From Alistipes sp. (GTDB taxonomy: Bacteria; Bacteroidota; Bacteroidia; Bacteroidales; Rikenellaceae), in the NCBI GenBank assembly GCA_017936685.1, contig JAGBFA010000004.1, positions 228,876-292,875 on the forward strand: 64,000 nucleotides of DNA, given 5' to 3'. Under the pieces are notes generated by a model. The model ran no database searches. It was not told the DNA's origin and saw nothing but the letters and a program-made list of their open reading frames with translations. The position numbers and the translations under genes were made by a program. This document shows positions 1 to 64,000 of the stretch, one piece after another. The number at the start of each line of letters is the position of its first letter. Position 1 is the first letter of the stretch.

Positions 1-130
1 GATAGCCGTCTTCTCCTTCTTCTTCCACGAATACGATGTGAGGTAACCACCCGTCAGGGCGTTCGGATATGTGGCATAGAGAATCTATGATATTCTGCGA
101 TAATTTCCGTTCTTGTTCTTGCGGTGTCAT
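1..130 (-). CDS. Partial hypothetical protein (N-terminal 43 residues)
   Basis: The start codon at 130 opens a leftward frame beginning MTPQEQERKLSQNIID that runs off the window edge without a stop. It starts three bases after the stop of the next gene, like the rest of this tightly packed leftward group. The visible part is acidic and glutamate-rich with no recognisable motif. Function unknown. Confidence 0.5.
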   Translation of the reverse strand, partial: MTPQEQERKLSQNIIDSLCHISERPDGWLPHIVFVEEEGEDGY

Positions 131-133
131 AAT

Positions 134-589
134 TTATTGTGATATGTAAGTAGTTGGAAAATCAATATCCTCTTCGTCGAAGTCGGTTTGATTTTCTTTG
201 TTGTATTCTTCAATCACGGATGACGGGATGTATGTCTCGCCATCAATGTCGAAGCTCTTCTTTCCGAGAAGCCGATTTAAGGCCGTATGGTCTCCTTGAA
301 TGATTTTCTCGATGTCGTCTTTGGTCCCGTGTACGGTTATGCCCAATCGCATCCAAAGCGTACTTTCTGGTTGGGGCGTTTCGGCAGTTTTCGGGAGGAT
401 GTGATAATCGCCCCACAAGTGGGCATCCGATACGCCTTGCACGTAGGCGTTGTACTCCGCTTTTGTGGGGAATTCAATGTTCTGAACTGCACCGCCGTTA
501 TCCATCAACCATTCGGCTGACGGGATTTGGCCGGTTTCGTTATAGTATCTGATGGCATCACCACCGAAGATGATTGTTGCTTTTATCAT
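134..589 (-). CDS. Hypothetical protein, 151 aa
   Basis: The protein is acidic and soluble, with no signal peptide or membrane segment. I do not recognise a family. It opens MIKATIIFGGDAIRYYNE and ends in an acidic DFDEEDIDFP stretch. Its start codon overlaps the stop of the upstream gene by 4 bp, which points to translational coupling. Small acidic genes in this arrangement are typical of early or accessory modules of Bacteroidales phages and conjugative elements (inference from context). Confidence 0.7.
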   Translation of the reverse strand: MIKATIIFGGDAIRYYNETGQIPSAEWLMDNGGAVQNIEFPTKAEYNAYVQGVSDAHLWGDYHILPKTAETPQPESTLWMRLGITVHGTKDDIEKIIQGDHTALNRLLGKKSFDIDGETYIPSSVIEEYNKENQTDFDEEDIDFPTTYISQ

Positions 590-1068
590 TGTTCAGGGTG
601 TTTGGATAAGTAATCTTGGATGGATTTGTAGCGATTCGGTATGGTTGCGTTTTCGTTGAATCCGTTCAGGCAATGCAGCAGTGCCTTTTCCATGCTGACA
701 TACCGGCGTGAGAAAGATTGGATATTATCCAGACAGTAAGCCTCTATGGCATATTTGAACGGGGCAACTCGTGGTCCGTCTTCTTTGCGGAGTTCTACAT
801 ACCATCTGAAATCAAGTTGCAGGCGGAAGCCGTCCGACTCTCCGTTTTTCATCAGGCGTTCTTCGTCCAAAAGCCTGCGAACGTAAGCGGCATCAAGCGG
901 GCCGTCATACTCTCTGTAACATTTGATTCGGGCAGTGTACATGGCGGCGTATTGCCGGATGTCGTCTTCGGTAAGTTGATACTCTTTCGGGTAGAAGTCC
1001 AACACTTCTTTTGTTGTGACGGGAATGATTCGTCCGTCTATTTCTATTTCGTAAGTCTTATTTTCCAT
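586..1068 (-). CDS. Hypothetical protein, 160 aa
   Basis: This is a soluble protein with mixed charge, many tyrosines and arginines, and no recognised domain. It opens MENKTYEIEIDGRIIP. It is coupled to both neighbours: its stop overlaps the next gene's start by 4 bp, and its own start overlaps the preceding stop by one base (TAATG type). The overlaps support it as a real member of one leftward operon. Function unknown. Confidence 0.7.
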   Translation of the reverse strand: MENKTYEIEIDGRIIPVTTKEVLDFYPKEYQLTEDDIRQYAAMYTARIKCYREYDGPLDAAYVRRLLDEERLMKNGESDGFRLQLDFRWYVELRKEDGPRVAPFKYAIEAYCLDNIQSFSRRYVSMEKALLHCLNGFNENATIPNRYKSIQDYLSKHPEQ

Positions 1069-1334
1069 TACATGTCTTTGTTAGTGAATTTGGGTCGTGC
1101 TCGCTGAACGACGCGCAGATCGGTATAACCGATGGCTTTCAGTTCATTGAGTAAATCTTTGTATTCGTTTTCTTGTGCGGGAGACGTATCGGCGATTACA
1201 CCGGCATAGTCTGCGGCTCCGTGTTGACCGATGTGCATGTAGGATGTTACGGTGCCGTCATGTGGATTCACATCATCCGGAAAGAGTGCGATGATGTCGC
1301 CGTTCTTCCATTTTCTAAAAACCACCTTCGTCAT
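1068..1334 (-). CDS. Hypothetical protein, 88 aa, mobile-element type
   Basis: This is a small soluble protein beginning MTKVVFRKWKNGDIIALFPD and ending with a basic tail. From memory, short proteins with this kind of opening are common on Bacteroidales conjugative elements and prophages, where no function is known. Its first 20 bases overlap the end of the preceding gene in another frame. It belongs to the same leftward operon as its neighbours. Confidence 0.7.
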   Translation of the reverse strand: MTKVVFRKWKNGDIIALFPDDVNPHDGTVTSYMHIGQHGAADYAGVIADTSPAQENEYKDLLNELKAIGYTDLRVVQRARPKFTNKDM

Positions 1335-1788
1335 TGCGGCCGCAGATTTCTGTGTTCACGAGGATGTCGCCCACGGTTTTCGTGTCTCGGTGGAGCTGGT
1401 CGAGAATATCGTCGATATCCTCTTCGGATACCTCGTTGCCGTTTCGGTTCTCGATGTCGTAGCGAACCGTGGCGTAAACCGTCTTGACATCGGTTGCCCG
1501 AGAATCGTTGTTGTTCCCGGCAATGCCATCGGGAGACGTGATGTCGAATTTCATCAGTTGGGCAAGGCGGTTGTATTCCTCGTCGTAGAACCGGTTGTAT
1601 TCGTCCTGATACTCTTCCTTGTAACAGGTTCCGCTGTCAGGATCGTCAGGGTCCTCCGGTTCGACAAAGAAATCGAAAGGCATTTGGTGTTTGTCAACCA
1701 ATCGGGCAACGGCCAAATCGCTGGCAATTTCCATGATAGACGAATTGATTTCGTCTTTGTTCTCTCTGTAATACTGGTGTAAGTCCAT
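1315..1788 (-). CDS. Hypothetical acidic protein, 157 aa
   Basis: The protein is strongly acidic, with a PEDPDDPDSG segment and clusters of Asp, Glu and Tyr. It has no membrane segment or recognised fold. It overlaps the following gene by 20 bp. Such acidity is often seen in phage-encoded DNA-mimic or anti-defence proteins, but nothing specific supports that role here. Confidence 0.65.
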   Translation of the reverse strand: MDLHQYYRENKDEINSSIMEIASDLAVARLVDKHQMPFDFFVEPEDPDDPDSGTCYKEEYQDEYNRFYDEEYNRLAQLMKFDITSPDGIAGNNNDSRATDVKTVYATVRYDIENRNGNEVSEEDIDDILDQLHRDTKTVGDILVNTEICGRNDEGGF

Positions 1789-1812
1789 ATCATTGTTTTT
1801 TTAGAATTGCAT

Positions 1813-2391
1813 TTAACGGGGAATCAGTTTTATCCCAAGTGCGAAGGCAAGAAAAGCAAGTATCCCTGTGTAATGCTCGGGGAGAATTTCGAGCTCACGC
1901 GTAATGGCACCTTCATGGTCATTGATGCCACCGGCTTTTAATCGCCCTGTTCCGTCGAGATAAACGTTGGTAATGTTGATATTCCGAGCGCCACGTCTTC
2001 CATAGAAAATCATTGTTACGGGATAATCACCACCTCCGTATTCGTCGGTGACGGGATATGATGTTATATTCCCGCCATGTCGGGTAAGCAGACGCTCGAT
2101 AAGTAGTTTCATCTGCTGTTGCAGTTCCTTTTGATACTCTTGCAATTTTCGGTAATCTTGTGCATCCTGCTCATCGTTGTCGGGATAGTCTCGCCGCATA
2201 TAAGCGGTTATTGCAGCCTCTGCCGATCCGTAATCGTGAATCTCTCCGCCCGGGATGATAAAGCTATTCAGCATCTCGGCTTCCGACGCATCCTTGTGTT
2301 GCCGGTACACCCTGCAAAAGATATCGTCCACATGATCGACATGTGTATTGCCTGTCGATGTGTACTCGATAGTATAGTCTTTGTATTTCAT
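1813..2391 (-). CDS. Hypothetical protein, 192 aa
   Basis: I place the start at 2391 (MKYKDYTIEYTSTG). The frame stays open to 2649, but that longer version would overlap the upstream zinc-ribbon gene by about 260 bp. The chosen start gives the 4-bp overlap seen throughout the operon. Residues about 70-105 form a charged helical, probably coiled-coil region, and the C-terminus is hydrophobic (ILAFLAFALGIKLIPR), possibly one membrane-associated helix. Function unknown. Confidence 0.65.
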   Translation of the reverse strand: MKYKDYTIEYTSTGNTHVDHVDDIFCRVYRQHKDASEAEMLNSFIIPGGEIHDYGSAEAAITAYMRRDYPDNDEQDAQDYRKLQEYQKELQQQMKLLIERLLTRHGGNITSYPVTDEYGGGDYPVTMIFYGRRGARNINITNVYLDGTGRLKAGGINDHEGAITRELEILPEHYTGILAFLAFALGIKLIPR

Positions 2392-2903
2392 AATTTGACG
2401 ATGTATTTTTCTGTTAACTCTGCACGTAGTTTCCGGTTGCCCTGTGCGATTCGGGCGATGAGTTTCTGAATGTGTTTGTTTGCCAGTTCGGCTACCTTTT
2501 GCGGTGTCGGCTGGGGCATTGCGAATTTCCGGCAGGTCTCGGAGCAGTATTTCTGGCGGGCACGAAGCGGTTTTCCGCAGGCCGGACAACGGCGTTTGCC
2601 ATCCGTTTCGAGAATCCCCAACACACCGGCATGGATACCTTGCCACCATTCCAGACGGTCAATCTCGTAAGCCTGAAGAGTTACGTTGTTGGAGAAATCC
2701 CGGGCCTCCAGTTCGACCGAGATTTCGGAGTTCTCCACGATGACTTTGATGGCCGGGTCGTCGTAGGGAGTTCCGTCGTTATCGAACCAAATAATGAAGG
2801 TCGGATCCTCCTGTTCTGCATAATCGCCCAACGAGAGTTCCGTCAGACCATTGTTTTTCAGAATGGCCACAATGGCGGCCATGATATTGCTTATGTTATC
2901 CAT
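2388..2903 (-). CDS. Hypothetical zinc-ribbon protein, 171 aa
   Basis: A CPACGKPLRARQKYCSETC segment about two thirds along has two CxxC pairs and reads as a zinc ribbon of the type found in nucleic-acid-binding proteins. The N-terminal part opens MDNISNIMAAIVAILK and has no recognised domain. The gene is first in its transcript: upstream lies a terminator that ends the integrase transcript. A DNA- or RNA-binding role is inferred only from the ribbon. Confidence 0.65.
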   Translation of the reverse strand: MDNISNIMAAIVAILKNNGLTELSLGDYAEQEDPTFIIWFDNDGTPYDDPAIKVIVENSEISVELEARDFSNNVTLQAYEIDRLEWWQGIHAGVLGILETDGKRRCPACGKPLRARQKYCSETCRKFAMPQPTPQKVAELANKHIQKLIARIAQGNRKLRAELTEKYIVKL

Positions 2904-2972
2904 AAAGAAGAGGTTTTATAAAGATTAGTTGATATGTTAAAGAGACCGGCGTTACCCGTCTCTTGATTTTTC

Positions 2973-3013
2973 AAAAAAGGTGGAGCTGCCGGGACTCACG
3001 TCAGGACAGCTCC
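2973..3013 (-). terminator. Rho-independent terminator after the integrase gene
   Basis: Read on the minus strand, GGAGCTG pairs with CAGCTCC around an 18-base loop and is followed by ACCTTTTTT. It lies 26 bp past the integrase stop and separates that transcript from the zinc-ribbon operon. Confidence 0.7.
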
Positions 3014-3038
3014 GGTTATCATTATGGCGAATGATGTA

Positions 3039-3668
3039 TCAATAATTGAGTTGAATGGTTCCGTAAACTCCGGCAATCTCGTCCTGTCGGATTCCCAGAT
3101 AGACCATTGTCACCTGTGGCGACGAGTGTTTGAGAATCATCGACAGCAGGATCAGGGCCTCGGTTGTGCGCCCCATCGATTCGTAAACGTAGCGACCGAA
3201 AGTCTTGCGGAAAGTGTGGCTGGAGAATCGTTTGATCGGCAGCCGATATTTCACCCGCAGATATTTCAGGGTGTCGTTGATGTACTGTGAAGTATAGGGT
3301 TTCTTCGTTTTGGGGTTGCAGATGACCGGCAACCGTTTATCCGGTGAGCCGAGCAGTTTATATAGCGACGTGATTCGCCGCTGTACGTTTTCGTTGAACG
3401 GAATCTGGCGCGTCTTGCCGGTTTTCTGTTCGATTTTGTAGAGTGCATCTCTTTCGAGTACGTCTTTCCATGTCATGGAAAGAACATCTGACACACGGCA
3501 GGCGGTACAGAAAGAGATGCAGCAGTAGAGTTCCCAGAGGTAGTTGCCGTCTTCGTGAAGGCTGGAAAGCAGGCGGATGAAATCCTTGAATTCCAGCGGC
3601 TCGGCGGTGGTGATTTGACCTTTGACTGACATAGGCAGATAGGATTTACGTTTATGATACGGCATCAT
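3039..3668 (-). CDS. Minimal tyrosine recombinase / integrase, catalytic domain only (209 aa)
   Basis: This is a site-specific recombinase of the phage integrase/Xer family. All the catalytic residues are visible: Arg in CRVSDVL, Lys in KTGKTRQIPF, HxxR in SHTFRKTFG, a second His in LKHSS and the nucleophile Tyr in VTMVYLG. I choose the ATGATG start at 3668 because it overlaps the methylase stop by 4 bp; the frame extends to 4259 only as out-of-frame methylase sequence. At 209 residues it lacks the usual N-terminal arm-binding and most of the core-binding domain (family members are usually 300-420 aa). It may integrate the element or resolve DNA with a partner protein. Confidence 0.85.
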   Translation of the reverse strand: MMPYHKRKSYLPMSVKGQITTAEPLEFKDFIRLLSSLHEDGNYLWELYCCISFCTACRVSDVLSMTWKDVLERDALYKIEQKTGKTRQIPFNENVQRRITSLYKLLGSPDKRLPVICNPKTKKPYTSQYINDTLKYLRVKYRLPIKRFSSHTFRKTFGRYVYESMGRTTEALILLSMILKHSSPQVTMVYLGIRQDEIAGVYGTIQLNY

Positions 3669-4471
3669 GTGCCTGTTTTGGTGGTCGGGGGTTCCTGAAA
3701 GAGGGACATGACTTTCGCCCACGTTTCCCGCGTCCGGAAATAGTCGTCGTAGCCTTCCTGATTGATGAAGAAGACGTAAGGCGGAATGTCGGACTGCTTG
3801 AAGAGGTTGTACTCTTTTTGGTCGAGTTTGCGGACCGTGGGAAGCCCCGTTCTGCATAGGGCTTCGTTGACAATCCATGCACCCCGGAAGTTCTCCATCC
3901 GGAGTGAGTCGATGCAGACCACTTCGCCCACACAGCCATTTATCAGGAAGTTGCACACGCACATCAGGCAGCAGGTGTAGTCGATGTCCCAGGCGACAAG
4001 ATAGCTTTGCGGTCGGTCGGCCTTGGCCGCCAACAGCGTTCGGCCACTGCCTGCCGTAGGGTCGCACACAGAAATGATTTTGGACGGTGATTCTTGCTTG
4101 CCCATAGTTATCTTCGACATAAGGTCCGTGATGTGCATGGGTGTGAAGAACTGGCCTTTCTGTTGCTGGCCGCTCTGGGAGGTCAGTGCCATGAACAGGT
4201 CGCCGAAAGCATCGTACCAGCCGTGCCGTTCGATCTGCTGCGACATGATTTGTATCCATGTGGCGAACATGTCGTAGAATACTTTGGTCTGCTCTTTATT
4301 GTACCTCCAATCGGAGAGCGGAGGCGTGTCGGGGAGCGAGAACCCGTGTACGATGTAGCGCAGCAGGTCCTGAAAGACGGTCTTCACGTCCAGTCCGTTC
4401 CGATACGTGAAGTCGTTGATTTGCTTTTCCAGTTCTCGGACTTCTGCCGGGGCGTTGTATCCTTTACTCAT
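3665..4471 (-). CDS. N-6 DNA methylase-like protein lacking an obvious catalytic NPPY motif
   Basis: The 268-aa protein resembles the HsdM/N6_Mtase fold. QFFTP (motif X) precedes DPTAGSGRTLLA, the S-adenosylmethionine-binding motif I. At the place where an adenine methylase normally shows NPPF/Y there is instead a segment reading IVNEALCRTG, so methyl transfer is uncertain. An N-terminal helical part of about 110 residues comes first. It is co-transcribed with the integrase through a 4-bp overlap. Known relatives on Bacteroidales mobile elements are annotated as N-6 DNA methylases. Function here could be DNA binding or host-restriction evasion. Confidence 0.75.
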   Translation of the reverse strand: MSKGYNAPAEVRELEKQINDFTYRNGLDVKTVFQDLLRYIVHGFSLPDTPPLSDWRYNKEQTKVFYDMFATWIQIMSQQIERHGWYDAFGDLFMALTSQSGQQQKGQFFTPMHITDLMSKITMGKQESPSKIISVCDPTAGSGRTLLAAKADRPQSYLVAWDIDYTCCLMCVCNFLINGCVGEVVCIDSLRMENFRGAWIVNEALCRTGLPTVRKLDQKEYNLFKQSDIPPYVFFINQEGYDDYFRTRETWAKVMSLFQEPPTTKTGT

Positions 4472-4483
4472 AACAGTTGAAGA

Positions 4484-4515
4484 ATAAAAAAGGCGGAGAA
4501 CTTTCGCTCTCCGCC
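4484..4515 (-). terminator. Rho-independent terminator
   Basis: On the minus strand GGCGGAGA pairs with TCTCCGCC around an 8-base loop and is followed by TTTTTTATTC. It ends the transcript containing the gene at 4538-4840 and lies just upstream of the methylase start. Confidence 0.8.
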
Positions 4516-4537
4516 TCGGGTGAATAAATTGTGTTTA

Positions 4538-4840
4538 CTATGTCGTTTCATCGGGTATTTCGTTGCCCGTATAGGGATGATATAACGGTGTGTTGCCGAC
4601 AGCTTCCGCGTCAATGGCAAAGCTGCCGAGCTCCACATCATAGAAGAGTTCCAGTTTCATCGGTTCGGTGGCGGCAATGTGTGCGGCCTCCGATTGTGAC
4701 AAACCGGAAATCATCAGGCTTTTTACCCTTTTTCGGAAAGTCTTCGGGTTGGTTTGGGGTGTCGTCCAAACCTCAACGATTTCCTCTTCGTCATCGGTAA
4801 TGGCGACAGAGTGGTCGAGAGTATGCAATTCTTTCATCAT
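4538..4840 (-). CDS. Hypothetical protein, 100 aa
   Basis: I place the start at 4840 (MMKELHTLDHSVAI), since the longer open frame to 4921 would run into the upstream gene. The middle has a basic TFRKRVKSLM segment and the rest is acidic. No family is recognised. It is the last gene before a strong terminator. Confidence 0.6.
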   Translation of the reverse strand: MMKELHTLDHSVAITDDEEEIVEVWTTPQTNPKTFRKRVKSLMISGLSQSEAAHIAATEPMKLELFYDVELGSFAIDAEAVGNTPLYHPYTGNEIPDETT

Positions 4841-4851
4841 TTTGGATCTTC

Positions 4852-5436
4852 TTACTCTTCGTCCCAATAGTTCTTCTTGTACAGCTCCCGTTGCTGGTCG
4901 AAAGACAAGGAGCTCCACCATGCGTCGAGGTCCTCGGCATCGCCGGACAGCCGTTTGTTTTCTTCCAGATCAAGGTGTTTCCACCACTGGTACATTCGCT
5001 CTTTATACTCTTTCAATGAGACGAAATAGTGAGCCTCTTCACACGAGTCGCACCAAAAATCGTCACTGGAATCATCAATGTCCGAGATGTGTTCATTCGT
5101 GTTGCCATCGACCCATGCCCGTATCTGAATGTCACGGGAACCGCAACATTCGCATACGTTGATTTGGCTTTCATCTTCCTCCTTCCTTTCGGTAACGAAC
5201 CTTTGTCCGTCATAGAGTTCGCACGCCCGTTCCACGATTTTGTCGCGGGCGTTGTTGCCCAGTTCAGCATAGAAGCGTTCGGCCGCACCCGACAACGTGG
5301 CGCTGCTCAGACCGCACCATTTTGCCCAGAAATGCCCGGCCATGCTCCCGAATACGGTTTCGCATTCCGTTTTGCTCCAGCGGTTCCACATGTAGTAGAA
5401 GAAGCTGGAGACGATGTTTTCATTTGTTCGTTTCAT
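4852..5436 (-). CDS. Hypothetical zinc-finger protein, 194 aa
   Basis: The start MKRTNENIVSSFFYYMW at 5436 is preferred over the frame's first Met at 5478, which would overlap the upstream gene. The central region holds CECCGSRDIQI and, some 30 residues later, FWCDSCEEAH, together a plausible four-cysteine zinc ribbon. The C-terminal third is rich in Trp and acidic residues. Function unknown; the ribbon suggests nucleic-acid or protein binding. Confidence 0.65.
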   Translation of the reverse strand: MKRTNENIVSSFFYYMWNRWSKTECETVFGSMAGHFWAKWCGLSSATLSGAAERFYAELGNNARDKIVERACELYDGQRFVTERKEEDESQINVCECCGSRDIQIRAWVDGNTNEHISDIDDSSDDFWCDSCEEAHYFVSLKEYKERMYQWWKHLDLEENKRLSGDAEDLDAWWSSLSFDQQRELYKKNYWDEE

Positions 5437-5449
5437 ATTTTCAGATGTT

Positions 5450-5803
5450 TTAGAACCAAGAGATGAGAACCCAATCATTGCTCGGGTCGCTTGCTTTGAT
5501 CAGGAGGTCGAGCACATTTATAAAGTCTTCTTTGCTTGTTCGTGCTCGGTTCAACTCCTCGTGAAATTCCTCGGCATGTGCCTGATATGTTTCATTTTCC
5601 TCACCAATGATCGTTCGCAAGCGTTCCAATTCAATGCGTTGAACTTCGTAATCGTCATCGAACTCATCTTCTGCCGAATTGGCGATATCGAACATTGACA
5701 GGATGTTGTAAAATGCTTCTTGTCCGTCACCGCCGAACATTCCGTGGTTGCAATTCATGTATTCGATGCGGTAGATTTTTCCGGTGTGTAAACTTCTGCT
5801 CAT
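5450..5803 (-). CDS. Hypothetical acidic protein, 117 aa
   Basis: This is a small acidic protein. Residues about 45-100 are predicted helical with heptad-like spacing (EFDDDYEVQRIELERLRTI), so it may form a coiled coil. It lies between two other small genes of the leftward operon with short gaps. No family recognised. Confidence 0.65.
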   Translation of the reverse strand: MSRSLHTGKIYRIEYMNCNHGMFGGDGQEAFYNILSMFDIANSAEDEFDDDYEVQRIELERLRTIIGEENETYQAHAEEFHEELNRARTSKEDFINVLDLLIKASDPSNDWVLISWF

Positions 5804-5826
5804 ATTGTATTGTTTTTTATTGTCGG

Positions 5827-6021
5827 TCAGAAAATGAAATCGACGATGACACGCTTGTCGCCGGAGAGTAACCGCTCGTGATTTACATCATCGTATTTGT
5901 AGGTGATGTATTTCTTCACTTCACGGATATATTCTCCACGTACCCAGACCGGAGCGGTTTCGCGGTCTGAGAGGCGGAAAAACTCTCCTTTTCTGAGTTT
6001 TCGGATTGGTTTCTGCTCCAT
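5827..6021 (-). CDS. Hypothetical protein, 64 aa
   Basis: This small basic protein opens MEQKPIRKLRKGEFFRLSDRE. The Lys/Arg-Gly-Glu-Phe-Phe-Arg-Leu pattern recurs in short proteins on Bacteroidales mobile elements, where the function is unknown. Gaps to its neighbours are 16-24 bp, as expected for the operon. Confidence 0.6.
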   Translation of the reverse strand: MEQKPIRKLRKGEFFRLSDRETAPVWVRGEYIREVKKYITYKYDDVNHERLLSGDKRVIVDFIF

Positions 6022-6037
6022 GCCATCACTCGTTTAT

Positions 6038-7249
6038 TTATGCGGCTATTCCGAGTTGTCGGGCGGCATTCCGCATTTCTTCGTATCTGATGCGATGACA
6101 ACCGGCCGTCAGAATGTCATTTTTGTATGAATTGATACTCCAATTATGGTTGTTGGCATCATGGACAAGGTCATGACGGAAGTCGGCTTCGTTTTTGTGG
6201 AACAGTTCGACCAATTTCCAAAGGCGGACAGCTTCCTTGGCTTTGACCTGAATGCCCATTGAAGTCTCGATGCACCCGTTGCGTACCCGGAGCAACGCAT
6301 TGAAGTCAAGACCGTAAGGGAGGGTGAACCACCTATTCGAGATTTCTCCCGAATACCACAGTTCTTTTTTCTCCTCGAAAGACATGTTGGCTATACGGTG
6401 TCGTTCCTCTTCCTCACGCAACCATCTCTCACGACGTTCGGCATACCGCTGCTCCCGTAGTTCTTCATTACGACGATTGATTGCGTCCTGCCGTTCTTTA
6501 CGTTCGGCAAAATGCTCCCATAGTAGCGGATCGCCGGTACGGTCAATAAAGAGTTGAGAAAGCAGGGTTTTGTATTCTGTGGCTGATGTGGTCTGAAGCA
6601 GACCTCGTGCAAGAATATCGAGGAACAACTCCTGATATTCTGACTTGTTTTCTCTCGGCAGTTCACTGCAATAACGAGGTCGTTCGCCTGTTACGGTCCA
6701 GAATTTCGTAATGTCTTTTTTTGCGGTACTGCTCAATTTGGCCAGTATCGGCATGAGCCAGCGACCGGTTGCGGACTTTTGCCGTTTGTCAAGTCCCCAG
6801 AATTCAATCCAGCGACCGATGTTGAGCAGGCATTCTTTGACATGTTCCGTATAATTCTGGGTACGGGATTTCTGTTGTGCATTGATGTACTCACTGATTT
6901 CTTCCACCTGATCGACAATGTAATATGCCGATTCGTAATAGCTACTTTCCAGCAGTTTATCATTGTGTAGGGAAACCGACCGGGGCGTGTAGAAAATCAG
7001 TTCTCCGTAGGGAATCGCTTTCCGCACCATGCCCATGTGTTTGCAGGTGGTGTTGGAATAGGTCCGGGTCGTTACCAGATAGGCTTTTTGCCCTTGTTGA
7101 TTTGCTTCTACCGAAGCACATCGGAAATGTGACCCGTAGGAATAAATATCTTTGCCCTCGAAGTAGAAGTTGCGCCCATTCCGTGCGCTATCCTGACTTT
7201 GATGTGCCCATAGATGGGCGACCATCGGGGCATCTACGACGTATCTCAT
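6038..7249 (-). CDS. Hypothetical protein, 403 aa, with coiled-coil centre
   Basis: The N-terminus (MRYVVDAPMVAHLWAHQSQD, then NGRNFYFEG and YSYGSHFRCA) resembles an uncharacterised domain found in proteins of phages and mobile elements. Residues about 255-305 are very rich in Arg and Glu (RRNEELREQRYAERRERW) and should form a long charged helix. The C-terminus contains HDANNHNW and GCHRIRYEE. There is no transmembrane segment. It is one of the largest proteins of the left module. I infer an early phage or element role but cannot assign a function. Confidence 0.7.
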   Translation of the reverse strand: MRYVVDAPMVAHLWAHQSQDSARNGRNFYFEGKDIYSYGSHFRCASVEANQQGQKAYLVTTRTYSNTTCKHMGMVRKAIPYGELIFYTPRSVSLHNDKLLESSYYESAYYIVDQVEEISEYINAQQKSRTQNYTEHVKECLLNIGRWIEFWGLDKRQKSATGRWLMPILAKLSSTAKKDITKFWTVTGERPRYCSELPRENKSEYQELFLDILARGLLQTTSATEYKTLLSQLFIDRTGDPLLWEHFAERKERQDAINRRNEELREQRYAERRERWLREEEERHRIANMSFEEKKELWYSGEISNRWFTLPYGLDFNALLRVRNGCIETSMGIQVKAKEAVRLWKLVELFHKNEADFRHDLVHDANNHNWSINSYKNDILTAGCHRIRYEEMRNAARQLGIAA

Positions 7250-7280
7250 GATGTTTCTGTTTTATCTGTTGAAGAATAGT

Positions 7281-7316
7281 TGAAAATGAAAAAGAGAAGG
7301 CGATGACCTTCTCTTT
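7281..7316 (-). terminator. Rho-independent terminator
   Basis: AAAGAGAAGG pairs with CCTTCTCTTT around a 6-base loop; on the minus strand it is followed by a T-rich run. It ends the transcript of the gene at 7328-7708. The following leader contains ATTCTTCAAC, also present after the terminator at 4484. Confidence 0.7.
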
Positions 7317-7327
7317 CGTGTTAATTT

Positions 7328-7708
7328 TTATAGTCGTTCGAGAACCTTCCGGAGGAATTTTTTGCTCAGTACCTGTTTGCAGACTGTGACACCGGACCAT
7401 CCGTTACCGGAGTTCTTGTCGAGCAGTTCCCTTATGAATGTCAGCCAATCTTTGACCGGCTTTTTGTTCAGCACAATCAACAGGCGTTCGGCTTGAATTG
7501 TCCAGTCGTGGAATTCCGGAGACCAAGGGGCGTTTATCAGTTCGGACATGGGAATCGTGAACATGTTTTTCCCGATTGGCCTGACAGCCGGATTTTGCCC
7601 TACGCTGCGCACGGTATCGGCAATGGCCTGTTCTATACGTTCTTTCTCCCGCTTATACTGTTCTTCCAAACGGTCGAGTGCGTTGATTTGGTCTGCTAAA
7701 ATACCCAT
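7328..7708 (-). CDS. Hypothetical protein, 126 aa, N-terminal coiled coil
   Basis: Residues 5-35 (ADQINALDRLEEQYKREKER) form a likely coiled coil. The rest is a compact basic domain ending SKKFLRKVLERL. Its 5' end overlaps the upstream SEC-C-like gene by 13 bp. No family recognised. Confidence 0.65.
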   Translation of the reverse strand: MGILADQINALDRLEEQYKREKERIEQAIADTVRSVGQNPAVRPIGKNMFTIPMSELINAPWSPEFHDWTIQAERLLIVLNKKPVKDWLTFIRELLDKNSGNGWSGVTVCKQVLSKKFLRKVLERL

Positions 7709-7980
7709 CCGACAAAAGGTCTTTTTATGCCGAGTTCCTCGCTGGCCTCATCGCTTCCGCAATCACATTTGCCGACGGGCTTTCCTGAGCCGCATTTGCA
7801 GAGATCGATGCCCCAATGGTTGACGCAATGATTGCAATTACAGAAGACCTGCGGCAGACGTTCTCCCGTGAATCCGATACGGTCGAAAACTTCGCGGCTC
7901 ATACTGTTACTTGCGCCGTTCTCGAATGTTACGGTCATCGCTCCGCATACGCATTCCTGAATATATTGTACCTGTATCAT
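7696..7980 (-). CDS. Hypothetical small protein with SEC-C-like zinc motif, 94 aa
   Basis: The sequence CKCGSGKPVGKCDCG near residues 65-80 closely matches the core of the SEC-C metal-binding motif (CxCGSGKKYKKCC) known from the C-terminus of SecA and many small proteins. Additional cysteines upstream (CNCNHC) may complete a second site. The N-terminal half is a small beta-rich region. SEC-C motifs often mediate ribosome or SecB contacts; the role in this element is unknown. Confidence 0.65.
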   Translation of the reverse strand: MIQVQYIQECVCGAMTVTFENGASNSMSREVFDRIGFTGERLPQVFCNCNHCVNHWGIDLCKCGSGKPVGKCDCGSDEASEELGIKRPFVGWVF

Positions 7981-7981
7981 G

Positions 7982-8866
7982 TCACGCGGATTCGAGTTGG
8001 AATTCGATGCCGGAAGGCAGTTTGGAATAGTCCACTTTTTTCAGGAAGCGGTCAAATTGTTCCTGGGTAACGATGTCGTTCTTGGAAGCATAGTCCCGCC
8101 AGTTGAATACGCCCGTGTTTCGATGGTCGTAGTAGATGAAGTTGTCGAGTGGCATCCCACAGCGAAGCACGTGGAGTTTGACAGCGAGTTCCTGATCGAT
8201 TTTCGCCTTTTCATTTGCCGCATGGGTTTTAAGGTCTTCTATTTTCTTCCGTTTGGCGGCAAGCAGGGCTGCGTGCCTGCGTTTTTTGATGTTGGCGGGC
8301 AGATAATACCCTTCGGCAATTCTGGATTCCACAAGCTGGAATTCTTCCTCTGTGAGAGGGGTGAATTGATAGCGAACGGAGGTGTCCTCAAATTGTTCTC
8401 CGGTCAGCTCTTCGAGTTGTTTGATTGCGGCGCGGGCTTCCTCCTCCCAACGAGTAGGTATGCCCATCGTCTGAAGCAGGTAGGTAAAGTAAAGTTGGTC
8501 TTCCGCCTCACGAAGGAATCGGTCGTACTCTTGTTGGGTAATACGGAGTTCGCTCATTGTAACCTCCTTGGAACTGTTTCGCAGGTGGTAAAATCCGTTG
8601 CCTTGCGCATACATCGGTGCTCCTTTGGCATCGCACAAGTGTAAGGCGATGAACGGACGCAGTTCGGGAAAGGCCACTGCAATTTGTTCATGGCAACACC
8701 CTGCCATGCACCATTTCCAGACGCCGTATTTGTCCTTTTCGTAGATGGTTGCTGTAATGCCGAAGTCGGCATGTCCGTTGCGGCAGTCATCGTCGAGCCG
8801 CACCTTAACGTCTATTTTGTAGCCGTTTATGATTTTTGTTGCGTTATATTTCAGTTTATCAGCCAT
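7982..8866 (-). CDS. Hypothetical protein, 294 aa
   Basis: The N-terminal 90 residues form a beta-rich region (NGYKIDVKVRLDDDCRNGH) with several cysteines. Residues about 195-225 are a charged helix (KKRRHAALLAAKRKKIEDLK). The C-terminus is acidic. It follows the SEC-C-like gene in the same direction with almost no gap. No known family can be named from the sequence alone. Confidence 0.65.
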   Translation of the reverse strand: MADKLKYNATKIINGYKIDVKVRLDDDCRNGHADFGITATIYEKDKYGVWKWCMAGCCHEQIAVAFPELRPFIALHLCDAKGAPMYAQGNGFYHLRNSSKEVTMSELRITQQEYDRFLREAEDQLYFTYLLQTMGIPTRWEEEARAAIKQLEELTGEQFEDTSVRYQFTPLTEEEFQLVESRIAEGYYLPANIKKRRHAALLAAKRKKIEDLKTHAANEKAKIDQELAVKLHVLRCGMPLDNFIYYDHRNTGVFNWRDYASKNDIVTQEQFDRFLKKVDYSKLPSGIEFQLESA

Positions 8867-8877
8867 TGCGGTATGTG

Positions 8878-9534
8878 TTAGTTTGTTGATAATGCAAATT
8901 CCGGGAATGGGAGCTCCAGACCGAATGTGCGGAGATGTTCGGACTGGTTTTGCCGGTTGTCCTCGGCAATTTTATCATCGATGTAAGCCTGGCATTCGCT
9001 TTTGAGTTGGTCAAGCCCGTCATCACCGAAGAAGCCCCAGCAACTGTCCAGAATTTCCGTGTCGTCATCTTCCGGCGTAACCTGAAATCCGTACACTTCA
9101 CCATGCAGGTATTCATTGTACGTGTCGATTTCATTTTGGAGGTATTCCTCGATTTTCTTGCGGCGGGATTGCGTGAGCACTTTCCAGCCGTATTCCTTTT
9201 TTACCTGTTCAACACTGACCGCCACAATCCCGAACCATCCGCTGTCCCATCGGCACGAGAAGGGGCCGGATGAAATGCTGAGACCACTATGGTCATAGAG
9301 AAAAAGGTTCAAAGCGACATGTTTTTGCAGGAATGATTTCCGAATGTTTCCGGGACGGCCGTCGCATACTTCGTCGAAGTCGAAATGTTCGTCGAACTCC
9401 TTTTCAGGACGGTAACGTCGGTGTGCCGTGTAGAACGTGCCGAGGTTGCTCCACTCGCGCGGACTTTCGGGACAGTCATCGTAGTAGATATTGATGTGGT
9501 GTCCTTTATAGGTTATTTGTTCGTATCTGTTCAT
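8878..9534 (-). CDS. Hypothetical protein, 218 aa
   Basis: The protein is acidic and soluble, opening MNRYEQITYKGHHINIYYDD. The central region contains GLSISSGPFSCRWDSGWFG and a long helix around residues 115-145. From memory, proteins with this W-D-S-G-W-F-G segment occur repeatedly in human-gut phages and mobile elements, without assigned function. It is one base away from the next small gene. Confidence 0.65.
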   Translation of the reverse strand: MNRYEQITYKGHHINIYYDDCPESPREWSNLGTFYTAHRRYRPEKEFDEHFDFDEVCDGRPGNIRKSFLQKHVALNLFLYDHSGLSISSGPFSCRWDSGWFGIVAVSVEQVKKEYGWKVLTQSRRKKIEEYLQNEIDTYNEYLHGEVYGFQVTPEDDDTEILDSCWGFFGDDGLDQLKSECQAYIDDKIAEDNRQNQSEHLRTFGLELPFPEFALSTN

Positions 9535-9535
9535 A

Positions 9536-9721
9536 TCAGTATGTATAAGCAGTTTCCAACTCGCTTTCGTAATTCTCGAAAGCTATAAGGTTCTCTTCGT
9601 CCGTCACATCCTGATCCCAGAACAGTTCGACAAAACGCTCTATCACATCCCGCATGGCGCGGGTGTATTGTTGGAGGTATTTTACGGCCCTCGTGCGCCA
9701 ATCTGTCGTTTCGTATTGCAT
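9536..9721 (-). CDS. Hypothetical protein, 61 aa
   Basis: This is a short acidic helical protein (MQYETTDWRTRAVKYLQQY, ending ELETAYTY). It is retained because it sits in frame order with 1-26 bp gaps to its neighbours. No function can be assigned. Confidence 0.55.
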   Translation of the reverse strand: MQYETTDWRTRAVKYLQQYTRAMRDVIERFVELFWDQDVTDEENLIAFENYESELETAYTY

Positions 9722-9747
9722 GATGATTTATGTTTTTGATTGTTCAT

Positions 9748-10161
9748 TCAAATGTCGTTTCGATAGTCGAGCAGGTATTGCTCGAAATGGTTCTCACAAA
9801 TGATTTGGTTACGGTCGGTGTCTGTGGAGAAATCATCCCACTTGTAACCGTAATCTTTCAGTAATTCTTCTTGCTCCGACCGGCTGAAATCCGTCACGTC
9901 GATTTCACCTTCTCGCCAAAGCATATTGTCCGTTGCGAATTTTCGGACTTCGGGTACATTGTGCGCATCGTGCAGAAATTCTGTCGGGTATCCGAGATAC
10001 CGCTGGTAAATCCGATTGGATTCCGTTTCAGCACACGGTAGCAAGTCACGGTGGCAGGTATTAGGCTCGCAATACCAGAATACCGTATCCGATATTTTCA
10101 AGCAGAATTGCAGTTGGTCGGGATCGGTGCATTGAATGTCCGGGTTAAGAAGCCGCTTCAT
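9748..10161 (-). CDS. Hypothetical protein, 137 aa
   Basis: This is a soluble protein with several Cys and His residues spread through the first half (MKRLLNPDIQCTDPDQLQFC, then EPNTCHRDLLPC). No zinc motif of a known spacing is clear. Its start overlaps the stop of the upstream 60-aa gene by 4 bp. Function unknown. Confidence 0.6.
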   Translation of the reverse strand: MKRLLNPDIQCTDPDQLQFCLKISDTVFWYCEPNTCHRDLLPCAETESNRIYQRYLGYPTEFLHDAHNVPEVRKFATDNMLWREGEIDVTDFSRSEQEELLKDYGYKWDDFSTDTDRNQIICENHFEQYLLDYRNDI

Positions 10162-10340
10162 GCGATTTCAAATTGTACCGAGAAGTGGAATTCTTTTCGG
10201 AGGTGAACAATTTCCGCCATTGTTTCAGGGTCTTTCCCGTATGGGTAGAAGATTGTGAACTGGCGGGTCAGGCACCGGATGCCTTTCTTTCGCAGTTTGT
10301 ACAGCAGGTACGCCCTGCGTCTGAGTTGTTTCTTATTCAT
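10158..10340 (-). CDS. Hypothetical basic protein, 60 aa
   Basis: This very basic small protein (MNKKQLRRRAYLLYKLRKKG) could bind nucleic acid. Upstream of its start lies 190 bp of non-coding DNA that holds the solitary structured unit described at 10,371-10,506. Confidence 0.55.
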   Translation of the reverse strand: MNKKQLRRRAYLLYKLRKKGIRCLTRQFTIFYPYGKDPETMAEIVHLRKEFHFSVQFEIA

Positions 10341-10370
10341 TGTCGTTACATTTTTAGAGGATACATAATA

Positions 10371-10506
10371 ATGTGACTACCGATATGGGGCATGGCTTTA
10401 TCCGTTCGATGTATGGTCTTCCGGAAGGATCCTGAGGCACGGCGTGTAGCCAGCGCCTCAGGATCCTGTCAAGGAAGACGAACTGAAAGTTTTCGGTCCA
10501 TCACAT
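10371..10506. ncRNA. Solitary structured unit, copy 1 of the RT-associated hairpin family
   Basis: The conserved box is CATGGCTTTAT, then five bases and CGATG (10,391-10,411). It is followed by a long hairpin at 10,416-10,479 in which GTCTTCC pairs with GGAAGAC and GGATCCTGAGGC pairs with GCCTCAGGATCC. An outer stem pairs ATGTGA (10,371) with TCACAT (10,501). It lies between two leftward genes, 1.9 kb from the other seven copies, and lacks their GTGC boundary box. The strand of the RNA is not settled. Confidence 0.65.
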
Positions 10507-10529
10507 CAAGCCTGCCAGGCGATGACGGC

Positions 10530-11573
10530 TTACTTCCTACGCCACTGGGCCATCTTCTTTTTGATGTCGATGCCGTTGTCGTCGAGCATCTTTTTCAGTG
10601 CGGCAAGCAGGCGCCAGCCATTGCCGTTCTTATACTCTTCGGCCTTGGCCGAGAGGAATGCGAGCGACTGGTATTTGTCCAACCGTCGCCCGTTGTCGTC
10701 GATGGCCGTACAGTTGTGAAAGCGGATGAGGTTTTGCATCGTGTAGAATGCGCCGGCGCCCTTGTAGGCATCTATCCACGCCTTGCTTTGGGGTGTGGAG
10801 TGCTTCATCTTGAACCGCTTGTCGTTGAACTTCTTCACGGCATTGTAGAGCTGGGTGGCATTTTTAGCCGCTCCGATATGGTACGCTGCAAGACGCAGCG
10901 GGCTGTAGAGTTTGGAGTGCAGGTCCTGCACGAAGATGTTGTGGCTGCCGAGACGTTTGTAAGGAATGCCCTTGCATTTCTTGACCGGTAGGCCATCGAC
11001 ATGCGCTTTCAGGTGTTCGATGTAATCTTCCGCCATAGCCGTGGCGACCTTGACGTTGAACCAGCGGTTCCTGTCCGCAAAGTTCTCGGGGTCGTTGCGC
11101 TCCATCTTCATCTGTGCACGCAGTTCGTCGAGCAGCATTTTCCACTGGTATTCAAAACCAAAACGGTGGATCATCTCGGTCACGCCGACCGGATTCCAAG
11201 CACCGTAGTCCTTGTAGGAGAGCATGTGGAACATCTGCGCCATGACGAAGCGGCGGAACAGACGGCGGTTTGGTACGGTTCCCTTTTCGAGGATGTAATC
11301 GAAAATCGGGTCGTTGTCGTCCAGAATCGACAGCTTGCCGTTCTTGTTCGAAGCGACATAATCGCCGCCGTTGGCTCCCTGCATAGCGAATAGGCAGCTC
11401 ACGTCCACGCCGACACTGCGGAGTGCCTCGATGCGTTCGTGCGCCGTCTTGGGCAGCTGTGCCTGTTTGTTTGATGCCGTAGCAGTTTCTGCGATGGTAA
11501 CTTTTTTGCCTGCGATTGCAAGTTCCGTCCCGCATGTCGGGCACGTAACATTCGTCTCTTGTTTTTTCCTCAT
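10530..11573 (-). CDS. Hypothetical protein with N-terminal zinc ribbon, 347 aa
   Basis: The N-terminus carries TCPTCGTELAIAG, half of a zinc ribbon. The rest is a large basic, helical protein with NKNGKLSILDDNDPIFD and, near the middle, DRNRWFNVKVATAMAEDYIEHL. It has no membrane segment. It lies between the solitary hairpin unit and the small genes leading to the hairpin array, on the RT strand, so it could be transcribed with the RT. I cannot match it to a named family. A role with the RT is a possibility from position only. Confidence 0.65.
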   Translation of the reverse strand: MRKKQETNVTCPTCGTELAIAGKKVTIAETATASNKQAQLPKTAHERIEALRSVGVDVSCLFAMQGANGGDYVASNKNGKLSILDDNDPIFDYILEKGTVPNRRLFRRFVMAQMFHMLSYKDYGAWNPVGVTEMIHRFGFEYQWKMLLDELRAQMKMERNDPENFADRNRWFNVKVATAMAEDYIEHLKAHVDGLPVKKCKGIPYKRLGSHNIFVQDLHSKLYSPLRLAAYHIGAAKNATQLYNAVKKFNDKRFKMKHSTPQSKAWIDAYKGAGAFYTMQNLIRFHNCTAIDDNGRRLDKYQSLAFLSAKAEEYKNGNGWRLLAALKKMLDDNGIDIKKKMAQWRRK

Positions 11574-11575
11574 GA

Positions 11576-12046
11576 TTAAATAGTTGATTGATTATTATTC
11601 GGCTCTACCCATTGTCTGAGTATCACCAGGTCCTTGTCTTCTTGGCTCTGCCAGAACCACCGGCCGAACTTCTCGGGATTCCATTTGAAGCCGCCGAGCA
11701 GTTGGCAGAGGATGAATAGTTCCAGCTCGATTTGTGATTTGTCGCGCCGCTCTCCATAGAGCATGTCGTCGTCACTCAATTCTCTTTCCGGCAATGCTCC
11801 AAAATAGCGGCGCGATGTACTCTCGCTGCGTTCCGACGGAATCGAGTGCTTGTAACTACGGTATAGTTCTTCCACTTTCGAGAAGAACTCCTCATCGCTG
11901 CAATGCGGTACTCCGAGAACGCCTTCATACGAGCCGTCCCGGATGACATACTTGCCGTTTACTTTGAGGCTCCGCGTTTGGAAGTCAACTTTGAAACGCG
12001 CCCCGTTTTCTACGGCACGGACTGTTTCTTGATAGATATTGTCCAT
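11576..12046 (-). CDS. Hypothetical protein, 156 aa
   Basis: The protein opens MDNIYQETVRAVENGARFKVDFQTRSLKVNG, a compact beta-rich start, and is followed by a Ser/Arg-rich linker (SERSESTSRRYFG) and a Trp-rich C-terminus. It lies 2 bp upstream of the zinc-ribbon gene in the same operon. Function unknown. Confidence 0.65.
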   Translation of the reverse strand: MDNIYQETVRAVENGARFKVDFQTRSLKVNGKYVIRDGSYEGVLGVPHCSDEEFFSKVEELYRSYKHSIPSERSESTSRRYFGALPERELSDDDMLYGERRDKSQIELELFILCQLLGGFKWNPEKFGRWFWQSQEDKDLVILRQWVEPNNNQSTI

Positions 12047-12051
12047 AGCTC

Positions 12052-12279
12052 CTACGAATTGGCCATGTCCGTTCTCCTGAAGGCGGGAATGCTCAACTTC
12101 AGGTTGTCGTTAATCAGGAATTTCCTGTCGCACTCGCAAATGATGTGGGTGTCCGTTACCCGTTTGATTCTTCGTGTAACTTCGTCATGGGAGGTGTAAG
12201 GCTTCCCGTCCTTGGTTCCGTTATCTATATCTCCCGAGATATGATACCAGTTTCCGATTTCAATGTCTTTTACGTTCAT
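12052..12279 (-). CDS. Hypothetical protein, 75 aa
   Basis: This small protein opens MNVKDIEIGNWYHISGDID and contains RRIKRVTDTHIICEC. The pattern of short beta strands suggests a small barrel-like domain, but this is a guess. It is the first gene to the left of the hairpin array, and its start lies 30 bp from the first array boundary. Confidence 0.6.
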   Translation of the reverse strand: MNVKDIEIGNWYHISGDIDNGTKDGKPYTSHDEVTRRIKRVTDTHIICECDRKFLINDNLKLSIPAFRRTDMANS

Positions 12280-12311
12280 TTTTTATCTGGTTAAATTGTT
12301 TGTCATTTTAT

Positions 12312-12437
12312 GCACTCGAATCGATGACGCATGGCTTTATAGCTCTGATGAATACAGTAGGTCCTGGATCCAGAACCAGGTAATCGCCTGGTCAGGATCC
12401 AGGTAGAATACTGTATGCTAAATTCGATTCCTCGTGC
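12312..12437. ncRNA. Structured unit, copy 2
   Basis: The outer stem pairs GCAC and GAATCGA (from 12,312) with TCGATTC and GTGC (to 12,437). The box is at 12,330-12,350. The hairpin nests ATACAGTA with TACTGTAT, CCTGGATCC with GGATCCAGG, and ACCAGG with CCTGGT around the loop TAATCG. A short CGGGC/GCCCG hairpin follows at 12,444-12,459. Confidence 0.65.
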
Positions 12438-12468
12438 AAAATCGGGCTGCGTTGCCCGTAAGTCTCAA

Positions 12469-12598
12469 TCAGGCCGGCACATTGCTTTATCAGGTCGATA
12501 TGAGCAGCTATTCAGCTACGGACCTTGTCCATAGGCATCTAATCAGATGCCTTGGACTACGGTCCTTGATGTTATTAGCTGCACCATTAAACTCCTGA
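12469..12598. ncRNA. Structured unit, copy 3
   Basis: The outer stem is TCAGG with CCTGA. The box begins at 12,480. The hairpin at 12,504-12,582 nests GCAGCTA with TAGCTGC, GGACC with GGTCC, GTCCA with TGGAC, and AGGCATCT with AGATGCCT around the loop AATC. Confidence 0.65.
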
Positions 12599-12628
12599 CC
12601 TTGACCTTTTCACTTTGTGCTAAGTTTT

Positions 12629-12782
12629 GCGGTTCTTAGGATTGTGACACGTTGCTCTAATAGGTCGATGTGTGCCGCGATTTGAAGTCCGGGCAGCGAC
12701 GTCGTGTTCCTGATAGTGAATAACGACGTCATTGCCGGGACTTCATTGCTTGCGGCATGCTGATTCTTGTCCCCTGAACCGC
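12629..12782. ncRNA. Structured unit, copy 4
   Basis: The outer stem is GCGGTTC with GAACCGC. The box (12,650) is the most divergent, CGTTGCTCTAA. The hairpin nests TGCCGC with GCGGCA, GAAGTCC with GGACTTC, and GACGTCGT with ACGACGTC. Next to the first stem, G672-T758 and T671-G759 pair only as G-U in plus-strand RNA. Confidence 0.65.
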
Positions 12783-12810
12783 AGTTTTCCGTGCTGAAAA
12801 AAAATCTCAT

Positions 12811-12941
12811 TCGGACGGTACATTCCTTTATTTTCCTGATGTGCGCTGCTCTGTTCTGCTGGCCTGATATGTCCTCATCTCCGAGCGGAGATGAGGAGGT
12901 ATGCGGCCGCAAGTTCAAGAGCTGCATAACTGAAATTCCGA
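12811..12941. ncRNA. Structured unit, copy 5
   Basis: The outer stem is short, TCGGA with TCCGA. The box is at 12,821-12,841. The hairpin core pairs TCCTCATCTCC with GGAGATGAGGA around the loop GAGC. A GGCC/GGCC helix and a GCTCT/AGAGC helix lie further out. Confidence 0.6.
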
Positions 12942-12974
12942 CCTCGACTTTTGTAGCTGTGTACTCAGCTTCTC

Positions 12975-13112
12975 ATGATTCTCAGAATATCGGCACATTG
13001 CTTTATTGCTTTGATGTACGCCAGTTTCGGAAGCCGGATGGTCGCCGTCGTATGACGTTAGGGATACGACGGCGCCGGACGGACTGTATCGAAACTCGGC
13101 ATATTGAATCAT
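12975..13112. ncRNA. Structured unit, copy 6
   Basis: The outer stem pairs ATGATT and AATAT with ATATT and AATCAT. The box is at 12,996-13,016. The hairpin nests AGTTTCG with CGAAACT, CCGG with CCGG, and the 11-bp CGCCGTCGTAT with ATACGACGGCG around a 10-base loop. Confidence 0.65.
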
Positions 13113-13146
13113 ATTCCTTGAATCATGCTTTCGTGCTAAAAAAGAA

Positions 13147-13304
13147 GAAGTTCTCATAATGACGACACATATCTTTACTTGCTTGATGTCACCCGCGAGA
13201 GCCCAGCTCTTGAGGAGTCTGAAGGTGATGGTCCGATCACCTTCAAGACTCTCGATAGAGCTGGGTTACACACGCGGGAATCTCAAACTCATTCCTCGAA
13301 CTTC
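13147..13304. ncRNA. Structured unit, copy 7
   Basis: The outer stem is GAAGTTC with GAACTTC. The box is at 13,168-13,188. The hairpin nests CCCGCG with CGCGGG, CCCAGCTCT with AGAGCTGGG, GAGTCT with AGACTC, and GAAGGTGAT with ATCACCTTC around a 6-base loop. Confidence 0.65.
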
Positions 13305-13340
13305 TGCTGATGTGTTTCAGTTTCTTTCGTGCAGATGTCT

Positions 13341-13476
13341 GGCTGGATGGCACATTCCTTTATCACTTTGATGGTTACAGGCTATTGCCAGAAGAAATCC
13401 TGAATGAAACCGGTCGATAAACCGGATTTCACTCAGGATAATTCTGGTTAAATTACCTGTAATATGAATTCCAGCC
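13341..13476. ncRNA. Structured unit, copy 8
   Basis: The outer stem is GGCTGG with CCAGCC. The box is at 13,353-13,373. The hairpin at 13,375-13,462 nests TTACAGG with CCTGTAA, CCAGAA with TTCTGG, ATCCTGA with TCAGGAT, TGAAA with TTTCA, and CCGGT with ACCGG. It is the copy nearest the RT gene. Confidence 0.65.
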
Positions 13477-13506
13477 CTTCATCAGCTTGCCGTGCACTCG
13501 GCATTG

Positions 13507-14772
13507 TTACAGTGATGCTACCAGCGTGTTGTACACAGCCCGACTTGTTAGCAGTGCATTCCTCATGCAACCAATCGTTAGATAGCCGGGGATGTTGCCT
13601 CCGGTTTTGGAACGGTTTGCTTTCACATTACGCCCACGCCCCCGAACAATACATCCGTCAGACTTGTTTCTGACATATCCCAGACCTCCGACTTTGCGTT
13701 TACCGGTTGCAACTGCCCGCAGACAATCCATGACAAACATATTCAGTTCGTCAAGATCTTTCCGCACGTTGCATACAGGAAGAATCTGTGTCGCCCAACT
13801 GAACTCGCCGTTGCCCTTGTACAGGTAACGGTTCACGGCATGGACGGCTTTCGTCAGCGTCGTATCCCGACAACGAATCGTTCGTTGTTCAATCTCTTTC
13901 TGGAAGGTTTTGATACGGCTGGACGAGAGTGAAATCATCTTGCCTTTGATGCTGAATCCGAGAAATTTGAACCAGTTGTCCGCTGTTAGGTACTCCACCT
14001 TTTTCGGATTTAGCTTCATGGATTTCTCGGCAAGTCGCTGTTGGAGCAGTTCCATTGCCTTTTCATAGTCGGCACCGACGAAGAGCATGTCATCCGAATA
14101 GCGGACGTAGTAACCGTTCATTCGGGATAGCTCCTCGTCCAGATCGTAGAGCAGCACGTTGGCCAGCCAGCTCGCTACGGCGCAGCCCTGCTTGAGGGAC
14201 TGGTAGCGGCTTTGGAGGGTGTTGTGCTCGTCGAAGTAGAGGTCCGAATGATAATATTTCCGCAGCACGTCGATTAAAGCGGAATGACCGTGTTTGGCTT
14301 CAACCTTATCGAATGCCTCATCGACGAATTGAATCGGGACGCTGTCGAAATATTTGGAGAGGTCGGATTTCCAGCCCAGAACTCTGTTCTTTGCAGCGTT
14401 CACGATCTGATGACTGACCTCGGTAACCACTCGGCCGCAACCTATTCCTGTCTGGTAGGACTTGCATGTTTCGTGGAGCATTTCAGGCATCAGGTCGAAC
14501 AAGAGGTCGTTGGCGATACTGAGTATCACACGGTCCATCGGCTCGTTTACATACACTGTGCGGAACTCGCCGTTGTCTTTGGGGATTTGAGCCGTATGGG
14601 GCGGCGAGATTTCGTACTTCCCCAGCATCATGGCTTCAGCCATTGCCAGCCGGGTATGTTCGTCGGTCAGTCGGATGAGCTGGTCTTTCCGGATGTCTTT
14701 GCCCACACCTTTCTCGATTGCTTTCGTCCATCGCTCGATGTCGAAAAACATTTGCAATATCTTATCTGCCAT
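13507..14772 (-). CDS. Reverse transcriptase, unassigned class, 421 aa
   Basis: This is an RNA-directed DNA polymerase of the bacterial retron/group II-like fold. Visible motifs: the N-terminal FRTVYVNEPMDRVI (RT2 region), SYQTGIGCGRVV, catalytic Asp137 in KSDLSKYFDSVP (motif A), QGCAVASWLANVLLYDLD near 195-212 (motif B), the active site YVRYSDD at 222-228 (motif C), and LNPKKVEYL followed by WFKFLGF (RT6-7). A thumb-like helical region (about 285-355) and a basic tail (VRGRGRNVKANRSKTGG) follow. There is no HNH endonuclease, maturase signature or protease. The motif B sequence differs from that of diversity-generating RTs. Its 3' end abuts the structured array, and a Cys-rich small protein lies upstream. 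Confidence 0.9.
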   Translation of the reverse strand: MADKILQMFFDIERWTKAIEKGVGKDIRKDQLIRLTDEHTRLAMAEAMMLGKYEISPPHTAQIPKDNGEFRTVYVNEPMDRVILSIANDLLFDLMPEMLHETCKSYQTGIGCGRVVTEVSHQIVNAAKNRVLGWKSDLSKYFDSVPIQFVDEAFDKVEAKHGHSALIDVLRKYYHSDLYFDEHNTLQSRYQSLKQGCAVASWLANVLLYDLDEELSRMNGYYVRYSDDMLFVGADYEKAMELLQQRLAEKSMKLNPKKVEYLTADNWFKFLGFSIKGKMISLSSSRIKTFQKEIEQRTIRCRDTTLTKAVHAVNRYLYKGNGEFSWATQILPVCNVRKDLDELNMFVMDCLRAVATGKRKVGGLGYVRNKSDGCIVRGRGRNVKANRSKTGGNIPGYLTIGCMRNALLTSRAVYNTLVASL

Positions 14773-14799
14773 TTACAAGTTAATCATATTGTTAGAACG

Positions 14800-14979
14800 T
14801 TAATCTTTGTCTTTATGCTCGGATTGCCACAGCCGATATGCTCTCTCGTTGCGTTTTTTCGGGCTTAATTTTTTGCAGGTTTTGCAAAACGCATTAAATA
14901 ATCCCTGACTGATGTATTCCTCACGGGTAATAGGTTCTCCGCAGCATTCACATCTGTATTTTTTATCTGCACCTAACAT
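14800..14979 (-). CDS. Small Cys-rich zinc-finger protein, 59 aa
   Basis: The frame from the ATG at 14,979 encodes a basic 59-residue protein. It has CECC at residues 10-13 and CKTC at about 33-36, spaced as a treble-clef or zinc-ribbon finger, then a basic helix (KKLSPKKRNERAYRLW). It lies 27 bp upstream of the RT and 2 bp after the DUF3846-like gene, so it should share their transcript. It could be a nucleic-acid-binding helper of the RT, but that is inferred from position only. Confidence 0.6.
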   Translation of the reverse strand: MLGADKKYRCECCGEPITREEYISQGLFNAFCKTCKKLSPKKRNERAYRLWQSEHKDKD

Positions 14980-14981
14980 AG

Positions 14982-15257
14982 CTATTTGATTTGTTTGTTA
15001 TCACACACGAGCACATCCCCGACAATGTAGTCCGATACACTCGGGTGGTTTTCTTTGAAAATGCGGGTAGCCGCAGGATTGTATGCGAGGTCATTTATTT
15101 TCCCCTCTTCGTTCACGACCATGATTTCCGTTTCGTTCAGAAATACAAGTTCGATGTCTCCGCCGACTATTGCCTGCATTTCTTTCAGCGTAAAGTCGGT
15201 CCCATTGGCAGGTTGCACCGATTGGCGCGTCCCATTTGTTTTTATGATTTCTGTCAT
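14982..15257 (-). CDS. DUF3846-like protein, 91 aa
   Basis: The sequence fits the DUF3846 pattern: FTLKEMQAIVGGDIELV, then MVVNEEGKINDLAYNPAAT and IVGDVLVCDN at the C-terminus. These small proteins are widespread on phages, plasmids and conjugative elements of gut bacteria, with no known biochemical function. It lies immediately before the small zinc-finger gene and the RT. Confidence 0.65.
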   Translation of the reverse strand: MTEIIKTNGTRQSVQPANGTDFTLKEMQAIVGGDIELVFLNETEIMVVNEEGKINDLAYNPAATRIFKENHPSVSDYIVGDVLVCDNKQIK

Positions 15258-15560
15258 TTATTTCTTATGTGTAAAAGTTATTATGGTTTGACCGTCATAA
15301 CCGAATTTTGCTGTTAGACCAAAAGCCTCGGCATCGGAACTGATGCAGCAGATGTCCCAGACATTTAGTTCATGGGCACAAGTTATGACAGTGTTGTTTT
15401 CTGAGATAAGCGGTGATTTGCCTTTCAGCGCAGCACCGCCGCATATTCCACGCAGGATTACTCCACGCTGGTGGGTTGTAAGTTCTTTTGTTTCCATCGG
15501 CAAATCGGAATTTGTTAAAGAATAGATGCTATCCGAATAATCCGGTCGGAATTCGGGCAT
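15258..15560 (-). CDS. Hypothetical protein, 100 aa
   Basis: This frame ends one base before the DUF3846-like gene starts, a spacing that supports co-translation. The start is uncertain: either at 15,560 (MPEFRPDYSDSIYSL) or at an internal Met about 20 residues later (METKELTTHQRG). The C-terminal half is rich in Cys and small residues. No family recognised. Confidence 0.55.
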   Translation of the reverse strand: MPEFRPDYSDSIYSLTNSDLPMETKELTTHQRGVILRGICGGAALKGKSPLISENNTVITCAHELNVWDICCISSDAEAFGLTAKFGYDGQTIITFTHKK

Positions 15561-15618
15561 ATTTTTTTGTCGGCATACGTTCTAAACTGCACGTATCCGG
15601 TTCATGCTGTTACCAGTT

Positions 15619-15756
15619 TCAGAATCCGAAACAAGGAGCACACGGAGCCGTCAGCACGCGGATTCCGACCCAGACAAGCAAGAGCAAGCCTGCGACAAAC
15701 ACCGTGTTCAGAATGGCATCCTGCCGTTTGCGGGCAAAGGCGATTATCTTCTTCAT
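15619..15756 (-). CDS. Small membrane protein, 45 aa
   Basis: A short frame from the ATG at 15,756 encodes a basic N-terminus (MKKIIAFARKRQD) followed by one hydrophobic helix (NTVFVAGLLLLVWVGIRVL) and a C-terminal CAPC. This topology is that of a single-pass small membrane protein. It follows a terminator. Low to moderate confidence because it is short. Confidence 0.45.
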   Translation of the reverse strand: MKKIIAFARKRQDAILNTVFVAGLLLLVWVGIRVLTAPCAPCFGF

Positions 15757-15792
15757 GGCTTTGATTATTACGGTTCGACTACAATCGGGCAT

Positions 15793-15821
15793 AAAAAAGG
15801 CACGAGTTCTCCGCCCGTGCC
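15793..15821 (-). terminator. Rho-independent terminator
   Basis: GGCACG pairs with CGTGCC; read on the minus strand the stem is followed by TTTTTTATG. It ends the transcript of the 75-aa gene at 15,846-16,073. Confidence 0.7.
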
Positions 15822-15845
15822 TGCACCGATATATTTCACACTATG

Positions 15846-16073
15846 CTATGCCGCCGGTGTCGGCGACGGTGGTAGTATCGGCATTTTAATGATACGGCAA
15901 CCCTCGTTGATGAGCACACGATATACCCGCATGAGGTTGCGCCCGCGAAAACTGCTGACCGTTACACTTTGCACACCAGCTTCACCCAGACGCTCCAGCG
16001 TGGGTTTGGCAGCTTTGAGATGCTTGAAGCAGCCGTAACTCTCGGTTCCGGCATTGTTATATACGTCTATCAT
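15846..16073 (-). CDS. Hypothetical protein, 75 aa
   Basis: The protein opens MIDVYNNAGTESYGCFKHLK and contains SVTVSSFRGRNLMRVYRVLIN, alternating helix and strand. It ends in a proline-rich tail. It begins 1 bp after the stop of the 84-aa gene upstream, and a terminator follows its own stop. Function unknown. Confidence 0.55.
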   Translation of the reverse strand: MIDVYNNAGTESYGCFKHLKAAKPTLERLGEAGVQSVTVSSFRGRNLMRVYRVLINEGCRIIKMPILPPSPTPAA

Positions 16074-16074
16074 A

Positions 16075-16329
16075 TTACATTAGTTTTTTGAGAAATTTCC
16101 AAGCCTGCGGGCTGTATCTCCGGCACACGAAATTCTCTAACGATTCGGTGCGTTCATATCCGCAATTCTGGCATAAGTACCGCACAAATTTGTGCGTGAT
16201 GAAGTGCAGCATTCCCGTTTCATGGCTTTTGCAGCGGTCGAAGTACGGGGAGATACCGAGCGCAAAGTGGGCAGAAAAATTTTCTGCCACTTCGTTGAAA
16301 GCGATGAGTTTATACATGGCATGAAACAA
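16075..16329 (-). CDS. Hypothetical protein, 84 aa
   Basis: This is a small basic protein with several Cys and His residues (SPYFDRCKSHETG, then YLCQNCGYERTES and CRRYSPQAW). A single CxxC pair plus other cysteines could bind zinc. The start at 16,329 lies inside the tail of a terminator belonging to the gene upstream, so an internal start is possible. Confidence 0.5.
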   Translation of the reverse strand: MFHAMYKLIAFNEVAENFSAHFALGISPYFDRCKSHETGMLHFITHKFVRYLCQNCGYERTESLENFVCRRYSPQAWKFLKKLM

Positions 16330-16361
16330 AAAGGACAGCGCACATTTTCTGCACGCTGTCT
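16329..16361 (-). terminator. Rho-independent terminator
   Basis: GACAGCG and CGCTGTC pair around a 13-base loop and are followed on the minus strand by CTTTTTGTTTC. It lies just past the AT-hook gene at 16,392-17,012. Confidence 0.7.
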
Positions 16362-16391
16362 TGCTTCGATTGTATAGGGTTCGTTATGCCG

Positions 16392-17012
16392 TTACGCTGC
16401 AACGGCTACGGGTTCCGCTCCGTTTCTCGGTTTTCTGCCACGCCTGCGGGCAGGCTGTTCCGCCACCGTTTCGGCTACGGGCATCGCACTTTCGGCGACA
16501 ACCTGTTCGGCAGGCTGTTCGGTCTGCACCTCTTCGGGCTGTGCGATGTCTTTGGGCAGTTCTACACGGAAATTCAGTGCCTCCATGAGTGCTTTGGTGG
16601 CATTGTGGATGTACTTCTTGCGGTCGCGGGCGGAGCGTTCCAAGTCCTTTTTGGTCGGCATTAACCCGATTCGTGCCCATACGCTTGCATCGAGGTCAAA
16701 GATTTTGACCGTAATGCCTGCGGAGGTGCGAATGATGAGCCGGTGCGGAGTTCCTGCACGGAGTTTCGAGCGGATACCGTCATTCGATTCACGGAGCAGC
16801 GATTCTTTGGTCTTCACTTCCCAGAATGTCGTTACCACGTTACGCAGTACACGGAACATTTCGTCCTGCGTTTTCACGGTCGCTTCGTAATCGGCACCGA
16901 AAAAGTGCATAGCCGTGTTTTTGCCGTCTTTGCCGGCATACTCGAAAACCACACCTGCGGCATTAACTGCCATGTTTGCAAACTGTTCTGCATTTAACTT
17001 GCTGATTGCCAT
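16392..17012 (-). CDS. Hypothetical protein with C-terminal AT-hook-like motif, 206 aa
   Basis: I place the start at 17,012 (MAISKLNAEQFANMAVNAAG); the frame continues upstream to 17,174, but that part reads as non-coding. The N-terminal 150 residues are a compact domain. A Glu/Pro/Ala-rich linker of about 40 residues follows, and the protein ends in ARRRGRKPRNGAEP, an AT-hook-like core (RGRKP). It is the outermost leftward gene next to the AT-rich non-coding region, where an AT-hook protein could act. DNA binding is inferred from the motif. Confidence 0.6.
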   Translation of the reverse strand: MAISKLNAEQFANMAVNAAGVVFEYAGKDGKNTAMHFFGADYEATVKTQDEMFRVLRNVVTTFWEVKTKESLLRESNDGIRSKLRAGTPHRLIIRTSAGITVKIFDLDASVWARIGLMPTKKDLERSARDRKKYIHNATKALMEALNFRVELPKDIAQPEEVQTEQPAEQVVAESAMPVAETVAEQPARRRGRKPRNGAEPVAVAA

Positions 17013-17054
17013 AATGATAAAATTTAGTTGGTTTCTATGCGATAGTGCATATTG

Positions 17055-17118
17055 AGGGCACTGCGGAATCGAACCGCACGTTCTGCGGATGGCAAAACGG
17101 CACGACCTGTGCGTGCCC
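17055..17118 (-). other. Possible tRNA-like or degenerate tRNA fold (64 nt)
   Basis: On the minus strand GGGCAC can pair with GTGCCC as an acceptor stem. The sequence TGCGG-TTCGATT-CCGCA makes a perfect T-arm. A 5-bp anticodon-like stem with a 7-base loop lies between. The total is only 64 nt, the variable loop is almost absent, and position 33 is C instead of U, so it is unlikely to be a working tRNA. Confidence 0.25.
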
Positions 17119-17218
17119 AAAAATCGCACGCTACCTTTCACCCGATAGCGTGCAGATTTCATCTCAATTTGCACCTCACTAAAACGTGCCCTATACTCGC
17201 TATTTCGGAAAAAAGCCC

Positions 17219-17226
17219 TATATTTG
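17219..17226 (+). promoter_or_regulatory. TATATTTG promoter box (Bacteroidales -7)
   Basis: The box fits the TAnnTTTG consensus of the Bacteroidales primary sigma factor and points right. The only downstream frames are short, so it may drive a small RNA or leader peptide. Confidence 0.35.
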
Positions 17227-18667
17227 CATCGTTCACACGCAAAGACGATTATCCGCTGTCATGGCAAGCCCGACATACTCCAATTTCGACGGGTGCTTCT
17301 TTGGCACGTCCCCCGTCTTTTCCAACGGGGCAGCTAACATTAGGGCGGTTGGCGGCTGGTGATTGTGGGCATGACATTGGCAATGCTCTTTTCTCAAGCT
17401 CCGTGCGGATTGTTTTTACCGCATAGCGATTTTTATCTCCGGCTGCGCAAGGGCAGACTTATGGCATTATTTTATCGCCTCCCTTTTCCATACGACTCTC
17501 GCCCTCCCAAAATCACGGGCTTTGCGTATGCGGACAAAATACACGTATTTCGACCGTTCCGACTTGCGGCATTGGTTTGCCGTTCCGCTCGGTGTGGTTG
17601 TTTGACACCCTATTTAAGCGTTCCAAAACGCACGGACGAATTTTTGATTTTCCAAGCCTCAAAAATAGGTTTCCCACAAAAAAGGCTTTTGTTTTCTCGC
17701 TGTTGCGGTTTTTGCTGTCTGTTTCTTACTTACTGACTTTTTTTGTTTTTACTATTTACAGACTTGTTGCGGTTGTGTCGCTTTTGAAAGTCTGTATATT
17801 TTTTGTTTCTGTTTTCCCCGTCTGTTTGTCGGGGCTGTTTCCCTTTCGGTTCAATTCAACTCTAAAACAAATTTTTCAATCCTCCAAATAATTTTTTTCG
17901 TCCGACTGACAAAACGGCTCTAAAATAAGAGTGGACGCCCGCGCGCGAGGGCTATTCCTATTTAATTGAAAATCAATCTATTGTAGAAAAGAAAAATTTT
18001 TTTCAAAAAAAATATAGGGTTCAACGCTCAAAAACAGACTGAAAGAAAAACTATATATATTGATAGTCAATTATTTGCGAGTTAAAAACAGACTAAAAAC
18101 AAGGGAGAAAAAAATTTTTGCTTTCAACCCGAAAGAAACAAAGGTCTATTTATAGGCTTTTAGCTTCACTTTTCTACAAAGTGAAGGTGTTAAAATACTG
18201 AATAACAACACGCTAATAATTTTTGAAAAGAACGGGGTGGGTACTGCCCCCGGTGCGGATTCGATACGCGCCCTACGGCCTGATTTTCAAGTCCCGTTTT
18301 TGGCTCTGACTTTTTTGTTCAAAGTTTGGCACGGTTTCGGGGGATTATTTGTTCAAAACAGAACAGGATTTGCAGCGGGAGAAGTCGTCAGGTTATAGAC
18401 AGACTTTGCAAGAATCCATTTACCCGCCAGTTTTGCATTGTCGGATTCTCTTGATAATCGTCATTTCATGTTATGGCAGATATGGTTATGCAGAGAATCC
18501 TGTTTACTAAAACATTCCAAAATGGGGCATTAAAGCAGACGGTCGCATATACAGTCTTGCATAGGAATTTGTGCGCTAATGAATTATCGAATTTTTTGTC
18601 GAAACTTTTATTAGGTTTCCCTAAAAAGAAAATTGATAATTTAAGCCCGCATTTCCCGGACAATCTT

Positions 18668-18675
18668 TATCTTTG
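18668..18675 (+). promoter_or_regulatory. TATCTTTG promoter box for the 364-aa gene
   Basis: TATCTTTG matches TAnnTTTG and would give a transcript start near 18,682, about 36 bases before the ATG at 18,718. This also argues against the earlier in-frame start at 18,673. Confidence 0.6.
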
Positions 18676-18717
18676 CCTAAAGTAAACCTGTATATAATTT
18701 ATAGATGCAAATACCGG

Positions 18718-19812
18718 ATGAGTAAAAGCAAGTCGGCAATCCATGATTTCTTCCGATGTTACAGACCGAAGAATGAGACGCATGAACTGGCCATAGCGCA
18801 GTTTTGTGCCCAGCGACGCTTTGTCGTCTCTATCGACGCGACACCCGACAAACGGTTGCCCGTAACATACGAAGAGTTCCGGCAATGGTTCGAGACGGAT
18901 ACGCCCCGGCGCGGTGATGTCGTGAACCTTGTAGGGCAAGGGATTTCAGGGATTGTCGAAACGGTGGGTGTAAACCAATCCGTGTGCCTGTACGTCTCGA
19001 TCCGAGGCGATGAACTGAACGCCTCTTCCGGATGTTTCGACTACACCTCGTTGGAAATCGCCGACAAGGAGACGGTTCTTCGCCTCCAACGGGCTCTTTA
19101 CAGGGAAGGGCTGGTCTGGAACCGGTGGCGCAACAGAATCAGACCGCGCGAAATACCCAAAGAGAATGTCCAGTACCAGATCAGCGTATTGGGTCGGAAA
19201 ATCGGCTATGGTGTGTTTCGGGAAATCGATGCTGAGGGGCAGATTGTCATGTACTGCATGAAACCGGAAGACGGGCCGGTGCGTTATTCGCTGCGGGAGG
19301 TTGTCGGTCCGGCAGAAGATTACCAGTTGGAGCCTATCAATGTAGGACAGCGTGAGGAACTGGCAAAAGAGCTGGAAAAGGCCGGTGTCCTTTGGAACGG
19401 GTTTTACAAGCGTATCGAGCCGGTCAATTATCTGGCTCCGGCAGGAAAAGGCTACTACTACCTGGACGAGTTCTGGGAGGTATGCAGGACTATCGAGCAA
19501 GGCAAGGCCAAAGGTGCGAAGTATTTCAATAACGGGAACTATTCCCGGTATCGGGAACCGATGGAGGAACTCCGAAGGTATCTTTTGAACGAACTGGGTG
19601 TCTGTGCTGTTCCCCGTTCTGAAGAGACCGTGTATTACTACCTGAAAGAGTTCTGGAAGGTCTGCAAGACGACGGATAAAGGACGACGAAGAGATATAAA
19701 GCGAGCCAAGGCCGGTAATTATTCCACCGATGAAGAGAGCATAAAAAAACTTGCCTTACAGTTACAGAAGAAACGGAAGGAACAACTGTCCCGTTATCCG
19801 TTAAAGGGATAG
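18718..19812 (+). CDS. Hypothetical protein with internal repeats, 364 aa
   Basis: The start MSKSKSAIHDFFRCYRPKNE at 18,718 follows a TATCTTTG box. Two kinds of internal duplication are visible. LYREGLVWNRWRNRIRP and LEKAGVLWNGFYKRIEP are one pair. YYYLDEFWEVCRTIEQGKAKG (trimmed, ends near GNY) and YYYLKEFWKVCKTTDKGRRRD are the other. The first 140 residues include a beta-rich segment (RRGDVVNLVGQGISGIVE). It is the only rightward gene of the left half and ends in a pair of terminators facing the regulatory group. I recognise no family; a regulatory or DNA-binding role is only a guess. Confidence 0.65.
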   Translation: MSKSKSAIHDFFRCYRPKNETHELAIAQFCAQRRFVVSIDATPDKRLPVTYEEFRQWFETDTPRRGDVVNLVGQGISGIVETVGVNQSVCLYVSIRGDELNASSGCFDYTSLEIADKETVLRLQRALYREGLVWNRWRNRIRPREIPKENVQYQISVLGRKIGYGVFREIDAEGQIVMYCMKPEDGPVRYSLREVVGPAEDYQLEPINVGQREELAKELEKAGVLWNGFYKRIEPVNYLAPAGKGYYYLDEFWEVCRTIEQGKAKGAKYFNNGNYSRYREPMEELRRYLLNELGVCAVPRSEETVYYYLKEFWKVCKTTDKGRRRDIKRAKAGNYSTDEESIKKLALQLQKKRKEQLSRYPLKG

Positions 19813-19924
19813 CCGTTTTGCAATCATCCGCTATCCGTCACCTTGTTGCTGGAGAAGTAAATCCCGTTTTGGAATTTCTGTATCGGTATTCTCTATCTTC
19901 TTCTAAAGAAGAAGCAAGGTGGAG

Positions 19925-19970
19925 GGTATAAATAAAGCACTTCCGCTACGCTCCAGTGTTTATTTATACC
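19925..19970. terminator. Long hairpin, probable bidirectional terminator 1
   Basis: GGTATAAATAAAGCACT pairs with AGTGTTTATTTATACC (one bulge) around a 13-base loop. It lies between two convergent genes, where a terminator is expected. The arms are AT-rich. Confidence 0.6.
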
Positions 19971-20026
19971 CTTTAATGCTCACCCCTAAAGGGGTTCGCT
20001 CTGTTTTTCTTTTAGTAGATAAAAAA

Positions 20027-20080
20027 GAAAAGTAAGATAGTAGTATAGTATATATATAATATTACTACATCTTACTTTTC
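20027..20080. terminator. Long hairpin, probable bidirectional terminator 2
   Basis: AAAAGTAAGATAGTAGTA and TACTACATCTTACTTTT pair around an AT-only loop. The A and T runs at the ends suit termination in both directions. The next leftward gene ends 31 bp away. Confidence 0.6.
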
Positions 20081-20110
20081 TGTATTTATAGAACCGGAAA
20101 TAGTTGTCGG

Positions 20111-20476
20111 TCAGCCTCCATCGGGGCTTTTTTTATGCCCGTAGGTCTGCTCGAACTTCTCCCTGAAAGCCTTCACCTGCTCCTTGGGCAGGTAGCGGCG
20201 CACTTCTCCGCAGAGCCGGTCATACTCCTCCAGAGGGAGCGTGTCGAGGTCTGCCATTTCAATCTCCACGTCCGGATGCAGCCTGCGGAAATAGAATCCC
20301 GCCGCCTGTGCGTATTCGCCTTTGCAGGCCCGGCTGACCGTTTTGACGGAGGTTCCGGTGATTTCGGCGCACGATTGCATCGACTTGAAGACGGCGACCA
20401 GTATGCGTGTGTGGCCGAACAGCAGCACCTGTTTCGGATGCCGGAATGAACTGTTGCTTTTTCCTTTGTGTTTCAT
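20111..20476 (-). CDS. Small NUMOD1-like DNA-binding protein, 121 aa
   Basis: I place the start at 20,476 (MKHKGKSNSSFRHPKQ) because the upstream part of the frame overlaps the next gene. The segment FKSMQSCAEITGTSVKTVSRACKGEYAQAAGFYFRR resembles the NUMOD1-type helix-turn-helix found beside homing nucleases and in phage regulators. A paralogue lies at 22,412-22,795. The two flank the antirepressor and the Cys-rich gene, which suggests a duplicated regulatory unit. DNA binding is inferred. Confidence 0.65.
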   Translation of the reverse strand: MKHKGKSNSSFRHPKQVLLFGHTRILVAVFKSMQSCAEITGTSVKTVSRACKGEYAQAAGFYFRRLHPDVEIEMADLDTLPLEEYDRLCGEVRRYLPKEQVKAFREKFEQTYGHKKSPDGG

Positions 20477-20483
20477 ACGGTTT

Positions 20484-20924
20484 TCATTTTGCCATGCGTT
20501 GCAGGATTCGGGTAATGAGCGGGATGTTCTCCACGTCGATCCACTCTTTTGCCACGTTCCAACCCAGGGATTTGCCAAAACAGATGTTCTCTTCCGTGAG
20601 AATATGATACGACAGGCGTCCTTCCGTCGGTTTGAGGTTCAGGTCATGCAGTTCGCACAGCCCGTTTTTCCAGAATATGCAGCCGCGCTCCGTCTGGAGG
20701 GCCTGCACCATTAGTATCGGGAACGGTATGGCTCCGACCAGCATACCGACAGCCCAGAATGTAATCCGTAGCCGTTCTTCATATCCGGCTTCTATCAGTC
20801 GCCAGATGTCCTCCGGTGTGCCCAGACAAGGGGTCAGGCATTGTCTCCGACAACGGGGGCAGTCGCAACTCACGGGATAGCGTCCCGTCGCCCTTGAAAT
20901 CTTTTCGATCAAGCACTTGCTCAT
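20484..20924 (-). CDS. YkgJ-like cysteine-cluster protein, 146 aa
   Basis: The N-terminal half contains CDCPRCRRQCLTPCLGTP, and a later segment has ERGCIFWKNGLCELH, the spaced cysteine pattern of YkgJ/flagellin N-methylase-like proteins (a probable zinc or iron-sulphur site). I choose the start at 20,924, giving a 4-bp overlap with the antirepressor stop. Proteins of this family are found in phage and chromosomal contexts, with function mostly unknown. Confidence 0.65.
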   Translation of the reverse strand: MSKCLIEKISRATGRYPVSCDCPRCRRQCLTPCLGTPEDIWRLIEAGYEERLRITFWAVGMLVGAIPFPILMVQALQTERGCIFWKNGLCELHDLNLKPTEGRLSYHILTEENICFGKSLGWNVAKEWIDVENIPLITRILQRMAK

Positions 20925-22405
20925 ACTGTCTCTTCCGGTTGTTGTCCGGCATTCTTTCTGTTCCACAATTCGATGATTTTCTCCCGACCGAGTAATGACC
21001 ACCGCTTACGGGTGCCGAATGCCCATCGTTTCTGCGTTTTGGGATTCGTCCAGTAGTACGGCACATCGATTTGCCATTCCCGATATTCCGGTAGGACAGC
21101 CCATTGCTTTTTCACGAGCCGACAAATACCGCTATCTTCCAGGAACTTACTCATGCGGCTGGCCGAGATGCCGATTTCACGGGCGAGTTGCGTGGGAGTG
21201 AAATAATCCACGCCTTCCGTCAGATGGCTGTACGGGTTTTCCACCCTGCGGCGTCCGGACGGCAGCTCGGGACGTTTAGGCGGTTCCCTATTCCAGAGTT
21301 CGAGAATCTGGTCACGGCCGATCTTGCTCCACCGCTTCCGTGTTCCTGCCGCATAGCACTTGCCGGTGCGCAGATTGTTCCAGTAATACGGCATATCGAT
21401 TTGCCAGCTTCGGTATGGCATGAACGCCACCCACTGGTTTTTCGAGAACTTGCAGATGCCTTTCTCGGCAAGGAACTGGTGTAACAGCCGGGGTGTCGTG
21501 CCAAGTTCCTGCGCGAGCCATGTTGTCGAATAGAAGTCCCGCCCCTCAATCAGGTTGTCGTAAAACTCCACCTTGTAGGAATCGGCGTCGATGCGTTCCT
21601 GTTGCAGGTGTATCTCCCGCCGCTGGGCGACGATTAACTGCTGCGCCTCGTCAAGGCTTTGCGGCACGGGCAGATTCTCGGTAGTGCTCATGCCGCTTTC
21701 GGGTCGGGGTTCCAATGTGGCATAGCCCCGTGTCATCAGTTCGTTGATTTTCGTGTTGCACCATTGCGAGAACTCCGGCGACAACTGCCGGGCGAACTCC
21801 ATCGCCAGCTCTTCATCGATCCATGTCGCCCCGTTGTTACGGCCGCGCGTGGTGAAAATCTGGCTGTCGAGGCTTTCCGAGATGCCCTTCTCGACCAGGT
21901 GCTGGCGGTAACGGACGAAATCCGCCTTGCGCAGTATCTCTGCCGGCAACACTCCGAAGCTGCGGGCCATCTGTGTGGCGTTTATCATCATCTTGTTGTT
22001 GGCCGCACGGAAAGAGATCGGATGGTCCTGATAACTGAACACCACATCTTCCTGCTGTGCGGGTTGCGTCGCTCTGGCAGACTGTATGGCCGCATCTTCG
22101 AGCAGTTCATTCAGCCACGTCTCCACTGCGGCGCACTTCTTTGCCGCAATGGAGTTTTCGCGCCGCATGGGCCGGATCAGCTTATAGACGTCGTAAGGGC
22201 TGATGGCCCACATCTCGCGTCCTTTCTTGCGGAACGGAATCTGAATACTGGAGGGTAACTGGCGGATAGCCGCCTTGTCAGTCAGCATCTCCTCGCGCCC
22301 CAATACTTTGCAGAGGTCATGCAGGTTTACCCATGCCAAGATTTTGTCATCGTTGAACAGCACCCTGACCGGGTACTCTTCACATAGTATCGCATTGCTT
22401 TTCAT
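20921..22405 (-). CDS. Phage antirepressor-like protein with Bro-N, KilA-N-like and duplicated C-terminal domains, 494 aa
   Basis: Residues 1-100 resemble the Bro-N/P22_AR_N fold (NDDKILAWVNLHDLCKVLG, MWAISPYDVYKLIRP). Residues about 115-230 look like a KilA-N domain (NKMMINATQMARSFGV, SPEFSQWCNTKINELM). The C-terminus has two copies of an approximately 85-residue module, each with a small wing-type opening (STTWLAQELGTTPRLLHQFL and TPTQLAREIGISASRMSKFL), a WQIDxPYYW core and a GTRKRW end. Antirepressors of this kind relieve phage repression or bind DNA. The duplicated C-terminal module is unusual. Confidence 0.8.
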   Translation of the reverse strand: MKSNAILCEEYPVRVLFNDDKILAWVNLHDLCKVLGREEMLTDKAAIRQLPSSIQIPFRKKGREMWAISPYDVYKLIRPMRRENSIAAKKCAAVETWLNELLEDAAIQSARATQPAQQEDVVFSYQDHPISFRAANNKMMINATQMARSFGVLPAEILRKADFVRYRQHLVEKGISESLDSQIFTTRGRNNGATWIDEELAMEFARQLSPEFSQWCNTKINELMTRGYATLEPRPESGMSTTENLPVPQSLDEAQQLIVAQRREIHLQQERIDADSYKVEFYDNLIEGRDFYSTTWLAQELGTTPRLLHQFLAEKGICKFSKNQWVAFMPYRSWQIDMPYYWNNLRTGKCYAAGTRKRWSKIGRDQILELWNREPPKRPELPSGRRRVENPYSHLTEGVDYFTPTQLAREIGISASRMSKFLEDSGICRLVKKQWAVLPEYREWQIDVPYYWTNPKTQKRWAFGTRKRWSLLGREKIIELWNRKNAGQQPEETV

Positions 22406-22411
22406 CTTGTA

Positions 22412-22795
22412 TTATTTTTCATTCTCTTTCTCTTCTAAATCACGTTGTTTACAGAACTTCCGGAACTCCTTGCGCCGTTCCTCATACGCCTGCCGCTTGT
22501 GGGCGGTCTCACGCACGGTGAAATAACGGCGCTCCACACCACATAGGCGGTCGTACTCCTGCAATGTCAGGTTGTCGAGGTCCGACAGGTCGATTTGCAC
22601 ATCGGGGTGCGCGTGCCGGAAATAGAAGCCTCCGGTGGCTACATATTTCCCGGTGCAGGAGAACGATATGCTTTGGAGGTTGATACCTGAAAAATCTGCC
22701 GCGCTGTGCAGCGAGCGCACCACGGCGATGAGTACATACGCTCCGTTGAAGACCAGCAACTGCTTCGACGGTAAAAATGGACCTTTCGTTTTCAT
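22412..22795 (-). CDS. NUMOD1-like DNA-binding protein, paralogue, 127 aa
   Basis: The central part FNGAYVLIAVVRSLHSAADFSG, then SISFSCTGKYVATGGFYFRH, aligns with the 121-aa protein at 20,111-20,476. Both have the same spacing and the shared ending DLDxLxLxEYDRLCG. The C-terminus is a charged helix (RRKEFRKFCKQRDLEEKENEK). It overlaps the upstream gene by 4 bp. Role likely regulatory, inferred from the paralogue and context. Confidence 0.65.
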   Translation of the reverse strand: MKTKGPFLPSKQLLVFNGAYVLIAVVRSLHSAADFSGINLQSISFSCTGKYVATGGFYFRHAHPDVQIDLSDLDNLTLQEYDRLCGVERRYFTVRETAHKRQAYEERRKEFRKFCKQRDLEEKENEK

Positions 22796-23232
22796 AGCTT
22801 ATCGGTGTTTGGAGTGGAAAGCAGTTCTTCATGGGTAAACCGCTGCTGCGCCTGCATGAGGATGTAGGAGTCGGAACACGCGATTCCGGTCAGCAGCATC
22901 TGCGACATGCTGTCCAGCAGGTACACCCCGAATACGGGATCGGCACAACAGAGGAACGGCAGGGCGAAAGATTCTTCCGCCAGAGAGTGCCCCGTAGCGG
23001 CATCGACGGCGAAGCGTTCGTCCGGCGGTATGCCGTACATCTTGCCCAGATGGTCTATCCACAAGGCGAATCCTGCGGTAAATTCAGCAATCTTTTCTTC
23101 CGGGTCCAGCTTCATGGATTGCAGGAAGTGTGTCATGTCAAAATAAGTCCGGGTATCAGTGGCGGTGAACAGCAAATCCGGAAACTCGCCGAACCGAAGT
23201 CTGAACCCTTGATGATTTTCTATTCTTCTCAT
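22792..23232 (-). CDS. Hypothetical protein, 146 aa
   Basis: This is the first gene of the leftward regulatory group, read from the promoter box at 23,259-23,266. It has a hydrophobic, Phe-rich composition (FALPFLCCADPVFGVYLLDSM) but no clear transmembrane helix. It couples to the NUMOD1-like gene by a 4-bp overlap. No family recognised. Confidence 0.6.
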   Translation of the reverse strand: MRRIENHQGFRLRFGEFPDLLFTATDTRTYFDMTHFLQSMKLDPEEKIAEFTAGFALWIDHLGKMYGIPPDERFAVDAATGHSLAEESFALPFLCCADPVFGVYLLDSMSQMLLTGIACSDSYILMQAQQRFTHEELLSTPNTDKL

Positions 23233-23258
23233 TTTCTCAACATATTGAATTTTGCAGG

Positions 23259-23266
23259 CAAATATA
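23259..23266 (-). promoter_or_regulatory. TATATTTG promoter box for the leftward regulatory group
   Basis: On the minus strand the box matches TAnnTTTG and lies 27 bp upstream of the ATG at 23,232. It is back to back with the late operon promoter. Confidence 0.6.
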
Positions 23267-23290
23267 TACTTTTCGGCTCGATTTTGACTA

Positions 23291-23298
23291 TAAATTTG
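23291..23298 (+). promoter_or_regulatory. TAAATTTG promoter box for the late operon
   Basis: TAAATTTG matches TAnnTTTG and points into the portal gene. A perfect palindrome, CGATAAATTTTATCG at 23,300-23,314, covers the expected start of transcription, as an operator would. Confidence 0.55.
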
Positions 23299-23299
23299 C

Positions 23300-23314
23300 C
23301 GATAAATTTTATCG
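23300..23314. promoter_or_regulatory. Palindromic probable operator of the late operon
   Basis: The 15-base palindrome has 7-base arms (CGATAAA and TTTATCG) around a central T. Its position over the inferred start site, between divergent regulatory and structural genes, suits a repressor or antirepressor-controlled switch. Confidence 0.4.
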
Positions 23315-23401
23315 TTAATAATTCATTTATAGGTATTTACAAGCGATTTTAAAACACAAAAACGGGCCGAAAATCTGTAAGTAGCCGTCCGCCTATTTTG
23401 T

Positions 23402-24811
23402 ATGGTAAACCGAACATATTGGAGCCGATTTGTTCGTATGGTCCGAGAGGGTCGGATAACCCATTTTTTCGGGTTCGAACTATTCTTTTTGAAACCCGAA
23501 AAAATGCAGGAAGAAGGAACATTTAACCACGAATTGCTCGAAAGCATATTCCACACGTCGAAGAAAACGATTCAGGAATACGTGCGGGAAATCGAACGGC
23601 ACAACCGCTACCGTTCGGTGCGCTCGAACATGCTGCTGGGAACCATCCTCGACGACCGGGCGCGTCTGATCGACCTGTACGATGCGTGCCTGCAACAGGA
23701 TGCGCACATCCGTGCCGTCATCGAGACACTCGAAAGCCAGATACTCGGAGACCGCTATATGCTCGCCCGTCTGAACGACAAAGGCAAATACGTCAAGGAT
23801 GTGAAAGAGAGCCAGAAGATACAGGGCTCGCAGTTCGACAAAATTATCCGGGGTGTCATCGAGGCCAAGCTCTACGGTTATACGCTGTTAGAAATCATGC
23901 CCGATATCGATCCTGATACGGGACGGCTGAAAGAGGTGAACAGCATCGAACGCCGCAACGTCCTGCCCGAACAGGGCATTGTCGTCAAACGGCAAGGACT
24001 GTGGATGCCACACTGGGACATCCGCTCGGCCGCCTACCGGAAACGCTATGTGCTCATCAAGACGGGAGACCTGGGACTCTTCTCGGCCACGACGCCGCTG
24101 ATTCTCGCTAAAAAGTTCACGGTCGCCAACTACGTCAATTTCAGCCATACCTACGGCCAGCCCATCATCCACGGGAAGACCGTCAGCGAAAACAACATGG
24201 ACCGCAAGCGTCTGGCGCAGGACATCTCCAATGCCGCCCAGAACAAGGTTATCGTAACGGGATTGGAGGACGAGGTGGACATCAAGACCTTCACCATGTC
24301 CAACAGCGAGAAGATATATACCGGACTGATCCAGTTCGCCAACAAGGAGGTCTCGAACCTTATTCTCGGCTCCGAATCGATGGCCGGAGGCATGCAGTCG
24401 TATGTCGGCTCCACCAAGGCGCATCAGGACATCTTCCGCGACCGTATCGAGGTGTATCGCCGCTATATCGAGAACGTGATGAACGAGCAGATCATCCCCC
24501 GGCTCGTGGCGATGGGTTATATCCCTGCCGGACTGGAGTTCAAGTATTCCAACCGTATCGATATGAACAACGAGGACCGTATAAAGCTCTACTCGCTCAT
24601 CACGGACAAGTACGAGGTGGCGGCGGATGAAATCGAGAAAGAGTTCGGCATCGTCGTGGGCAAGCAGCTCAACGTGATACCCGGCATGGGCGGCGGAGGC
24701 GGTGTAGCAGTCGGCGGAAGCTCGTCCGACCGGGGCATCATGTCAGACGAGGAATACTACAAACGTTACGGCCATCCCCGAGGCGTGAAACAAACCGACA
24801 CTAACCCGTAA
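23402..24811 (+). CDS. Portal protein, DUF935 (Mu gp29-like), 469 aa
   Basis: This protein would form the dodecameric portal through which DNA enters the capsid. It shows the DUF935 pattern: ILDDRARLIDLYDACLQQDAHIRAVIETLE near the N-terminus, DIKTFTMSNSEKIYTGLIQF, and FRDRIEVYRRYIENVMNEQIIPRLVAMGY. The frame opens at 23,402, but the first 34 residues are unusual and a start at 23,504 (MQEEGTFNHELLES) is also plausible. It is the first gene of the rightward late operon. The usual neighbour upstream, a terminase, is not visible. Confidence 0.85.
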   Translation: MVNRTYWSRFVRMVREGRITHFFGFELFFLKPEKMQEEGTFNHELLESIFHTSKKTIQEYVREIERHNRYRSVRSNMLLGTILDDRARLIDLYDACLQQDAHIRAVIETLESQILGDRYMLARLNDKGKYVKDVKESQKIQGSQFDKIIRGVIEAKLYGYTLLEIMPDIDPDTGRLKEVNSIERRNVLPEQGIVVKRQGLWMPHWDIRSAAYRKRYVLIKTGDLGLFSATTPLILAKKFTVANYVNFSHTYGQPIIHGKTVSENNMDRKRLAQDISNAAQNKVIVTGLEDEVDIKTFTMSNSEKIYTGLIQFANKEVSNLILGSESMAGGMQSYVGSTKAHQDIFRDRIEVYRRYIENVMNEQIIPRLVAMGYIPAGLEFKYSNRIDMNNEDRIKLYSLITDKYEVAADEIEKEFGIVVGKQLNVIPGMGGGGGVAVGGSSSDRGIMSDEEYYKRYGHPRGVKQTDTNP

Positions 24812-24814
24812 GCC

Positions 24815-25396
24815 ATGAGAATCACCCTTGAACAATTCTGCGAGCAGTGGGCACCGAAAGGCAACGGCCGGTATTTGCCTAATAAGATGGAGTTCAACAC
24901 CCACGACTTCGTGACAATGGCCGGCGAATACTCCATAAGTCGGTTCCGCACCAGTTTCGCCGAAGGCGGCTTTTACGGCAGCGGCAGGCCGTGGCCGGAA
25001 CGCAAATCCCGCTGGGGCCGACGCTTCACCCATCCCGTGATGAACGACACCGGAACCTTGTCGCGCTCCATCTCCGGGGAAGCCGACCGTATGGACCATA
25101 CCAACATTACCCAGCGCGGCTATGGTGAGCGGAAGAAGATCTTCCGCCGTGGAGCCCGTTATGCCATCCGGACCAAGGCGAGCAATTTCAACCAGCCGGG
25201 CAAACGCGGCGCTTCCAAGAGCTACGCCGCCGTCCATAATACCGATCCGGCGTTGGGACTCTACACGGTCAACCAATATAGCAGCCGCCGGCCTGAACAC
25301 CGGCAGTTTATTGGTATCAACCCGAAACTGAACCATACCGTCAACCAACTGTTTATCCCCATTCTGTTCCGGGGATTTCCCTTTCCGAACCCATGA
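24815..25396 (+). CDS. Phage virion morphogenesis-like protein (Mu gpG-like), 193 aa
   Basis: Position directly after the portal, and segments such as THPVMNDTGTLSRSISGEAD and RYAIRTKASNFNQPGKRG, fit phage virion morphogenesis proteins that help tail or head assembly. The C-terminal PEHRQFIGINPKL is a common end pattern of this family. It overlaps the next gene by 4 bp. Moderate confidence in the family call; the gene itself is secure. Confidence 0.7.
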   Translation: MRITLEQFCEQWAPKGNGRYLPNKMEFNTHDFVTMAGEYSISRFRTSFAEGGFYGSGRPWPERKSRWGRRFTHPVMNDTGTLSRSISGEADRMDHTNITQRGYGERKKIFRRGARYAIRTKASNFNQPGKRGASKSYAAVHNTDPALGLYTVNQYSSRRPEHRQFIGINPKLNHTVNQLFIPILFRGFPFPNP

Positions 25397-26193
25397 TTAG
25401 AGACAAGAAGCCATATAATCCACCCGTAAACGGTTCCGCTCCGAGAGCGGAACAACCTACGGTTGCCGTGCCCGAACAGGTGTCGGAGAATCCGTTCGTG
25501 AACATGTATCAGGCTGTCCGCCGTGCCATCCTCACACTGCGGGAGCATCCGGAAGAGCCGCAAAGTCCACCGTTTTTCAAGACCATCATGATCGACACGG
25601 GACAGTTCTCCCGTATCGTGCGCAGCGAGAATCTGGAAATGGAAATCGCCTTCCCGGCCATCTTCATCCGCTTCGTGAACGTGCGCTACCTCGTACAGCA
25701 GCAACGTATCGGCGAGGGCCGCGCCACCATGCGCATCCGCTTCATCCTCAATACGCTCAACCATACCGACCCGGAGCGGGAATGCGACCCGTTCATCGTT
25801 TTCCAGAGGTTGAACGTCGCCATTCAGGATGCCAAAAGCCATGAACCGGCACTCACCGAGCGATGCAATCTCCTTTACTTCGACATGCCTATGACGACCA
25901 ACATGTTGCAGGCGTACTGGGTGGATTACGAGGTCTGGTTCCGGGAATCGTCAGCATGGAAGTACCGGAACTGGGTCGAGCGCTATCTGGTCATGCCGCC
26001 CTTCACGCAACATGCGGATGCGCCGGAACACGACACGGCCGGGCACGGGCATCATGCCGAACCTGTTTACGAAAAGGTTACGGGATTCGAGCCGTCGGTC
26101 GATGTGCCGGACCTGCCGGAGGAGGATGAAAAAGAACCCGAAGAGGAAAAGCCTGCCGAGGATGTCCCGAACGGCTCCGAAAGCGGATTATAA
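25393..26193 (+). CDS. Hypothetical phage structural protein, 266 aa
   Basis: A soluble core (residues about 30-200) contains FFKTIMIDTGQFSRIVRSEN and TERCNLLYFDMPMTTNMLQAYW. The C-terminal 60 residues are a His/Asp/Glu/Pro-rich tail. Its place between the morphogenesis protein and the protease suggests a head-tail connector or tail-terminator role. No family can be named with certainty. Confidence 0.6.
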   Translation: MIRDKKPYNPPVNGSAPRAEQPTVAVPEQVSENPFVNMYQAVRRAILTLREHPEEPQSPPFFKTIMIDTGQFSRIVRSENLEMEIAFPAIFIRFVNVRYLVQQQRIGEGRATMRIRFILNTLNHTDPERECDPFIVFQRLNVAIQDAKSHEPALTERCNLLYFDMPMTTNMLQAYWVDYEVWFRESSAWKYRNWVERYLVMPPFTQHADAPEHDTAGHGHHAEPVYEKVTGFEPSVDVPDLPEEDEKEPEEEKPAEDVPNGSESGL

Positions 26194-26235
26194 ACCATTT
26201 CACGCGGGCGAAGCTATTCTTACCCAAAGGAAAAG

Positions 26236-27492
26236 ATGAACACGGAAACTTTTGAACATATCGTCTGTCAGTCGGGTGCCGGACGTCCGGCTTCCATCCG
26301 CTTCTTCGGCCGCATCACAGAAGAGAGTGCCGGACGTTTCAGCGAGGCATTCGATTTTTTGGAGAACATCGTGCGTCCCTCCCTTATCCGGGTGCTCATC
26401 AACTCGGAGGGTGGTTCGGTACTGCACGGCATGACGGTCTATGCCGCCATCCAGAATGCCTCGGTACCTACCGAATGCGTCATCGAAGGCATGGCCGCCT
26501 CGATGGGCTCCGTCATTTGGGCCGCCGGGGACAAGTCGTTCATGCGGGATTACGGTATTCTGATGATTCACAACCCGTTTTTGCCTGACGAAAACGACGG
26601 GGAGCAATCCGATTTGGTCAAAGCCTTCACGACGCAGATCGAGACCATCTACCGCAAGCGGTTCGGGTTGAGTCGTGAAAAGGTCCGGGCCATCATGGAC
26701 GGGGCTGCCGGGCAGGACGGGACATTCTTCGATGCTGCGGCTGCCGTGAAGGCAGGTATCATCCCCGAAAGCCATGTGCTCAAGACCAACAAGCAGCTTC
26801 GGGACAAGGTGCGTGCCGACCTGTCGGGTATCACGGACGCGGCGGCCATACAGGCGGTCATGAACCGTATCACACCACCCGAAGAGGAAAATCACCCGTC
26901 GGACGAGAAAACCACTATTCTTAATACGAAACTTAATCACAGATCCATGAACGAAGAGAAAACATTATCCCCGGAATACAGCGCGGTGGTCGCCTCACTC
27001 GGTATGCAAGAGAAGAACGAGGTCAAGGACGTGCTCTCCCGCATTTCGGAGCTGACCGGTGTGGAAGCCAAGCTGGCCGAGGCGAACAAGGCATTGAGCG
27101 ACGCCAAGACCGTGATTGCCGGCAAGGACGCCACCATCGGCAATCTCCAAAAAGACCTCGACAGCGTAACCGCCCGGTTGCAGGTCTATGAGCAGAAAGA
27201 GGCCGAAGCCAAAGCGGGTGCCATCCAGAGCTTCTTGCAGAAAGCCGTGGACGAAGGCAAGATCGAGGCGGACGCGGTGCCCGGCTGGAAAGAGATGGCT
27301 GCCACGAACTTCCAGTTGGTGCAGGACACCATCGGTTCGATTCCCGCCCGCGAGAAAATCAGCGAGCAGATCGCCACCGACCCCGACAACGCCAAAGCGG
27401 CCGCCGATGCCCTGAAGAGCGCCGGTCAGAAAATGGCCGAACAGGTCGAAGCCGTCGTAGGCAAGGACTTCGCCTTCAAGAAGCTGCAATAG
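26236..27492 (+). CDS. ClpP-like prohead protease fused to a scaffold, 418 aa
   Basis: The N-terminal 200 residues are a ClpP/S49-type serine protease. RVLINSEGGSV and the nucleophile Ser in EGMAASMGSVIW are visible, as is the His in LMIHNP. The C-terminal part (about 235-418) is Ala/Lys/Glu-rich and coiled, as in phage scaffolds. An internal ATG at 26,947 (MNEEKTLSPEYS) follows a low-complexity linker and could start a separate scaffold product in the same frame, as known for Mu-type phages. The major head gene follows. Confidence 0.85.
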   Translation: MNTETFEHIVCQSGAGRPASIRFFGRITEESAGRFSEAFDFLENIVRPSLIRVLINSEGGSVLHGMTVYAAIQNASVPTECVIEGMAASMGSVIWAAGDKSFMRDYGILMIHNPFLPDENDGEQSDLVKAFTTQIETIYRKRFGLSREKVRAIMDGAAGQDGTFFDAAAAVKAGIIPESHVLKTNKQLRDKVRADLSGITDAAAIQAVMNRITPPEEENHPSDEKTTILNTKLNHRSMNEEKTLSPEYSAVVASLGMQEKNEVKDVLSRISELTGVEAKLAEANKALSDAKTVIAGKDATIGNLQKDLDSVTARLQVYEQKEAEAKAGAIQSFLQKAVDEGKIEADAVPGWKEMAATNFQLVQDTIGSIPAREKISEQIATDPDNAKAAADALKSAGQKMAEQVEAVVGKDFAFKKLQ

Positions 27493-27624
27493 CCCCGTCC
27501 GGCGGGAGACGTACCATCCCGCCACCTCGATACACATAAACTGATTTGCCGGAAGTGGTTTACCGCTTTGAGTCGATGCTCCCTGTTCGCGGCCGAGATT
27601 CTAACCCAGAAAATCACTAACACA

Positions 27625-28674
27625 ATGGCAGATACAGTAACTTTCTTACAGAACGGCTATGCCGGAGAGGTATTGGAAGACCTGCTCACCTACACGGCGC
27701 AGGGCAACGACACCTTCCGTGAGGGGCTGATCCACATCAAGTCCGGCATCCAGCACAAGTACACTCTTCCCGCCATCCGGCTGGGAGACATCATTCAGGA
27801 CAATGTGCCTACGCCCCAGAGTTCGCACGGGGCCAAAGGTGAGAACGGCGAGAACGAATACCAGTTCACGGAACGTCACCTCGAACCCGCCGAGTTCATG
27901 GTTTATCTCGAATTCAATCCGCGTGATTTCGAGGCGTACTGGAAATTCGCACAGCCGACGGGCAACCTCGTCTTCCGCGAGCTCGACCCCAAGTTGCAGG
28001 CCACGATGCTGCGCCTTCTGATGGACAAGAAAAACGAGTTCATCGGCAATGCCATCTGGACTTCGGCCAAGGGCGGTGCGGCCGCCGCAGGCATCACGGC
28101 TCCCGCCGGTGCCGTGCAGATCGGAGCCGGTAAGGAGAAATACTTCGACGGGGTCATCAAGCGTATCATCGACAATGTGAACGCCACCGATGCCCAGACC
28201 ATCGCAGGCGGCCAGTGCATCGTCTCCGGTACAACCGAACTCAAGGACGGTGCTGCGGTCGAGGCGGCCCTCTACTCGATGTGGCGGAAATGCCCCAAGC
28301 AGATCCGCAAGCGCTCTGGCCTGAGCATCGTCATGGGCTGGGAAGCGTGGGACGCCTACGACCAGTATATCACCGACAAGATGGTGAAATACTCCGAGAA
28401 CAGCGAGGTGAACCGTTACCGCTTCAAGGGCAAGCGTATCATCCCGATTACGGGCGTGCCGGAGCATACCATCGTCATGGGCAACTTCACGTCGGGAATG
28501 GACTCCAACCTGTGGATGGGCGTAGATTACGCCAACGACACCGAGGTTCTGAAGGTGGACCGTCTGCAATCCAACTCGGAGCTCTTCTTCTTCCAGATGC
28601 GCATGAAGATGGACGTGAACATCGTCAAGCCTGCCGAGATCGTCGTCCATACGGCCTACACCAAAACGGCATAA
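27625..28674 (+). CDS. Major capsid protein, 349 aa
   Basis: Directly after the protease-scaffold gene comes a 349-residue protein rich in Gly and Ala, with ELDPKLQATMLRLLMDKKNE and a C-terminal DRLQSNSELFFFQMRMKMDV. The order protease, scaffold, major head is conserved in tailed phages. I use the ATG at 27,625 (MADTVTFLQNGYAGEVLED) because the 19 residues before it in the frame are not phage-like. The capsid call rests mainly on synteny and size. Confidence 0.8.
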   Translation: MADTVTFLQNGYAGEVLEDLLTYTAQGNDTFREGLIHIKSGIQHKYTLPAIRLGDIIQDNVPTPQSSHGAKGENGENEYQFTERHLEPAEFMVYLEFNPRDFEAYWKFAQPTGNLVFRELDPKLQATMLRLLMDKKNEFIGNAIWTSAKGGAAAAGITAPAGAVQIGAGKEKYFDGVIKRIIDNVNATDAQTIAGGQCIVSGTTELKDGAAVEAALYSMWRKCPKQIRKRSGLSIVMGWEAWDAYDQYITDKMVKYSENSEVNRYRFKGKRIIPITGVPEHTIVMGNFTSGMDSNLWMGVDYANDTEVLKVDRLQSNSELFFFQMRMKMDVNIVKPAEIVVHTAYTKTA

Positions 28675-28753
28675 CCCTTTACCGAATCACCGAATATCAA
28701 CGTGCGGGGGATGGACACCATACTCCATCCCCCTTTTTCATACCGCAATATCT

Positions 28754-29050
28754 ATGGCAAAGACTCAAACGACCATTCCTGAAACAGATACCGCCCAGCC
28801 CGATGCGACAGTCGCAGCACCTACGACAACGACTGGAGAGAAAGATACGGCGACCGAGAAATCCCCGAAGAAAGAACAGGCGCCGAAAGCGGCGGCCGAG
28901 ATTCCTGCCGCCGCGTTGGCCATCCTCGGCAAGTTCCCCGACTACAAGGAACTCTACATCGATGCCGATGGCAGCATGTACACGCCGCAGACCGCTCCGA
29001 CCATCCGGGGCAAGGCCATCCTCTACAAGAATCCCTATTATAAATCATAA
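28754..29050 (+). CDS. Small Pro/Ala/Thr-rich phage protein, 98 aa
   Basis: The first 45 residues are low-complexity Thr/Pro/Ala and Lys-rich (MAKTQTTIPETDTAQPD). The C-terminal half is a compact segment (FPDYKELYIDADGSMYTP). Between major capsid and sheath, small proteins of this type are often head decoration or head-tail joining proteins, but the family is not clear. Confidence 0.6.
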   Translation: MAKTQTTIPETDTAQPDATVAAPTTTTGEKDTATEKSPKKEQAPKAAAEIPAAALAILGKFPDYKELYIDADGSMYTPQTAPTIRGKAILYKNPYYKS

Positions 29051-29062
29051 CACGCAGGCTAT

Positions 29063-30406
29063 ATGGCATTAGGCAATGTAATCATCAAGGATGTGGACGG
29101 CAATCTGCCGTATGCCGCATCCGCAAGCAACGAGAAAATCACGGGCCTGCTGTTCGACGTATCGGGACAGCCCGACCTCTTTACCGCCGGCTACGGGAAA
29201 AGCAACGAGGCGAACGTGGCACTGGGCGATGTCATCTGCATCACCAGCCGTAAATCCTCCGTGCAGGACTTCGGCATCAAGGAGCGTGTCGCGTGCGACC
29301 TTGACGAAGAGACGAACGAAAACTTCCTGTTCGGCATTCCGGCTTATCACATCCGAGAATTCTTCCGCATGAGCGGCAACATCGACGGTCCGGGCCGACT
29401 GTACGTCATGTTCGCGGACTGCTCCGAGAACTGGGACGCTCTCGATGTGATGCAGCGTGCCGCAGACGGGCTCATCTCGCAGGTCGGCATCTGGACCGAG
29501 CAGCCGCTGTGGAAGCTCAACGGTGAGCAGGAGAAATACAATCTGAACCTCGTCAAAGGCATCAACGACAAGGCGGTGGCTCTGGCCGAGCTGAACCAGC
29601 CCCTGTCAGTGGTGCTGTGCGCTAACCCGTCCAACACGGGCGGCGACACGGAAGAGGCGAAGGTCATCGACCTGAACCGCATTCCGTCGGCTATTTGCGA
29701 ATCATCCCGTACCAGCGTCATCTTCGGACAAGCCCGAAACGACCAGAACGCGACGATTCAGTACCGCAACCCGAACCATACGCCGGTCGGTTTTCTGGGT
29801 GCTGTCATGGGCGCCCTTGCCAAGGCGAGCGTTCACGAGTCCATCGCCTGGGTGCGTCAGTTCAACCTCTTTGCCGACGACTTCCAGCAGATCGAGCTCG
29901 GGTTCGGAGACCTCACGCTCGATGCCGAGGACGAGTTCGTTTCGACCAACCTGTACGAATCCCTCTCGCCGGTGTTGCTGGACGAGCTGGATGACAAGGG
30001 ATACATTTTCCCCATCAAGTATTCGGGTCGGGAGAACGGCATTTACATCTCCAAAGACCAGACCTGCTCCAACGGGGACTACCGCACCATCGCCCGCAAC
30101 CGTACCATCAACAAGAGCCGCCGTGCCGTGCGCGAAGCCTTGCTGCCGTATCTGCACAGCCCTCTGATGGTGAACCCTGCAACGGGCTTTCTCGCACCCT
30201 CGAAGATTACGGCCTTCAAGACCCTGATCGGTGACATACTGGCCAAGATGCAGGCAGCGCAGGAAATCAGCGGCTATGCCGTGACCATCGACCCTAACCA
30301 GAACGTACTGGTGGACGATACGCTGCGCATCAGCTACGTCATCGTACCCGTCGGCGTGGCCGTGAAAATCTATGTCGAGGAAGGCTTATCACTAACCGCT
30401 AAATAG
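29063..30406 (+). CDS. Contractile tail sheath-like protein (DUF2586-type), 447 aa
   Basis: The 447-residue protein precedes a small tube-like protein, the conserved order of contractile tails. It contains NLYESLSPVLLDELDDKGYIFPIKY and SKDQTCSNGDYRTIARNRTI, matching Bacteroidales phage proteins annotated DUF2586, regarded as sheath. It indicates a myovirus-type tail. The C-terminus ends in a beta-strand (IVPVGVAVKIYVEEG) as sheath proteins do. Confidence 0.75.
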   Translation: MALGNVIIKDVDGNLPYAASASNEKITGLLFDVSGQPDLFTAGYGKSNEANVALGDVICITSRKSSVQDFGIKERVACDLDEETNENFLFGIPAYHIREFFRMSGNIDGPGRLYVMFADCSENWDALDVMQRAADGLISQVGIWTEQPLWKLNGEQEKYNLNLVKGINDKAVALAELNQPLSVVLCANPSNTGGDTEEAKVIDLNRIPSAICESSRTSVIFGQARNDQNATIQYRNPNHTPVGFLGAVMGALAKASVHESIAWVRQFNLFADDFQQIELGFGDLTLDAEDEFVSTNLYESLSPVLLDELDDKGYIFPIKYSGRENGIYISKDQTCSNGDYRTIARNRTINKSRRAVREALLPYLHSPLMVNPATGFLAPSKITAFKTLIGDILAKMQAAQEISGYAVTIDPNQNVLVDDTLRISYVIVPVGVAVKIYVEEGLSLTAK

Positions 30407-30414
30407 ATGTAAAC

Positions 30415-30870
30415 ATGGCAATTATAAACAACGTCGCATACTCTTGGTCGATGATTACCTTAGCCAGTACGGCTTTGGGAATCGAGGAAGGCTCCACCGT
30501 ACTCGAAGGCGTTTCGGGTATCAAATGGAGCAAGAAACGCAAAATCGAGCCCAACTACGGTCTGGGCGGAAAACCGGTCAGCCGAGGATTCGGCAACATC
30601 TCTTACACGGCGAGCATCACGATGGACTATGCCACGCAGCAAACCCTGCGCTCGACCTACGGCAGTCTGATGGACATCGGAGAGTTCGACCTGATCATCT
30701 CGTTCGCCAACCCGATGGCCAGCGATGACTGGACGACCACCACCGTCACGCTGAAAGGCTGTATCTTCAGCGAGGACGGCATGGAGAGCCAGCAGGACGA
30801 TACAAATATCGTTCATGAATTCGACCTCAATCCGTTCGATATCCAAATCGGTGACGGGGATACCATTTAG
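30415..30870 (+). CDS. Tail tube-like protein, 151 aa
   Basis: This is a small beta-rich protein (GIKWSKKRKIEPNYGLGG, TASITMDYATQQTLRSTYGS, TTVTLKGCIFSEDGMESQQ). The size and the position right after the sheath gene fit the inner tail tube. No exact family can be read by eye. Confidence 0.75.
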   Translation: MAIINNVAYSWSMITLASTALGIEEGSTVLEGVSGIKWSKKRKIEPNYGLGGKPVSRGFGNISYTASITMDYATQQTLRSTYGSLMDIGEFDLIISFANPMASDDWTTTTVTLKGCIFSEDGMESQQDDTNIVHEFDLNPFDIQIGDGDTI

Positions 30871-30879
30871 GGTGAGGCT

Positions 30880-31362
30880 ATGGATGTAACCTTTGAAGGA
30901 AAATCCTCGACAGGGAAAAACGAATGGCTCACACCGCCACATATTCTGCGACGGTTGGGGCCATTCGATTTAGACCCTTGCGCTCCCGTGAACCGACCGT
31001 GGAATACAGCGGCTCACCATTATACCATTGAAGATGACGGGCTCAAACAGCAATGGTTCGGACGTGTGTTTTGCAATCCTCCGTATGATACGGCACTCAT
31101 CGTACAGTTTATCAGGCGTTGCGTGGAACACCGCAATGCTGTTGCTTTGACTTTTGCGCGAACAGACACAAGGTTATTCCACGAGCTGGTGTTTCCGAAT
31201 GCGGATTCCATCTTGTTTATTAAAGGACGGCTGAGTTTCTATCATGTGACAGGAGAGCAGGGAGGCACGGCAGGCGCTCCGTCCTGCCTGATTGCTTTCG
31301 ACAAAGAAAATACCGCAGTGCTGGAACGCTGTGGCATAGATGGAAAGCTGGTGAAAATTTGA
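30880..31362 (+). CDS. Phage DNA N-6-adenine methyltransferase (Dam type), 160 aa
   Basis: The phage Dam family (PF05869) is recognisable by NEWLTPPHILRRLGPFDLDPCAP at the start and the catalytic CNPPYDTALI near residue 66. It would transfer a methyl group from S-adenosylmethionine to adenine N6, probably to protect phage DNA from restriction. It sits in the tail operon after the tube gene, an unusual place, just before the AbiE cassette and a terminator. Confidence 0.85.
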   Translation: MDVTFEGKSSTGKNEWLTPPHILRRLGPFDLDPCAPVNRPWNTAAHHYTIEDDGLKQQWFGRVFCNPPYDTALIVQFIRRCVEHRNAVALTFARTDTRLFHELVFPNADSILFIKGRLSFYHVTGEQGGTAGAPSCLIAFDKENTAVLERCGIDGKLVKI

Positions 31363-31457
31363 GCTTTATCGTTTTTGTGTTCCGGAGATATGCCGACAGG
31401 TCGGAGTTTGACCTGAAATTCTAAAAAAAGCCAGTAAAACGTTGCTGTAAATAATGA

Positions 31458-31490
31458 GGGTATCCAATTTTCATCTGTTGGATACCCTTA
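31458..31490. terminator. Terminator between the methylase gene and the AbiE cassette
   Basis: GGGTATCCAA pairs perfectly with TTGGATACCC around a 10-base loop and is followed on the plus strand by TTATTTTTT. On the minus strand it can also end the AbiE transcript. Confidence 0.75.
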
Positions 31491-31494
31491 TTTT

Positions 31495-32364
31495 TTATGC
31501 TCGGGGAGACAGCTTCTCCCAATATTTTTTCAGACGCTCATTTATCAAACCGACCACTTTGTCGAAAGGTAGGTCTTCCGTGTATTTGATTTTCCGTAAG
31601 AAACCTTTCCAGAAAGCAATACGTGTCGGACTGTTCACGAACTCTTCCGTAAACAGAATGTGATCCGGCTTGTATCCGGTTTCTCTATTCGAGAAAGTGG
31701 CGACAATAGCTTGTTGCAACATCTCTTCATTCACTTTGTTGCTTACCAGAATGCGGTACACGTCAAAAAAGTCTTTCATCCGGCTGTTTTCTTCCGCCAG
31801 ATCAATCATAGCCTGAAATTTCTCCGCCACGACCGTTTCCAATGAATAGGCCATGATATTGACAGCCGGAGTTTCTTTCAGCAATACCGGATAGTCCAGT
31901 TCTTCGGGTTTCGGCGTAATTACATCTCCGAACCCGATATCCATCGAAATGACTTGGCGGATGGTATCCAGCCGAGCCGTGACATGAAGCCGTATGCCAT
32001 GATATTCCTTGTTTACCGTTATCTCTTCGGCCGAGATGCTTTCCGTGTCGAATGTCACCCCGTCCTCCGGACAAGACACGGCACATATCTCCTCGAATGC
32101 CATTTTTACAAACTCCTTGTCCCTGCTGATTTTATCGCCGAGGAAGTCTATGTCCAAGGTCGGACGTGCCCGGAACTGTTCGTGAGCGTATAGCAACGCG
32201 CCTCCTTTCAGAAACAGTTTCTCACGGAAACGGCTCTGAGACAGGCGATACAACAGGCGTTCCTGAATGTAACGGATTACTATGAGCTGGTAACCCAGCT
32301 TTTCCGCTTTGGATATGTTCAGGAGTTTTGCCCTGACGGATTTTCCGTAATTCTTTTCTACCAT
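31495..32364 (-). CDS. abiEii: AbiEii nucleotidyltransferase toxin, 289 aa
   Basis: This is the toxin of a type IV AbiE toxin-antitoxin or abortive-infection system. It contains FLKGGALLYAHEQFRARPTLDIDFLG, the nucleotidyltransferase motif with the paired Asp residues (DIDF), then SMDIGFGD and ETVVAEKFQAM near residue 195, and SRMKDFFDVYRI, all expected for DUF1814. It is transcribed left, against the tail genes, with its antitoxin 3 bp upstream. Known members modify tRNA or nucleotides and halt growth; the target here is unknown. Confidence 0.9.
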   Translation of the reverse strand: MVEKNYGKSVRAKLLNISKAEKLGYQLIVIRYIQERLLYRLSQSRFREKLFLKGGALLYAHEQFRARPTLDIDFLGDKISRDKEFVKMAFEEICAVSCPEDGVTFDTESISAEEITVNKEYHGIRLHVTARLDTIRQVISMDIGFGDVITPKPEELDYPVLLKETPAVNIMAYSLETVVAEKFQAMIDLAEENSRMKDFFDVYRILVSNKVNEEMLQQAIVATFSNRETGYKPDHILFTEEFVNSPTRIAFWKGFLRKIKYTEDLPFDKVVGLINERLKKYWEKLSPRA

Positions 32365-32367
32365 ATT

Positions 32368-32952
32368 TTATAACTGTATTTCCAGATATTTTTTTATTGT
32401 CGATGCCACACGCATAATTTTGGCGTATTTCATCAGTTTATCGATGTCCCGCGTTTTGCGGCTCAGGTAGTTCTTCAGTATCTCGGAACTGACATCGATA
32501 CCTATTTTGTTCCGGTGTTTTATGGCGTCACAGACCGATTTTTCGATGTCATAAACGGGAACGGTAATCCCTTCTATGACGGTATGTGTGATTCCAGTTT
32601 CATAGGCCACTTCATCCCATCGATATATCGTAATGGGAGGATATTCAGGTGTCCTTACTTTTCTGTTACGCGCTATGGCAATATAATACTCAGTCGGTAT
32701 TTGGGTGGTCAGTCCATAATGAGACCATGCAGAGTACATACACAGAACGCCTCCCGGAATGACTTTCTCAACATCAATCATGGTTTTAGCCATTTCATCC
32801 GGCAACAGATACACACCTGGGCGTATGCGAACCAAATCTCCGTTTCTGACCAGTTCCAGTACCTTGTAATACGTTGTGCGGTTTACGGCCTTCGCCTGAT
32901 TCGCGGTAATGTAGCCTCCATTATTCCGTATGATGTTCTCAATATACTCCAT
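32368..32952 (-). CDS. abiEi: AbiEi antitoxin / transcriptional repressor, 194 aa
   Basis: The start MEYIENIIRNNGGYITANQA at 32,952 is chosen because a TAACTTTG box lies 21 bp upstream; the longer frame to 33,015 would place the promoter inside the gene. The N-terminal winged helix (ITANQAKAVNRTTYYKVLELVRNGDLVRI) and the AbiEi C-terminal region (IEKSVCDAIKHRNKIGID) are visible. It forms the antitoxin of the pair and represses its own promoter. Two TTTGTACAAAG palindromes flank that promoter. Confidence 0.85.
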   Translation of the reverse strand: MEYIENIIRNNGGYITANQAKAVNRTTYYKVLELVRNGDLVRIRPGVYLLPDEMAKTMIDVEKVIPGGVLCMYSAWSHYGLTTQIPTEYYIAIARNRKVRTPEYPPITIYRWDEVAYETGITHTVIEGITVPVYDIEKSVCDAIKHRNKIGIDVSSEILKNYLSRKTRDIDKLMKYAKIMRVASTIKKYLEIQL

Positions 32953-32966
32953 GTCTTCTTTTATCT

Positions 32967-32977
32967 TTTGTACAAAG
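32967..32977. promoter_or_regulatory. AbiEi operator 1
   Basis: TTTGTACAAAG is an almost perfect palindrome overlapping the minus-strand promoter box TAACTTTG (32,973-32,980). An identical copy lies 40 bp away. This fits the known autoregulation of AbiE systems. Confidence 0.6.
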
Positions 32978-32980
32978 TTA
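32973..32980 (-). promoter_or_regulatory. TAACTTTG promoter box of the AbiE operon
   Basis: On the minus strand the box matches TAnnTTTG, placed about 21 bp before the AbiEi ATG. Confidence 0.6.
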
Positions 32981-33006
32981 CCACAAATTTTCAATACAGT
33001 GGTACA

Positions 33007-33017
33007 TTTGTACAAAG
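33007..33017. promoter_or_regulatory. AbiEi operator 2
   Basis: This is a second copy of TTTGTACAAAG, exactly 40 bp from the first (centre to centre). It lies upstream of the box, near the -33 region. Confidence 0.55.
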
Positions 33018-33018
33018 A

Positions 33019-33792
33019 TTATTCCTCGACTATCTCGATATATCGAGTTGGATCAAATGAAATATGCTCATTACCACCGACATATCCTAATTGATTCGAC
33101 AGGCACCTGGTGTTTCTGATTGTTGCGTCGATGTTTCGGTGAGAGTGCCCGTATATCCAATATTCAATCTGGCTCGCTTCGATATAGTCTGTCAGGTCCA
33201 CCATAAACGCTCCGTTGATCGGACTGTCCTGAAATTCAGGAGCCATCAGCAGTGACGAGGGGACATGATGTGTCATGACCACGATGTGTTTGGCCTTGCT
33301 CCGTTTTACGGCCTCATTCAGAAACCGAAAACAGCGAAAATACTCCTCGTTGAAGCGAGTCCACCTCAGTATGTCGTTCTCGCAACGGATATTCCTGAAA
33401 TCATTCACACGCATAACGGTTTCCGCAGCTTTGTCGAATGGAATTTGTGCCCATAGAGGTGTCACAATCAAGTCGCTTTCTGCCCCCAGCGATATGACCT
33501 GATTGTTGTAATAACGTACATTGGGACGAATGGCATAACTCCATCCGTCTTTCATTGTTGCCATATCGAATCCCCGGTAAAACTCATGATTGCCCGGAAT
33601 AGCGATTACATGTTCGTAATGGTCGGCTGCCCAGTCCCAAAACGGATGTCGTTCACAGTATTTATCACCCAAATATCCGATGTCACCGGCAAGAACAAGA
33701 ATATCTCCCGTTACGGTCAGGGGATGTTTTTGTAAAAAGCGGCTGTTTTCATCAAATTCCAGATGAAGGTCGCTTGCGTATTGTATCTTCAT
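33019..33792 (-). CDS. Calcineurin-like metallophosphoesterase, 257 aa
   Basis: The metal-binding motifs of the family are present in order: ASDLHLEFD, AGDIGYLGD, IPGNHEFYR, MTHHVPSS and YGHSHRN. They build a dinuclear metal site that hydrolyses phosphoesters. It lies just upstream of AbiEi in the same direction, as the third gene of the cassette. It could be carried along or act with it; the substrate is unknown. Its stop lies 2 bp from the second AbiEi operator. Confidence 0.85.
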   Translation of the reverse strand: MKIQYASDLHLEFDENSRFLQKHPLTVTGDILVLAGDIGYLGDKYCERHPFWDWAADHYEHVIAIPGNHEFYRGFDMATMKDGWSYAIRPNVRYYNNQVISLGAESDLIVTPLWAQIPFDKAAETVMRVNDFRNIRCENDILRWTRFNEEYFRCFRFLNEAVKRSKAKHIVVMTHHVPSSLLMAPEFQDSPINGAFMVDLTDYIEASQIEYWIYGHSHRNIDATIRNTRCLSNQLGYVGGNEHISFDPTRYIEIVEE

Positions 33793-33997
33793 TTTCTCTA
33801 TATATCAATATCGTTGTTATCTGACGGAATATGACCGCAAAAGCAGGTTTTATCCTATATATAACAGGCTCCGTATTATATCGAAACCTGTTGCAAGATA
33901 CGAATAAACAAGCAGATAGGCAATTTTTATCTGTGAAATTACACCCGTTGAAGCGATAAAGCCGCTATTCCTTTTTGTAACCAAATATCACGCAGAA

Positions 33998-34351
33998 ATG
34001 GAAGATAAGAATCTTACGCTGGAGCAGGAAGCCCAGATTAAGGAGAAAGCGGCCGCGCTGAAGGCCGAAAAGAAAGTCCGCAAGGTCTATCCGATGGTCG
34101 TGTTCGGCGATACGGACTGCGGTGAGAAGGAGTTCTACGTCGCCTACATGGGCGAACCGACCTTCCCGCAGTTCTCGAAGTTCATGGCGGCATCGAAGAA
34201 GGATGAGGTGAACGCCATGCGTCAGCTCGCCCGCGACTGCTTCCTCGACGGCGACAAGGAACTGGTGGACAACGAATCGCTGTTCCTCTTCGGTCTGATG
34301 TCCCAGCTTTCGGAGATCATCACCACCCGTCAGAGCCTGCTGGTAAACTGA
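33998..34351 (+). CDS. Tail assembly chaperone, first frame (117 aa)
   Basis: This small protein between the tube and the tape measure is in the position of gpG-type tail assembly chaperones. It has acidic and basic stretches (LEQEAQIKEKAAALKAEKKV) and ends EIITTRQSLLVN. A second frame, shifted by -1, continues past its stop without an interruption for at least 60 codons (34,348-34,539), so a frameshift product is expected. Confidence 0.7.
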   Translation: MEDKNLTLEQEAQIKEKAAALKAEKKVRKVYPMVVFGDTDCGEKEFYVAYMGEPTFPQFSKFMAASKKDEVNAMRQLARDCFLDGDKELVDNESLFLFGLMSQLSEIITTRQSLLVN

Positions 34352-34539
34352 TAGACACCTGGGCGGTACGTGACGACCAGCGGATTCGTCAGCGGCTGAT
34401 CTATATCCGCCACTACTTTCCGGGTGTCCATCTTGACAGCATTACAGACGAGGAGTTCGCCATGCTTTCCGAGGAGGCGTTGTGGCTTCACCAGCAGGTG
34501 CTCGTCTCCCGTCTGACCTTGCAACCGCCGTCTCCCTGA
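34348..34539 (+). other. -1 frame extension of the tail assembly chaperone
   Basis: The frame reads LIDTWAVRDDQRIRQRLIYI, continues through DEEFAMLSEEALWLHQQ and ends LTLQPPSP at 34,539. It has no ATG near its start and stays open upstream in the -1 frame across the end of the chaperone gene. This is the typical gpG/gpGT arrangement. A possible slip point is GGTAAAC just before the stop (34,342-34,348), but the site is not certain. Confidence 0.55.
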
Positions 34540-34643
34540 TCCGCTTCCCGAAGCCTCGCAGCCCTTGTGACTGCGGGGCTTTCCTTTTCAGTCCCCGGCA
34601 CCTGAAAAGGGCTATTCTTTCAACGGATGTAAACACGCTATTC

Positions 34644-37600
34644 ATGGCTCAAACGCAGAATTACGAAGTCTATTACGATATAAAGGTCAATGCCACGGAA
34701 GGAACCGAGCAGGTCATCGCCTTTGCCAATGCCGTCGAGAAGTTGAGCAAGGGCCGGATAAGTTTTGCGCCGGTCGTGACCAACATCAACGAGATGATGC
34801 AGGCCGTGGAAAAGACCTTCCGGGGAAAGAACGGCAAGAAGAAGGATTTCAACTTCGATTTGGAAATCCGGACCGGCGAGACGGAGAAGCGGCTGGAAGG
34901 TGTCAAGAACCTGCTGACCGAAATCAAAGAACTGACGCAGGGCATCAAACTGACCATCAATCCCGGCGAGAAAATCGACGGTCGTGCGCTCCGTAACCAG
35001 ACCAATAAACTGGTCGGCAAGAAAAAATTGGACGAGCAGCAAGCCGAGGCGAAACGAAATGCCGCTTCGGCTGTCAAGAGTGTCATGGACACCCAGCGGA
35101 CGGTCACCCGTTCCATCGGCAAAATCAACTCGGCCCTCGCTCATTTAGAGAAAGGGCGTGAGGTAAACATCAAGACCGACACGGCCCGTGTACGCTTGCA
35201 GGAGATTCTTACGCTTTTAGGTAACATTCGGGGTGCTGCCACTATGACGCTGCACCTGAACACGGCGGCTCCCACGACCTCCGTTCCTGCCGGTCCCGTC
35301 GTGCGCCCGCCGTATGCCCCGGTCGCAGCGGCCGTACTTTCCGATAAAGAGCAGGCGGGACTGAACAAACGTCTCTATGCGGACGAGGCCATGAACCGCC
35401 AGCGTATGCAGCAGGCCCGCGAGAAAGCGGCCTTGCAGGTAGATACCTTCCGCCAGATGTCGGAGATCCGTGCTGCCGAGCGTGCCGCACGCTTACGTGA
35501 AAGCGAACGTGCGCGTGCCGACCGGGAGTTGCGCAAAATTGCCGAGCGCACCCGACGTGAGGAACTCAATGCGGAGAAGCGACGCCGTCAGGCCGAGGAG
35601 ACCCAGCGGCGGCGCAACGCAGCCCGTGCGGTAACCTCCATACGTCGTCAGGCAGCTTTCGAGGATTCCGTATATGGCAGCAAACGCCGTGCGGCCATCA
35701 ATCGCATCCAATATTCCAAGGCCCCGTCGTGGCGAAACCTCCCGATGGCCGGTATGCTCAACGCCTACATGGCCTATAATTTCCTGCGCACGCAGTTCAC
35801 GGAGGCCGTCGAGTATTCCAACATCATGCAATCGGCACACTCGATTCTCCGGGTTGCCGATTCCGACCTGGCGACCTTCGAGGGGCGTTTCGACCGGATG
35901 GCCCGGTACGTGCGCCGCATCGGCGTCGAGACCAAGTTCACGGCCATCGAGGTGGCGGGTGCGGTGAAATTCCTCAGTATGGCCGGTATGGGTATCGAGA
36001 CCATCAACGAATCGATCCGCCCGATTACGAACCTTGCGCTCATCGGGGACAACGACATCTCGCAGATCGCCGACCTCGCCACCAACATCCAGACGGGCTA
36101 CAACATCAAGAACACCAGCATGGGCTCGGTGGCAGACATACTTGCCTCTACCGTCTCGCGTTCCAACGTGAACATCATCGAGATGGCCGAGTCCTTCAAG
36201 ATGGCGGCCGGTTACCTGCGTCTGTCGGGCGTCGATTTCACGGAGGCATCCGCCGCCATCGGCGTACTCGGCAACATGGGTATCAAGGGAACGATGGCCG
36301 GTACGGCTTTGCGAGCTATGGCCACCCGCTTCGCTAAGCCCACCAAAGAGGCACGGGAGGCGTTGGACCGCCTGGGTGTGAAATTCACACGCATGGAGGA
36401 CATCTACGGCAAGCAGGTGGAGAAGCTGCGTCCGTTGGCCGACATCTTCGAGGACCTGAACAAGAAAGGGGCGACGATGGCCGACATGCAGACCATCTTC
36501 GGCAAAATCGGAGGCAATGCCGCCATGATGTTCGTCAGCAACTACGGGCAGCTTCGGACGCTTGCTTCCCAGAACCGGGCGTCACAGGGCATCTCCTCCG
36601 AACTGGCACAAGTGAAACAGGACACGACCAAAGGTTTGTGGTACCAGATGACCTCCCAGCTCACGGAATCCTTCATGCAAGGGTACGAACTCGTCGAGCC
36701 GGTCATCCGGAGCACACTGAAAGACTTCCTTGCCAAATTCAATTCCCGCGAGTTCGCCCGAGGTCTCGCCTCCATCGGGCAGGGTGTCATGAGCCTGCTC
36801 TCCGTGCTGGGCAACTTCGCTTCGTGGATGACCCGTAACTTTTACTGGATCGAGCCGCTTCTGTTCACGGGCTTTGTCGCCACGCGGCTGTTCAAACTTG
36901 CCGGAGCCCTGACCAATGTCGGCGTTGCGGTCGGCTTTATCGGCAAACAGGCCGCAGGCAACTCCATTGTCGAGCTGGTTTCCGGTCTGACGGGTCTGAC
37001 CAGTGCCCGAGGAATCAAAGCACTCTCCTTTGCCAACAAGCGGGCCCTTGTCACGGCCTTGCAGGCAGCCGGAGTCAGCGGCAAGGGTGCGATGGGTCGC
37101 GCCTTGCTGCAAGGTGGCGCAGGTTCCTTTGCCGCCCGTGCCGGATTCTCCTCGCTGTTCTCCTCGCAGGTCGCTACGGGCGGCGGTTTGGTCGGTGCCG
37201 CCGGTTCTTTGAGTGCCATCGGTACGACCGCCGTAGCTGCAACGGCCGGTATCGCCGCATTGGTGGGAGCGTTGGGCTGGGTCGCCTACAAGACATGGCA
37301 AATCAAGAAAGCCAAGGATGCCGTGCTGGAAGACATTACCGCCAACGAGAAATACCGCTATCCGGTTATCGAAGACCTGTATGCCGCCTTGCACAAAACC
37401 TACCAGCAGGCCATCGACACCAAAAAGGCGGTGGACGACCTGACTACCGGCAAGACCATCGAGGAGAGCAGCGGACATAAAATTGGAGCCTTTACCAAAA
37501 ACTGGTGGGCCGGTTGGGCCGGCACTTTCGCCGTGGGTGCCTCTGACGGTATGATTACGATATTAGACGTATATGGTCCGGAGGATGCCCAGCAGGACGA

Positions 37601-38516
37601 CAGTCGGGAGGCCATCACCGCCATTGCCCGCCGCGACAGCCAGTCGCGCCTGAATGCCGCTTATGCCGAGTTCGGCAAGATGTCCGACCCGCTGGAGGTC
37701 CGTGCTTTTATCGAGAACATCGCCCTCAAATACGGGCAACAGGCGGTGACGGCGGCCGAAGCCTCAAAGAAACTCGGACTGGACAAACCTTTCTGGTTCG
37801 AGCGTGACGGCAAGGTTACTTACAGCAACGCTCTCGGTGATTTGCCGGAGGTGGCTGCGGCCTATACGCCCACCTATGCCGCCTATCAAAACAACACCAC
37901 CGTGAAACACATCACCACGGCGGCACAAGGTTATCTCGATGCCATCGAGAGCATGGCGGGCGCCCGTGCCCTGATTGAGAAGTCGGGATTCGACTACGGT
38001 GAGCTGACCCGTGGCGGCTTTACGCAGAACAAAGACGGGCTGTGGGTGCAAAAGGCTTTGAACGCGCAGGCTACCGACAAGGAGCGTCAGGAGATGCTGG
38101 CCGGCCGGCAGCGCGTGCACCACCTATTGGTAAATCTTTCCGGCACCCTGCGCCAGGTATTCGGCGGTTCCTCGGAGGCTGCGGAAAACATTCTCCGCAA
38201 GGCAGGCTTCTCGGCTGCGCTCTACGCCAACGAGCCGGACTCGAACGACACCTCCCCGTTCAATGCCAACCGCATCACGGGTGTTTCCGGGGATGACGAT
38301 GGCGGTGCGGGCGGCAACTACTCCGGTACGGGGCGGCTGTCTTCAGCGGCTCCCAAGCAGGTCATCGTCAACATCACCAACCTAATGAGCGTGGAGACCA
38401 TCGACCTGCTGAAATCGCCCGAAGGCCAGACCGCAGAAATCCAGCATTTCAAGGAACAGATGGCGCAGGCCCTTATCGACGTGGTGCATGACTTCGATGC
38501 CTCGTGGAACGGTTAA
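34644..38516 (+). CDS. Tail tape measure protein, 1290 aa
   Basis: The length determines the tail length. The start is at 34,644 (MAQTQNYEVYYDIKVN); the frame runs 162 bases further upstream but reads as chaperone sequence there. Residues about 215-350 are an Arg/Ala/Glu-rich coiled coil. The TIGR01760 core follows near residue 390 (RRIGVETKFTAIEVAGAVKF, MAGTALRAMATRFAKP). Hydrophobic segments lie near the middle (VGVAVGFIG; AAVAATAGIAALVGALGWV style). The C-terminus includes a Gly-rich linker before KQVIVNITNLMSVE. Confidence 0.9.
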   Translation: MAQTQNYEVYYDIKVNATEGTEQVIAFANAVEKLSKGRISFAPVVTNINEMMQAVEKTFRGKNGKKKDFNFDLEIRTGETEKRLEGVKNLLTEIKELTQGIKLTINPGEKIDGRALRNQTNKLVGKKKLDEQQAEAKRNAASAVKSVMDTQRTVTRSIGKINSALAHLEKGREVNIKTDTARVRLQEILTLLGNIRGAATMTLHLNTAAPTTSVPAGPVVRPPYAPVAAAVLSDKEQAGLNKRLYADEAMNRQRMQQAREKAALQVDTFRQMSEIRAAERAARLRESERARADRELRKIAERTRREELNAEKRRRQAEETQRRRNAARAVTSIRRQAAFEDSVYGSKRRAAINRIQYSKAPSWRNLPMAGMLNAYMAYNFLRTQFTEAVEYSNIMQSAHSILRVADSDLATFEGRFDRMARYVRRIGVETKFTAIEVAGAVKFLSMAGMGIETINESIRPITNLALIGDNDISQIADLATNIQTGYNIKNTSMGSVADILASTVSRSNVNIIEMAESFKMAAGYLRLSGVDFTEASAAIGVLGNMGIKGTMAGTALRAMATRFAKPTKEAREALDRLGVKFTRMEDIYGKQVEKLRPLADIFEDLNKKGATMADMQTIFGKIGGNAAMMFVSNYGQLRTLASQNRASQGISSELAQVKQDTTKGLWYQMTSQLTESFMQGYELVEPVIRSTLKDFLAKFNSREFARGLASIGQGVMSLLSVLGNFASWMTRNFYWIEPLLFTGFVATRLFKLAGALTNVGVAVGFIGKQAAGNSIVELVSGLTGLTSARGIKALSFANKRALVTALQAAGVSGKGAMGRALLQGGAGSFAARAGFSSLFSSQVATGGGLVGAAGSLSAIGTTAVAATAGIAALVGALGWVAYKTWQIKKAKDAVLEDITANEKYRYPVIEDLYAALHKTYQQAIDTKKAVDDLTTGKTIEESSGHKIGAFTKNWWAGWAGTFAVGASDGMITILDVYGPEDAQQDDSREAITAIARRDSQSRLNAAYAEFGKMSDPLEVRAFIENIALKYGQQAVTAAEASKKLGLDKPFWFERDGKVTYSNALGDLPEVAAAYTPTYAAYQNNTTVKHITTAAQGYLDAIESMAGARALIEKSGFDYGELTRGGFTQNKDGLWVQKALNAQATDKERQEMLAGRQRVHHLLVNLSGTLRQVFGGSSEAAENILRKAGFSAALYANEPDSNDTSPFNANRITGVSGDDDGGAGGNYSGTGRLSSAAPKQVIVNITNLMSVETIDLLKSPEGQTAEIQHFKEQMAQALIDVVHDFDASWNG

Positions 38517-38535
38517 TTAACGAAAAAACAACAAC

Positions 38536-39528
38536 ATGAAGAACCTATTCGGCAGCAGATTGCTCAATATCGGTGCCTCGACGCTTCTGAGCGGGGGTAT
38601 CCTTTCGCACGGCGGACTGGGCGGCTACATCAGCGATGCCGCCCGTCGCGCCATCGGTCTGGGACTCGCGGAGTTTCAGGACGGTGCCGTGCATTACTTC
38701 TCCAAGAACAGCGACATCCTGAAACGTGCCGTCATCCAGTTTGCCTGCCAGACGGCCTACGGTATGCTCCGCTCTTATCCCCGATATATCAAATACTGGG
38801 AACAGAAAGAGCGGGACAAATACCTCGAAACCCAGTCGCAGAGTGCCATCGTCAACAAGTCGGGACAATACTACCAACTCATCAAGGAGCAGCAGGCTGT
38901 CGCCGAAAAGAAGAACTACACCGACAGCATCGTGGGCCGCACGGTGGCAGACTACATCGAATTGAAAATCAGCGGTGAGGGAACCTACTACGACAAGGAA
39001 AGCGGCAAGGTGGAGCCCAACAGCAAATACGGGCTGATCACTTTCGTCGATTTGGGTCCGCAGGTACAGCTCTCCTCGAAAAACAACATCGTGCTGACCA
39101 CGGTGCAGGGCCGCGACTACACCCGCAAGGAGTTCATTTCGGGCGGCGATTTGGAATTTACCGTAAACGGTCGGATAACCAGCAAATATCCCGACGTGTA
39201 CCCGGAAGCCGAGCTGTCGAAATTCCTGAAAATCGTCCAGTACAAAGGTGTCATAGACTGTGACAACACCATCCTGCGGCAGTTGAAAATCTCGCAGCTT
39301 ATCATTCTGGGCTACTCGCTTCCGGCTGCCGAGTACAGGAACGTTCAGCCCTATACCTTACATTGTGTGGCTGTCGAGCCGTCCGAGGCGGTAGAGCTGA
39401 TTTCCAAAGATGCGGAGGTGGTAGATGAAGCCATCGAACATACGAACAAATGGATCAAGTGGGTACGGTTCGGCACTGATGTCATCGACCCGACCTCCAT
39501 ACTAAAACTGAACAACCTATGGCTGTAG
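38536..39528 (+). CDS. Tail/baseplate protein (DUF6046-like), 330 aa
   Basis: It follows the tape measure and precedes the hub gene, where baseplate-initiating proteins lie. The N-terminus (GASTLLSGGILSHGGLGGYI) is Gly-rich. The rest is a beta-rich protein with TTVQGRDYTRKEFISGGDLEF and KIVQYKGVIDCDNTILRQL, resembling tail proteins of Bacteroidales phages annotated DUF6046. Its last 10 bp overlap the hub gene. Confidence 0.65.
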   Translation: MKNLFGSRLLNIGASTLLSGGILSHGGLGGYISDAARRAIGLGLAEFQDGAVHYFSKNSDILKRAVIQFACQTAYGMLRSYPRYIKYWEQKERDKYLETQSQSAIVNKSGQYYQLIKEQQAVAEKKNYTDSIVGRTVADYIELKISGEGTYYDKESGKVEPNSKYGLITFVDLGPQVQLSSKNNIVLTTVQGRDYTRKEFISGGDLEFTVNGRITSKYPDVYPEAELSKFLKIVQYKGVIDCDNTILRQLKISQLIILGYSLPAAEYRNVQPYTLHCVAVEPSEAVELISKDAEVVDEAIEHTNKWIKWVRFGTDVIDPTSILKLNNLWL

Positions 39529-40871
39529 CACCGCTTGACGTACTATGCTGCCGGATTACCATCGGCGATCCTGACCCGGGGAACCCAATGGCGATACAGA
39601 ACCCTGTCACACTCACAGAGGTGCAGGAGGTCGAAATCGTCGAGACCTACAAGAAACTCATCGGCACGGCGACCATCCGCTTTCCCAAAGGGACCGTTTT
39701 CCGTTCCACCATTGTCGGCACGGCTACCCTCGAAGGCAAAGATGCCAGCCGGATAACCACCGAGGTCATGCAGGACGGCGTGGTCATCGAGAAACGTTCC
39801 AGTTACTCGGCGATGGACGCCACGACCTTCAAAATCGGGCAACGGGTGCGTATCCGCTTGGGGTATAACGGGATGTTGCGCACGATGTTCGACGGGTACA
39901 TCACCGGCTATAACACCGAGAGCAGTTTCGAGCTGAAATGCGAAAATATGGCCTACAAGCTCAAGCTGAAACAGGCGCCCAAGTTCGAGACGTCGGCATC
40001 GGGTACGAGCGTGAACGATGTGATGGAGGGCAAGTACAACCTTCTGAAAGATACCGGGTTCAAACTGCACTCCGAGACCAAACGGTTCGACATCCAGATC
40101 GGGAAAATCAAAATCACCGACAACTTCACCGTGGCCGATATTCTCTCGGCGTGGAGCCGCTATCGCATTTACTGCTTTCTGAAATACGACGAGAACAGTC
40201 CCGACCAGATGCCTGCCATCGCCATCGGCCGCCCGTATTCATCGGCCAAGAGCCAGCCCCGGTTTCCGGAAGACACTTCGTCCGGCCCTTTCCGCATACG
40301 CTTCGACACGCACGTGGCATCGTCGGATTTGAAAGTGCTCAAAACAGATCCGAAATTCCTTGCCGTGCAGGCCAAGGCATTGGGCTCGGATGAGAAATTC
40401 TTCGAGGTGACGGTGCGCCTGAACCCCGATTACGACCCGGATACCCCCGGCAGCAAAGAGTTTCAGACCGTGAACGCCACGCAAATCAGCAAAAAGACGC
40501 ACAAAGTGACGGGTAACACCACGGCCAGTGGCGCACAGACCCGCACGAAAGCCGACCTCTCAACCTACACCATCGTGCCCTACATGTCGCCGAACATGAA
40601 AATCAACTCCGACAAGCTCGTCGAGGAGGCCATCGAATACTTCCGCAGCTACAACCTGAACGGTATCAGTGGTTCGGTGACGCTCTTCGGGGATTTCGGG
40701 TTATATCCGGCTTGCCAGGTGGAGCTTACCGATGACCGGAACCCGGCCAAGAACGGCACTTACATCGTCGAGGAGGTCACGACCACCTTCGGGACGGGAG
40801 GCTACCGACAGAAAATCACGATACCGCATAAAATCAAAGGAACAAAAACGACGTATGGAAACAACTCTTAA
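39519..40871 (+). CDS. Baseplate hub protein, gpD/VgrG-like, 450 aa
   Basis: The sequence reads as a phage late-control gene D-type hub: GQRVRIRLGYNGMLRTMFDGYITGY, then YKLKLKQAPKFETSASG and VADILSAWSRYRIYC, then a C-terminal TLFGDFGLYPACQVELTD barrel. It joins the tail tube to the spike. Its stop overlaps an ATG (40,855) that looks like the original start of the spike gene, now separated from the rest by the insertion that begins here. Confidence 0.8.
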   Translation: MAVAPLDVLCCRITIGDPDPGNPMAIQNPVTLTEVQEVEIVETYKKLIGTATIRFPKGTVFRSTIVGTATLEGKDASRITTEVMQDGVVIEKRSSYSAMDATTFKIGQRVRIRLGYNGMLRTMFDGYITGYNTESSFELKCENMAYKLKLKQAPKFETSASGTSVNDVMEGKYNLLKDTGFKLHSETKRFDIQIGKIKITDNFTVADILSAWSRYRIYCFLKYDENSPDQMPAIAIGRPYSSAKSQPRFPEDTSSGPFRIRFDTHVASSDLKVLKTDPKFLAVQAKALGSDEKFFEVTVRLNPDYDPDTPGSKEFQTVNATQISKKTHKVTGNTTASGAQTRTKADLSTYTIVPYMSPNMKINSDKLVEEAIEYFRSYNLNGISGSVTLFGDFGLYPACQVELTDDRNPAKNGTYIVEEVTTTFGTGGYRQKITIPHKIKGTKTTYGNNS

Positions 40872-40880
40872 AGATGATTT
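40855..40880 (+). pseudogene. Probable 5' remnant of the baseplate spike gene
   Basis: An ATG overlaps the hub stop and reads METTLK before the AT-rich insertion begins. The rest of the gene continues at 43,378 with MKNSQDNNRRM. The original gene probably read through here; the join cannot be reconstructed exactly. Confidence 0.35.
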
Positions 40881-42199
40881 TACCAATGAACATTTTTCTT
40901 ATCCAATTCCAGCGGTAAACTTACGACCGTGAATGCACAAGGAGTTCCCAACCACGGGGTATCGAAACATTCGGATTTCGCTATGGGTGATTCACTACAC
41001 ATCATACCATAGAGTGGACAACATCGAAAGGATGAATTACCTAATAAAAATTTATACATTGCCTCCAAAGCGATCAATTCAAGAACATCCATCGAATCAT
41101 CGCCTTCAACTATATCTTCAGCACGTTTTGTTGCTGTTGCAGGGTTATGATGCCCACAACTATGAGTTTGAATATAAGGGATGCCTAACCAACTAATAAT
41201 AGCATTTAAGTTTTCTATCGAAATGCAATCTGTTTTTTCTTCATATAGAACTGTCAATAGAGGAAGCATCTTATTGGATAAACGCACTCGCTCCAGAACC
41301 GTCTTAATATAATCTAACGGAGCTATCAGGTTCCGGTCCAACATTTCCAAAAAGTCATTGACCTTTTCATCGAAAAAATCGGGAATAGGAATGTTTTTCT
41401 TTTGTGGTGTTGTAATTGTAGACTGATTGATATAGTCAGAAAATAGTTGCATACCATCGGTAATCTTTTCTTTTTCAGCTTTTGCCAATAACATAATTAA
41501 AGTCTCACCTGGAGTCATACTGAAAAGAGCTGCATGGCAACAACAGATAAGAAGTTTGGTATTGTGGCATAATGAAGGATAGTTGTATTTGCATAATATT
41601 TTCACAACATTATACGGTACATCATCATGCGTAGCATCAGGGTCAACTAAACTTTGATACAATGCTGCCATACTTTCCTTGATGATGTGTGCTCCCAGTT
41701 CTAAAGTATCCGTAACCTTGTTCTCAAATGTTATAATCAATGATATTACAGGCATGTTTTTCACTTCGACATTTTTCACACCTGTTCTAATCTCGATTCG
41801 TTTAGTTTGGTCTATTTTAAATCCATAAAATTGACGGTCATTGAAAAATCCATTTCCAACTCTGAACATACTGTCAAGATGCTTCATTCGGTCTGTCGGA
41901 GAAATGGAATACGGTAACTTGACTTCATCCAGAACGGCTATTTCCTCTTTCAGTTTTAACATCATTTCATAGCGTAAAATACTGGAAGATAATCCCCATA
42001 AAGTACCTATGTTTTGCCAATAGTGGATGTATTCATGAATGAAAGTCCCTCGATCTTCTTGGCTTATTAGGCTTAAATCGGTGTTGAAATCTCCTGCTGT
42101 GTAAATATGGAAGAATGAAGTATTGTAAGCTCCCCGCAAAATAGATGCTATCTCTTTTTCAGATACTCCTAACGATAATAATTTCTCTTGTATATTCAT
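40880..42199 (-). CDS. Hypothetical HExxH metallopeptidase-like protein, 439 aa
   Basis: The AT-rich gene encodes a protein with HEYIHYWQ at residues 55-62, the HExxH zinc-binding pattern of metallopeptidases. The following glutamate or histidine of a known clan cannot be identified. It has no signal peptide. It lies opposite to the tail genes and, with its low GC and neighbouring IS, forms inserted cargo. It could be a defence or toxin protein, but nothing specific shows it. Confidence 0.6.
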   Translation of the reverse strand: MNIQEKLLSLGVSEKEIASILRGAYNTSFFHIYTAGDFNTDLSLISQEDRGTFIHEYIHYWQNIGTLWGLSSSILRYEMMLKLKEEIAVLDEVKLPYSISPTDRMKHLDSMFRVGNGFFNDRQFYGFKIDQTKRIEIRTGVKNVEVKNMPVISLIITFENKVTDTLELGAHIIKESMAALYQSLVDPDATHDDVPYNVVKILCKYNYPSLCHNTKLLICCCHAALFSMTPGETLIMLLAKAEKEKITDGMQLFSDYINQSTITTPQKKNIPIPDFFDEKVNDFLEMLDRNLIAPLDYIKTVLERVRLSNKMLPLLTVLYEEKTDCISIENLNAIISWLGIPYIQTHSCGHHNPATATKRAEDIVEGDDSMDVLELIALEAMYKFLLGNSSFRCCPLYGMMCSESPIAKSECFDTPWLGTPCAFTVVSLPLELDKKNVHW

Positions 42200-42285
42200 T
42201 TTTTATAAAGTTTCATTTATAAGTATTCAAAGATAGTAAAAAGCCTTCATCCAACTGTCTATTGTCGAATTTATCTATTCATTTG

Positions 42286-43247
42286 AATCAGTAGTTGAAA
42301 ATAAGGTATAAAAATGCGATGGCTACCTTTCCCATCGTATGAATTAGCAGTCCGCAAGTAGAGCGGCACTTTGAAGCTCTTTGAATATTTGTTTTTTCGT
42401 TCAGCCAACTGAATAGCGCTTCAATGGGTTCCCTGACAGATGAAACGGCTTGAGAATAAATGTCATCAGCGGCCTTGCTTCTCTGCTTCTCTTCTTCAGG
42501 AGCCCCTTTGATTGACTTGACGGGAGCGTAGAACTCATTGGCCTTATCGCGTCTTTCCTGCTCCCAGTAGTCATTGCTTCGGTATATCTTGTCAGCGAAG
42601 ATCTTCTTGTTGAAAAGATCCGGCATGCATTCGCTCTGGAAGACCTTCAGGTCATTCTCGGAGGCAGGAGAGAGCGCTATCTGGCACGGATGAGGAAGAT
42701 GCCCTTTCCTGCGATATCCTACCATGTGAAGCTTTAGTCCATGATAGTACAGGTTCTTGGTGGAACAGTATCCTTTGTCAGCGATATCTCTGGCGACCTT
42801 GCCTGTACGGTTTCTTCCGCAGCATGTGATTATCGGCATCGAGTCAACAATCACGGTATCATCCTGACAGTCAGAAGGCCTGAACATCCTTAATAACTGC
42901 GAGGACAGTTCCCTAACAGCACCGGCCATCCTGTTGAGACGGTAATTGAATGTCTGATAGGACACCAGGTTCGGGAACCAGTCGCGCAAGTACTCTTTAG
43001 CGAAGTTGTGAATATCCTTGATGAGGGTGTACTTCTGCTCATGACCGACAAAGAAATAAATCGTGAGGATTTCCTCGTCGGAGAACAACGGTTTCGAATT
43101 ATTGCTGTATCTTTGGCAATGGTATTTGAGGCTTTGTTCGTACATATCGCAGATATACATATAGATTTTTATTAGTCTATACTCTTTGTCCTTGGGAATC
43201 ATAACAAGCAAAAAATAGGGGTACTTTTTTACTTTAAGTTACTGATT
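42286..43247 (-). mobile_element. IS982-like insertion sequence, about 960 bp
   Basis: The ends are imperfect inverted repeats: AATCAGTAGTTGAAAATAAG at 42,286 and, on the opposite strand from 43,247, AATCAGTAACTTAAAG. One transposase gene fills the element. Length and transposase fit IS982. I see no target duplication. The transposase stop lies inside the left repeat. Confidence 0.75.
42288..43211 (-). CDS. IS982-family transposase, 307 aa
   Basis: This is a DDE transposase: TVIVDSMPIITC (first Asp), KIFADKIYRSNDYWEQ (second Asp) and EPIEALFSWLNEK (Glu). KGYCSTKNLYYHGLKLH precedes the second Asp, as in IS982 enzymes. The N-terminal region (LIKIYMYICDMYEQSLKYHC) is basic and probably DNA-binding. 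The element lies inside the prophage tail operon, in an AT-rich insertion with the HExxH gene. The gene is complete. Confidence 0.85.
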   Translation of the reverse strand: MLVMIPKDKEYRLIKIYMYICDMYEQSLKYHCQRYSNNSKPLFSDEEILTIYFFVGHEQKYTLIKDIHNFAKEYLRDWFPNLVSYQTFNYRLNRMAGAVRELSSQLLRMFRPSDCQDDTVIVDSMPIITCCGRNRTGKVARDIADKGYCSTKNLYYHGLKLHMVGYRRKGHLPHPCQIALSPASENDLKVFQSECMPDLFNKKIFADKIYRSNDYWEQERRDKANEFYAPVKSIKGAPEEEKQRSKAADDIYSQAVSSVREPIEALFSWLNEKTNIQRASKCRSTCGLLIHTMGKVAIAFLYLIFNY

Positions 43248-43341
43248 TCCAAGGATTTTGCAAGTATTTTCATCCCTTGATTTTCAAATATTTACAACTA
43301 ATTCCGAGGCTTAAATGACCTCTGTTAAACTTATAAATCAC

Positions 43342-43358
43342 AGCAGTTCAACTGCTGA
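43342..43358. repeat. Short perfect palindrome at the right edge of the insertion
   Basis: CAGCAGTTCAACTGCTG is a 17-base palindrome 20 bp before the resumed spike frame. It may be part of the inserted segment's end. Confidence 0.4.
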
Positions 43359-43377
43359 TTGGAATTATTCTTTGAAT

Positions 43378-43917
43378 ATGAAGAATTCACAGGACAACAA
43401 CCGGCGGATGATACAGGAGGCGATCCGCAAAATCGCATTGGGGCGCAGTATCGAGCGTATCGAGATGGCTCCGGGCGGCATGGGCGGTGTGGGTACGGCC
43501 CGCATGATTCACGGCTATGTCGCCAAGATACATGACGACCCCGGCGATGAAGAGTTTGCCGACTACGGCGGCACGGTGGACGTGGGCGAATATCCCGACG
43601 AAACCGCCTCGGCAGGCGGTATCATCCACAAAGGCGTGTTGCTGGCTGCCGCCCGGAACAACGAGGGTGGTTTTCTCATCGTGCCGACCCTTTTTTCGGA
43701 GGTAACCATCGTACTGGACGCCGCCACCCGCCATGCCTATATCGTCAATTACTCCCATGCCGAGACCATCCGCATGGAGGCGCATTCCGAGGTCAGCATC
43801 GGCATGACGGAAACCGAGGCTCTCGACCCCGACAACGACTCTTCGCCCGACTACGACGAACTGGAACCGAAATATATTTATCTGAATATAAAATCGAATA
43901 CTACGAATAATCCATAA
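43378..43917 (+). pseudogene. Baseplate spike/assembly protein V-like, 5'-disrupted (179 aa left)
   Basis: The remaining frame (MKNSQDNNRRMIQEAIRKI) contains GYVAKIHDDPGDEEFADYGG, GGIIHKGVLLAAARNNEGG and LIVPTLFSEVTIVLD, an OB-fold-type spike region as in gpV or Mu gp45. The insertion at 40,872-43,377 separates it from the likely original start. The surviving ATG could still be used, giving a nearly complete protein, so function may not be lost entirely. Confidence 0.6.
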
Positions 43918-43930
43918 AACAATTATACCT

Positions 43931-44506
43931 ATGAAATTCAAACTATTAACGGCCATAACTCTATTGACCATGCTGTGCTGCACAGCCGAAGCACAGACCG
44001 TATCGAGCAAGATTCATTCGAGATTTTTAGGTTACGGCATCGATCGCCTGTATGTATATACGTCGTTGCAGCGCGATCGGGTCGACATCGGAAGCACCTA
44101 TCCTGCGCTATGGACACCGGTCGGCGCAGACGGCAGTTTCACGTTTACCCTGCCGCGCCCCACATCGGGATATACGGTGAGGAATATGTTGCAGCAGGTG
44201 TTCGGCATCTATGGCAATGAAATATCGGTCAGTGCAAACGCTACACTATCCATACTCGATGTACGGGCATCGGCCGGCGGCGTGACGAGCGAATATTTCG
44301 GACCGAGCAAGGACGGCAAACGTTCGCACGGCGTGGCATTTTACATATACGCCTCAAACGGTGTTAGAATCTCCGGCCGCGGCTCGAACGGCCAGGTAGT
44401 AGATATGTCATTGTCGGCCGGCTGGAATACGGTGACTGTGACGTTCAACGGATCGACTCAATACATAACCTCCCAGCGTGTCGCATGGAACTGGGGAACG
44501 GATTGA
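43931..44506 (+). CDS. Hypothetical secreted protein, 191 aa
   Basis: The signal peptide is MKFKLLTAITLLTMLCCTAEAQ. The mature part is beta-rich and Ser/Gly-rich (ATLSILDVRASAGGVTSEYF, SGRGSNGQVVDMSLSAGWNT). It starts 13 bp after the spike stop, so it may be the first host gene after the element or a late phage gene; the signal peptide favours the host or a lysogenic cargo. No family recognised. Confidence 0.6.
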   Translation: MKFKLLTAITLLTMLCCTAEAQTVSSKIHSRFLGYGIDRLYVYTSLQRDRVDIGSTYPALWTPVGADGSFTFTLPRPTSGYTVRNMLQQVFGIYGNEISVSANATLSILDVRASAGGVTSEYFGPSKDGKRSHGVAFYIYASNGVRISGRGSNGQVVDMSLSAGWNTVTVTFNGSTQYITSQRVAWNWGTD

Positions 44507-44529
44507 TGACCATTGAGATATATTGAATT

Positions 44530-44976
44530 ATGAAAAAGCTCTTTTTATGCTTTGCCGTAGCCGCAATCTGCACGGCGAAAGGCTCGGCGCAGGGATACTC
44601 CAATTTCGACAATATCGGACAATACACTTTCGAGATATTGAAGAATCTCGATAGGCTCGACAGAGAGCAGTTTGCGACATATTGGGACAAGACATTGGAG
44701 CTGGCATCACAGTTAGGAGAGGAGGTGCCCGAAGATTTTACGGACGATATGTACGACCGTATAACGGATAGCGGCCGGCAGGCGGGAATCAAATGGCGGG
44801 AAATCCGATTCGTCAGATTCGAGGACATGGGCTTTCAAGAGGGCGACGATGGGCTTTTGTGCCGCGTGGGAATGCTCTATGTCTCGCACGAAGGAGCCGT
44901 GTACAAAATAAAAATCAAGACTCTTTCACACAACGGCAAATACTATCTCGGACAGGTAAAGTTCAGAGGGTTGTAA
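44530..44976 (+). CDS. Hypothetical secreted protein, 148 aa
   Basis: The signal peptide is MKKLFLCFAVAAICTAKGSAQ. The mature part (NLDRLDREQFATYWDKTLEL, RVGMLYVSHEGAVYKIKIKTL) resembles small secreted Bacteroidales proteins of unknown function. It follows the previous gene closely, and a terminator follows it. Confidence 0.6.
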   Translation: MKKLFLCFAVAAICTAKGSAQGYSNFDNIGQYTFEILKNLDRLDREQFATYWDKTLELASQLGEEVPEDFTDDMYDRITDSGRQAGIKWREIRFVRFEDMGFQEGDDGLLCRVGMLYVSHEGAVYKIKIKTLSHNGKYYLGQVKFRGL

Positions 44977-44998
44977 TGTAATGAACTGCCGAACACGA

Positions 44999-45040
44999 TG
45001 CCGGCTGTCCTGTTTGAGGACGGCTGGCTTTTGTTTTATT
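44999..45040 (+). terminator. Rho-independent terminator after the secreted-protein genes
   Basis: GCCGGCTGTCCT and AGGACGGCTGGC pair around GTTTG with small mismatches and are followed by a T-rich stretch (TTTTGTTTTATTT). Confidence 0.65.
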
Positions 45041-45094
45041 TCCGCTTGATGGTTGTTGCATGCGGTTAGGAGCAGATGTCTTAGACGATGCGAC

Positions 45095-45600
45095 AAATGT
45101 CACTCCGAGGGAGGGGGAAACCAATGTCGACCACGGAGCGACGGCTTACGCCGTTATACAATTCTGACCCCACACCATACCCCTCCCTCGGGAGGGGCTT
45201 TTGTCGCGCGATTGATCGCGCTCCATGTGGGGCGTGGCAAGGTTAGTTACGCGTCCCGTGGGGGGGGGTCATTCTGAACGCAGTGAAGAATCTGGTTGGA
45301 GAAGAGTTGGCCACTCGTGCTGTCACTCCGAGGGAGGGCGTGCCCGACCCGTGGGAGTCTCGCAGGCGGGAGCGCACATGCCGTCAAAGAGAGAGATTCT
45401 CACGTCGCAGTCATTCGACTGCTCCTCAGAATGACAGAGTGGGCATATCGACCACGCACATAGTCCACAACCAGATTCTTGACCTGCGGTCTTCCTCCTT
45501 CGCGTCTCGGCATAAAAAGCAAGCTCTTTCTGCTCTCGACTTGTCGTCGGTTCGCTTCACGTTGTTACGCTCAGAATGACAGGGTGGAAATAGTCTCCAA
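45095..45600. repeat. Cluster of TGTCATTCTGA-type dispersed repeats
   Basis: Several copies of a short repeat occur in both directions: TGTCACTCCGAGGGAGG near 45,098 and 45,319, GTCATTCTGAACGCAGTGAA near 45,268 followed by GAATCTGG, and the reverse form CAGAATGACA near 45,427 and 45,571. A nearly identical copy lies at 63,738, and an inverted partner at 63,812. This REP-like family is scattered in many bacterial genomes between genes. Confidence 0.65.
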
Positions 45601-45613
45601 AGAATTATGCACA

Positions 45614-45736
45614 CTTTTTCGTCAAAAGCGGTATTATACAACGCAACGACGGAGCGAGACGATGGGCTGTACTGAGTGTACTGCCCATTGGCGAACGACG
45701 AGGCGCGGCAGTAGAATGCCGCTTTTCATGGAAAAG
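45614..45736. repeat. MITE-like 123-bp inverted-repeat unit, copy A
   Basis: The ends are inverted (CTTTTTCGTCAAAAGCGG against CCGCTTTTCATGGAAAAG). An internal palindrome around GATGGGCTGTACTGAGTGTA pairs with its partner CTGCCCATTG. Copy B, with the same plan, follows 32 bp later. Confidence 0.6.
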
Positions 45737-45768
45737 ACACGGAAAACCTCCAAAGCCCCACCAACCCT

Positions 45769-45892
45769 CTTTTTCGTCAAAAGGCGTTAGTTACAAGCCG
45801 CACGTGAAAAATCCGCAAATGGGCTGTACTGACGTACTGCCCATTTGCGGATTTGAACGAGGCGACGTAAATGATGCCTTTTCACGAAAAAG
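45769..45892. repeat. MITE-like 124-bp inverted-repeat unit, copy B
   Basis: The ends are CTTTTTCGTCAAAAGGCG against GCCTTTTCACGAAAAAG. The internal hairpin pairs AAATCCGCAAATGGGC with GCCCATTTGCGGATTT perfectly (16 bp), around a loop containing GTACTGACGTAC. The plan is that of copy A with different stem sequence. Confidence 0.6.
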
Positions 45893-46116
45893 ACAAAAAA
45901 AATTGAGGCCATCGGGTGGTATTCGACGAGAGAACGAGCACCGTTCCCCGTCTTAGTAACGATTCCTTACGGAATATTCATCTGTCGTTTGCTCTGTGAG
46001 CCGAAACGGAGCACTCTCCGTTTCGCCCGTCAGGCTTAGTCAGTGATTCGTTACAACCAGCCGATATCCTCTCCAACCTAAAACTACTAACCTAAATGAA
46101 CCTTAAAACTTCGTTG

Positions 46117-46124
46117 CAAAGATA
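46117..46124 (-). promoter_or_regulatory. Leftward TATCTTTG box without a downstream gene
   Basis: The complement of CAAAGATA fits TAnnTTTG and points left into the repeat region, where no gene exists. It may drive a small RNA or be a chance match. Confidence 0.3.
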
Positions 46125-46584
46125 AGGCCTTTCGGTGAAACGTGCAAATTTTTTATTAAAATTTTTCAGTAAATTTTTCAAATCTTTTTATCTGAGCGCG
46201 GTTTGCGGTGATAATATATTGATATATAGTTGTATATGTGGGCATGGCCGTCGGGTGGCATTGGAATATTAAAATGTCTTATAAATCTCCTAAAACATTT
46301 TAAATAGGAAATAAAATAGTTGCATCTTACGGATCGTAAGTGCATTATAATGAATACGAATGGCAGTAAACATAGATATCGGCTGCATATATGGGAGTTG
46401 ATGACGCATATATTTGCTTTTCGTGCGATGGCTCGGCCTCGCAGCTAATGATACTTCCCCTTGCCGGATTCCGTGCGGATTGCCGGTATGTGTTTGTAGA
46501 GGCGGGATCCGCCCGATGTCGCATCGAATATGTAGACTGCGTGCGATTTGCTGAAATATGGTTGTAAATTCGCGCCATATTTTT

Positions 46585-46592
46585 TACCTTTG
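46585..46592 (+). promoter_or_regulatory. TACCTTTG promoter box upstream of murG
   Basis: The box matches TAnnTTTG and would give a leader of about 170 bases before the murG ATG at 46,768. No open frame of note lies in that leader. Confidence 0.5.
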
Positions 46593-46767
46593 CAAAGCCG
46601 GTGTGCGCCTTGTCGCACGATGACCGGCCGAAGCGATGCAAATCGCTCGTGTTTAGACGTATATAATTTTCTGATCGAGCCTTTTCTGCAAGTTGAAGGC
46701 AGAACCGATTTCTGCGGGTTTTGTATCTGGCGGGCGGGAGAAGGCGAATGAAACAAATGCTATTCCG

Positions 46768-47874
46768 ATGAAACGGATCATACTTTCGGGCGGCGGCACC
46801 GGCGGACACATCTATCCGGCCGTGGCTGTGGCCGAGGCACTCAAACGCAAATGTGGCGAAGAGGTGGAGCTGCTCTTCGTGGGTGCCGAGGGCAAGATGG
46901 AGATGGAGAAAATTCCGGCGTTGGGCTATCGGATCGTCGGGGTGCCTATCCTCGGCCTGCAACGGCGGTTTACGTGGAAGAACTTTACGGTGCCCTTCCG
47001 CGTTGTGAGTAGCGTGCGCAGGGCGCGACGCGTCATACGCGACTTCAAGGCCGATGCGGTTGTGGGCTTCGGCGGCTACGCCTCGGCTCCGGTGCTGTGG
47101 GCGGCGCAGCGTTTGGGCGTGCCGACCATCATACAGGAGCAGAACTCCTATGCCGGTCTGACCAACAAGATACTGGCCAAGCGGGCGCATCGCATCTGCG
47201 TGGCCTACGACGGCATGAACAGGTTTTTCGCCGACGACAAGATCGTGATGACGGGCAATCCGCTGCGCGGCCGTTTCTCGGCGGACGGAGTCGACCGCGC
47301 CGAGGCACTCGCGCATTTCGGGTTTACGGCCGACCGTCCCGTAGTATTGGTGGTTGGCGGCTCGCTCGGTACGCGCACGCTGAACGAGATGATGAAACAC
47401 TGGATCACCTCATTGAACGGTGCCGAGCCGTCGGTGCAGGTGATTTGGCAGACGGGCAAATACTACGAGCGCGAGATGAGAGAGTTCTCTGCCGGGCACC
47501 CTGTGCGCGGAATATGGCAGGGCGCGTTCATCGAGCGCATGGATTTTGCGTATGAGGCGGCCGACGTGGTCATCTCGCGCAGCGGTGCCTGCACCGTATC
47601 GGAGCTGTGCCTTGTGGCCAAGCCGACCATATTCGTCCCGTCGCCCAATGTGGCCGAGGATCACCAGACCAAGAACGCCATGGCGTTGGTCGACAAGGGT
47701 GCGGCGCAAATGGTGCGTGATGCCGAGGCTGTGGAGAAGGCCATGCCGGCGGCATTGGCACTGGCCGGCGATGCAGGACTGCGTGCGCAGCTGTCGGCCA
47801 ATATCGCCTCGCTGGCTATCGCCGACTCGGCGGAGCGCATCGTGGCGGAGATCGAAAAAATATTGCAGCGATGA
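46768..47874 (+). CDS. murG: MurG, UDP-GlcNAc transferase of lipid II synthesis
   Basis: The enzyme adds GlcNAc to lipid I at the inner face of the membrane, giving lipid II. The start at 46,768 (MKRIILSGGGTGGHIYPA) carries the first G-loop; VVGFGGYASAPVL and VVGGSLGTRTLN follow, and EDHQTKNA near the end is the family's donor-binding motif. Length is 368 residues, as usual. It overlaps murC by 4 bp, so the two are translated together. The upstream frame begins 25 codons earlier but lacks the family's usual start. Confidence 0.95.
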   Translation: MKRIILSGGGTGGHIYPAVAVAEALKRKCGEEVELLFVGAEGKMEMEKIPALGYRIVGVPILGLQRRFTWKNFTVPFRVVSSVRRARRVIRDFKADAVVGFGGYASAPVLWAAQRLGVPTIIQEQNSYAGLTNKILAKRAHRICVAYDGMNRFFADDKIVMTGNPLRGRFSADGVDRAEALAHFGFTADRPVVLVVGGSLGTRTLNEMMKHWITSLNGAEPSVQVIWQTGKYYEREMREFSAGHPVRGIWQGAFIERMDFAYEAADVVISRSGACTVSELCLVAKPTIFVPSPNVAEDHQTKNAMALVDKGAAQMVRDAEAVEKAMPAALALAGDAGLRAQLSANIASLAIADSAERIVAEIEKILQR

Positions 47875-49253
47875 GATTCGATAAAGTATATTTTTTAGGT
47901 GTCGGTGGCATCGGCATGAGCGCGCTGGCACGTTACTTCCTGCATGAGGGGTATGCCGTGGCGGGCTACGACCGCACGCCGTCGGCACTGACGGCCGAAT
48001 TGGAGCGCGAGGGCGCGGCCGTGCACTACGACGACGATCCCGCGCTTATCCCGGAGGCGTTCCGCTGCAAGGAGTCGACCATGGTGGTCTATACGCCGGC
48101 CATACCGGCCGATCATCGCGAGTGGGCCTTCTTCCGTGAGGGCGGTTTCACCATCGAAAAACGTTCGCAGATGCTGGGACATCTTGCGGAGGGCAAGTTG
48201 GTCATGGCCGTGGCCGGCACTCATGGCAAGACCACGACCACCACGCTCACGGCGTGGCTCAATCATTGCGCCGCAGGCGAGGGCAGCGCATTCTTAGGCG
48301 GCATATCGCGCAACTTTTCGTCGAATTTAGTGCTGGGCGAAGGCCGCCGTCTGGCCGTCGAGGCCGACGAGTACGACCGTTCGTTCCTGCGCCTGTATCC
48401 CGATATTGCCGTGGTGACGGCAGCCGATGCCGACCACCTCGACATATACGGCACGGTGGAGTCCGTGCGCGAGGCCTTCTCGCAGTTCATACGACAGATC
48501 CGCAGCGGCGGTTCGCTTATTATAAAACAAGGTGTGGATCTTGCCGTCGATAATGCCGGCATCGCCCTCTATCGCTATTCGCTCGATAGGGAGTGCGATT
48601 TCTATGCCCGCAATATCGCGTTGGCCGAGGGCGGACACTATACATACGACATCGTCACGCCCGACGGGGTTGTCGAGGGGTGCCGGTTAGGTGTGCCCGG
48701 GCGCATCAACATCGAGAACTCGGTGGCGGCCGTGGCATCGCTGTGGTGCGCGGCTAAGGCCGAGGGCAAGACATTCGACCACGATGCCGTGCGCGAAGCT
48801 CTGACCTCGTTCGAGGGTGTCAAACGACGCTTCGAGTTCTATGTCAACACTCCGCGACAGGTCTATATGGACGACTACGCCCACCACCCCGAGGAACTGC
48901 ACGCGGCCATAACCTCGCTCAAAGCGATGTTCCCCGGCCGTCGGCTTACTGCGGTCTTCCAGCCGCACCTCTACACGCGCACACGCGACCTCTACCGCGA
49001 TTTCGCCGCGGCGTTGTCCGAGGCCGACCGCGTCGTGCTGCTGCCGATATATCCGGCGCGCGAGGAGCCTATCGAGGGCATACGCTCCCAGATCATCGGC
49101 GAGTGCCTTGCCACCGAGTGGACGATGTCGACGCGCGAGGAGCTTGCCGACCTGCTCGGCGAGCTGGATACCGATGTGGTGGCGACGTTCGGTGCAGGCA
49201 ATATCGATGCCTGCTGCGCAGCTGTGGCCGACCGGCTTAAACTCAAAGCATAG
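47871..49253 (+). CDS. murC: MurC, UDP-N-acetylmuramate-L-alanine ligase
   Basis: The enzyme joins L-alanine to UDP-MurNAc using ATP. FLGVGGIGMSALARYFL is the UDP-binding N-terminus, AGTHGKTTTTTL is the ATP P-loop, EADEYDRSFL carries the catalytic acidic residues and DDYAHHPEEL marks the C-terminal domain. At 460 residues it has the usual length. It is followed 2 bp later by ftsQ in the same direction. Confidence 0.95.
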   Translation: MRFDKVYFLGVGGIGMSALARYFLHEGYAVAGYDRTPSALTAELEREGAAVHYDDDPALIPEAFRCKESTMVVYTPAIPADHREWAFFREGGFTIEKRSQMLGHLAEGKLVMAVAGTHGKTTTTTLTAWLNHCAAGEGSAFLGGISRNFSSNLVLGEGRRLAVEADEYDRSFLRLYPDIAVVTAADADHLDIYGTVESVREAFSQFIRQIRSGGSLIIKQGVDLAVDNAGIALYRYSLDRECDFYARNIALAEGGHYTYDIVTPDGVVEGCRLGVPGRINIENSVAAVASLWCAAKAEGKTFDHDAVREALTSFEGVKRRFEFYVNTPRQVYMDDYAHHPEELHAAITSLKAMFPGRRLTAVFQPHLYTRTRDLYRDFAAALSEADRVVLLPIYPAREEPIEGIRSQIIGECLATEWTMSTREELADLLGELDTDVVATFGAGNIDACCAAVADRLKLKA

Positions 49254-49255
49254 CC

Positions 49256-50359
49256 ATGAAGAGACTCGACACGCGACGATTGGGACGGCATGCCGCATTT
49301 GCGGCATTGTGGGTCGTGCTGGCGGCGACATTCCTTGCCGCGCGGCGCGGTGTGGCCCGCTATCGTGCGTCGCAGTGCGTCGAGGAGGTGTCGATCTCGG
49401 TCGATGGCAGCAATGCCGCGACCTTTCTCAGCGAGCAGACCGTGCGCGACTGGGTGCTGTCGTATGACTGCAATCCGTTGGGCATGACGCTCGATGAGGT
49501 CGATCTGGCGGCTTTGGAGTCGTCTATCGAGTCCAACGATGCCGTGGCCGATGCCAATGTCTACCTCACCTCGGGCGGGCGTGTGGAGATCGACGTGCGT
49601 CAGCGGCGGCCGCTGATGCGCCTTATGGTCGACGGCTACGACCTGTATGTGGCCGACGACGGCTATCTCTTCGCCGCGCCTCCGCGTTCGACGATCTATG
49701 TGCCGGTGGTGACGGGCGACTATCGGCCTCTGTTCGATGCCGCATACTCGGGCTATGCCCGCGACGTGGTGCGCGACTCGATGGCTCGTATCGACTCCCG
49801 CATAGCGGCTTTGGAGAGCGACAAGATACCCCTTTATACGGCCTTGCAGCAGAACTCGCGTGCCATGAAACGCCTCTCGGCCGAGCGTGCTTCGAAAGGG
49901 TGGTTCACCTCGGACGAGGAGTACGCGCTTCGCCGCGAACAGTTGGAGCTCTACAAGGCGCAGCGTCGCGGCGAGCTTACCGCCGAAGCGAAAATGCTCA
50001 GGGCACGCATCGATGATCTGACGCGTAATCAGGAGAGTGAGGGCAAACGTCAAAAAAAGTTGGAAAAAATAGAGGAAGATTTCTCGAAACTCATTAACTT
50101 TGTCAATATTATTCAACACGACGATTTCTGGTCTTCGGAGATTGTTCAGATCGTGGCGCACGGCGGCGGAGAGCGTGAGTTGGAGATCGAACTCATACCC
50201 CGTTCGGGGCGTTATACGATACTGTTCGGCCGTGCCGACGACATCGAGCGGAAGCTATCCGATCTCGATGCCTTTTACCGTAGGGTGCTGACTAACGTCG
50301 GTTGGGACAGGTATCGTACAGTCAGTGTGAAATATAAGGGACAGGTGGTGTGCCGTTAG
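49256..50359 (+). CDS. ftsQ: FtsQ/DivIB-like cell-division protein with long coiled-coil insert
   Basis: This is a bitopic divisome protein: a basic N-terminus, one membrane helix (about residues 12-30) and a POTRA-like start (VEEVSISVDGSNAATFLSE). DVRQRRPLMRLMVDGYDLYVADDG reads as the beta domain. A helical, charged insert of about 90 residues lies in the middle (RREQLELYKAQRRGELTAEA). The protein is about 100 residues longer than Gram-negative FtsQ. Bacteroidetes FtsQ proteins are divergent; the gene order murC-ftsQ-ftsA supports the call. Confidence 0.8.
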   Translation: MKRLDTRRLGRHAAFAALWVVLAATFLAARRGVARYRASQCVEEVSISVDGSNAATFLSEQTVRDWVLSYDCNPLGMTLDEVDLAALESSIESNDAVADANVYLTSGGRVEIDVRQRRPLMRLMVDGYDLYVADDGYLFAAPPRSTIYVPVVTGDYRPLFDAAYSGYARDVVRDSMARIDSRIAALESDKIPLYTALQQNSRAMKRLSAERASKGWFTSDEEYALRREQLELYKAQRRGELTAEAKMLRARIDDLTRNQESEGKRQKKLEKIEEDFSKLINFVNIIQHDDFWSSEIVQIVAHGGGERELEIELIPRSGRYTILFGRADDIERKLSDLDAFYRRVLTNVGWDRYRTVSVKYKGQVVCR

Positions 50360-50393
50360 CAGGCCGCACCTCCGCAAGCGAAACAATAGGTAT

Positions 50394-51968
50394 ATGAATG
50401 GCAAATATGTGGTTGTAATCGACGTGGGATCATCTAACGTGGTGATAGCTGTCGGTAAGGTCGACGAGCGCGGCATGGTCGTGGTCAAGGATATCGTCTC
50501 GACGAAGGTCGAAGGTGTCGAATCGGGGCGTATCGACAACAGCGATATGGTGAGCAAGGCTATCGTTGCGGCCAAACGCACGATCGAGGAGCGGCTCAAC
50601 ATCACCATCACGGAGGCATACGCCGGCATTGCGGGCGATTTCGTGCGTGCGGCGCAGATCACCGATCATGTCTATGTCGAGGACGACTCGCAGAACAGCA
50701 ACAACGTGACCCAGCGCGATGTGGAGGCTTTGGACAAGCGCATGCGCAGTGTCAAGGTGTCGGACGATCGGGAGATGGTCATGGCTTCCGACCCGCTGAA
50801 ATACATGGTCGACCGCCGCGAGGTGAAGGCTCCGGTGGGGTCGTTCGGCAAGGTGCTCTCGGCAGTCTATAACTTCGTGCTGTGCGACAAGATCATGCGC
50901 GACCGTCTGGTGAACGTCATACAGCGTTCGGGCATTATCGTCAAGGAGGTGGTGCCCAATATCCGCGTGGCACCGCTGTCGATCGCCAACAGCGACGAGA
51001 TGCAGGACGGCGTGGCCACGATCGATCTGGGCGGCGGCGTTACCGACGTGACGGTGTGCTACGGCGGCAAGGTGCGTTACATGACCTCGATACCCATCGG
51101 CGCACAGGCCATCGATGCCGACATACGATCGTACAGCATGCCCGAGAAGTATGTCGAGGATTTGAAGATAAAGCACGGCTACGCTTTGGTCGAGTCGGCC
51201 CCGGGGGAGACGATCACCTTCCAGCGCGGCAGCCGCGTGATAAAGAGCATTCTGAGCAAGAATCTGGCAACGATCATCGAGGCGCGTCTTAGCGAGATCG
51301 CCGAGCATGTGCGCCGCGAGCTGCGCGATTCGGGTTACAGCCAGAAGCTCTCGGCCGGTGCCATCATCACGGGCGGAGCGGCCGAGACACGCGACATAGA
51401 GAAGCTCTTTGCCGAAATATTGGGCGTAGAGGTGCGTGTGGGTTATCCCGAGTACGGCATCACGCCCGAGTCGATCGAGCTGATATCCACTCCTGCCTAC
51501 TCGACGGCCGTATCGCTTTTGATCTACGGTGCGCAGCACGGCGAGTGTGCTGTGGTGGAGCGCAATGCCAGCCGCAACATAGCCAAGCCGGAGACGGCGC
51601 AGGAGCGCGACGAGCAGACCACCCCGCAGCCCAAGCATGAGGAGCCGACGCGCAGAAGCGGCCGTGTGAATGCCGGCAGCATAGGCGTGTCGGACGATTT
51701 CGACGAGGAGGAGCAGCCCGTATCGCGCCGCAATTCCGACAAGAGAGTCAAGAACGATACGCGCAGAGGACGCGACGACGACCGCGACCGCGATTTCGAC
51801 GACGAAGACGATTTCGGCGATGTCATAAAGTCGCGCAAACGCGGTTTCTTCGGCAAGCTGTCGGATCGTCTGAGCGATCTTACCAAGGCTTTCGAGAATC
51901 CGGACGAAGATGAGGAGCAGGGCGAGCAGCGTTCCCGTCGCGGCGAATATGGCAAAAGAGATTTGTAA
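50394..51968 (+). CDS. ftsA: FtsA, actin-like cell-division ATPase, 524 aa
   Basis: The protein tethers FtsZ to the membrane. The start MNGKYVVVIDVGSSNVVIAV carries the phosphate 1 motif, DGVATIDLGGGVTDVTVCYGG the phosphate 2 motif and AIITGGAAETRDIEKL the adenosine motif. After residue 400 there is a long acidic, Arg-rich linker (RDDDRDRDFDDEDDFGD) before a C-terminal amphipathic helix (GFFGKLSDRLSDLTKAFEN). The linker makes it longer than the usual 420 residues, a known feature of Bacteroidetes FtsA. FtsZ follows. Confidence 0.95.
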   Translation: MNGKYVVVIDVGSSNVVIAVGKVDERGMVVVKDIVSTKVEGVESGRIDNSDMVSKAIVAAKRTIEERLNITITEAYAGIAGDFVRAAQITDHVYVEDDSQNSNNVTQRDVEALDKRMRSVKVSDDREMVMASDPLKYMVDRREVKAPVGSFGKVLSAVYNFVLCDKIMRDRLVNVIQRSGIIVKEVVPNIRVAPLSIANSDEMQDGVATIDLGGGVTDVTVCYGGKVRYMTSIPIGAQAIDADIRSYSMPEKYVEDLKIKHGYALVESAPGETITFQRGSRVIKSILSKNLATIIEARLSEIAEHVRRELRDSGYSQKLSAGAIITGGAAETRDIEKLFAEILGVEVRVGYPEYGITPESIELISTPAYSTAVSLLIYGAQHGECAVVERNASRNIAKPETAQERDEQTTPQPKHEEPTRRSGRVNAGSIGVSDDFDEEEQPVSRRNSDKRVKNDTRRGRDDDRDRDFDDEDDFGDVIKSRKRGFFGKLSDRLSDLTKAFENPDEDEEQGEQRSRRGEYGKRDL

Positions 51969-51991
51969 ACAGCAGGAGTATATTATAATAT

Positions 51992-53374
51992 ATGGACAAT
52001 ATGCAAAATAGAGAGACGATGGACGAACTTATCAGCGAGGTGGGCGGCGGCGACGTAGCCAACGTATCGTTCGATCCCTCGTCGATCATACTCGTGGCAG
52101 GTGTGGGCGGTGCCGGCGGCAATGCCGTCAACCACATGTACGACATGGGCATCACGGGTGTCAACTTCGTGGTGTGCAACACCGACCAGCGGGCTATGGA
52201 CAACAGTCCGGTGGAGAACAAGATCCGTCTGGGCAAGGACGGTTTGGGTGCGGGCAACGACGCTGCGCGCGGACGCGATGCCGCATTGGAGAGCGAGCAG
52301 CTCATACGCAGTCTGTTCGAGACGGCACCCGGGATAAAGATGGTCTTCATTGCGGCCGGTATGGGCGGCGGTACGGGTACGGGTGCTTCGCCCGTGATAG
52401 CCAAGATCGCGCACGAGCTGGGCAAGCTGACCGTAGCCGTGGTGACGCTGCCGTTCCGCATGGAGGGCGAGAAACGCTACAATCAGGCGTTGGACGGTAT
52501 CGCCGAGCTGCACAAGTGGGTCGATTCGCTGCTTATCATCGACAACGAGAAGCTGAGCCAGATGTACGGCAAGCTGCCTATACGCGAGGCTTTCGGCAAG
52601 GCCGACGACGTGTTGGGCATGGCCACAAAGGGCATAGCCGAGCTTATCACGGTGGAGTATTCGTTAGTGCGTGTCGACTTCTCGGATTTGGAGAAGGTGA
52701 TGCGCGGCAGCGGCCGCGCGCACATGGCCGTGGTTTCGGCCTCGGGCGAGGGACGCGCCGAGGAGGTGGCGGCCGGTTCGCTGTCGTCGCCGCTGCTGGA
52801 CAACAACCTCATCTCGGGAGCCAAAGACATATTGCTGAGCTTCGCCGTCTCGAACATCGACCGCCTGATGCAGGAGGAGGTGACATACATACTCAAATAC
52901 ATACAGCGCAATGCCAGCTATACCGACATCGACGGTGTGGTGCATACGGCCAACATCATCTGGGGTGCCAGCGAGAAACGCTCGCTGAACGACGATACGC
53001 TCGAATTGGTGATCGTGGCCACGGGCTTCGACGACGGCTGCGAGGTGAAGGTCGACCCGCGTTTCTCGATCGACCAGCCCGAGATCGAACTGCTGCCCGA
53101 GCCGGAGCCTCTGCCTGCGGCCAATCCGGCAGCGGGTGCGGCTGTCAAGGAGCAGGGTATGCCGCCCATCGTTCCCGAGCAGCGTGTGCCTGTGCTCGGC
53201 GCACGCACTGACCGTTACGCCGCTCTCGATGTGGAGAAACGCGAACCGGCCTACCGGCGATTGAAGCGACAGTTCATAGCGGAGAGCGAATCGGCGCAGA
53301 AGATCGTGTTCAGGGTCGATCATAAGACCGATTCCGGCTCCCCGGAGAACGAATCGCTCTTCGGCAACGACTAA
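51992..53374 (+). CDS. ftsZ: FtsZ, tubulin-like cell-division GTPase, 460 aa
   Basis: The protein forms the Z ring. GVGGAGGNAVNHMYDMG and the tubulin signature AGMGGGTGTGASPVIA are present, with NTDQRAM as T3. The C-terminal domain runs to about residue 320. A linker and a short C-terminal peptide with FRVDHKT follow. The length is that of Bacteroidetes FtsZ. It follows ftsA by 23 bp. Confidence 0.97.
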   Translation: MDNMQNRETMDELISEVGGGDVANVSFDPSSIILVAGVGGAGGNAVNHMYDMGITGVNFVVCNTDQRAMDNSPVENKIRLGKDGLGAGNDAARGRDAALESEQLIRSLFETAPGIKMVFIAAGMGGGTGTGASPVIAKIAHELGKLTVAVVTLPFRMEGEKRYNQALDGIAELHKWVDSLLIIDNEKLSQMYGKLPIREAFGKADDVLGMATKGIAELITVEYSLVRVDFSDLEKVMRGSGRAHMAVVSASGEGRAEEVAAGSLSSPLLDNNLISGAKDILLSFAVSNIDRLMQEEVTYILKYIQRNASYTDIDGVVHTANIIWGASEKRSLNDDTLELVIVATGFDDGCEVKVDPRFSIDQPEIELLPEPEPLPAANPAAGAAVKEQGMPPIVPEQRVPVLGARTDRYAALDVEKREPAYRRLKRQFIAESESAQKIVFRVDHKTDSGSPENESLFGND

Positions 53375-53385
53375 ATCCATAAGAG

Positions 53386-54672
53386 GTGGACGCAATAGCT
53401 CTTGTGCAGGATATAGATACGACGCAGGTGATCGTGCGCGGCGTGGTGTGCATGGTGCTGCTGCTGATCTCGGCCATGGTGTCGGGTTCGGAGGTGGCTT
53501 TCTTCTCGCTGACGCGCTGCGACGTGGAGCGGTTGTCGTCGTGTCGCGACATGGCCTCGCGCACGGTGGTGACACTGTTGCAGGACGTCGACCGATTGCT
53601 GGCTACTATTCTTATAGTCAATAATTTAGTCAATATCTGCATCGTCATACTCACCTCCAATCTGATCGATTCGCTGTTCGTGTTCGGCGGCATCTACGAA
53701 TTTCTGTTCAAGACGGTGGTGGTGACGTTCCTGCTGTTGCTGTTCGGCGAGATCATGCCCAAGGTCTTCTCGCAGAGCAATCCGGTAGGTGTGGCGCGTG
53801 CCTTTTCGCAGCCGCTGCGCCTGTTCCGCTGGGCGGTCTATCCCTTTGCTGTGATACTCATGCGCATGAGCAGCCGCATAAGCCGTCTGGCTTCGAAGAA
53901 CACCGAGCTTTCGATCGAGGAGCTTGCCGATGCCGTCGATCTGACGCAGACCTCGTCGCAGAAGGAGCGTCAGATGCTCTCGGGCATAGTCAACTTCGGC
54001 AATACGGAGGTGGTGGAGATCATGCACCCGAGAGTCGATATCACGGGCGTGGAGTGGACCTCGTCATACGAGGAGGTCAAGCGCACGATCATCGACTCGG
54101 GATACTCGCGCATACCCGTCTACGACGAGGATCTGGACAATATCAAGGGCATACTCTATATCAAGGATCTGCTGCCGTATATCAACAACGGCGACGACTT
54201 CGGCTGGCAGCAGCTGCTGCGCAAGCCCTATTTCGTGCCCGAGCACAAGAAGATCGACGATCTGTTGAAGGATTTTCAGCAGCAGAAGATACACATCGCC
54301 ATCATCGTCGACGAGTACGGCGCAACGCAGGGACTCGTCTCGTTGGAGGATATCATGGAGGAGGTCGTGGGCGAGATATCCGACGAGAGCGACGAGGAGG
54401 AGCGTCTCTATGTTCGTATCAACGAGAATACCTATATCTTCGACGGCAAGACCCATATAGGCGAGTTCGAGCGTGCGCTGGGCTTCGAGGAGGAGACCTT
54501 CGCCGACGTGGAGGGTCACGCCGAGACGCTGGCCGGCCTTATGATGGAGATCAAGAGCGACCTGCTGCGCCGCGGCGACGAGGTGACGGCGCACGGCGTG
54601 AAGCTGATCGTCGACAAGATGGAGGGCCGCCGCGCCGACAAAATCAAAGTCATAGTGGGCAATGACCGGTAG
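53386..54672 (+). CDS. gldE: GldE-like CNNM/CBS-domain membrane protein, 428 aa
   Basis: The CNNM domain (residues about 15-190) has several membrane helices with SAMVSGSEVAFFSLTRCDVER. Two CBS domains follow (about 205-325, MHPRVDITGVEWTSSYEEV and IIVDEYGATQGLVSLEDIMEE), then a CorC/HlyC C-terminus. A GTG start at 53,386 fits best. In Bacteroidetes this family is named GldE after a gliding gene, but in non-gliders it is a likely ion transporter. It overlaps the phosphopantetheinyl transferase. Confidence 0.8.
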   Translation: MDAIALVQDIDTTQVIVRGVVCMVLLLISAMVSGSEVAFFSLTRCDVERLSSCRDMASRTVVTLLQDVDRLLATILIVNNLVNICIVILTSNLIDSLFVFGGIYEFLFKTVVVTFLLLLFGEIMPKVFSQSNPVGVARAFSQPLRLFRWAVYPFAVILMRMSSRISRLASKNTELSIEELADAVDLTQTSSQKERQMLSGIVNFGNTEVVEIMHPRVDITGVEWTSSYEEVKRTIIDSGYSRIPVYDEDLDNIKGILYIKDLLPYINNGDDFGWQQLLRKPYFVPEHKKIDDLLKDFQQQKIHIAIIVDEYGATQGLVSLEDIMEEVVGEISDESDEEERLYVRINENTYIFDGKTHIGEFERALGFEEETFADVEGHAETLAGLMMEIKSDLLRRGDEVTAHGVKLIVDKMEGRRADKIKVIVGNDR

Positions 54673-55228
54673 GGTGCTCATAGAGCCTGTCGCCGAAGCC
54701 GCATCGCTGAGCGCGAGCGTCACGGAGCAGGAGTGGCGGCAAGCCATGACATTCACCTGCCGGCGGCGGCGCGACGAGTATCTGTCGTGGCGCGCCGCAG
54801 TACGCCGCGAATTGGGGCGCGATGTCAAGATCGATTACGACGAGGTGGGTGCACCGAGAGTCGATATTCCCGATATATATATAAGTGTCTCGCATGCCCG
54901 CGGCATGATTGCCGTGGCCATAGCCGATCGCAGGTGCGGCATCGACATCGAGAGCTTGGACCGTCGTTTCGAACATGTCGCCGACCGCTATATGTCGCCG
55001 CGCGAAAGAGAGTTGTCGCCCGATCCCGAGTGGCCTGCCGTGGTGTGGTGTGCCAAAGAGGCCATGTACAAGCTCTGCGGCCGTCGGGGCGTGAGCCTCA
55101 GGGACGACCTTGTCGTCGAGAGCTGCGACATCGACCGGCAGAGGCTCTGCTGCCGCATCGTCGGCGGCGGAAGATGCACGATAAATATTAAAAAAATTAA
55201 AGATTATATCATCGCCTCTTCCGTATAA
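54662..55228 (+). CDS. 4'-phosphopantetheinyl transferase (Sfp type), 188 aa
   Basis: The enzyme transfers the phosphopantetheine arm of CoA to carrier proteins. YISVSHARGMIAVAIADRRCGIDIESLD holds the Mg-binding residues, and WCAKEAMYKLCGRRGVSL is the signature (W-x-x-K-E). The start at 54,662 overlaps gldE by 11 bp. Without other carrier genes nearby, the target is probably the fatty-acid ACP. A TATCTTTG box that follows serves the next gene. Confidence 0.9.
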   Translation: MTGRVLIEPVAEAASLSASVTEQEWRQAMTFTCRRRRDEYLSWRAAVRRELGRDVKIDYDEVGAPRVDIPDIYISVSHARGMIAVAIADRRCGIDIESLDRRFEHVADRYMSPRERELSPDPEWPAVVWCAKEAMYKLCGRRGVSLRDDLVVESCDIDRQRLCCRIVGGGRCTINIKKIKDYIIASSV

Positions 55229-55241
55229 CCGCTAAAACGAC

Positions 55242-55249
55242 TATCTTTG
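55242..55249 (+). promoter_or_regulatory. TATCTTTG promoter box of the MATE gene
   Basis: The box matches TAnnTTTG, 20 bp before the ATG at 55,269, giving a very short leader. Confidence 0.55.
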
Positions 55250-55268
55250 CAGTCGTAAAACAGGGTTA

Positions 55269-56729
55269 ATGGAGCAGCTTAGGCAACATAACAATACGGT
55301 GTCGCTGGGCACCGATCCTATCCGGCGTCTGCTGCCGCGATATGCCATTCCTGCCATCATAGCCATGGCCTCGGCATCGCTGTACAACATCATCGACAGC
55401 ATATTCATCGGTCACGGCGTGGGCGGAGCCGCCATATCGGGCATGGCCATCACGCTGCCCATCATGAACATAGCCTCGGCTTTCGGTGCCATGGTTGGCG
55501 TCGGTGCCGCTTCGCGCATATCGATCCGTCTGGGCGAGGGCAACCTGCGTGCGGCGGAGAAGACATTGGGCAATGCCGTGCTGCTGAACATCACGCTCGG
55601 ACTTGTGGTCATGGGCATCATACTCGGATTCCTCGATCCGATCCTGCGCTTCTTCTCGGGTGCCAAGGCCAGCGAGGAGACCATCGACTATGCCCGTCAG
55701 TTCATGCAGATCATCATGGCCGGCAACGTCATCACGCACCTCTATCTGAGTCTCAACGAGCAGCTGCGCGCCTCGGGCTATCCCGTCAAGTCGATGGCCG
55801 TGATGCTGACGGCCGTGGGTGTCTGCATCGTGCTCAACCCGCTGTTCATCTTCGTCTTCGGCTGGGGCATACGCGGCTCGGCTCTGGCCACGGTCATAGC
55901 GCAATCGTCGGCGTTGGGCATACTGCTCGTGCACTACAACTCCAAAAAGAGCTTTCTGCGGTTCCACCGACGCTGCTTTCGCTTCGAGCGCAAGATCGTC
56001 GTGGCCATCATCTCGATCGGCCTGTCGCCGTTCCTGCTCAATATATGCGCGTCGTTGGTGGTGCGTTTCATCAACACCTCGCTGCTCGAATACGGCGGCA
56101 CGGGTGCGGGCGATGTCATATCGCAGGCGACATTCGCAGGCGATGTGGGCGATGTCTACGTGGGAGCCTACGGCATCATGAACCGTGTGCTGCTGCTGTT
56201 CGTTATGGTGGTGATGGGACTCAATCAGGGTATGCAGCCTATCGTTGGCTACAACTACGGTGCAAAGCAATACGACCGAGTGATTAAAGCTCTGAGATAT
56301 ACGATCATCTGTGCCGTCGGCGTGATGACCGTCGCATTCCTCATCGGCCGACTCTTCCCCGTGCAGGTGGCTTCGGCATTCGTCGATGCTTCGAAGGGCG
56401 GTGCCGACGAGGCCATAATCGACGTGGTGGCGCAGGGATTGGGCATCGTCCTGCTGTTGTATCCTGCCGTCGGTTTCCAGATCGTGGCCGGCAACTTCTT
56501 CCAGTATATCGGCCGCGCGCCGCTGGCCATCTTCATGTCGATGACGCGCCAGCTGCTGTTCTTAGTGCCGCTGCTCATATTCCTGCCGCCGCGCTACGGT
56601 GCGCAGGGCGTGTGGGCATCGATGCCTATCGCCGACGGAGTATCGATCCTTCTTGCCGCCACTCTGCTCCTGCGGCAGATACGCATATTGCGCCGTGCAC
56701 AGCGCGAACAACGCTTCGGCCGACTCTGA
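55269..56729 (+). CDS. MATE-family efflux transporter, 486 aa
   Basis: About twelve membrane helices in two related halves fit MATE, a Na+- or H+-driven multidrug antiporter in the inner membrane. GTDPIRRLLPRYAIPAIIAM at the N-terminus and NQGMQPIVGYNYGAKQYDRV in the second half are family patterns. It has its own promoter box and no operon partner. The substrate cannot be read from sequence. Confidence 0.9.
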   Translation: MEQLRQHNNTVSLGTDPIRRLLPRYAIPAIIAMASASLYNIIDSIFIGHGVGGAAISGMAITLPIMNIASAFGAMVGVGAASRISIRLGEGNLRAAEKTLGNAVLLNITLGLVVMGIILGFLDPILRFFSGAKASEETIDYARQFMQIIMAGNVITHLYLSLNEQLRASGYPVKSMAVMLTAVGVCIVLNPLFIFVFGWGIRGSALATVIAQSSALGILLVHYNSKKSFLRFHRRCFRFERKIVVAIISIGLSPFLLNICASLVVRFINTSLLEYGGTGAGDVISQATFAGDVGDVYVGAYGIMNRVLLLFVMVVMGLNQGMQPIVGYNYGAKQYDRVIKALRYTIICAVGVMTVAFLIGRLFPVQVASAFVDASKGGADEAIIDVVAQGLGIVLLLYPAVGFQIVAGNFFQYIGRAPLAIFMSMTRQLLFLVPLLIFLPPRYGAQGVWASMPIADGVSILLAATLLLRQIRILRRAQREQRFGRL

Positions 56730-56824
56730 CCCAACCGGTGCTTCATTGCCGCAGAGTATTTCACCCGTCCCGCATTTTGAGGAAAAACATCGGCCGAATC
56801 GGCAATAATCCGGATAAAAAAACG

Positions 56825-56832
56825 TATATTTG
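56825..56832 (+). promoter_or_regulatory. TATATTTG promoter box of the S46 peptidase gene
   Basis: TATATTTG matches TAnnTTTG and lies 31 bp before the ATG at 56,863. Confidence 0.55.
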
Positions 56833-56862
56833 TTGATGTAAGTACAATAACAAACCCTTATT

Positions 56863-58974
56863 ATGAAAAAACTATTCCTGTTATTAGCTGCCGCGGGCAT
56901 TACCCTCTCGGCTGCCGCGGACGAGGGCATGTGGCTGCTACCTTATCTTAAAAAGATGAACATCAAGGATATGCGTGCCAAGGGCTGCAAGCTCTCTGCC
57001 GACGATATCTACTCGGCCGACAAGGCCTCGTTGAAGGACGCCATCGTCATCTTCGGCGGCGGCTGCACGGGCGAGATCGTATCGCCCGACGGCCTGCTCT
57101 TCACGAACCACCATTGCGGCTACTCTTCGATACAGAAGCTCTCGTCGGTCGACCACGACTATCTGGCCGACGGTTTCTGGGCCGAGAACCGCGAGGGCGA
57201 GCTGCCTGCTCCGGGACTGGCCGTGAGATTCGTGCGCCATATAATCGACGTTACGCCCGAGATCGTAGGCAATATCCCTTCGATCGCAGGCGAGCGGGAG
57301 TATGCCGAGATTGCCGACGCTAACAAGAAGGCCGTGATCGAGCGTCTGGAAGAGCAGTACCCCGGCATGGAGGTCATCATTCCCGGCTTCTTCGGCAACA
57401 ACCAGTTCTTCGCATTCGTCTACGAGGTCTACACCGACGTGCGTCTGGTGGGTACGCCTCCCTCGTCGATCGGCAAGTTCGGCGGCGACATAGACAACTG
57501 GATGTGGCCGCGCCATACGGGCGACTTCTCCATATTCCGCGTCTATGCCGGCAAGGACAACCGTCCGGCCGCATACTCGAAAGAGAACGTCCCCTATAAG
57601 GCCGAGAAGTGGCTCGACATATCGCTCAAAGGCATCGACGAGGGCGACTTCGCCATGATCATGGGCTTCCCCGGCTCGACGCAGCGTTACATGACCTCTT
57701 ACGAGATCGACAACATGCTCGGCGTAAGCAACCCGCAGCGCATCTTCATACGCGGCGAGCGTCAGAAGATACTGCGTTCGTTCATGGACCGCGACCAGGC
57801 CATTCGCATACAGTATGCCGCAAAATATGCCCAGTCGTCGAACTACTGGAAGAACTCGATCGGCATGTCGCGCGGCATCGAGAAGCTCGACGTGAAGAGC
57901 AAGAAGCAGGAGCAGGAGCAGGCATTCGCCGCATGGGCTGCCGCCAACACCCTGCCCGAAGAGCACTATGTGGAGGCTCTGCCGCTGATCGAGTCCTATT
58001 GCGCCGAGACCCGCGAGCCCTCGGGCAAGATGCAGTATGTGTCGGAGGCTCTGTTCGGTGCCATCGAGCTCATTAGCGCAGCTTCGTATGCCGATCAGCT
58101 CTCCGAGGTGGAGATGCAAGACCGTCATCGCAACTTTCTTGTCAACTTCTACAAGGACTATAACGCCGATGTCGATCGTGCCGTAGCCAAGCGCATGCTC
58201 GCGATCTTCCGCGAGAATGTCGACTGCCTGCCGTCGTTCTACACCGAGATCATCGATGCCGAGTTCGGCGGCGATATCGATGCCTATGTCGATTATGTCT
58301 ACGACAACTCGCGCGTGACCTCGCTCGACAAGGCACTCGACATGATCGAGAATGACAAGGAGGCCGTGAAGGAGGATCCCGCCTACAAGATGTTCGCTTC
58401 GGCCTACGCTCTTTACGATGAGCTGCGCGGCCGTGTGGCTCCTCTGCGAGAGAAGTATTCGGAGGGTCACCGCCTCTATATCGCCGGTCTGATGAAGATG
58501 CAGCCCGAGCGCGCATGGGCTTCGGACGCCAACTTCACCATACGTCTGACCTACGGTCAGGTGCTTCCCTACAATCCTGCCGACGGCATCACCTATAAGC
58601 ACTACACCACGCTCGACGGCGTTATCGCCAAGGAGGATCCCGAGCACCCCGTGGAGTTTACGGTGCCGGCACGTTTGAAAGAGCTGTATGCCGCACGCGA
58701 CTACGGCCGTTATGCCGACCGCAACGGCAAGCTGCCCGTGGGCTTCTTGGCCAACTGCGACATCACGGGCGGTAACTCTGGCTCACCCGTTCTGAACGCC
58801 AAGGGTCAGCTGATAGGCCTTGCGTTCGACGGCAACTGGGAGGCCATGTCGGGCGACGTGGCGTTCGAGCCGGAGTTGCAGCGCACCATAGCTGTTGATA
58901 TCCGCTACGTGTTGTTCGTCATCGACAAGTTCGCCGGTGCCACATGGCTTCTGGACGAGCTGACTATCAAGTAG
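56863..58974 (+). CDS. S46-family dipeptidyl-peptidase, DPP7-type, 703 aa
   Basis: The exported enzyme (signal peptide MKKLFLLLAAAGITLSAAAD) cuts dipeptides from peptides in the periplasm. The catalytic His lies in LLFTNHHCGYSSI, and the Ser in GGNSGSPVLNAKG. Downstream, GLAFDGNWE has Gly after Asp, the S1-pocket residue seen in DPP7 (hydrophobic P1); DPP11 has Arg there. Length is normal for the family. It helps non-saccharolytic Bacteroidales use protein. A terminator follows. Confidence 0.92.
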   Translation: MKKLFLLLAAAGITLSAAADEGMWLLPYLKKMNIKDMRAKGCKLSADDIYSADKASLKDAIVIFGGGCTGEIVSPDGLLFTNHHCGYSSIQKLSSVDHDYLADGFWAENREGELPAPGLAVRFVRHIIDVTPEIVGNIPSIAGEREYAEIADANKKAVIERLEEQYPGMEVIIPGFFGNNQFFAFVYEVYTDVRLVGTPPSSIGKFGGDIDNWMWPRHTGDFSIFRVYAGKDNRPAAYSKENVPYKAEKWLDISLKGIDEGDFAMIMGFPGSTQRYMTSYEIDNMLGVSNPQRIFIRGERQKILRSFMDRDQAIRIQYAAKYAQSSNYWKNSIGMSRGIEKLDVKSKKQEQEQAFAAWAAANTLPEEHYVEALPLIESYCAETREPSGKMQYVSEALFGAIELISAASYADQLSEVEMQDRHRNFLVNFYKDYNADVDRAVAKRMLAIFRENVDCLPSFYTEIIDAEFGGDIDAYVDYVYDNSRVTSLDKALDMIENDKEAVKEDPAYKMFASAYALYDELRGRVAPLREKYSEGHRLYIAGLMKMQPERAWASDANFTIRLTYGQVLPYNPADGITYKHYTTLDGVIAKEDPEHPVEFTVPARLKELYAARDYGRYADRNGKLPVGFLANCDITGGNSGSPVLNAKGQLIGLAFDGNWEAMSGDVAFEPELQRTIAVDIRYVLFVIDKFAGATWLLDELTIK

Positions 58975-59001
58975 GGTCGGTTCGAAACGCGAATGTCAAA
59001 C

Positions 59002-59040
59002 AGAGGCTGTCTGCATTTCAGGCAGCCTCTGTCTTTATTA
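59002..59040 (+). terminator. Rho-independent terminator
   Basis: AGAGGCTGTCTG pairs with CAGGCAGCCTCT around a 5-base loop (ATT flanked) and is followed by GTCTTTATTAT. Confidence 0.8.
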
Positions 59041-59057
59041 TAAAAAACGATTGCGAA

Positions 59058-59124
59058 TTATAATAACCGATCGCTTATTCAAAAAAACCGGCAATAATTT
59101 TGAATAAGCGATGTTTTATTATAA
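59058..59124. promoter_or_regulatory. Nested inverted-repeat operator upstream of fic
   Basis: ATCGCTTATTCAAAA (59,070-59,084) pairs perfectly with TTTTGAATAAGCGAT (59,098-59,112). Outside it, TTATAATAA (59,058) pairs with TTATTATAA (to 59,124). The right arm overlaps the TAATTTTG box at 59,122-59,129, so a protein bound here could block the promoter. The Fic protein's own C-terminal winged helix is the likely binder. Confidence 0.55.
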
Positions 59125-59129
59125 TTTTG
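59122..59129 (+). promoter_or_regulatory. TAATTTTG promoter box of fic
   Basis: TAATTTTG matches TAnnTTTG and lies 27 bp before the ATG at 59,156, which supports that start over 59,111. Confidence 0.55.
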
Positions 59130-59155
59130 CCATGTGTTTTTTGAATAAGCCGTTT

Positions 59156-60283
59156 ATGAAAAGTTTTATAGCCGGACAATATATCAACGAAGGCTACTAT
59201 AAGAGTTTCCACCCCAATAAAATAAACAGGGAGTGGAGATTCGAAGATCCCAACCTTATGGTGTTGCTGAGCAAGGCGGACAGAATGCTCGGCAGATTGG
59301 ATATGTATTCGAATCATATCCCGAATATCGATCTGTTTATTGAGATGCACATATTGAAGGAGGCGACTCAATCTACCAGAATAGAGGGGACTCAAACCAA
59401 TATGGAGGAGGCTCTGATGCCCGAAGAGCATGTGCCGTTGGATAAACGCGATGACTGGACGGAAGTTCACAACTATATTGAGGCGATGAATGAAGCGATA
59501 GAACAATTACAGACATTGCCTCTATCCGCCCGTTTGATCAAGCACACTCACAAAATACTGATGAAAGGGGTCCGGGGTGAGCATAAGCAGCCCGGAGAGT
59601 TCCGAACCTCGCAAAACTGGATAGGAGGAAGCAGTATTTCAGATGCCATCTTCATACCGCCTGTGCATACTCTGGTAACGGAACTTATGTCCGACATAGA
59701 GATGTTTATACATAAGCCTAAAATTCAGTTGCCGGATCTTATAAAGATTGCCATTATACATTATCAATTCGAGACCATACACCCGTTCAATGATGGAAAT
59801 GGCAGAGTGGGAAGATTATTCGTTACATTGTATTTGGTAAGTATCGGTTTGTTGAAACGTCCGGTTTTATATTTGTCGGATTATCTCGAAAGGCACCGCA
59901 ACGCTTATTATACCTCTATTATGAATGTTCGAAACAATAACGATATAGAGGGGTGGATATCTTTCTTTCTGACCGGCATTATCGAAACGGCGGAAAAGAG
60001 CGTGCAGACATTCGATCGTATTCTTTGCATGGAAAAACGGTACGAGCAAATCGTTCAACAGATGGGACAGCGTTCGGCCAATGCGATGAAACTGATTACC
60101 GAGATGTACAAGCACCCTATAACAGATGCTTACGAAATTTCAAGATTATTAGGCATTACACAGGCTTCGGCATATAATCTGATCTCGGTAATGATAAAAA
60201 ACGGTATCCTATACGAGATAACGAAAAGCAAGCGCGGAAAGAAATATATTTTGAAAGACTATTTCGAACTGTTCCTGTTGTAA
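59156..60283 (+). CDS. Class II Fic protein (AMP transferase) with winged-helix C-terminus, 375 aa
   Basis: The Fic active site HPFNDGNGRVGR at residues 209-220 is complete: His, the Mg-binding Asp, Asn and Arg. The inhibitory motif STRIEG (73-78) lies before it, the class II arrangement with Glu blocking the ATP site. The C-terminal part (ITDAYEISRLLGITQASAYN) is a winged helix. It transfers AMP from ATP to a protein, and the target is unknown. Upstream is a nested inverted repeat over the promoter. Confidence 0.9.
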   Translation: MKSFIAGQYINEGYYKSFHPNKINREWRFEDPNLMVLLSKADRMLGRLDMYSNHIPNIDLFIEMHILKEATQSTRIEGTQTNMEEALMPEEHVPLDKRDDWTEVHNYIEAMNEAIEQLQTLPLSARLIKHTHKILMKGVRGEHKQPGEFRTSQNWIGGSSISDAIFIPPVHTLVTELMSDIEMFIHKPKIQLPDLIKIAIIHYQFETIHPFNDGNGRVGRLFVTLYLVSIGLLKRPVLYLSDYLERHRNAYYTSIMNVRNNNDIEGWISFFLTGIIETAEKSVQTFDRILCMEKRYEQIVQQMGQRSANAMKLITEMYKHPITDAYEISRLLGITQASAYNLISVMIKNGILYEITKSKRGKKYILKDYFELFLL

Positions 60284-60297
60284 TTTGCATTTATAGT

Positions 60298-60330
60298 AAG
60301 CGGCGGTTGCCAAAGGCAGCCGCCGCTTTT
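60298..60330 (+). terminator. Rho-independent terminator after fic
   Basis: AAGCGGCGGTTGCC and GGCAGCCGCCGCTT pair around AAA with a G-U pair, followed by TTGCC. It can also serve the small membrane gene facing it. Confidence 0.7.
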
Positions 60331-60362
60331 GCCGCAAAAGACCAAGAGTCCTCGTCCGGATA

Positions 60363-60629
60363 TTATTGCCGTATTTGATCGGGCGATACTGTTGCAGTGC
60401 TGTCGGCCGGTGTCTGCGGAGCATTGTCCTGCGCTGCCTGCTCGGCGGCATCGGCAGGTGTCGTGTCGGCAGGTGTCGCATCGGGTGCGGCGGCCGTCTC
60501 GGTTTGGGCAATCGTTTCGTCGCTCGGCTCGAATACGAGCGAGCGGTACTCACCACGGTGCATCACCGTCGTGACGATGACCGCAACGGCGGCCGCGGCG
60601 AAGAGTATGCCTGTTATCTTCTTTATCAT
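60363..60629 (-). CDS. Small single-pass membrane protein with Ala/Pro/Thr-rich tail, 88 aa
   Basis: A short helix at residues 5-22 (ITGILFAAAAVAVIVTTV) is followed by a low-complexity tail of Ala, Pro and Thr. It overlaps the C-terminal protease gene by 4 bp and follows it, so it may be a partner or regulator. No family recognised. Confidence 0.6.
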   Translation of the reverse strand: MIKKITGILFAAAAVAVIVTTVMHRGEYRSLVFEPSDETIAQTETAAAPDATPADTTPADAAEQAAQDNAPQTPADSTATVSPDQIRQ

Positions 60630-62341
60630 TTCGCTGCGGGGTTTGATTGGTTCTCTATTATCGGACCCTCCGATCTGCCCAACTCCTCGACGGCACGTAT
60701 GACGACGTTGTCGATGGGATAGATATTGGCGTAGAAACCGATGTCCTCCAACGGCGTGTTACGTCCTATGTATGCTCTTATCTGAGCCTCTATCAATTTG
60801 TGCGATACGGAGATGTCTCTGTAATCTGGCTCCACGCCGCGTGCACGGGCATAGGCTATGAAGTCGCTCATCAGATTGCTGCCCGAGAGCAGTCTGTCAA
60901 GCTCGTCTACGGTGCGAACGGAGTTGATGCGTTCGCGGTGACGGTCGCAGAAATCGAGCGTGTAGCGATAGAGGACATTGCGTCCCCACACCTCGGTGTA
61001 GTAGCGCGTGATGCCCGTGGTATCCATCGGAATGAATATGTCGGGCATGATGCCGCCGCCGCCGTAGACCGTCCGGCCGCCCGGGGTGGTGAAGCGCAGC
61101 GAGTCGGCGAAACGTATCGAGTCGGCCGAGAAGAACTCGTTGTTGTAGTAGCGGTTGACAATATCCATCTGGTACGACTCTTCGTCGCCGTTGACATAGG
61201 GCTTCTGTATCGAGCGGCCGGTGGGGGTGTAGTAGCGTGCTACCGTCAGTCGCAACGCCGAGCCGTCGTGGTAGGGTATCTGGTTCTGCACCAATCCTTT
61301 GCCGAAGGTGCGGCGGCCTATGATCAGACCGCGGTCGTTGTCTTGCAGCGCGCCTGCCAGGATTTCGCTCGACGATGCGCTGACCTCGTCGACCAGTACG
61401 GCAACCGAGATGTCTGTGGCGCGTCCCAGACCGTTGCTGAACTCCTTGCTTTGGCGGCGATAGCGGTCTTCGGTGTAGACGATGAGCTTGCCCTTGGGCA
61501 GGAACTCGTTGGCTATGAGTATGGCCTGGTCGAGAAAACCGCCCGTATTGCCTCTCAGATCGAGTATCAGGCGCGTCATGCCCTCGCCGCGCAACTGCGA
61601 CAGAGCCTTTTTAAGCTCGGCGTGCGATGTGCGCGAGAACTGTTCGAGCCGCACGTAGCCTATATGTTTTTCGGGTGCCAGCATGAATGCCGCATCGACG
61701 CTGTGCAGCTCGATTGCCGCGCGCGTCACCTCTATTTCGACCTCCTCGTCGATGCCCTGCCGTTGCAGCGACAGACGTACCTGCGAGCCGCGCGGTCCGC
61801 GCAGACGCTTGACTATATCCTCCTGCGGTATGCTGCGGCCGGCCACGAGCGAGTCGTCGATGCGCATGATGCGGTCGCCGGCTCTGATGCCGGCCTTGTC
61901 GCTCGGACCCTTGGGTATGACGTTCATGACGATTACCGTGTCGGTGGCGGCATTGAATACTATGCCTATGCCGTCGAACTCGCCGTCCAACGACTCGTTG
62001 ACCGAGCCGAACTCCTCGGCGGGAATGTAGACGGAGTGGGGATCGAGCTGGTGCAGCAGGTCGGGTATGACCGTCTCGTAGAGCGAGTCGCGCCCGACGG
62101 GATCGACGTAATAGTTTTCGATGTAATCGATGGTCTGCATCAGCTTGTCGTCGATCATCTCGGGCGAGTACCACTCATGGACGCTCATGTCGGGTATGGC
62201 GGCGTTCATGCCGCGCTGCATGAATGCCGTGCGGCGTATTTGTCTGTCGGTGCCGATCTTGACACCGAAGCCTATGCCTGCCATGGCCGTCAAGGCCAGC
62301 AGCACGGGCACCCAAATCAGATATTTCGGAGTTTTTGACAT
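60626..62341 (-). CDS. S41 C-terminal processing protease (CtpA/Prc-like), 571 aa
   Basis: The exported serine protease has an N-terminal membrane anchor (residues 8-28), a PDZ domain (about 105-185, GPSDKAGIRAGDRIMRIDD) and the S41 catalytic domain with VDEVSASSSEILAGAL (Ser) and RRTFGKGLVQ (Lys). It trims C-termini of envelope proteins. It lies 87 bp after the DUF3078 gene in the same direction. The usual length is about 500-550; the extra tail is hydrophilic. Confidence 0.92.
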   Translation of the reverse strand: MSKTPKYLIWVPVLLALTAMAGIGFGVKIGTDRQIRRTAFMQRGMNAAIPDMSVHEWYSPEMIDDKLMQTIDYIENYYVDPVGRDSLYETVIPDLLHQLDPHSVYIPAEEFGSVNESLDGEFDGIGIVFNAATDTVIVMNVIPKGPSDKAGIRAGDRIMRIDDSLVAGRSIPQEDIVKRLRGPRGSQVRLSLQRQGIDEEVEIEVTRAAIELHSVDAAFMLAPEKHIGYVRLEQFSRTSHAELKKALSQLRGEGMTRLILDLRGNTGGFLDQAILIANEFLPKGKLIVYTEDRYRRQSKEFSNGLGRATDISVAVLVDEVSASSSEILAGALQDNDRGLIIGRRTFGKGLVQNQIPYHDGSALRLTVARYYTPTGRSIQKPYVNGDEESYQMDIVNRYYNNEFFSADSIRFADSLRFTTPGGRTVYGGGGIMPDIFIPMDTTGITRYYTEVWGRNVLYRYTLDFCDRHRERINSVRTVDELDRLLSGSNLMSDFIAYARARGVEPDYRDISVSHKLIEAQIRAYIGRNTPLEDIGFYANIYPIDNVVIRAVEELGRSEGPIIENQSNPAAK

Positions 62342-62428
62342 TGTTCGTCTATCGGTTTTATCCTCCTCCCGACCACTGTCGGAGTTGCGAGGATATGCGG
62401 CAGTCGCCTGTGTGGCGGCGCAGTGTCG

Positions 62429-63514
62429 TTACTTGTTCTTGAAAGTGTATGTCAGACCGACGCTCAGCATGGTCTGCATTTGCAGGCGGCTGCGCTCGGC
62501 ATCGTTGTAGTAGAGCTGGAAATAGATCTGCGTCGAGAAGTATTTCGAGGCTTTTATGTCGATCGTATTCTCCCAGCGTATGGTGGGCAGTACGTGACGA
62601 TATTTGCTCTGCGCGTCGGTGGGCTGGAAGTTCTTTTTGCTCGATATGTCGGATATCCAGCCGTAGAACGAGAATGCCGTCGAGCGGTAGCGCAGCCAGC
62701 CGCTCTTGCCCCATGTGCGGTCGAAGTCGAGTTGCAGCGAGAGACCGCCCTCATACTTCGAGGTCTTGCCCTCGGCGACGCCGTAACGCTTCGATACCGT
62801 GTCGTCCTCGACGTAGACGGCACTCAGGGCTATGGGTGCGAGGTTGACTTTGAGCGGAAATTTCTTCGAAGGCAGCGTGTAGGTGAAACCTCCCGAGATG
62901 TCGAGATAGCCCGGAGCCATGAAGTTGGATATGGGATCCACGCCGTTGCGCTTGTCGGCGCGGGCTGTATATCCGCGGGCGAACTGCGTGCGGAACTTGA
63001 TGATGGTACCGTAAGACCAGTTTTTGGTCATCTTCCACTGGGGCGAGGTCGATACCGAGATCTCGTCGACGTTCTTGAACCATACGCCCTCGGTGTATTT
63101 CTCACCCGCCTCGTCGACGAACTCGGCCTTCATGCGGTTGTAGCCGAATTTTGCCACGGCCGTGGTGGTGATCGAGAAGTCGCCCTTGGCGAACACGTGC
63201 TTGAAGTTGATGTTGGCTATGGCCGCTATGGCGTTGTCGCCGCTCGACTGCCACGAATCGCTGAATGCCGTAAGCGAACCTTGCAGACTGGCTGCAAACT
63301 CCAATGTGTTGCGCTCGCGGCGTATGGCGGCGCGCTCGGCGCGATAGCGCGCCAGAGAGAAGTATTCGGCGGCCTCCATCTGCTGGCTCTTCACGTCGTT
63401 GGTGAATACCTCCTTGTCGTTGTCGGTCTTGACATCTTCGACCGAGATCTGCGCCGAGGCCTGTTGTGTGAAATACAATACGGTGACGCATGTCGCGAAT
63501 AAAAATCTTTTCAT
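62429..63514 (-). CDS. DUF3078 outer-membrane-like protein, 361 aa
   Basis: A signal peptide (MKRFLFATCVTVLYFTQQASAQ) is followed by many alternating beta strands and a final YTFKNK, which suggests an outer-membrane barrel. The family is DUF3078, common in Bacteroidetes and of unknown function. The strands include LSLQLDFDRTWGKSGW and STQIYFQLYYNDAERS. It is first in its operon, with a TATCTTTG box 50 bp upstream. Confidence 0.85.
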   Translation of the reverse strand: MKRFLFATCVTVLYFTQQASAQISVEDVKTDNDKEVFTNDVKSQQMEAAEYFSLARYRAERAAIRRERNTLEFAASLQGSLTAFSDSWQSSGDNAIAAIANINFKHVFAKGDFSITTTAVAKFGYNRMKAEFVDEAGEKYTEGVWFKNVDEISVSTSPQWKMTKNWSYGTIIKFRTQFARGYTARADKRNGVDPISNFMAPGYLDISGGFTYTLPSKKFPLKVNLAPIALSAVYVEDDTVSKRYGVAEGKTSKYEGGLSLQLDFDRTWGKSGWLRYRSTAFSFYGWISDISSKKNFQPTDAQSKYRHVLPTIRWENTIDIKASKYFSTQIYFQLYYNDAERSRLQMQTMLSVGLTYTFKNK

Positions 63515-63563
63515 ATCGGCTGCGGTATGATTTTACGATTAATTGTTTATTCCTAACATTTGG

Positions 63564-63571
63564 CAAAGATA
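63564..63571 (-). promoter_or_regulatory. TATCTTTG promoter box of the DUF3078-CTP operon
   Basis: On the minus strand the box matches TAnnTTTG and lies 50 bp before the ATG at 63,514. Confidence 0.55.
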
Positions 63572-63737
63572 CGAAAAATTTTCCATGAAAACACCGCATC
63601 TGCTTCCTCTCCTCGTCGCTCAGCAATGGGAAATACGTCAGTATGTCCCATCGCTTCGCTCTGTCGGAGAGTTGCATCTGCGGCATTTTGATGAAAAATT
63701 AACGCATAGTGCTTTGTAGGCTATTTCCCAGTCGTCT

Positions 63738-63772
63738 GTCATTCTGAACGAAGTGAAGAATCTGGTTGGGGA
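63738..63772. repeat. Copy of the dispersed repeat also found near 45,268
   Basis: GTCATTCTGAACGAAGTGAA plus GAATCTGGTTGG is nearly identical to the copy at 45,268-45,300 (A for C at one position). Its inverted partner lies downstream. Confidence 0.65.
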
Positions 63773-64000
63773 ATATAATACCGATTGACCACGCGCGTCG
63801 CCTGCGGCTCCTCGGAGTGACAGATAAAAGATTACGTAAAAATAGTTATCTTTGCATATAGAAGTTACGAAAAGAGTGTAATTTATTGGAAATGAGCGTA
63901 GGTTAATTGCTCTTGATAGTAATAGGTTACGATTTAGTTAGTTATCTACTGCATTATCCTTCTGCGCGTTGCGTAACCTTCAAAGAACTCTTCGTATGCA

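What the first reader, a model, noticed from the sequence alone, without database searches (positions are those of the whole stretch)
12309..14979. Reverse transcriptase with a tandem array of structurally conserved, sequence-variable hairpins
Seven 150-185 bp units abut the 3' end of an RT gene of no obvious class. Every unit has a fixed box (CATTGCTTTAT, five bases, TGATG), then a long multi-helix hairpin, all enclosed by an outer stem. Stem sequences are unrelated between units, but pairing is kept in each (for example 11-bp CGCCGTCGTAT/ATACGACGGCG in copy 6 and 9-bp GAAGGTGAT/ATCACCTTC in copy 7). Structure is kept without sequence, as expected for many different RT templates or substrates made to one plan. 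Retrons, the nearest known analogues, have one msr-msd RNA per RT; I know of no described system with a tandem set of such units beside one RT. The RT may reverse-transcribe the hairpins into a set of short structured DNAs, for example for phage competition, regulation or recombineering-like functions.
Basis: partly seen in the sequence, partly recalled or inferred. Interest (0 to 1): 0.95.

Follow-up and report, generated by a model that had tools for sequence, protein, structure and literature searches.

The report
Phage reverse transcriptase with hairpin array
A prophage of a gut bacterium carries a reverse transcriptase followed by a row of folded units, probably RNAs, that share one design but each hold a different, exchangeable hairpin, which suggests that one enzyme may serve a whole set of different templates or ligands.

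Summary
The RT (window 13507-14772, minus strand) is a UG27 reverse transcriptase in a contractile-tailed prophage. Its cassette is RT, p156 (=RTas346) and p347 (=RTas337), proteins already catalogued as a candidate DRT; I found no printed account of the array. Seven units fill the gap behind the RT, an eighth follows p347. On the RT strand each unit has a small stem-loop (SL1), an outer stem (P0), a variable hairpin (H, about 31 bp) and a box; five bases behind the box pair with the SL1 loop as a pseudoknot (422 of 440 pairs Watson-Crick in 88 units). Strong hairpins lie in 51 of 52 distinct RT-p156 gaps; I saw no box clusters away from UG27 RTs in the printed, cut lists. A divergent relative has one unit, upstream of RT. 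Hairpins of one locus are unrelated; distal stems are swapped whole between close relatives. Best reading: multiplied RT-cognate ncRNAs with exchangeable hairpins, probably copied into hairpin cDNAs. Transcription, copying and function are inferred.

The parts
13507..14772 (-). UG27 reverse transcriptase, 421 aa, YSDD active site
   Evidence: PADLOC RT_UG27 1.8e-239 over 1-420 of 420; Pfam RVT_1; YxDD in 31 of 31 aligned RTs
13336..13502 (-). unit 1 (SL1, P0, hairpin, box); distal stem differs wholly from L009, whose RT is 95% identical
13151..13320 (-). unit 2; SL1 loop AACACA fits box TGTGT (by eye)
12804..12969 (-). unit 4; distal stem replaced in L044 with pairing kept
12633..12800 (-). 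unit 5; its P0 stem is weak
   Evidence: weak P0
12463..12625 (-). unit 6
12313..12458 (-). unit 7; SL1 GGGC-AACGCA-GCCC fits box TGCGT (by eye)
12052..12279 (-). small ORF (75 aa), matched in 5 of 66 loci, so probably not a core part
11576..12046 (-). p156, PADLOC RTas346; no Pfam match
   Evidence: matched in 66 of 66 loci, fused to RT in L013 and L128-L130
10530..11573 (-). p347, PADLOC RTas337; N-terminal CPxCG zinc-ribbon-like start
   Evidence: matched in 64 of 66 loci
10374..10520 (-). unit 8, just behind p347, box variant ATGCCCC (5' edge by eye)
   Evidence: box at the same place in L009, L044, L011, L049 and, weakly, L046

Best explanation
This is a phage-borne UG27 (DRT-type, probably Class 2) reverse transcriptase system whose cis-encoded ncRNA has been multiplied into a tandem array. 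RT, array, p156 and p347 would be transcribed together. Each unit folds on the sense strand into a pseudoknotted scaffold (SL1 loop with the bases behind the box, closed by stem P0) that the RT, perhaps with p156 or p347, is expected to recognise. Each scaffold presents a different hairpin of about 80 nt. The RT probably copies the hairpin region into a short hairpin cDNA, so that one locus yields a set of different hairpin DNAs; the distal stem is an exchangeable module. The likeliest use is competition with other phages or with host immunity. Shown: the cassette, unit architecture, covariation, conservation, module exchange. Inferred: transcription as RNA, RT binding, copying into DNA, function.
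For: RT class; next profiles UG26, a general RT, Drt9, UG17. UG17 is DRT10 (passages of PMC12632851) and Class 2 UG RTs studied so far use cis ncRNA templates (passages of PMC13174585). p156 matched in 66 of 66 and p347 in 64 of 66 loci. Pseudoknot: 74 of 88 units pair 5/5 Watson-Crick with their own box, permuted mean 12.5, maximum 23 in 1000 permutations; own box 138 of 145 pairs against 101 and 103 of 145 for neighbouring boxes. P0: 65 of 162 units have at least 6 of 7 pairs, permuted 12.4. Hairpin pairing selected: 97 compensatory changes in 59 ortholog pairs, each pair read in both directions. Single-unit relative L013 with the unit upstream of RT (its SL1/box pairing by eye). Sense-RNA signature in the scaffold: G.T 14, A.C 4 in the pseudoknot; G.T 27, A.C 14, other 56 in P0; A-rich C-poor unpaired block. 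Opposite signature in the hairpin: single mismatches G.T 76, A.C 115, other 408; one-sided changes G.T 64, A.C 103, other 166; unpaired arm bases C 0.32-0.35, G 0.13-0.15 against C 0.27, G 0.26 at four-fold sites of the RT genes: as if the hairpin were selected on its complement, that is the cDNA.
Against: No RNA or DNA product has been seen. The strand signal is modest. A cruder, unanchored count gave the opposite sign for the scaffold (P0 G.T 34, A.C 51; SL1 15, 19). G is also scarce in the apical loop (0.148) and in the linker behind TGAGA (0.162), so G depletion is not peculiar to the stems. C-rich mismatches could instead be placed to weaken an RNA hairpin. The SRP control failed. The Class 2 products in the passages I saw are tandem repeats from a confined template, not hairpin copies. 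Class 2 membership rests on profile rank only; outside PADLOC the best NCBIfam match is the group II intron RT/maturase model, below its cut-off, and the best PDB match is a group II intron RT. A typical SL1 was found in 88 of 185 units only.
Confidence: 0.55

Rival explanations
1. The units are RT-bound ncRNAs, but the template is the short single-stranded box (ATCRRNNNNNTAAAG), copied over and over as in DRT9 or DRT10; the big hairpin is only a structural arm.
For: Class 2 relatives make repeats from a confined template (passages). The box lies outside hairpin and P0, next to the pseudoknot, and holds a variable block.
Against: No A-B-A' enrichment in the box: longest direct repeat 3.087 against 3.091 after column shuffling, 161 units. 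It does not explain why hairpins differ and are exchanged.
Confidence: 0.2
2. The units act as RNA only (no copying): decoys, antitoxin-like pseudoknot RNAs or regulators held by RT, p156 or p347 (recalled analogy to tandem RNA antitoxins such as ToxI).
For: Tandem pseudoknotted units in one operon with proteins; scaffold has the sense-RNA signature in the anchored counts.
Against: The RT active site is kept (YxDD in 31 of 31), and hairpin mismatches show no G.U excess on the sense strand.
Confidence: 0.2
3. The units work at DNA level without reverse transcription: folded single-stranded sites like integron attC, or palindromic protein-binding sites.
For: Hairpins hold A.C at least as often as G.T.
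Against: The pseudoknot covaries with a G.T excess on one strand; arrays stay between RT and p156; the three cassette proteins match RT, RTas346 and RTas337 models, not recombinases.
Confidence: 0.05

Closest known systems
UG27 / candidate DRT with RTas337 and RTas346 (PADLOC-DB 2.0.0)
   Same: Same RT family and same two partner proteins
   Different: The PADLOC hits are protein models; array, pseudoknot and hairpin exchange are added here. The 5 papers listed for UG27 plus reverse transcriptase are unrelated by title; the recalled source paper of the UG classes (gkac467) is not held
DRT2, DRT9, DRT10, DRT3a (Class 2 UG RTs)
   Same: RT plus structured ncRNA in cis, pseudoknotted in DRT2, with a poorly conserved template region in DRT2 and DRT10 (passages)
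   Different: The passages speak of one ncRNA per system; here several units, mostly downstream of RT, each with a long hairpin; no A-B-A' signature in the box
Retrons (msr-msd, recalled anatomy)
   Same: A conserved RNA part beside a variable long hairpin, next to an RT
   Different: Best retron model in PADLOC 7.1e-14 against 1.8e-239 for UG27; NAxxH in 0 of 31; many units; no branching G shown
Tandem pseudoknot RNAs of type III toxin-antitoxin systems (recalled)
   Same: Head-to-tail pseudoknotted units in one operon
   Different: Partner is an RT, and unit interiors differ in sequence

Membership tests
UG27 DRT-type system | RT of the UG27 profile | tested here: met
   1.8e-239 over the whole profile
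UG27 DRT-type system | RTas337 and RTas346 beside the RT | tested here: met
   2.7e-155 and 3.8e-72
UG27 DRT-type system | Antiphage activity | not testable with these tools
   No experiment; most relatives that I found lie in viral contigs
Class 2 UG RT | Structured ncRNA in cis | tested here: met
   Conserved covarying structure in cis; that it is transcribed was not shown
Class 2 UG RT | ncRNA-templated repeat cDNA | not testable with these tools
   A-B-A' proxy of DRT10 absent in the box
Retron | Retron RT motifs NAxxH and VTG (recalled) | tested here: not met
   NAxxH 0 of 31, VTG 3 of 31
Retron | One msr-msd per RT | tested here: not met
   Two or more box matches in 58 of 66 loci
CRISPR array | Near-identical direct repeats with unique spacers | tested here: not met
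   Largest repeat family: 5 copies of 30 nt at 67-73% to the reference
Integron attC array | IntI beside the array, gene cassettes between sites | tested here: inconclusive
   Units are separated by short linkers, only mechanical ORFs overlap the array; no search for an integrase of that kind was made

The most novel reading that the evidence does not exclude
A multiplexed cDNA system: one phage reverse transcriptase reads a bank of pseudoknotted RNA holders, each with an exchangeable palindromic insert, and turns the bank into a set of different hairpin DNAs that act together, for example as decoys or triggers against host or rival-phage proteins. Inserts are swapped between phages like cartridges.
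Probability: 0.4. Interest if true: 0.93.

Novelty: new variant of a known kind. Interest (0 to 1): 0.82.

Why it matters
It would give a catalogued group of defence-type reverse transcriptases, for which I found no study in the library searched, a concrete RNA partner, and show that such a partner can be multiplied and diversified within one locus. It makes testable what UG27 RTs copy, why phages carry them, and whether a natural system stores a bank of exchangeable inserts for multiplexed single-stranded DNA production.

Tried and rejected
Rfam: only Bacteroidales-2 RNA in the window, outside the array; at E up to 5 the array gave two miRNA matches far below their cut-offs. Hairpin targets: in its own genome the best match outside the array is 35 bases at 83% (E 0.015); in phages only the homologous record MT835776; in plasmids one 38-base place (E 0.3); so no sign of spacer-like targets. 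A-B-A' repeats in the box and pairing of its variable block: none. UG26 RTs as carriers: three loci enlarged to 10.5-11 kb (L205-L207; a fourth, L021, is a 3.3-kb contig) have no p156 or p347 match and no row of hairpins at the RT, though single strong hairpins occur elsewhere in L205 and L206; 50 loci of other RT matches with about 1.5-kb flanks have no p156 or p347 match at 1e-3. SRP RNA as control for the strand test: 23 of 30 loci used, strands mixed, G.T 4, A.C 9, other 84, uninformative. First P0/SL1 mismatch count without anchoring pointed the other way from the anchored one (against 82, 83). A MAFFT alignment of whole units smeared the helices, so the search model used the 44-nt box only. 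Structures of p156 and p347 could not be predicted.
Full report
WHAT IS THERE. The ORF at 13507-14772 (minus strand) is a reverse transcriptase that matches the PADLOC profile RT_UG27 over its whole length (1.8e-239, 793 bits); the next profiles are UG26 (1.4e-38), a general RT, Drt9 (6.8e-26) and UG17 (6.8e-25). Pfam gives RVT_1. NCBIfam's best is the group II intron RT/maturase model, below its cut-off, and the best PDB match of the aligned family is a group II intron RT. The region is a prophage: portal, head protease, virion protein, tail sheath, tape measure and baseplate genes lie at 23402-40871; the cassette sits among small ORFs on the other strand.

THE CASSETTE. Behind the RT lie about 1.2 kb without a plausible gene (only mechanical ORFs), a 75-aa ORF, p156 (11576-12046) and p347 (10530-11573). 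The window's p156 and p347 match no Pfam family; of 38 aligned p347 relatives 11 weakly match a zinc ribbon (best 0.0027) and of 34 p156 relatives single ones match unrelated models weakly. Both match PADLOC models labelled DRT: RTas346 (3.8e-72) and RTas337 (2.7e-155). The protein triad was therefore already catalogued. I collected 66 loci: 56 of the 58 viral loci (L141 and L142, with the RT cut by the contig end, were left out), nine others and the window; several are near-duplicates. p156 was matched in 66 and p347 in 64; the two without (L015, L051) are short stretches. p156 is fused to the RT in L013 and L128-L130; in L013 the p347 match lies in the gene upstream. The 75-aa ORF is in 5 of 66.

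WHO CARRIES IT. A scan of IMG/VR with nine aligned RTs gave 58 loci, on contigs up to 143 kb; a scan of genome contigs with the single window RT gave 5, so the two are not equally deep. The phage collection gave 2 of 50,697 records at 1e-20, one of them the isolate Bacteroides phage BS-TP1; plasmids gave none at 1e-30. It is rare in genomes: 3 of 393 of the order at 1e-40, the window's own included; in 395 of the phylum only the window's own match was full-length, the others were at 8.7e-27 or weaker.

THE UNIT. Read on the RT strand, a unit runs: SL1 (short stem, loop like AGCACA); a TTCAAG-like stretch; P0 5' strand; TTYA; big hairpin H; ATCRRNNNNNTAAAGNNA; five bases YRYRY; P0 3' strand; TGAGA. 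Base frequencies over 161 units are (units selected for ATC and TANAG); positions 18-22 are alternately pyrimidine and purine at 94% or more. Unit edges in the window are, SL1 starts by eye.

PSEUDOKNOT. Of 185 non-redundant units, 88 had a canonical box, YRYRY behind it and a 6-base loop of alternating type on a stem of at least 3 bp, chosen without looking at the box; the rest were dropped. In these 88 the five loop bases pair with the five box bases in 422 of 440 cases by Watson-Crick (14 G.T, 4 A.C). All five pair in 74 of 88; permuting boxes among units gives 12.5 on average and 23 at most in 1000 permutations. Each position covaries (Fisher p from 4e-13 to 1e-21; relatedness is not removed). 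In adjacent units with different boxes the loop fits its own box (138 of 145 pairs) better than the previous (101) or next one (103). The filter for alternation by itself favours pairing, but the permutations carry the same constraint. An earlier, looser choice of SL1 (147 of 185 units) gave the same direction: 3.16 against 2.72 permuted, sd 0.06.

OUTER STEM. The seven bases behind the pseudoknot find at least 6 of 7 Watson-Crick partners in the 5' part in 65 of 162 units, permuted 12.4. An unanchored version on 59 units from ten loci gave a mean score of 14.2 against 11.9 permuted, sd 0.25.

HAIRPIN. Over 185 non-redundant hairpins the mean is 30.7 Watson-Crick pairs, range 11-43, median apical loop 5. 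147 of 185 exceed the best of 370 single-base shuffles; of 163 with two or more helices the first internal loop is larger on its 5' side in 57 and on its 3' side in 2 (104 equal). Hairpins of one locus share 0.93 7-mers per pair, shuffled 0.54. In 59 ortholog pairs, 97 pairs of positions changed with pairing kept (each ortholog pair read both ways), and paired bases diverge less (0.095) than unpaired (0.163). Between the window and L009 (RT 95% identical) seven of eight hairpins are 86-90 of 90 identical, while unit 1 has a different distal stem (50 of 99) on the same basal helices; against L044, unit 4 has a different distal stem (68 of 95) with pairing kept. The distal stem is therefore an exchangeable module.

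ARRAY AND RT GO TOGETHER. The box matrix finds at least one unit within 3.6 kb downstream in 62 of 66 loci and two or more in 58. The four without are L013, L135, L136 and L137. An independent hairpin count over the 52 distinct RT-p156 gaps (four fused loci and ten repeated gaps dropped) finds at least one strong hairpin in 51 and two or more in 50, with 3-4 in L135-L137; in all 230 hairpins in 52.6 kb of gap against 12 in up to 50.6 kb from the RT start on (where the gap is longer than the RT gene this control runs into the array, so 12 is an overestimate). The miss is L132, where the matrix sees two weak boxes. The other way round, a 44-position box model over 393 genomes of the order and 150 relatives gave clustered matches, in the printed rows, only in G000, G446, G115 and G068, all with a UG27 RT, and a pair on contig C31 of G003, which has a UG27 RT at the end of another contig. 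Against this: at E <= 0.5 single matches occur in 344 of 393 and 114 of 150 genomes, the lists are cut, and only some candidates per genome were scored, so weak clusters elsewhere are not excluded.

SINGLE-UNIT RELATIVE. L013 (a Bacteroidaceae MAG, RT 42-45% identical) has one unit directly upstream of an RT fused to the p156 domain, and the p347 domain in the gene before it. The stretch folds with z -6.2 against shuffles; by eye its SL1 (GTT-CGGGCA-AAC) pairs with box TGCCC. This suggests that the unit is the RT's own ncRNA and that phages have multiplied it. Three UG26 loci show neither partner proteins nor an array at the RT.

WHICH STRAND, RNA OR DNA. In the anchored counts the scaffold looks like sense RNA: more G.T than A.C (pseudoknot 14 to 4, binomial p 0.03; P0 27 to 14, other 56) and an A-rich, C-poor variable block (A 0.48, C 0.13). 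The hairpin looks like the opposite: G.T 76, A.C 115, other 408 among single mismatches (G.T against A.C p 0.006; against the pseudoknot Fisher p 0.002), one-sided changes G.T 64, A.C 103, other 166, unpaired arm bases rich in C and poor in G although four-fold sites of the RT genes are balanced. One reading is that the hairpin is selected as its complement, that is as cDNA; another is that mismatches are placed to weaken an RNA hairpin. Against my reading: the cruder count had A.C above G.T in P0 (51 to 34) and SL1 (19 to 15); G is also scarce in apical loops and linkers; my SRP control failed. I treat this as a lead.

COMPARISON WITH KNOWN SYSTEMS. In the passages I saw, Class 2 UG RTs use cis ncRNAs as templates; DRT10 (=UG17) has an A-B-A' template loop of poor sequence conservation (PMC12632851), DRT2 a pseudoknotted ncRNA with a poorly conserved template (PMC12039810), and Class 2 products so far are tandem repeats (PMC13174585). 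UG27 resembles this group by profile rank and by a conserved structure in cis, but differs in number, position and form of the units, and the box lacks A-B-A'. It is not a retron by RT motifs. Literature searches whose listings showed nothing on UG27 arrays. The source paper of the UG classes (recalled as 10.1093/nar/gkac467) is not held, so I cannot exclude that it mentions an RNA beside UG27.

VERDICT. A real, conserved and unusual feature: a phage RT cassette with a bank of pseudoknotted units carrying different, exchangeable hairpins. Membership in the UG27 DRT-type group is met at protein level. Copying of hairpins into DNA is the likeliest use (about 0.55) but unproven.

Noticed in passing
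window 17304-17695 (+): Rfam Bacteroidales-2 RNA (RF02943, 434 bits) lies in the same prophage, on the strand opposite to the RT operon.
   Followed up: no
L139 10771-11702 (about 2.5-3.4 kb behind the RT stop): A second run of six box matches behind p347, so this phage seems to have two arrays.
   Followed up: no
L050 20001-22612: In phage BS-TP1 (PQ571274.1) the RT is annotated as a tail protein and the 1.35-kb array behind it carries no annotated feature.
   Followed up: yes
alignments A4, A5, A6: The RT is better conserved (mean column identity 73%, 31 rows) than p156 (44%, 34 rows) or p347 (37%, 38 rows); the row sets differ.
   Followed up: no
L135 8288-9533: Hairpins with a strongly diverged box (TACAGCGAACAACCCGGC-like, by eye) in a 143-kb phage contig.
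   Followed up: partly
L012 10606-10633: Run of 28 T between the last unit and p156, a likely unstable tract.
   Followed up: no
L013 6494-12876: Several neighbours of the single-unit RT carry zinc ribbons or GYF domains; the gene behind the RT looked by eye like a caspase or C25 peptidase, but Pfam found only the zinc ribbon.
   Followed up: partly
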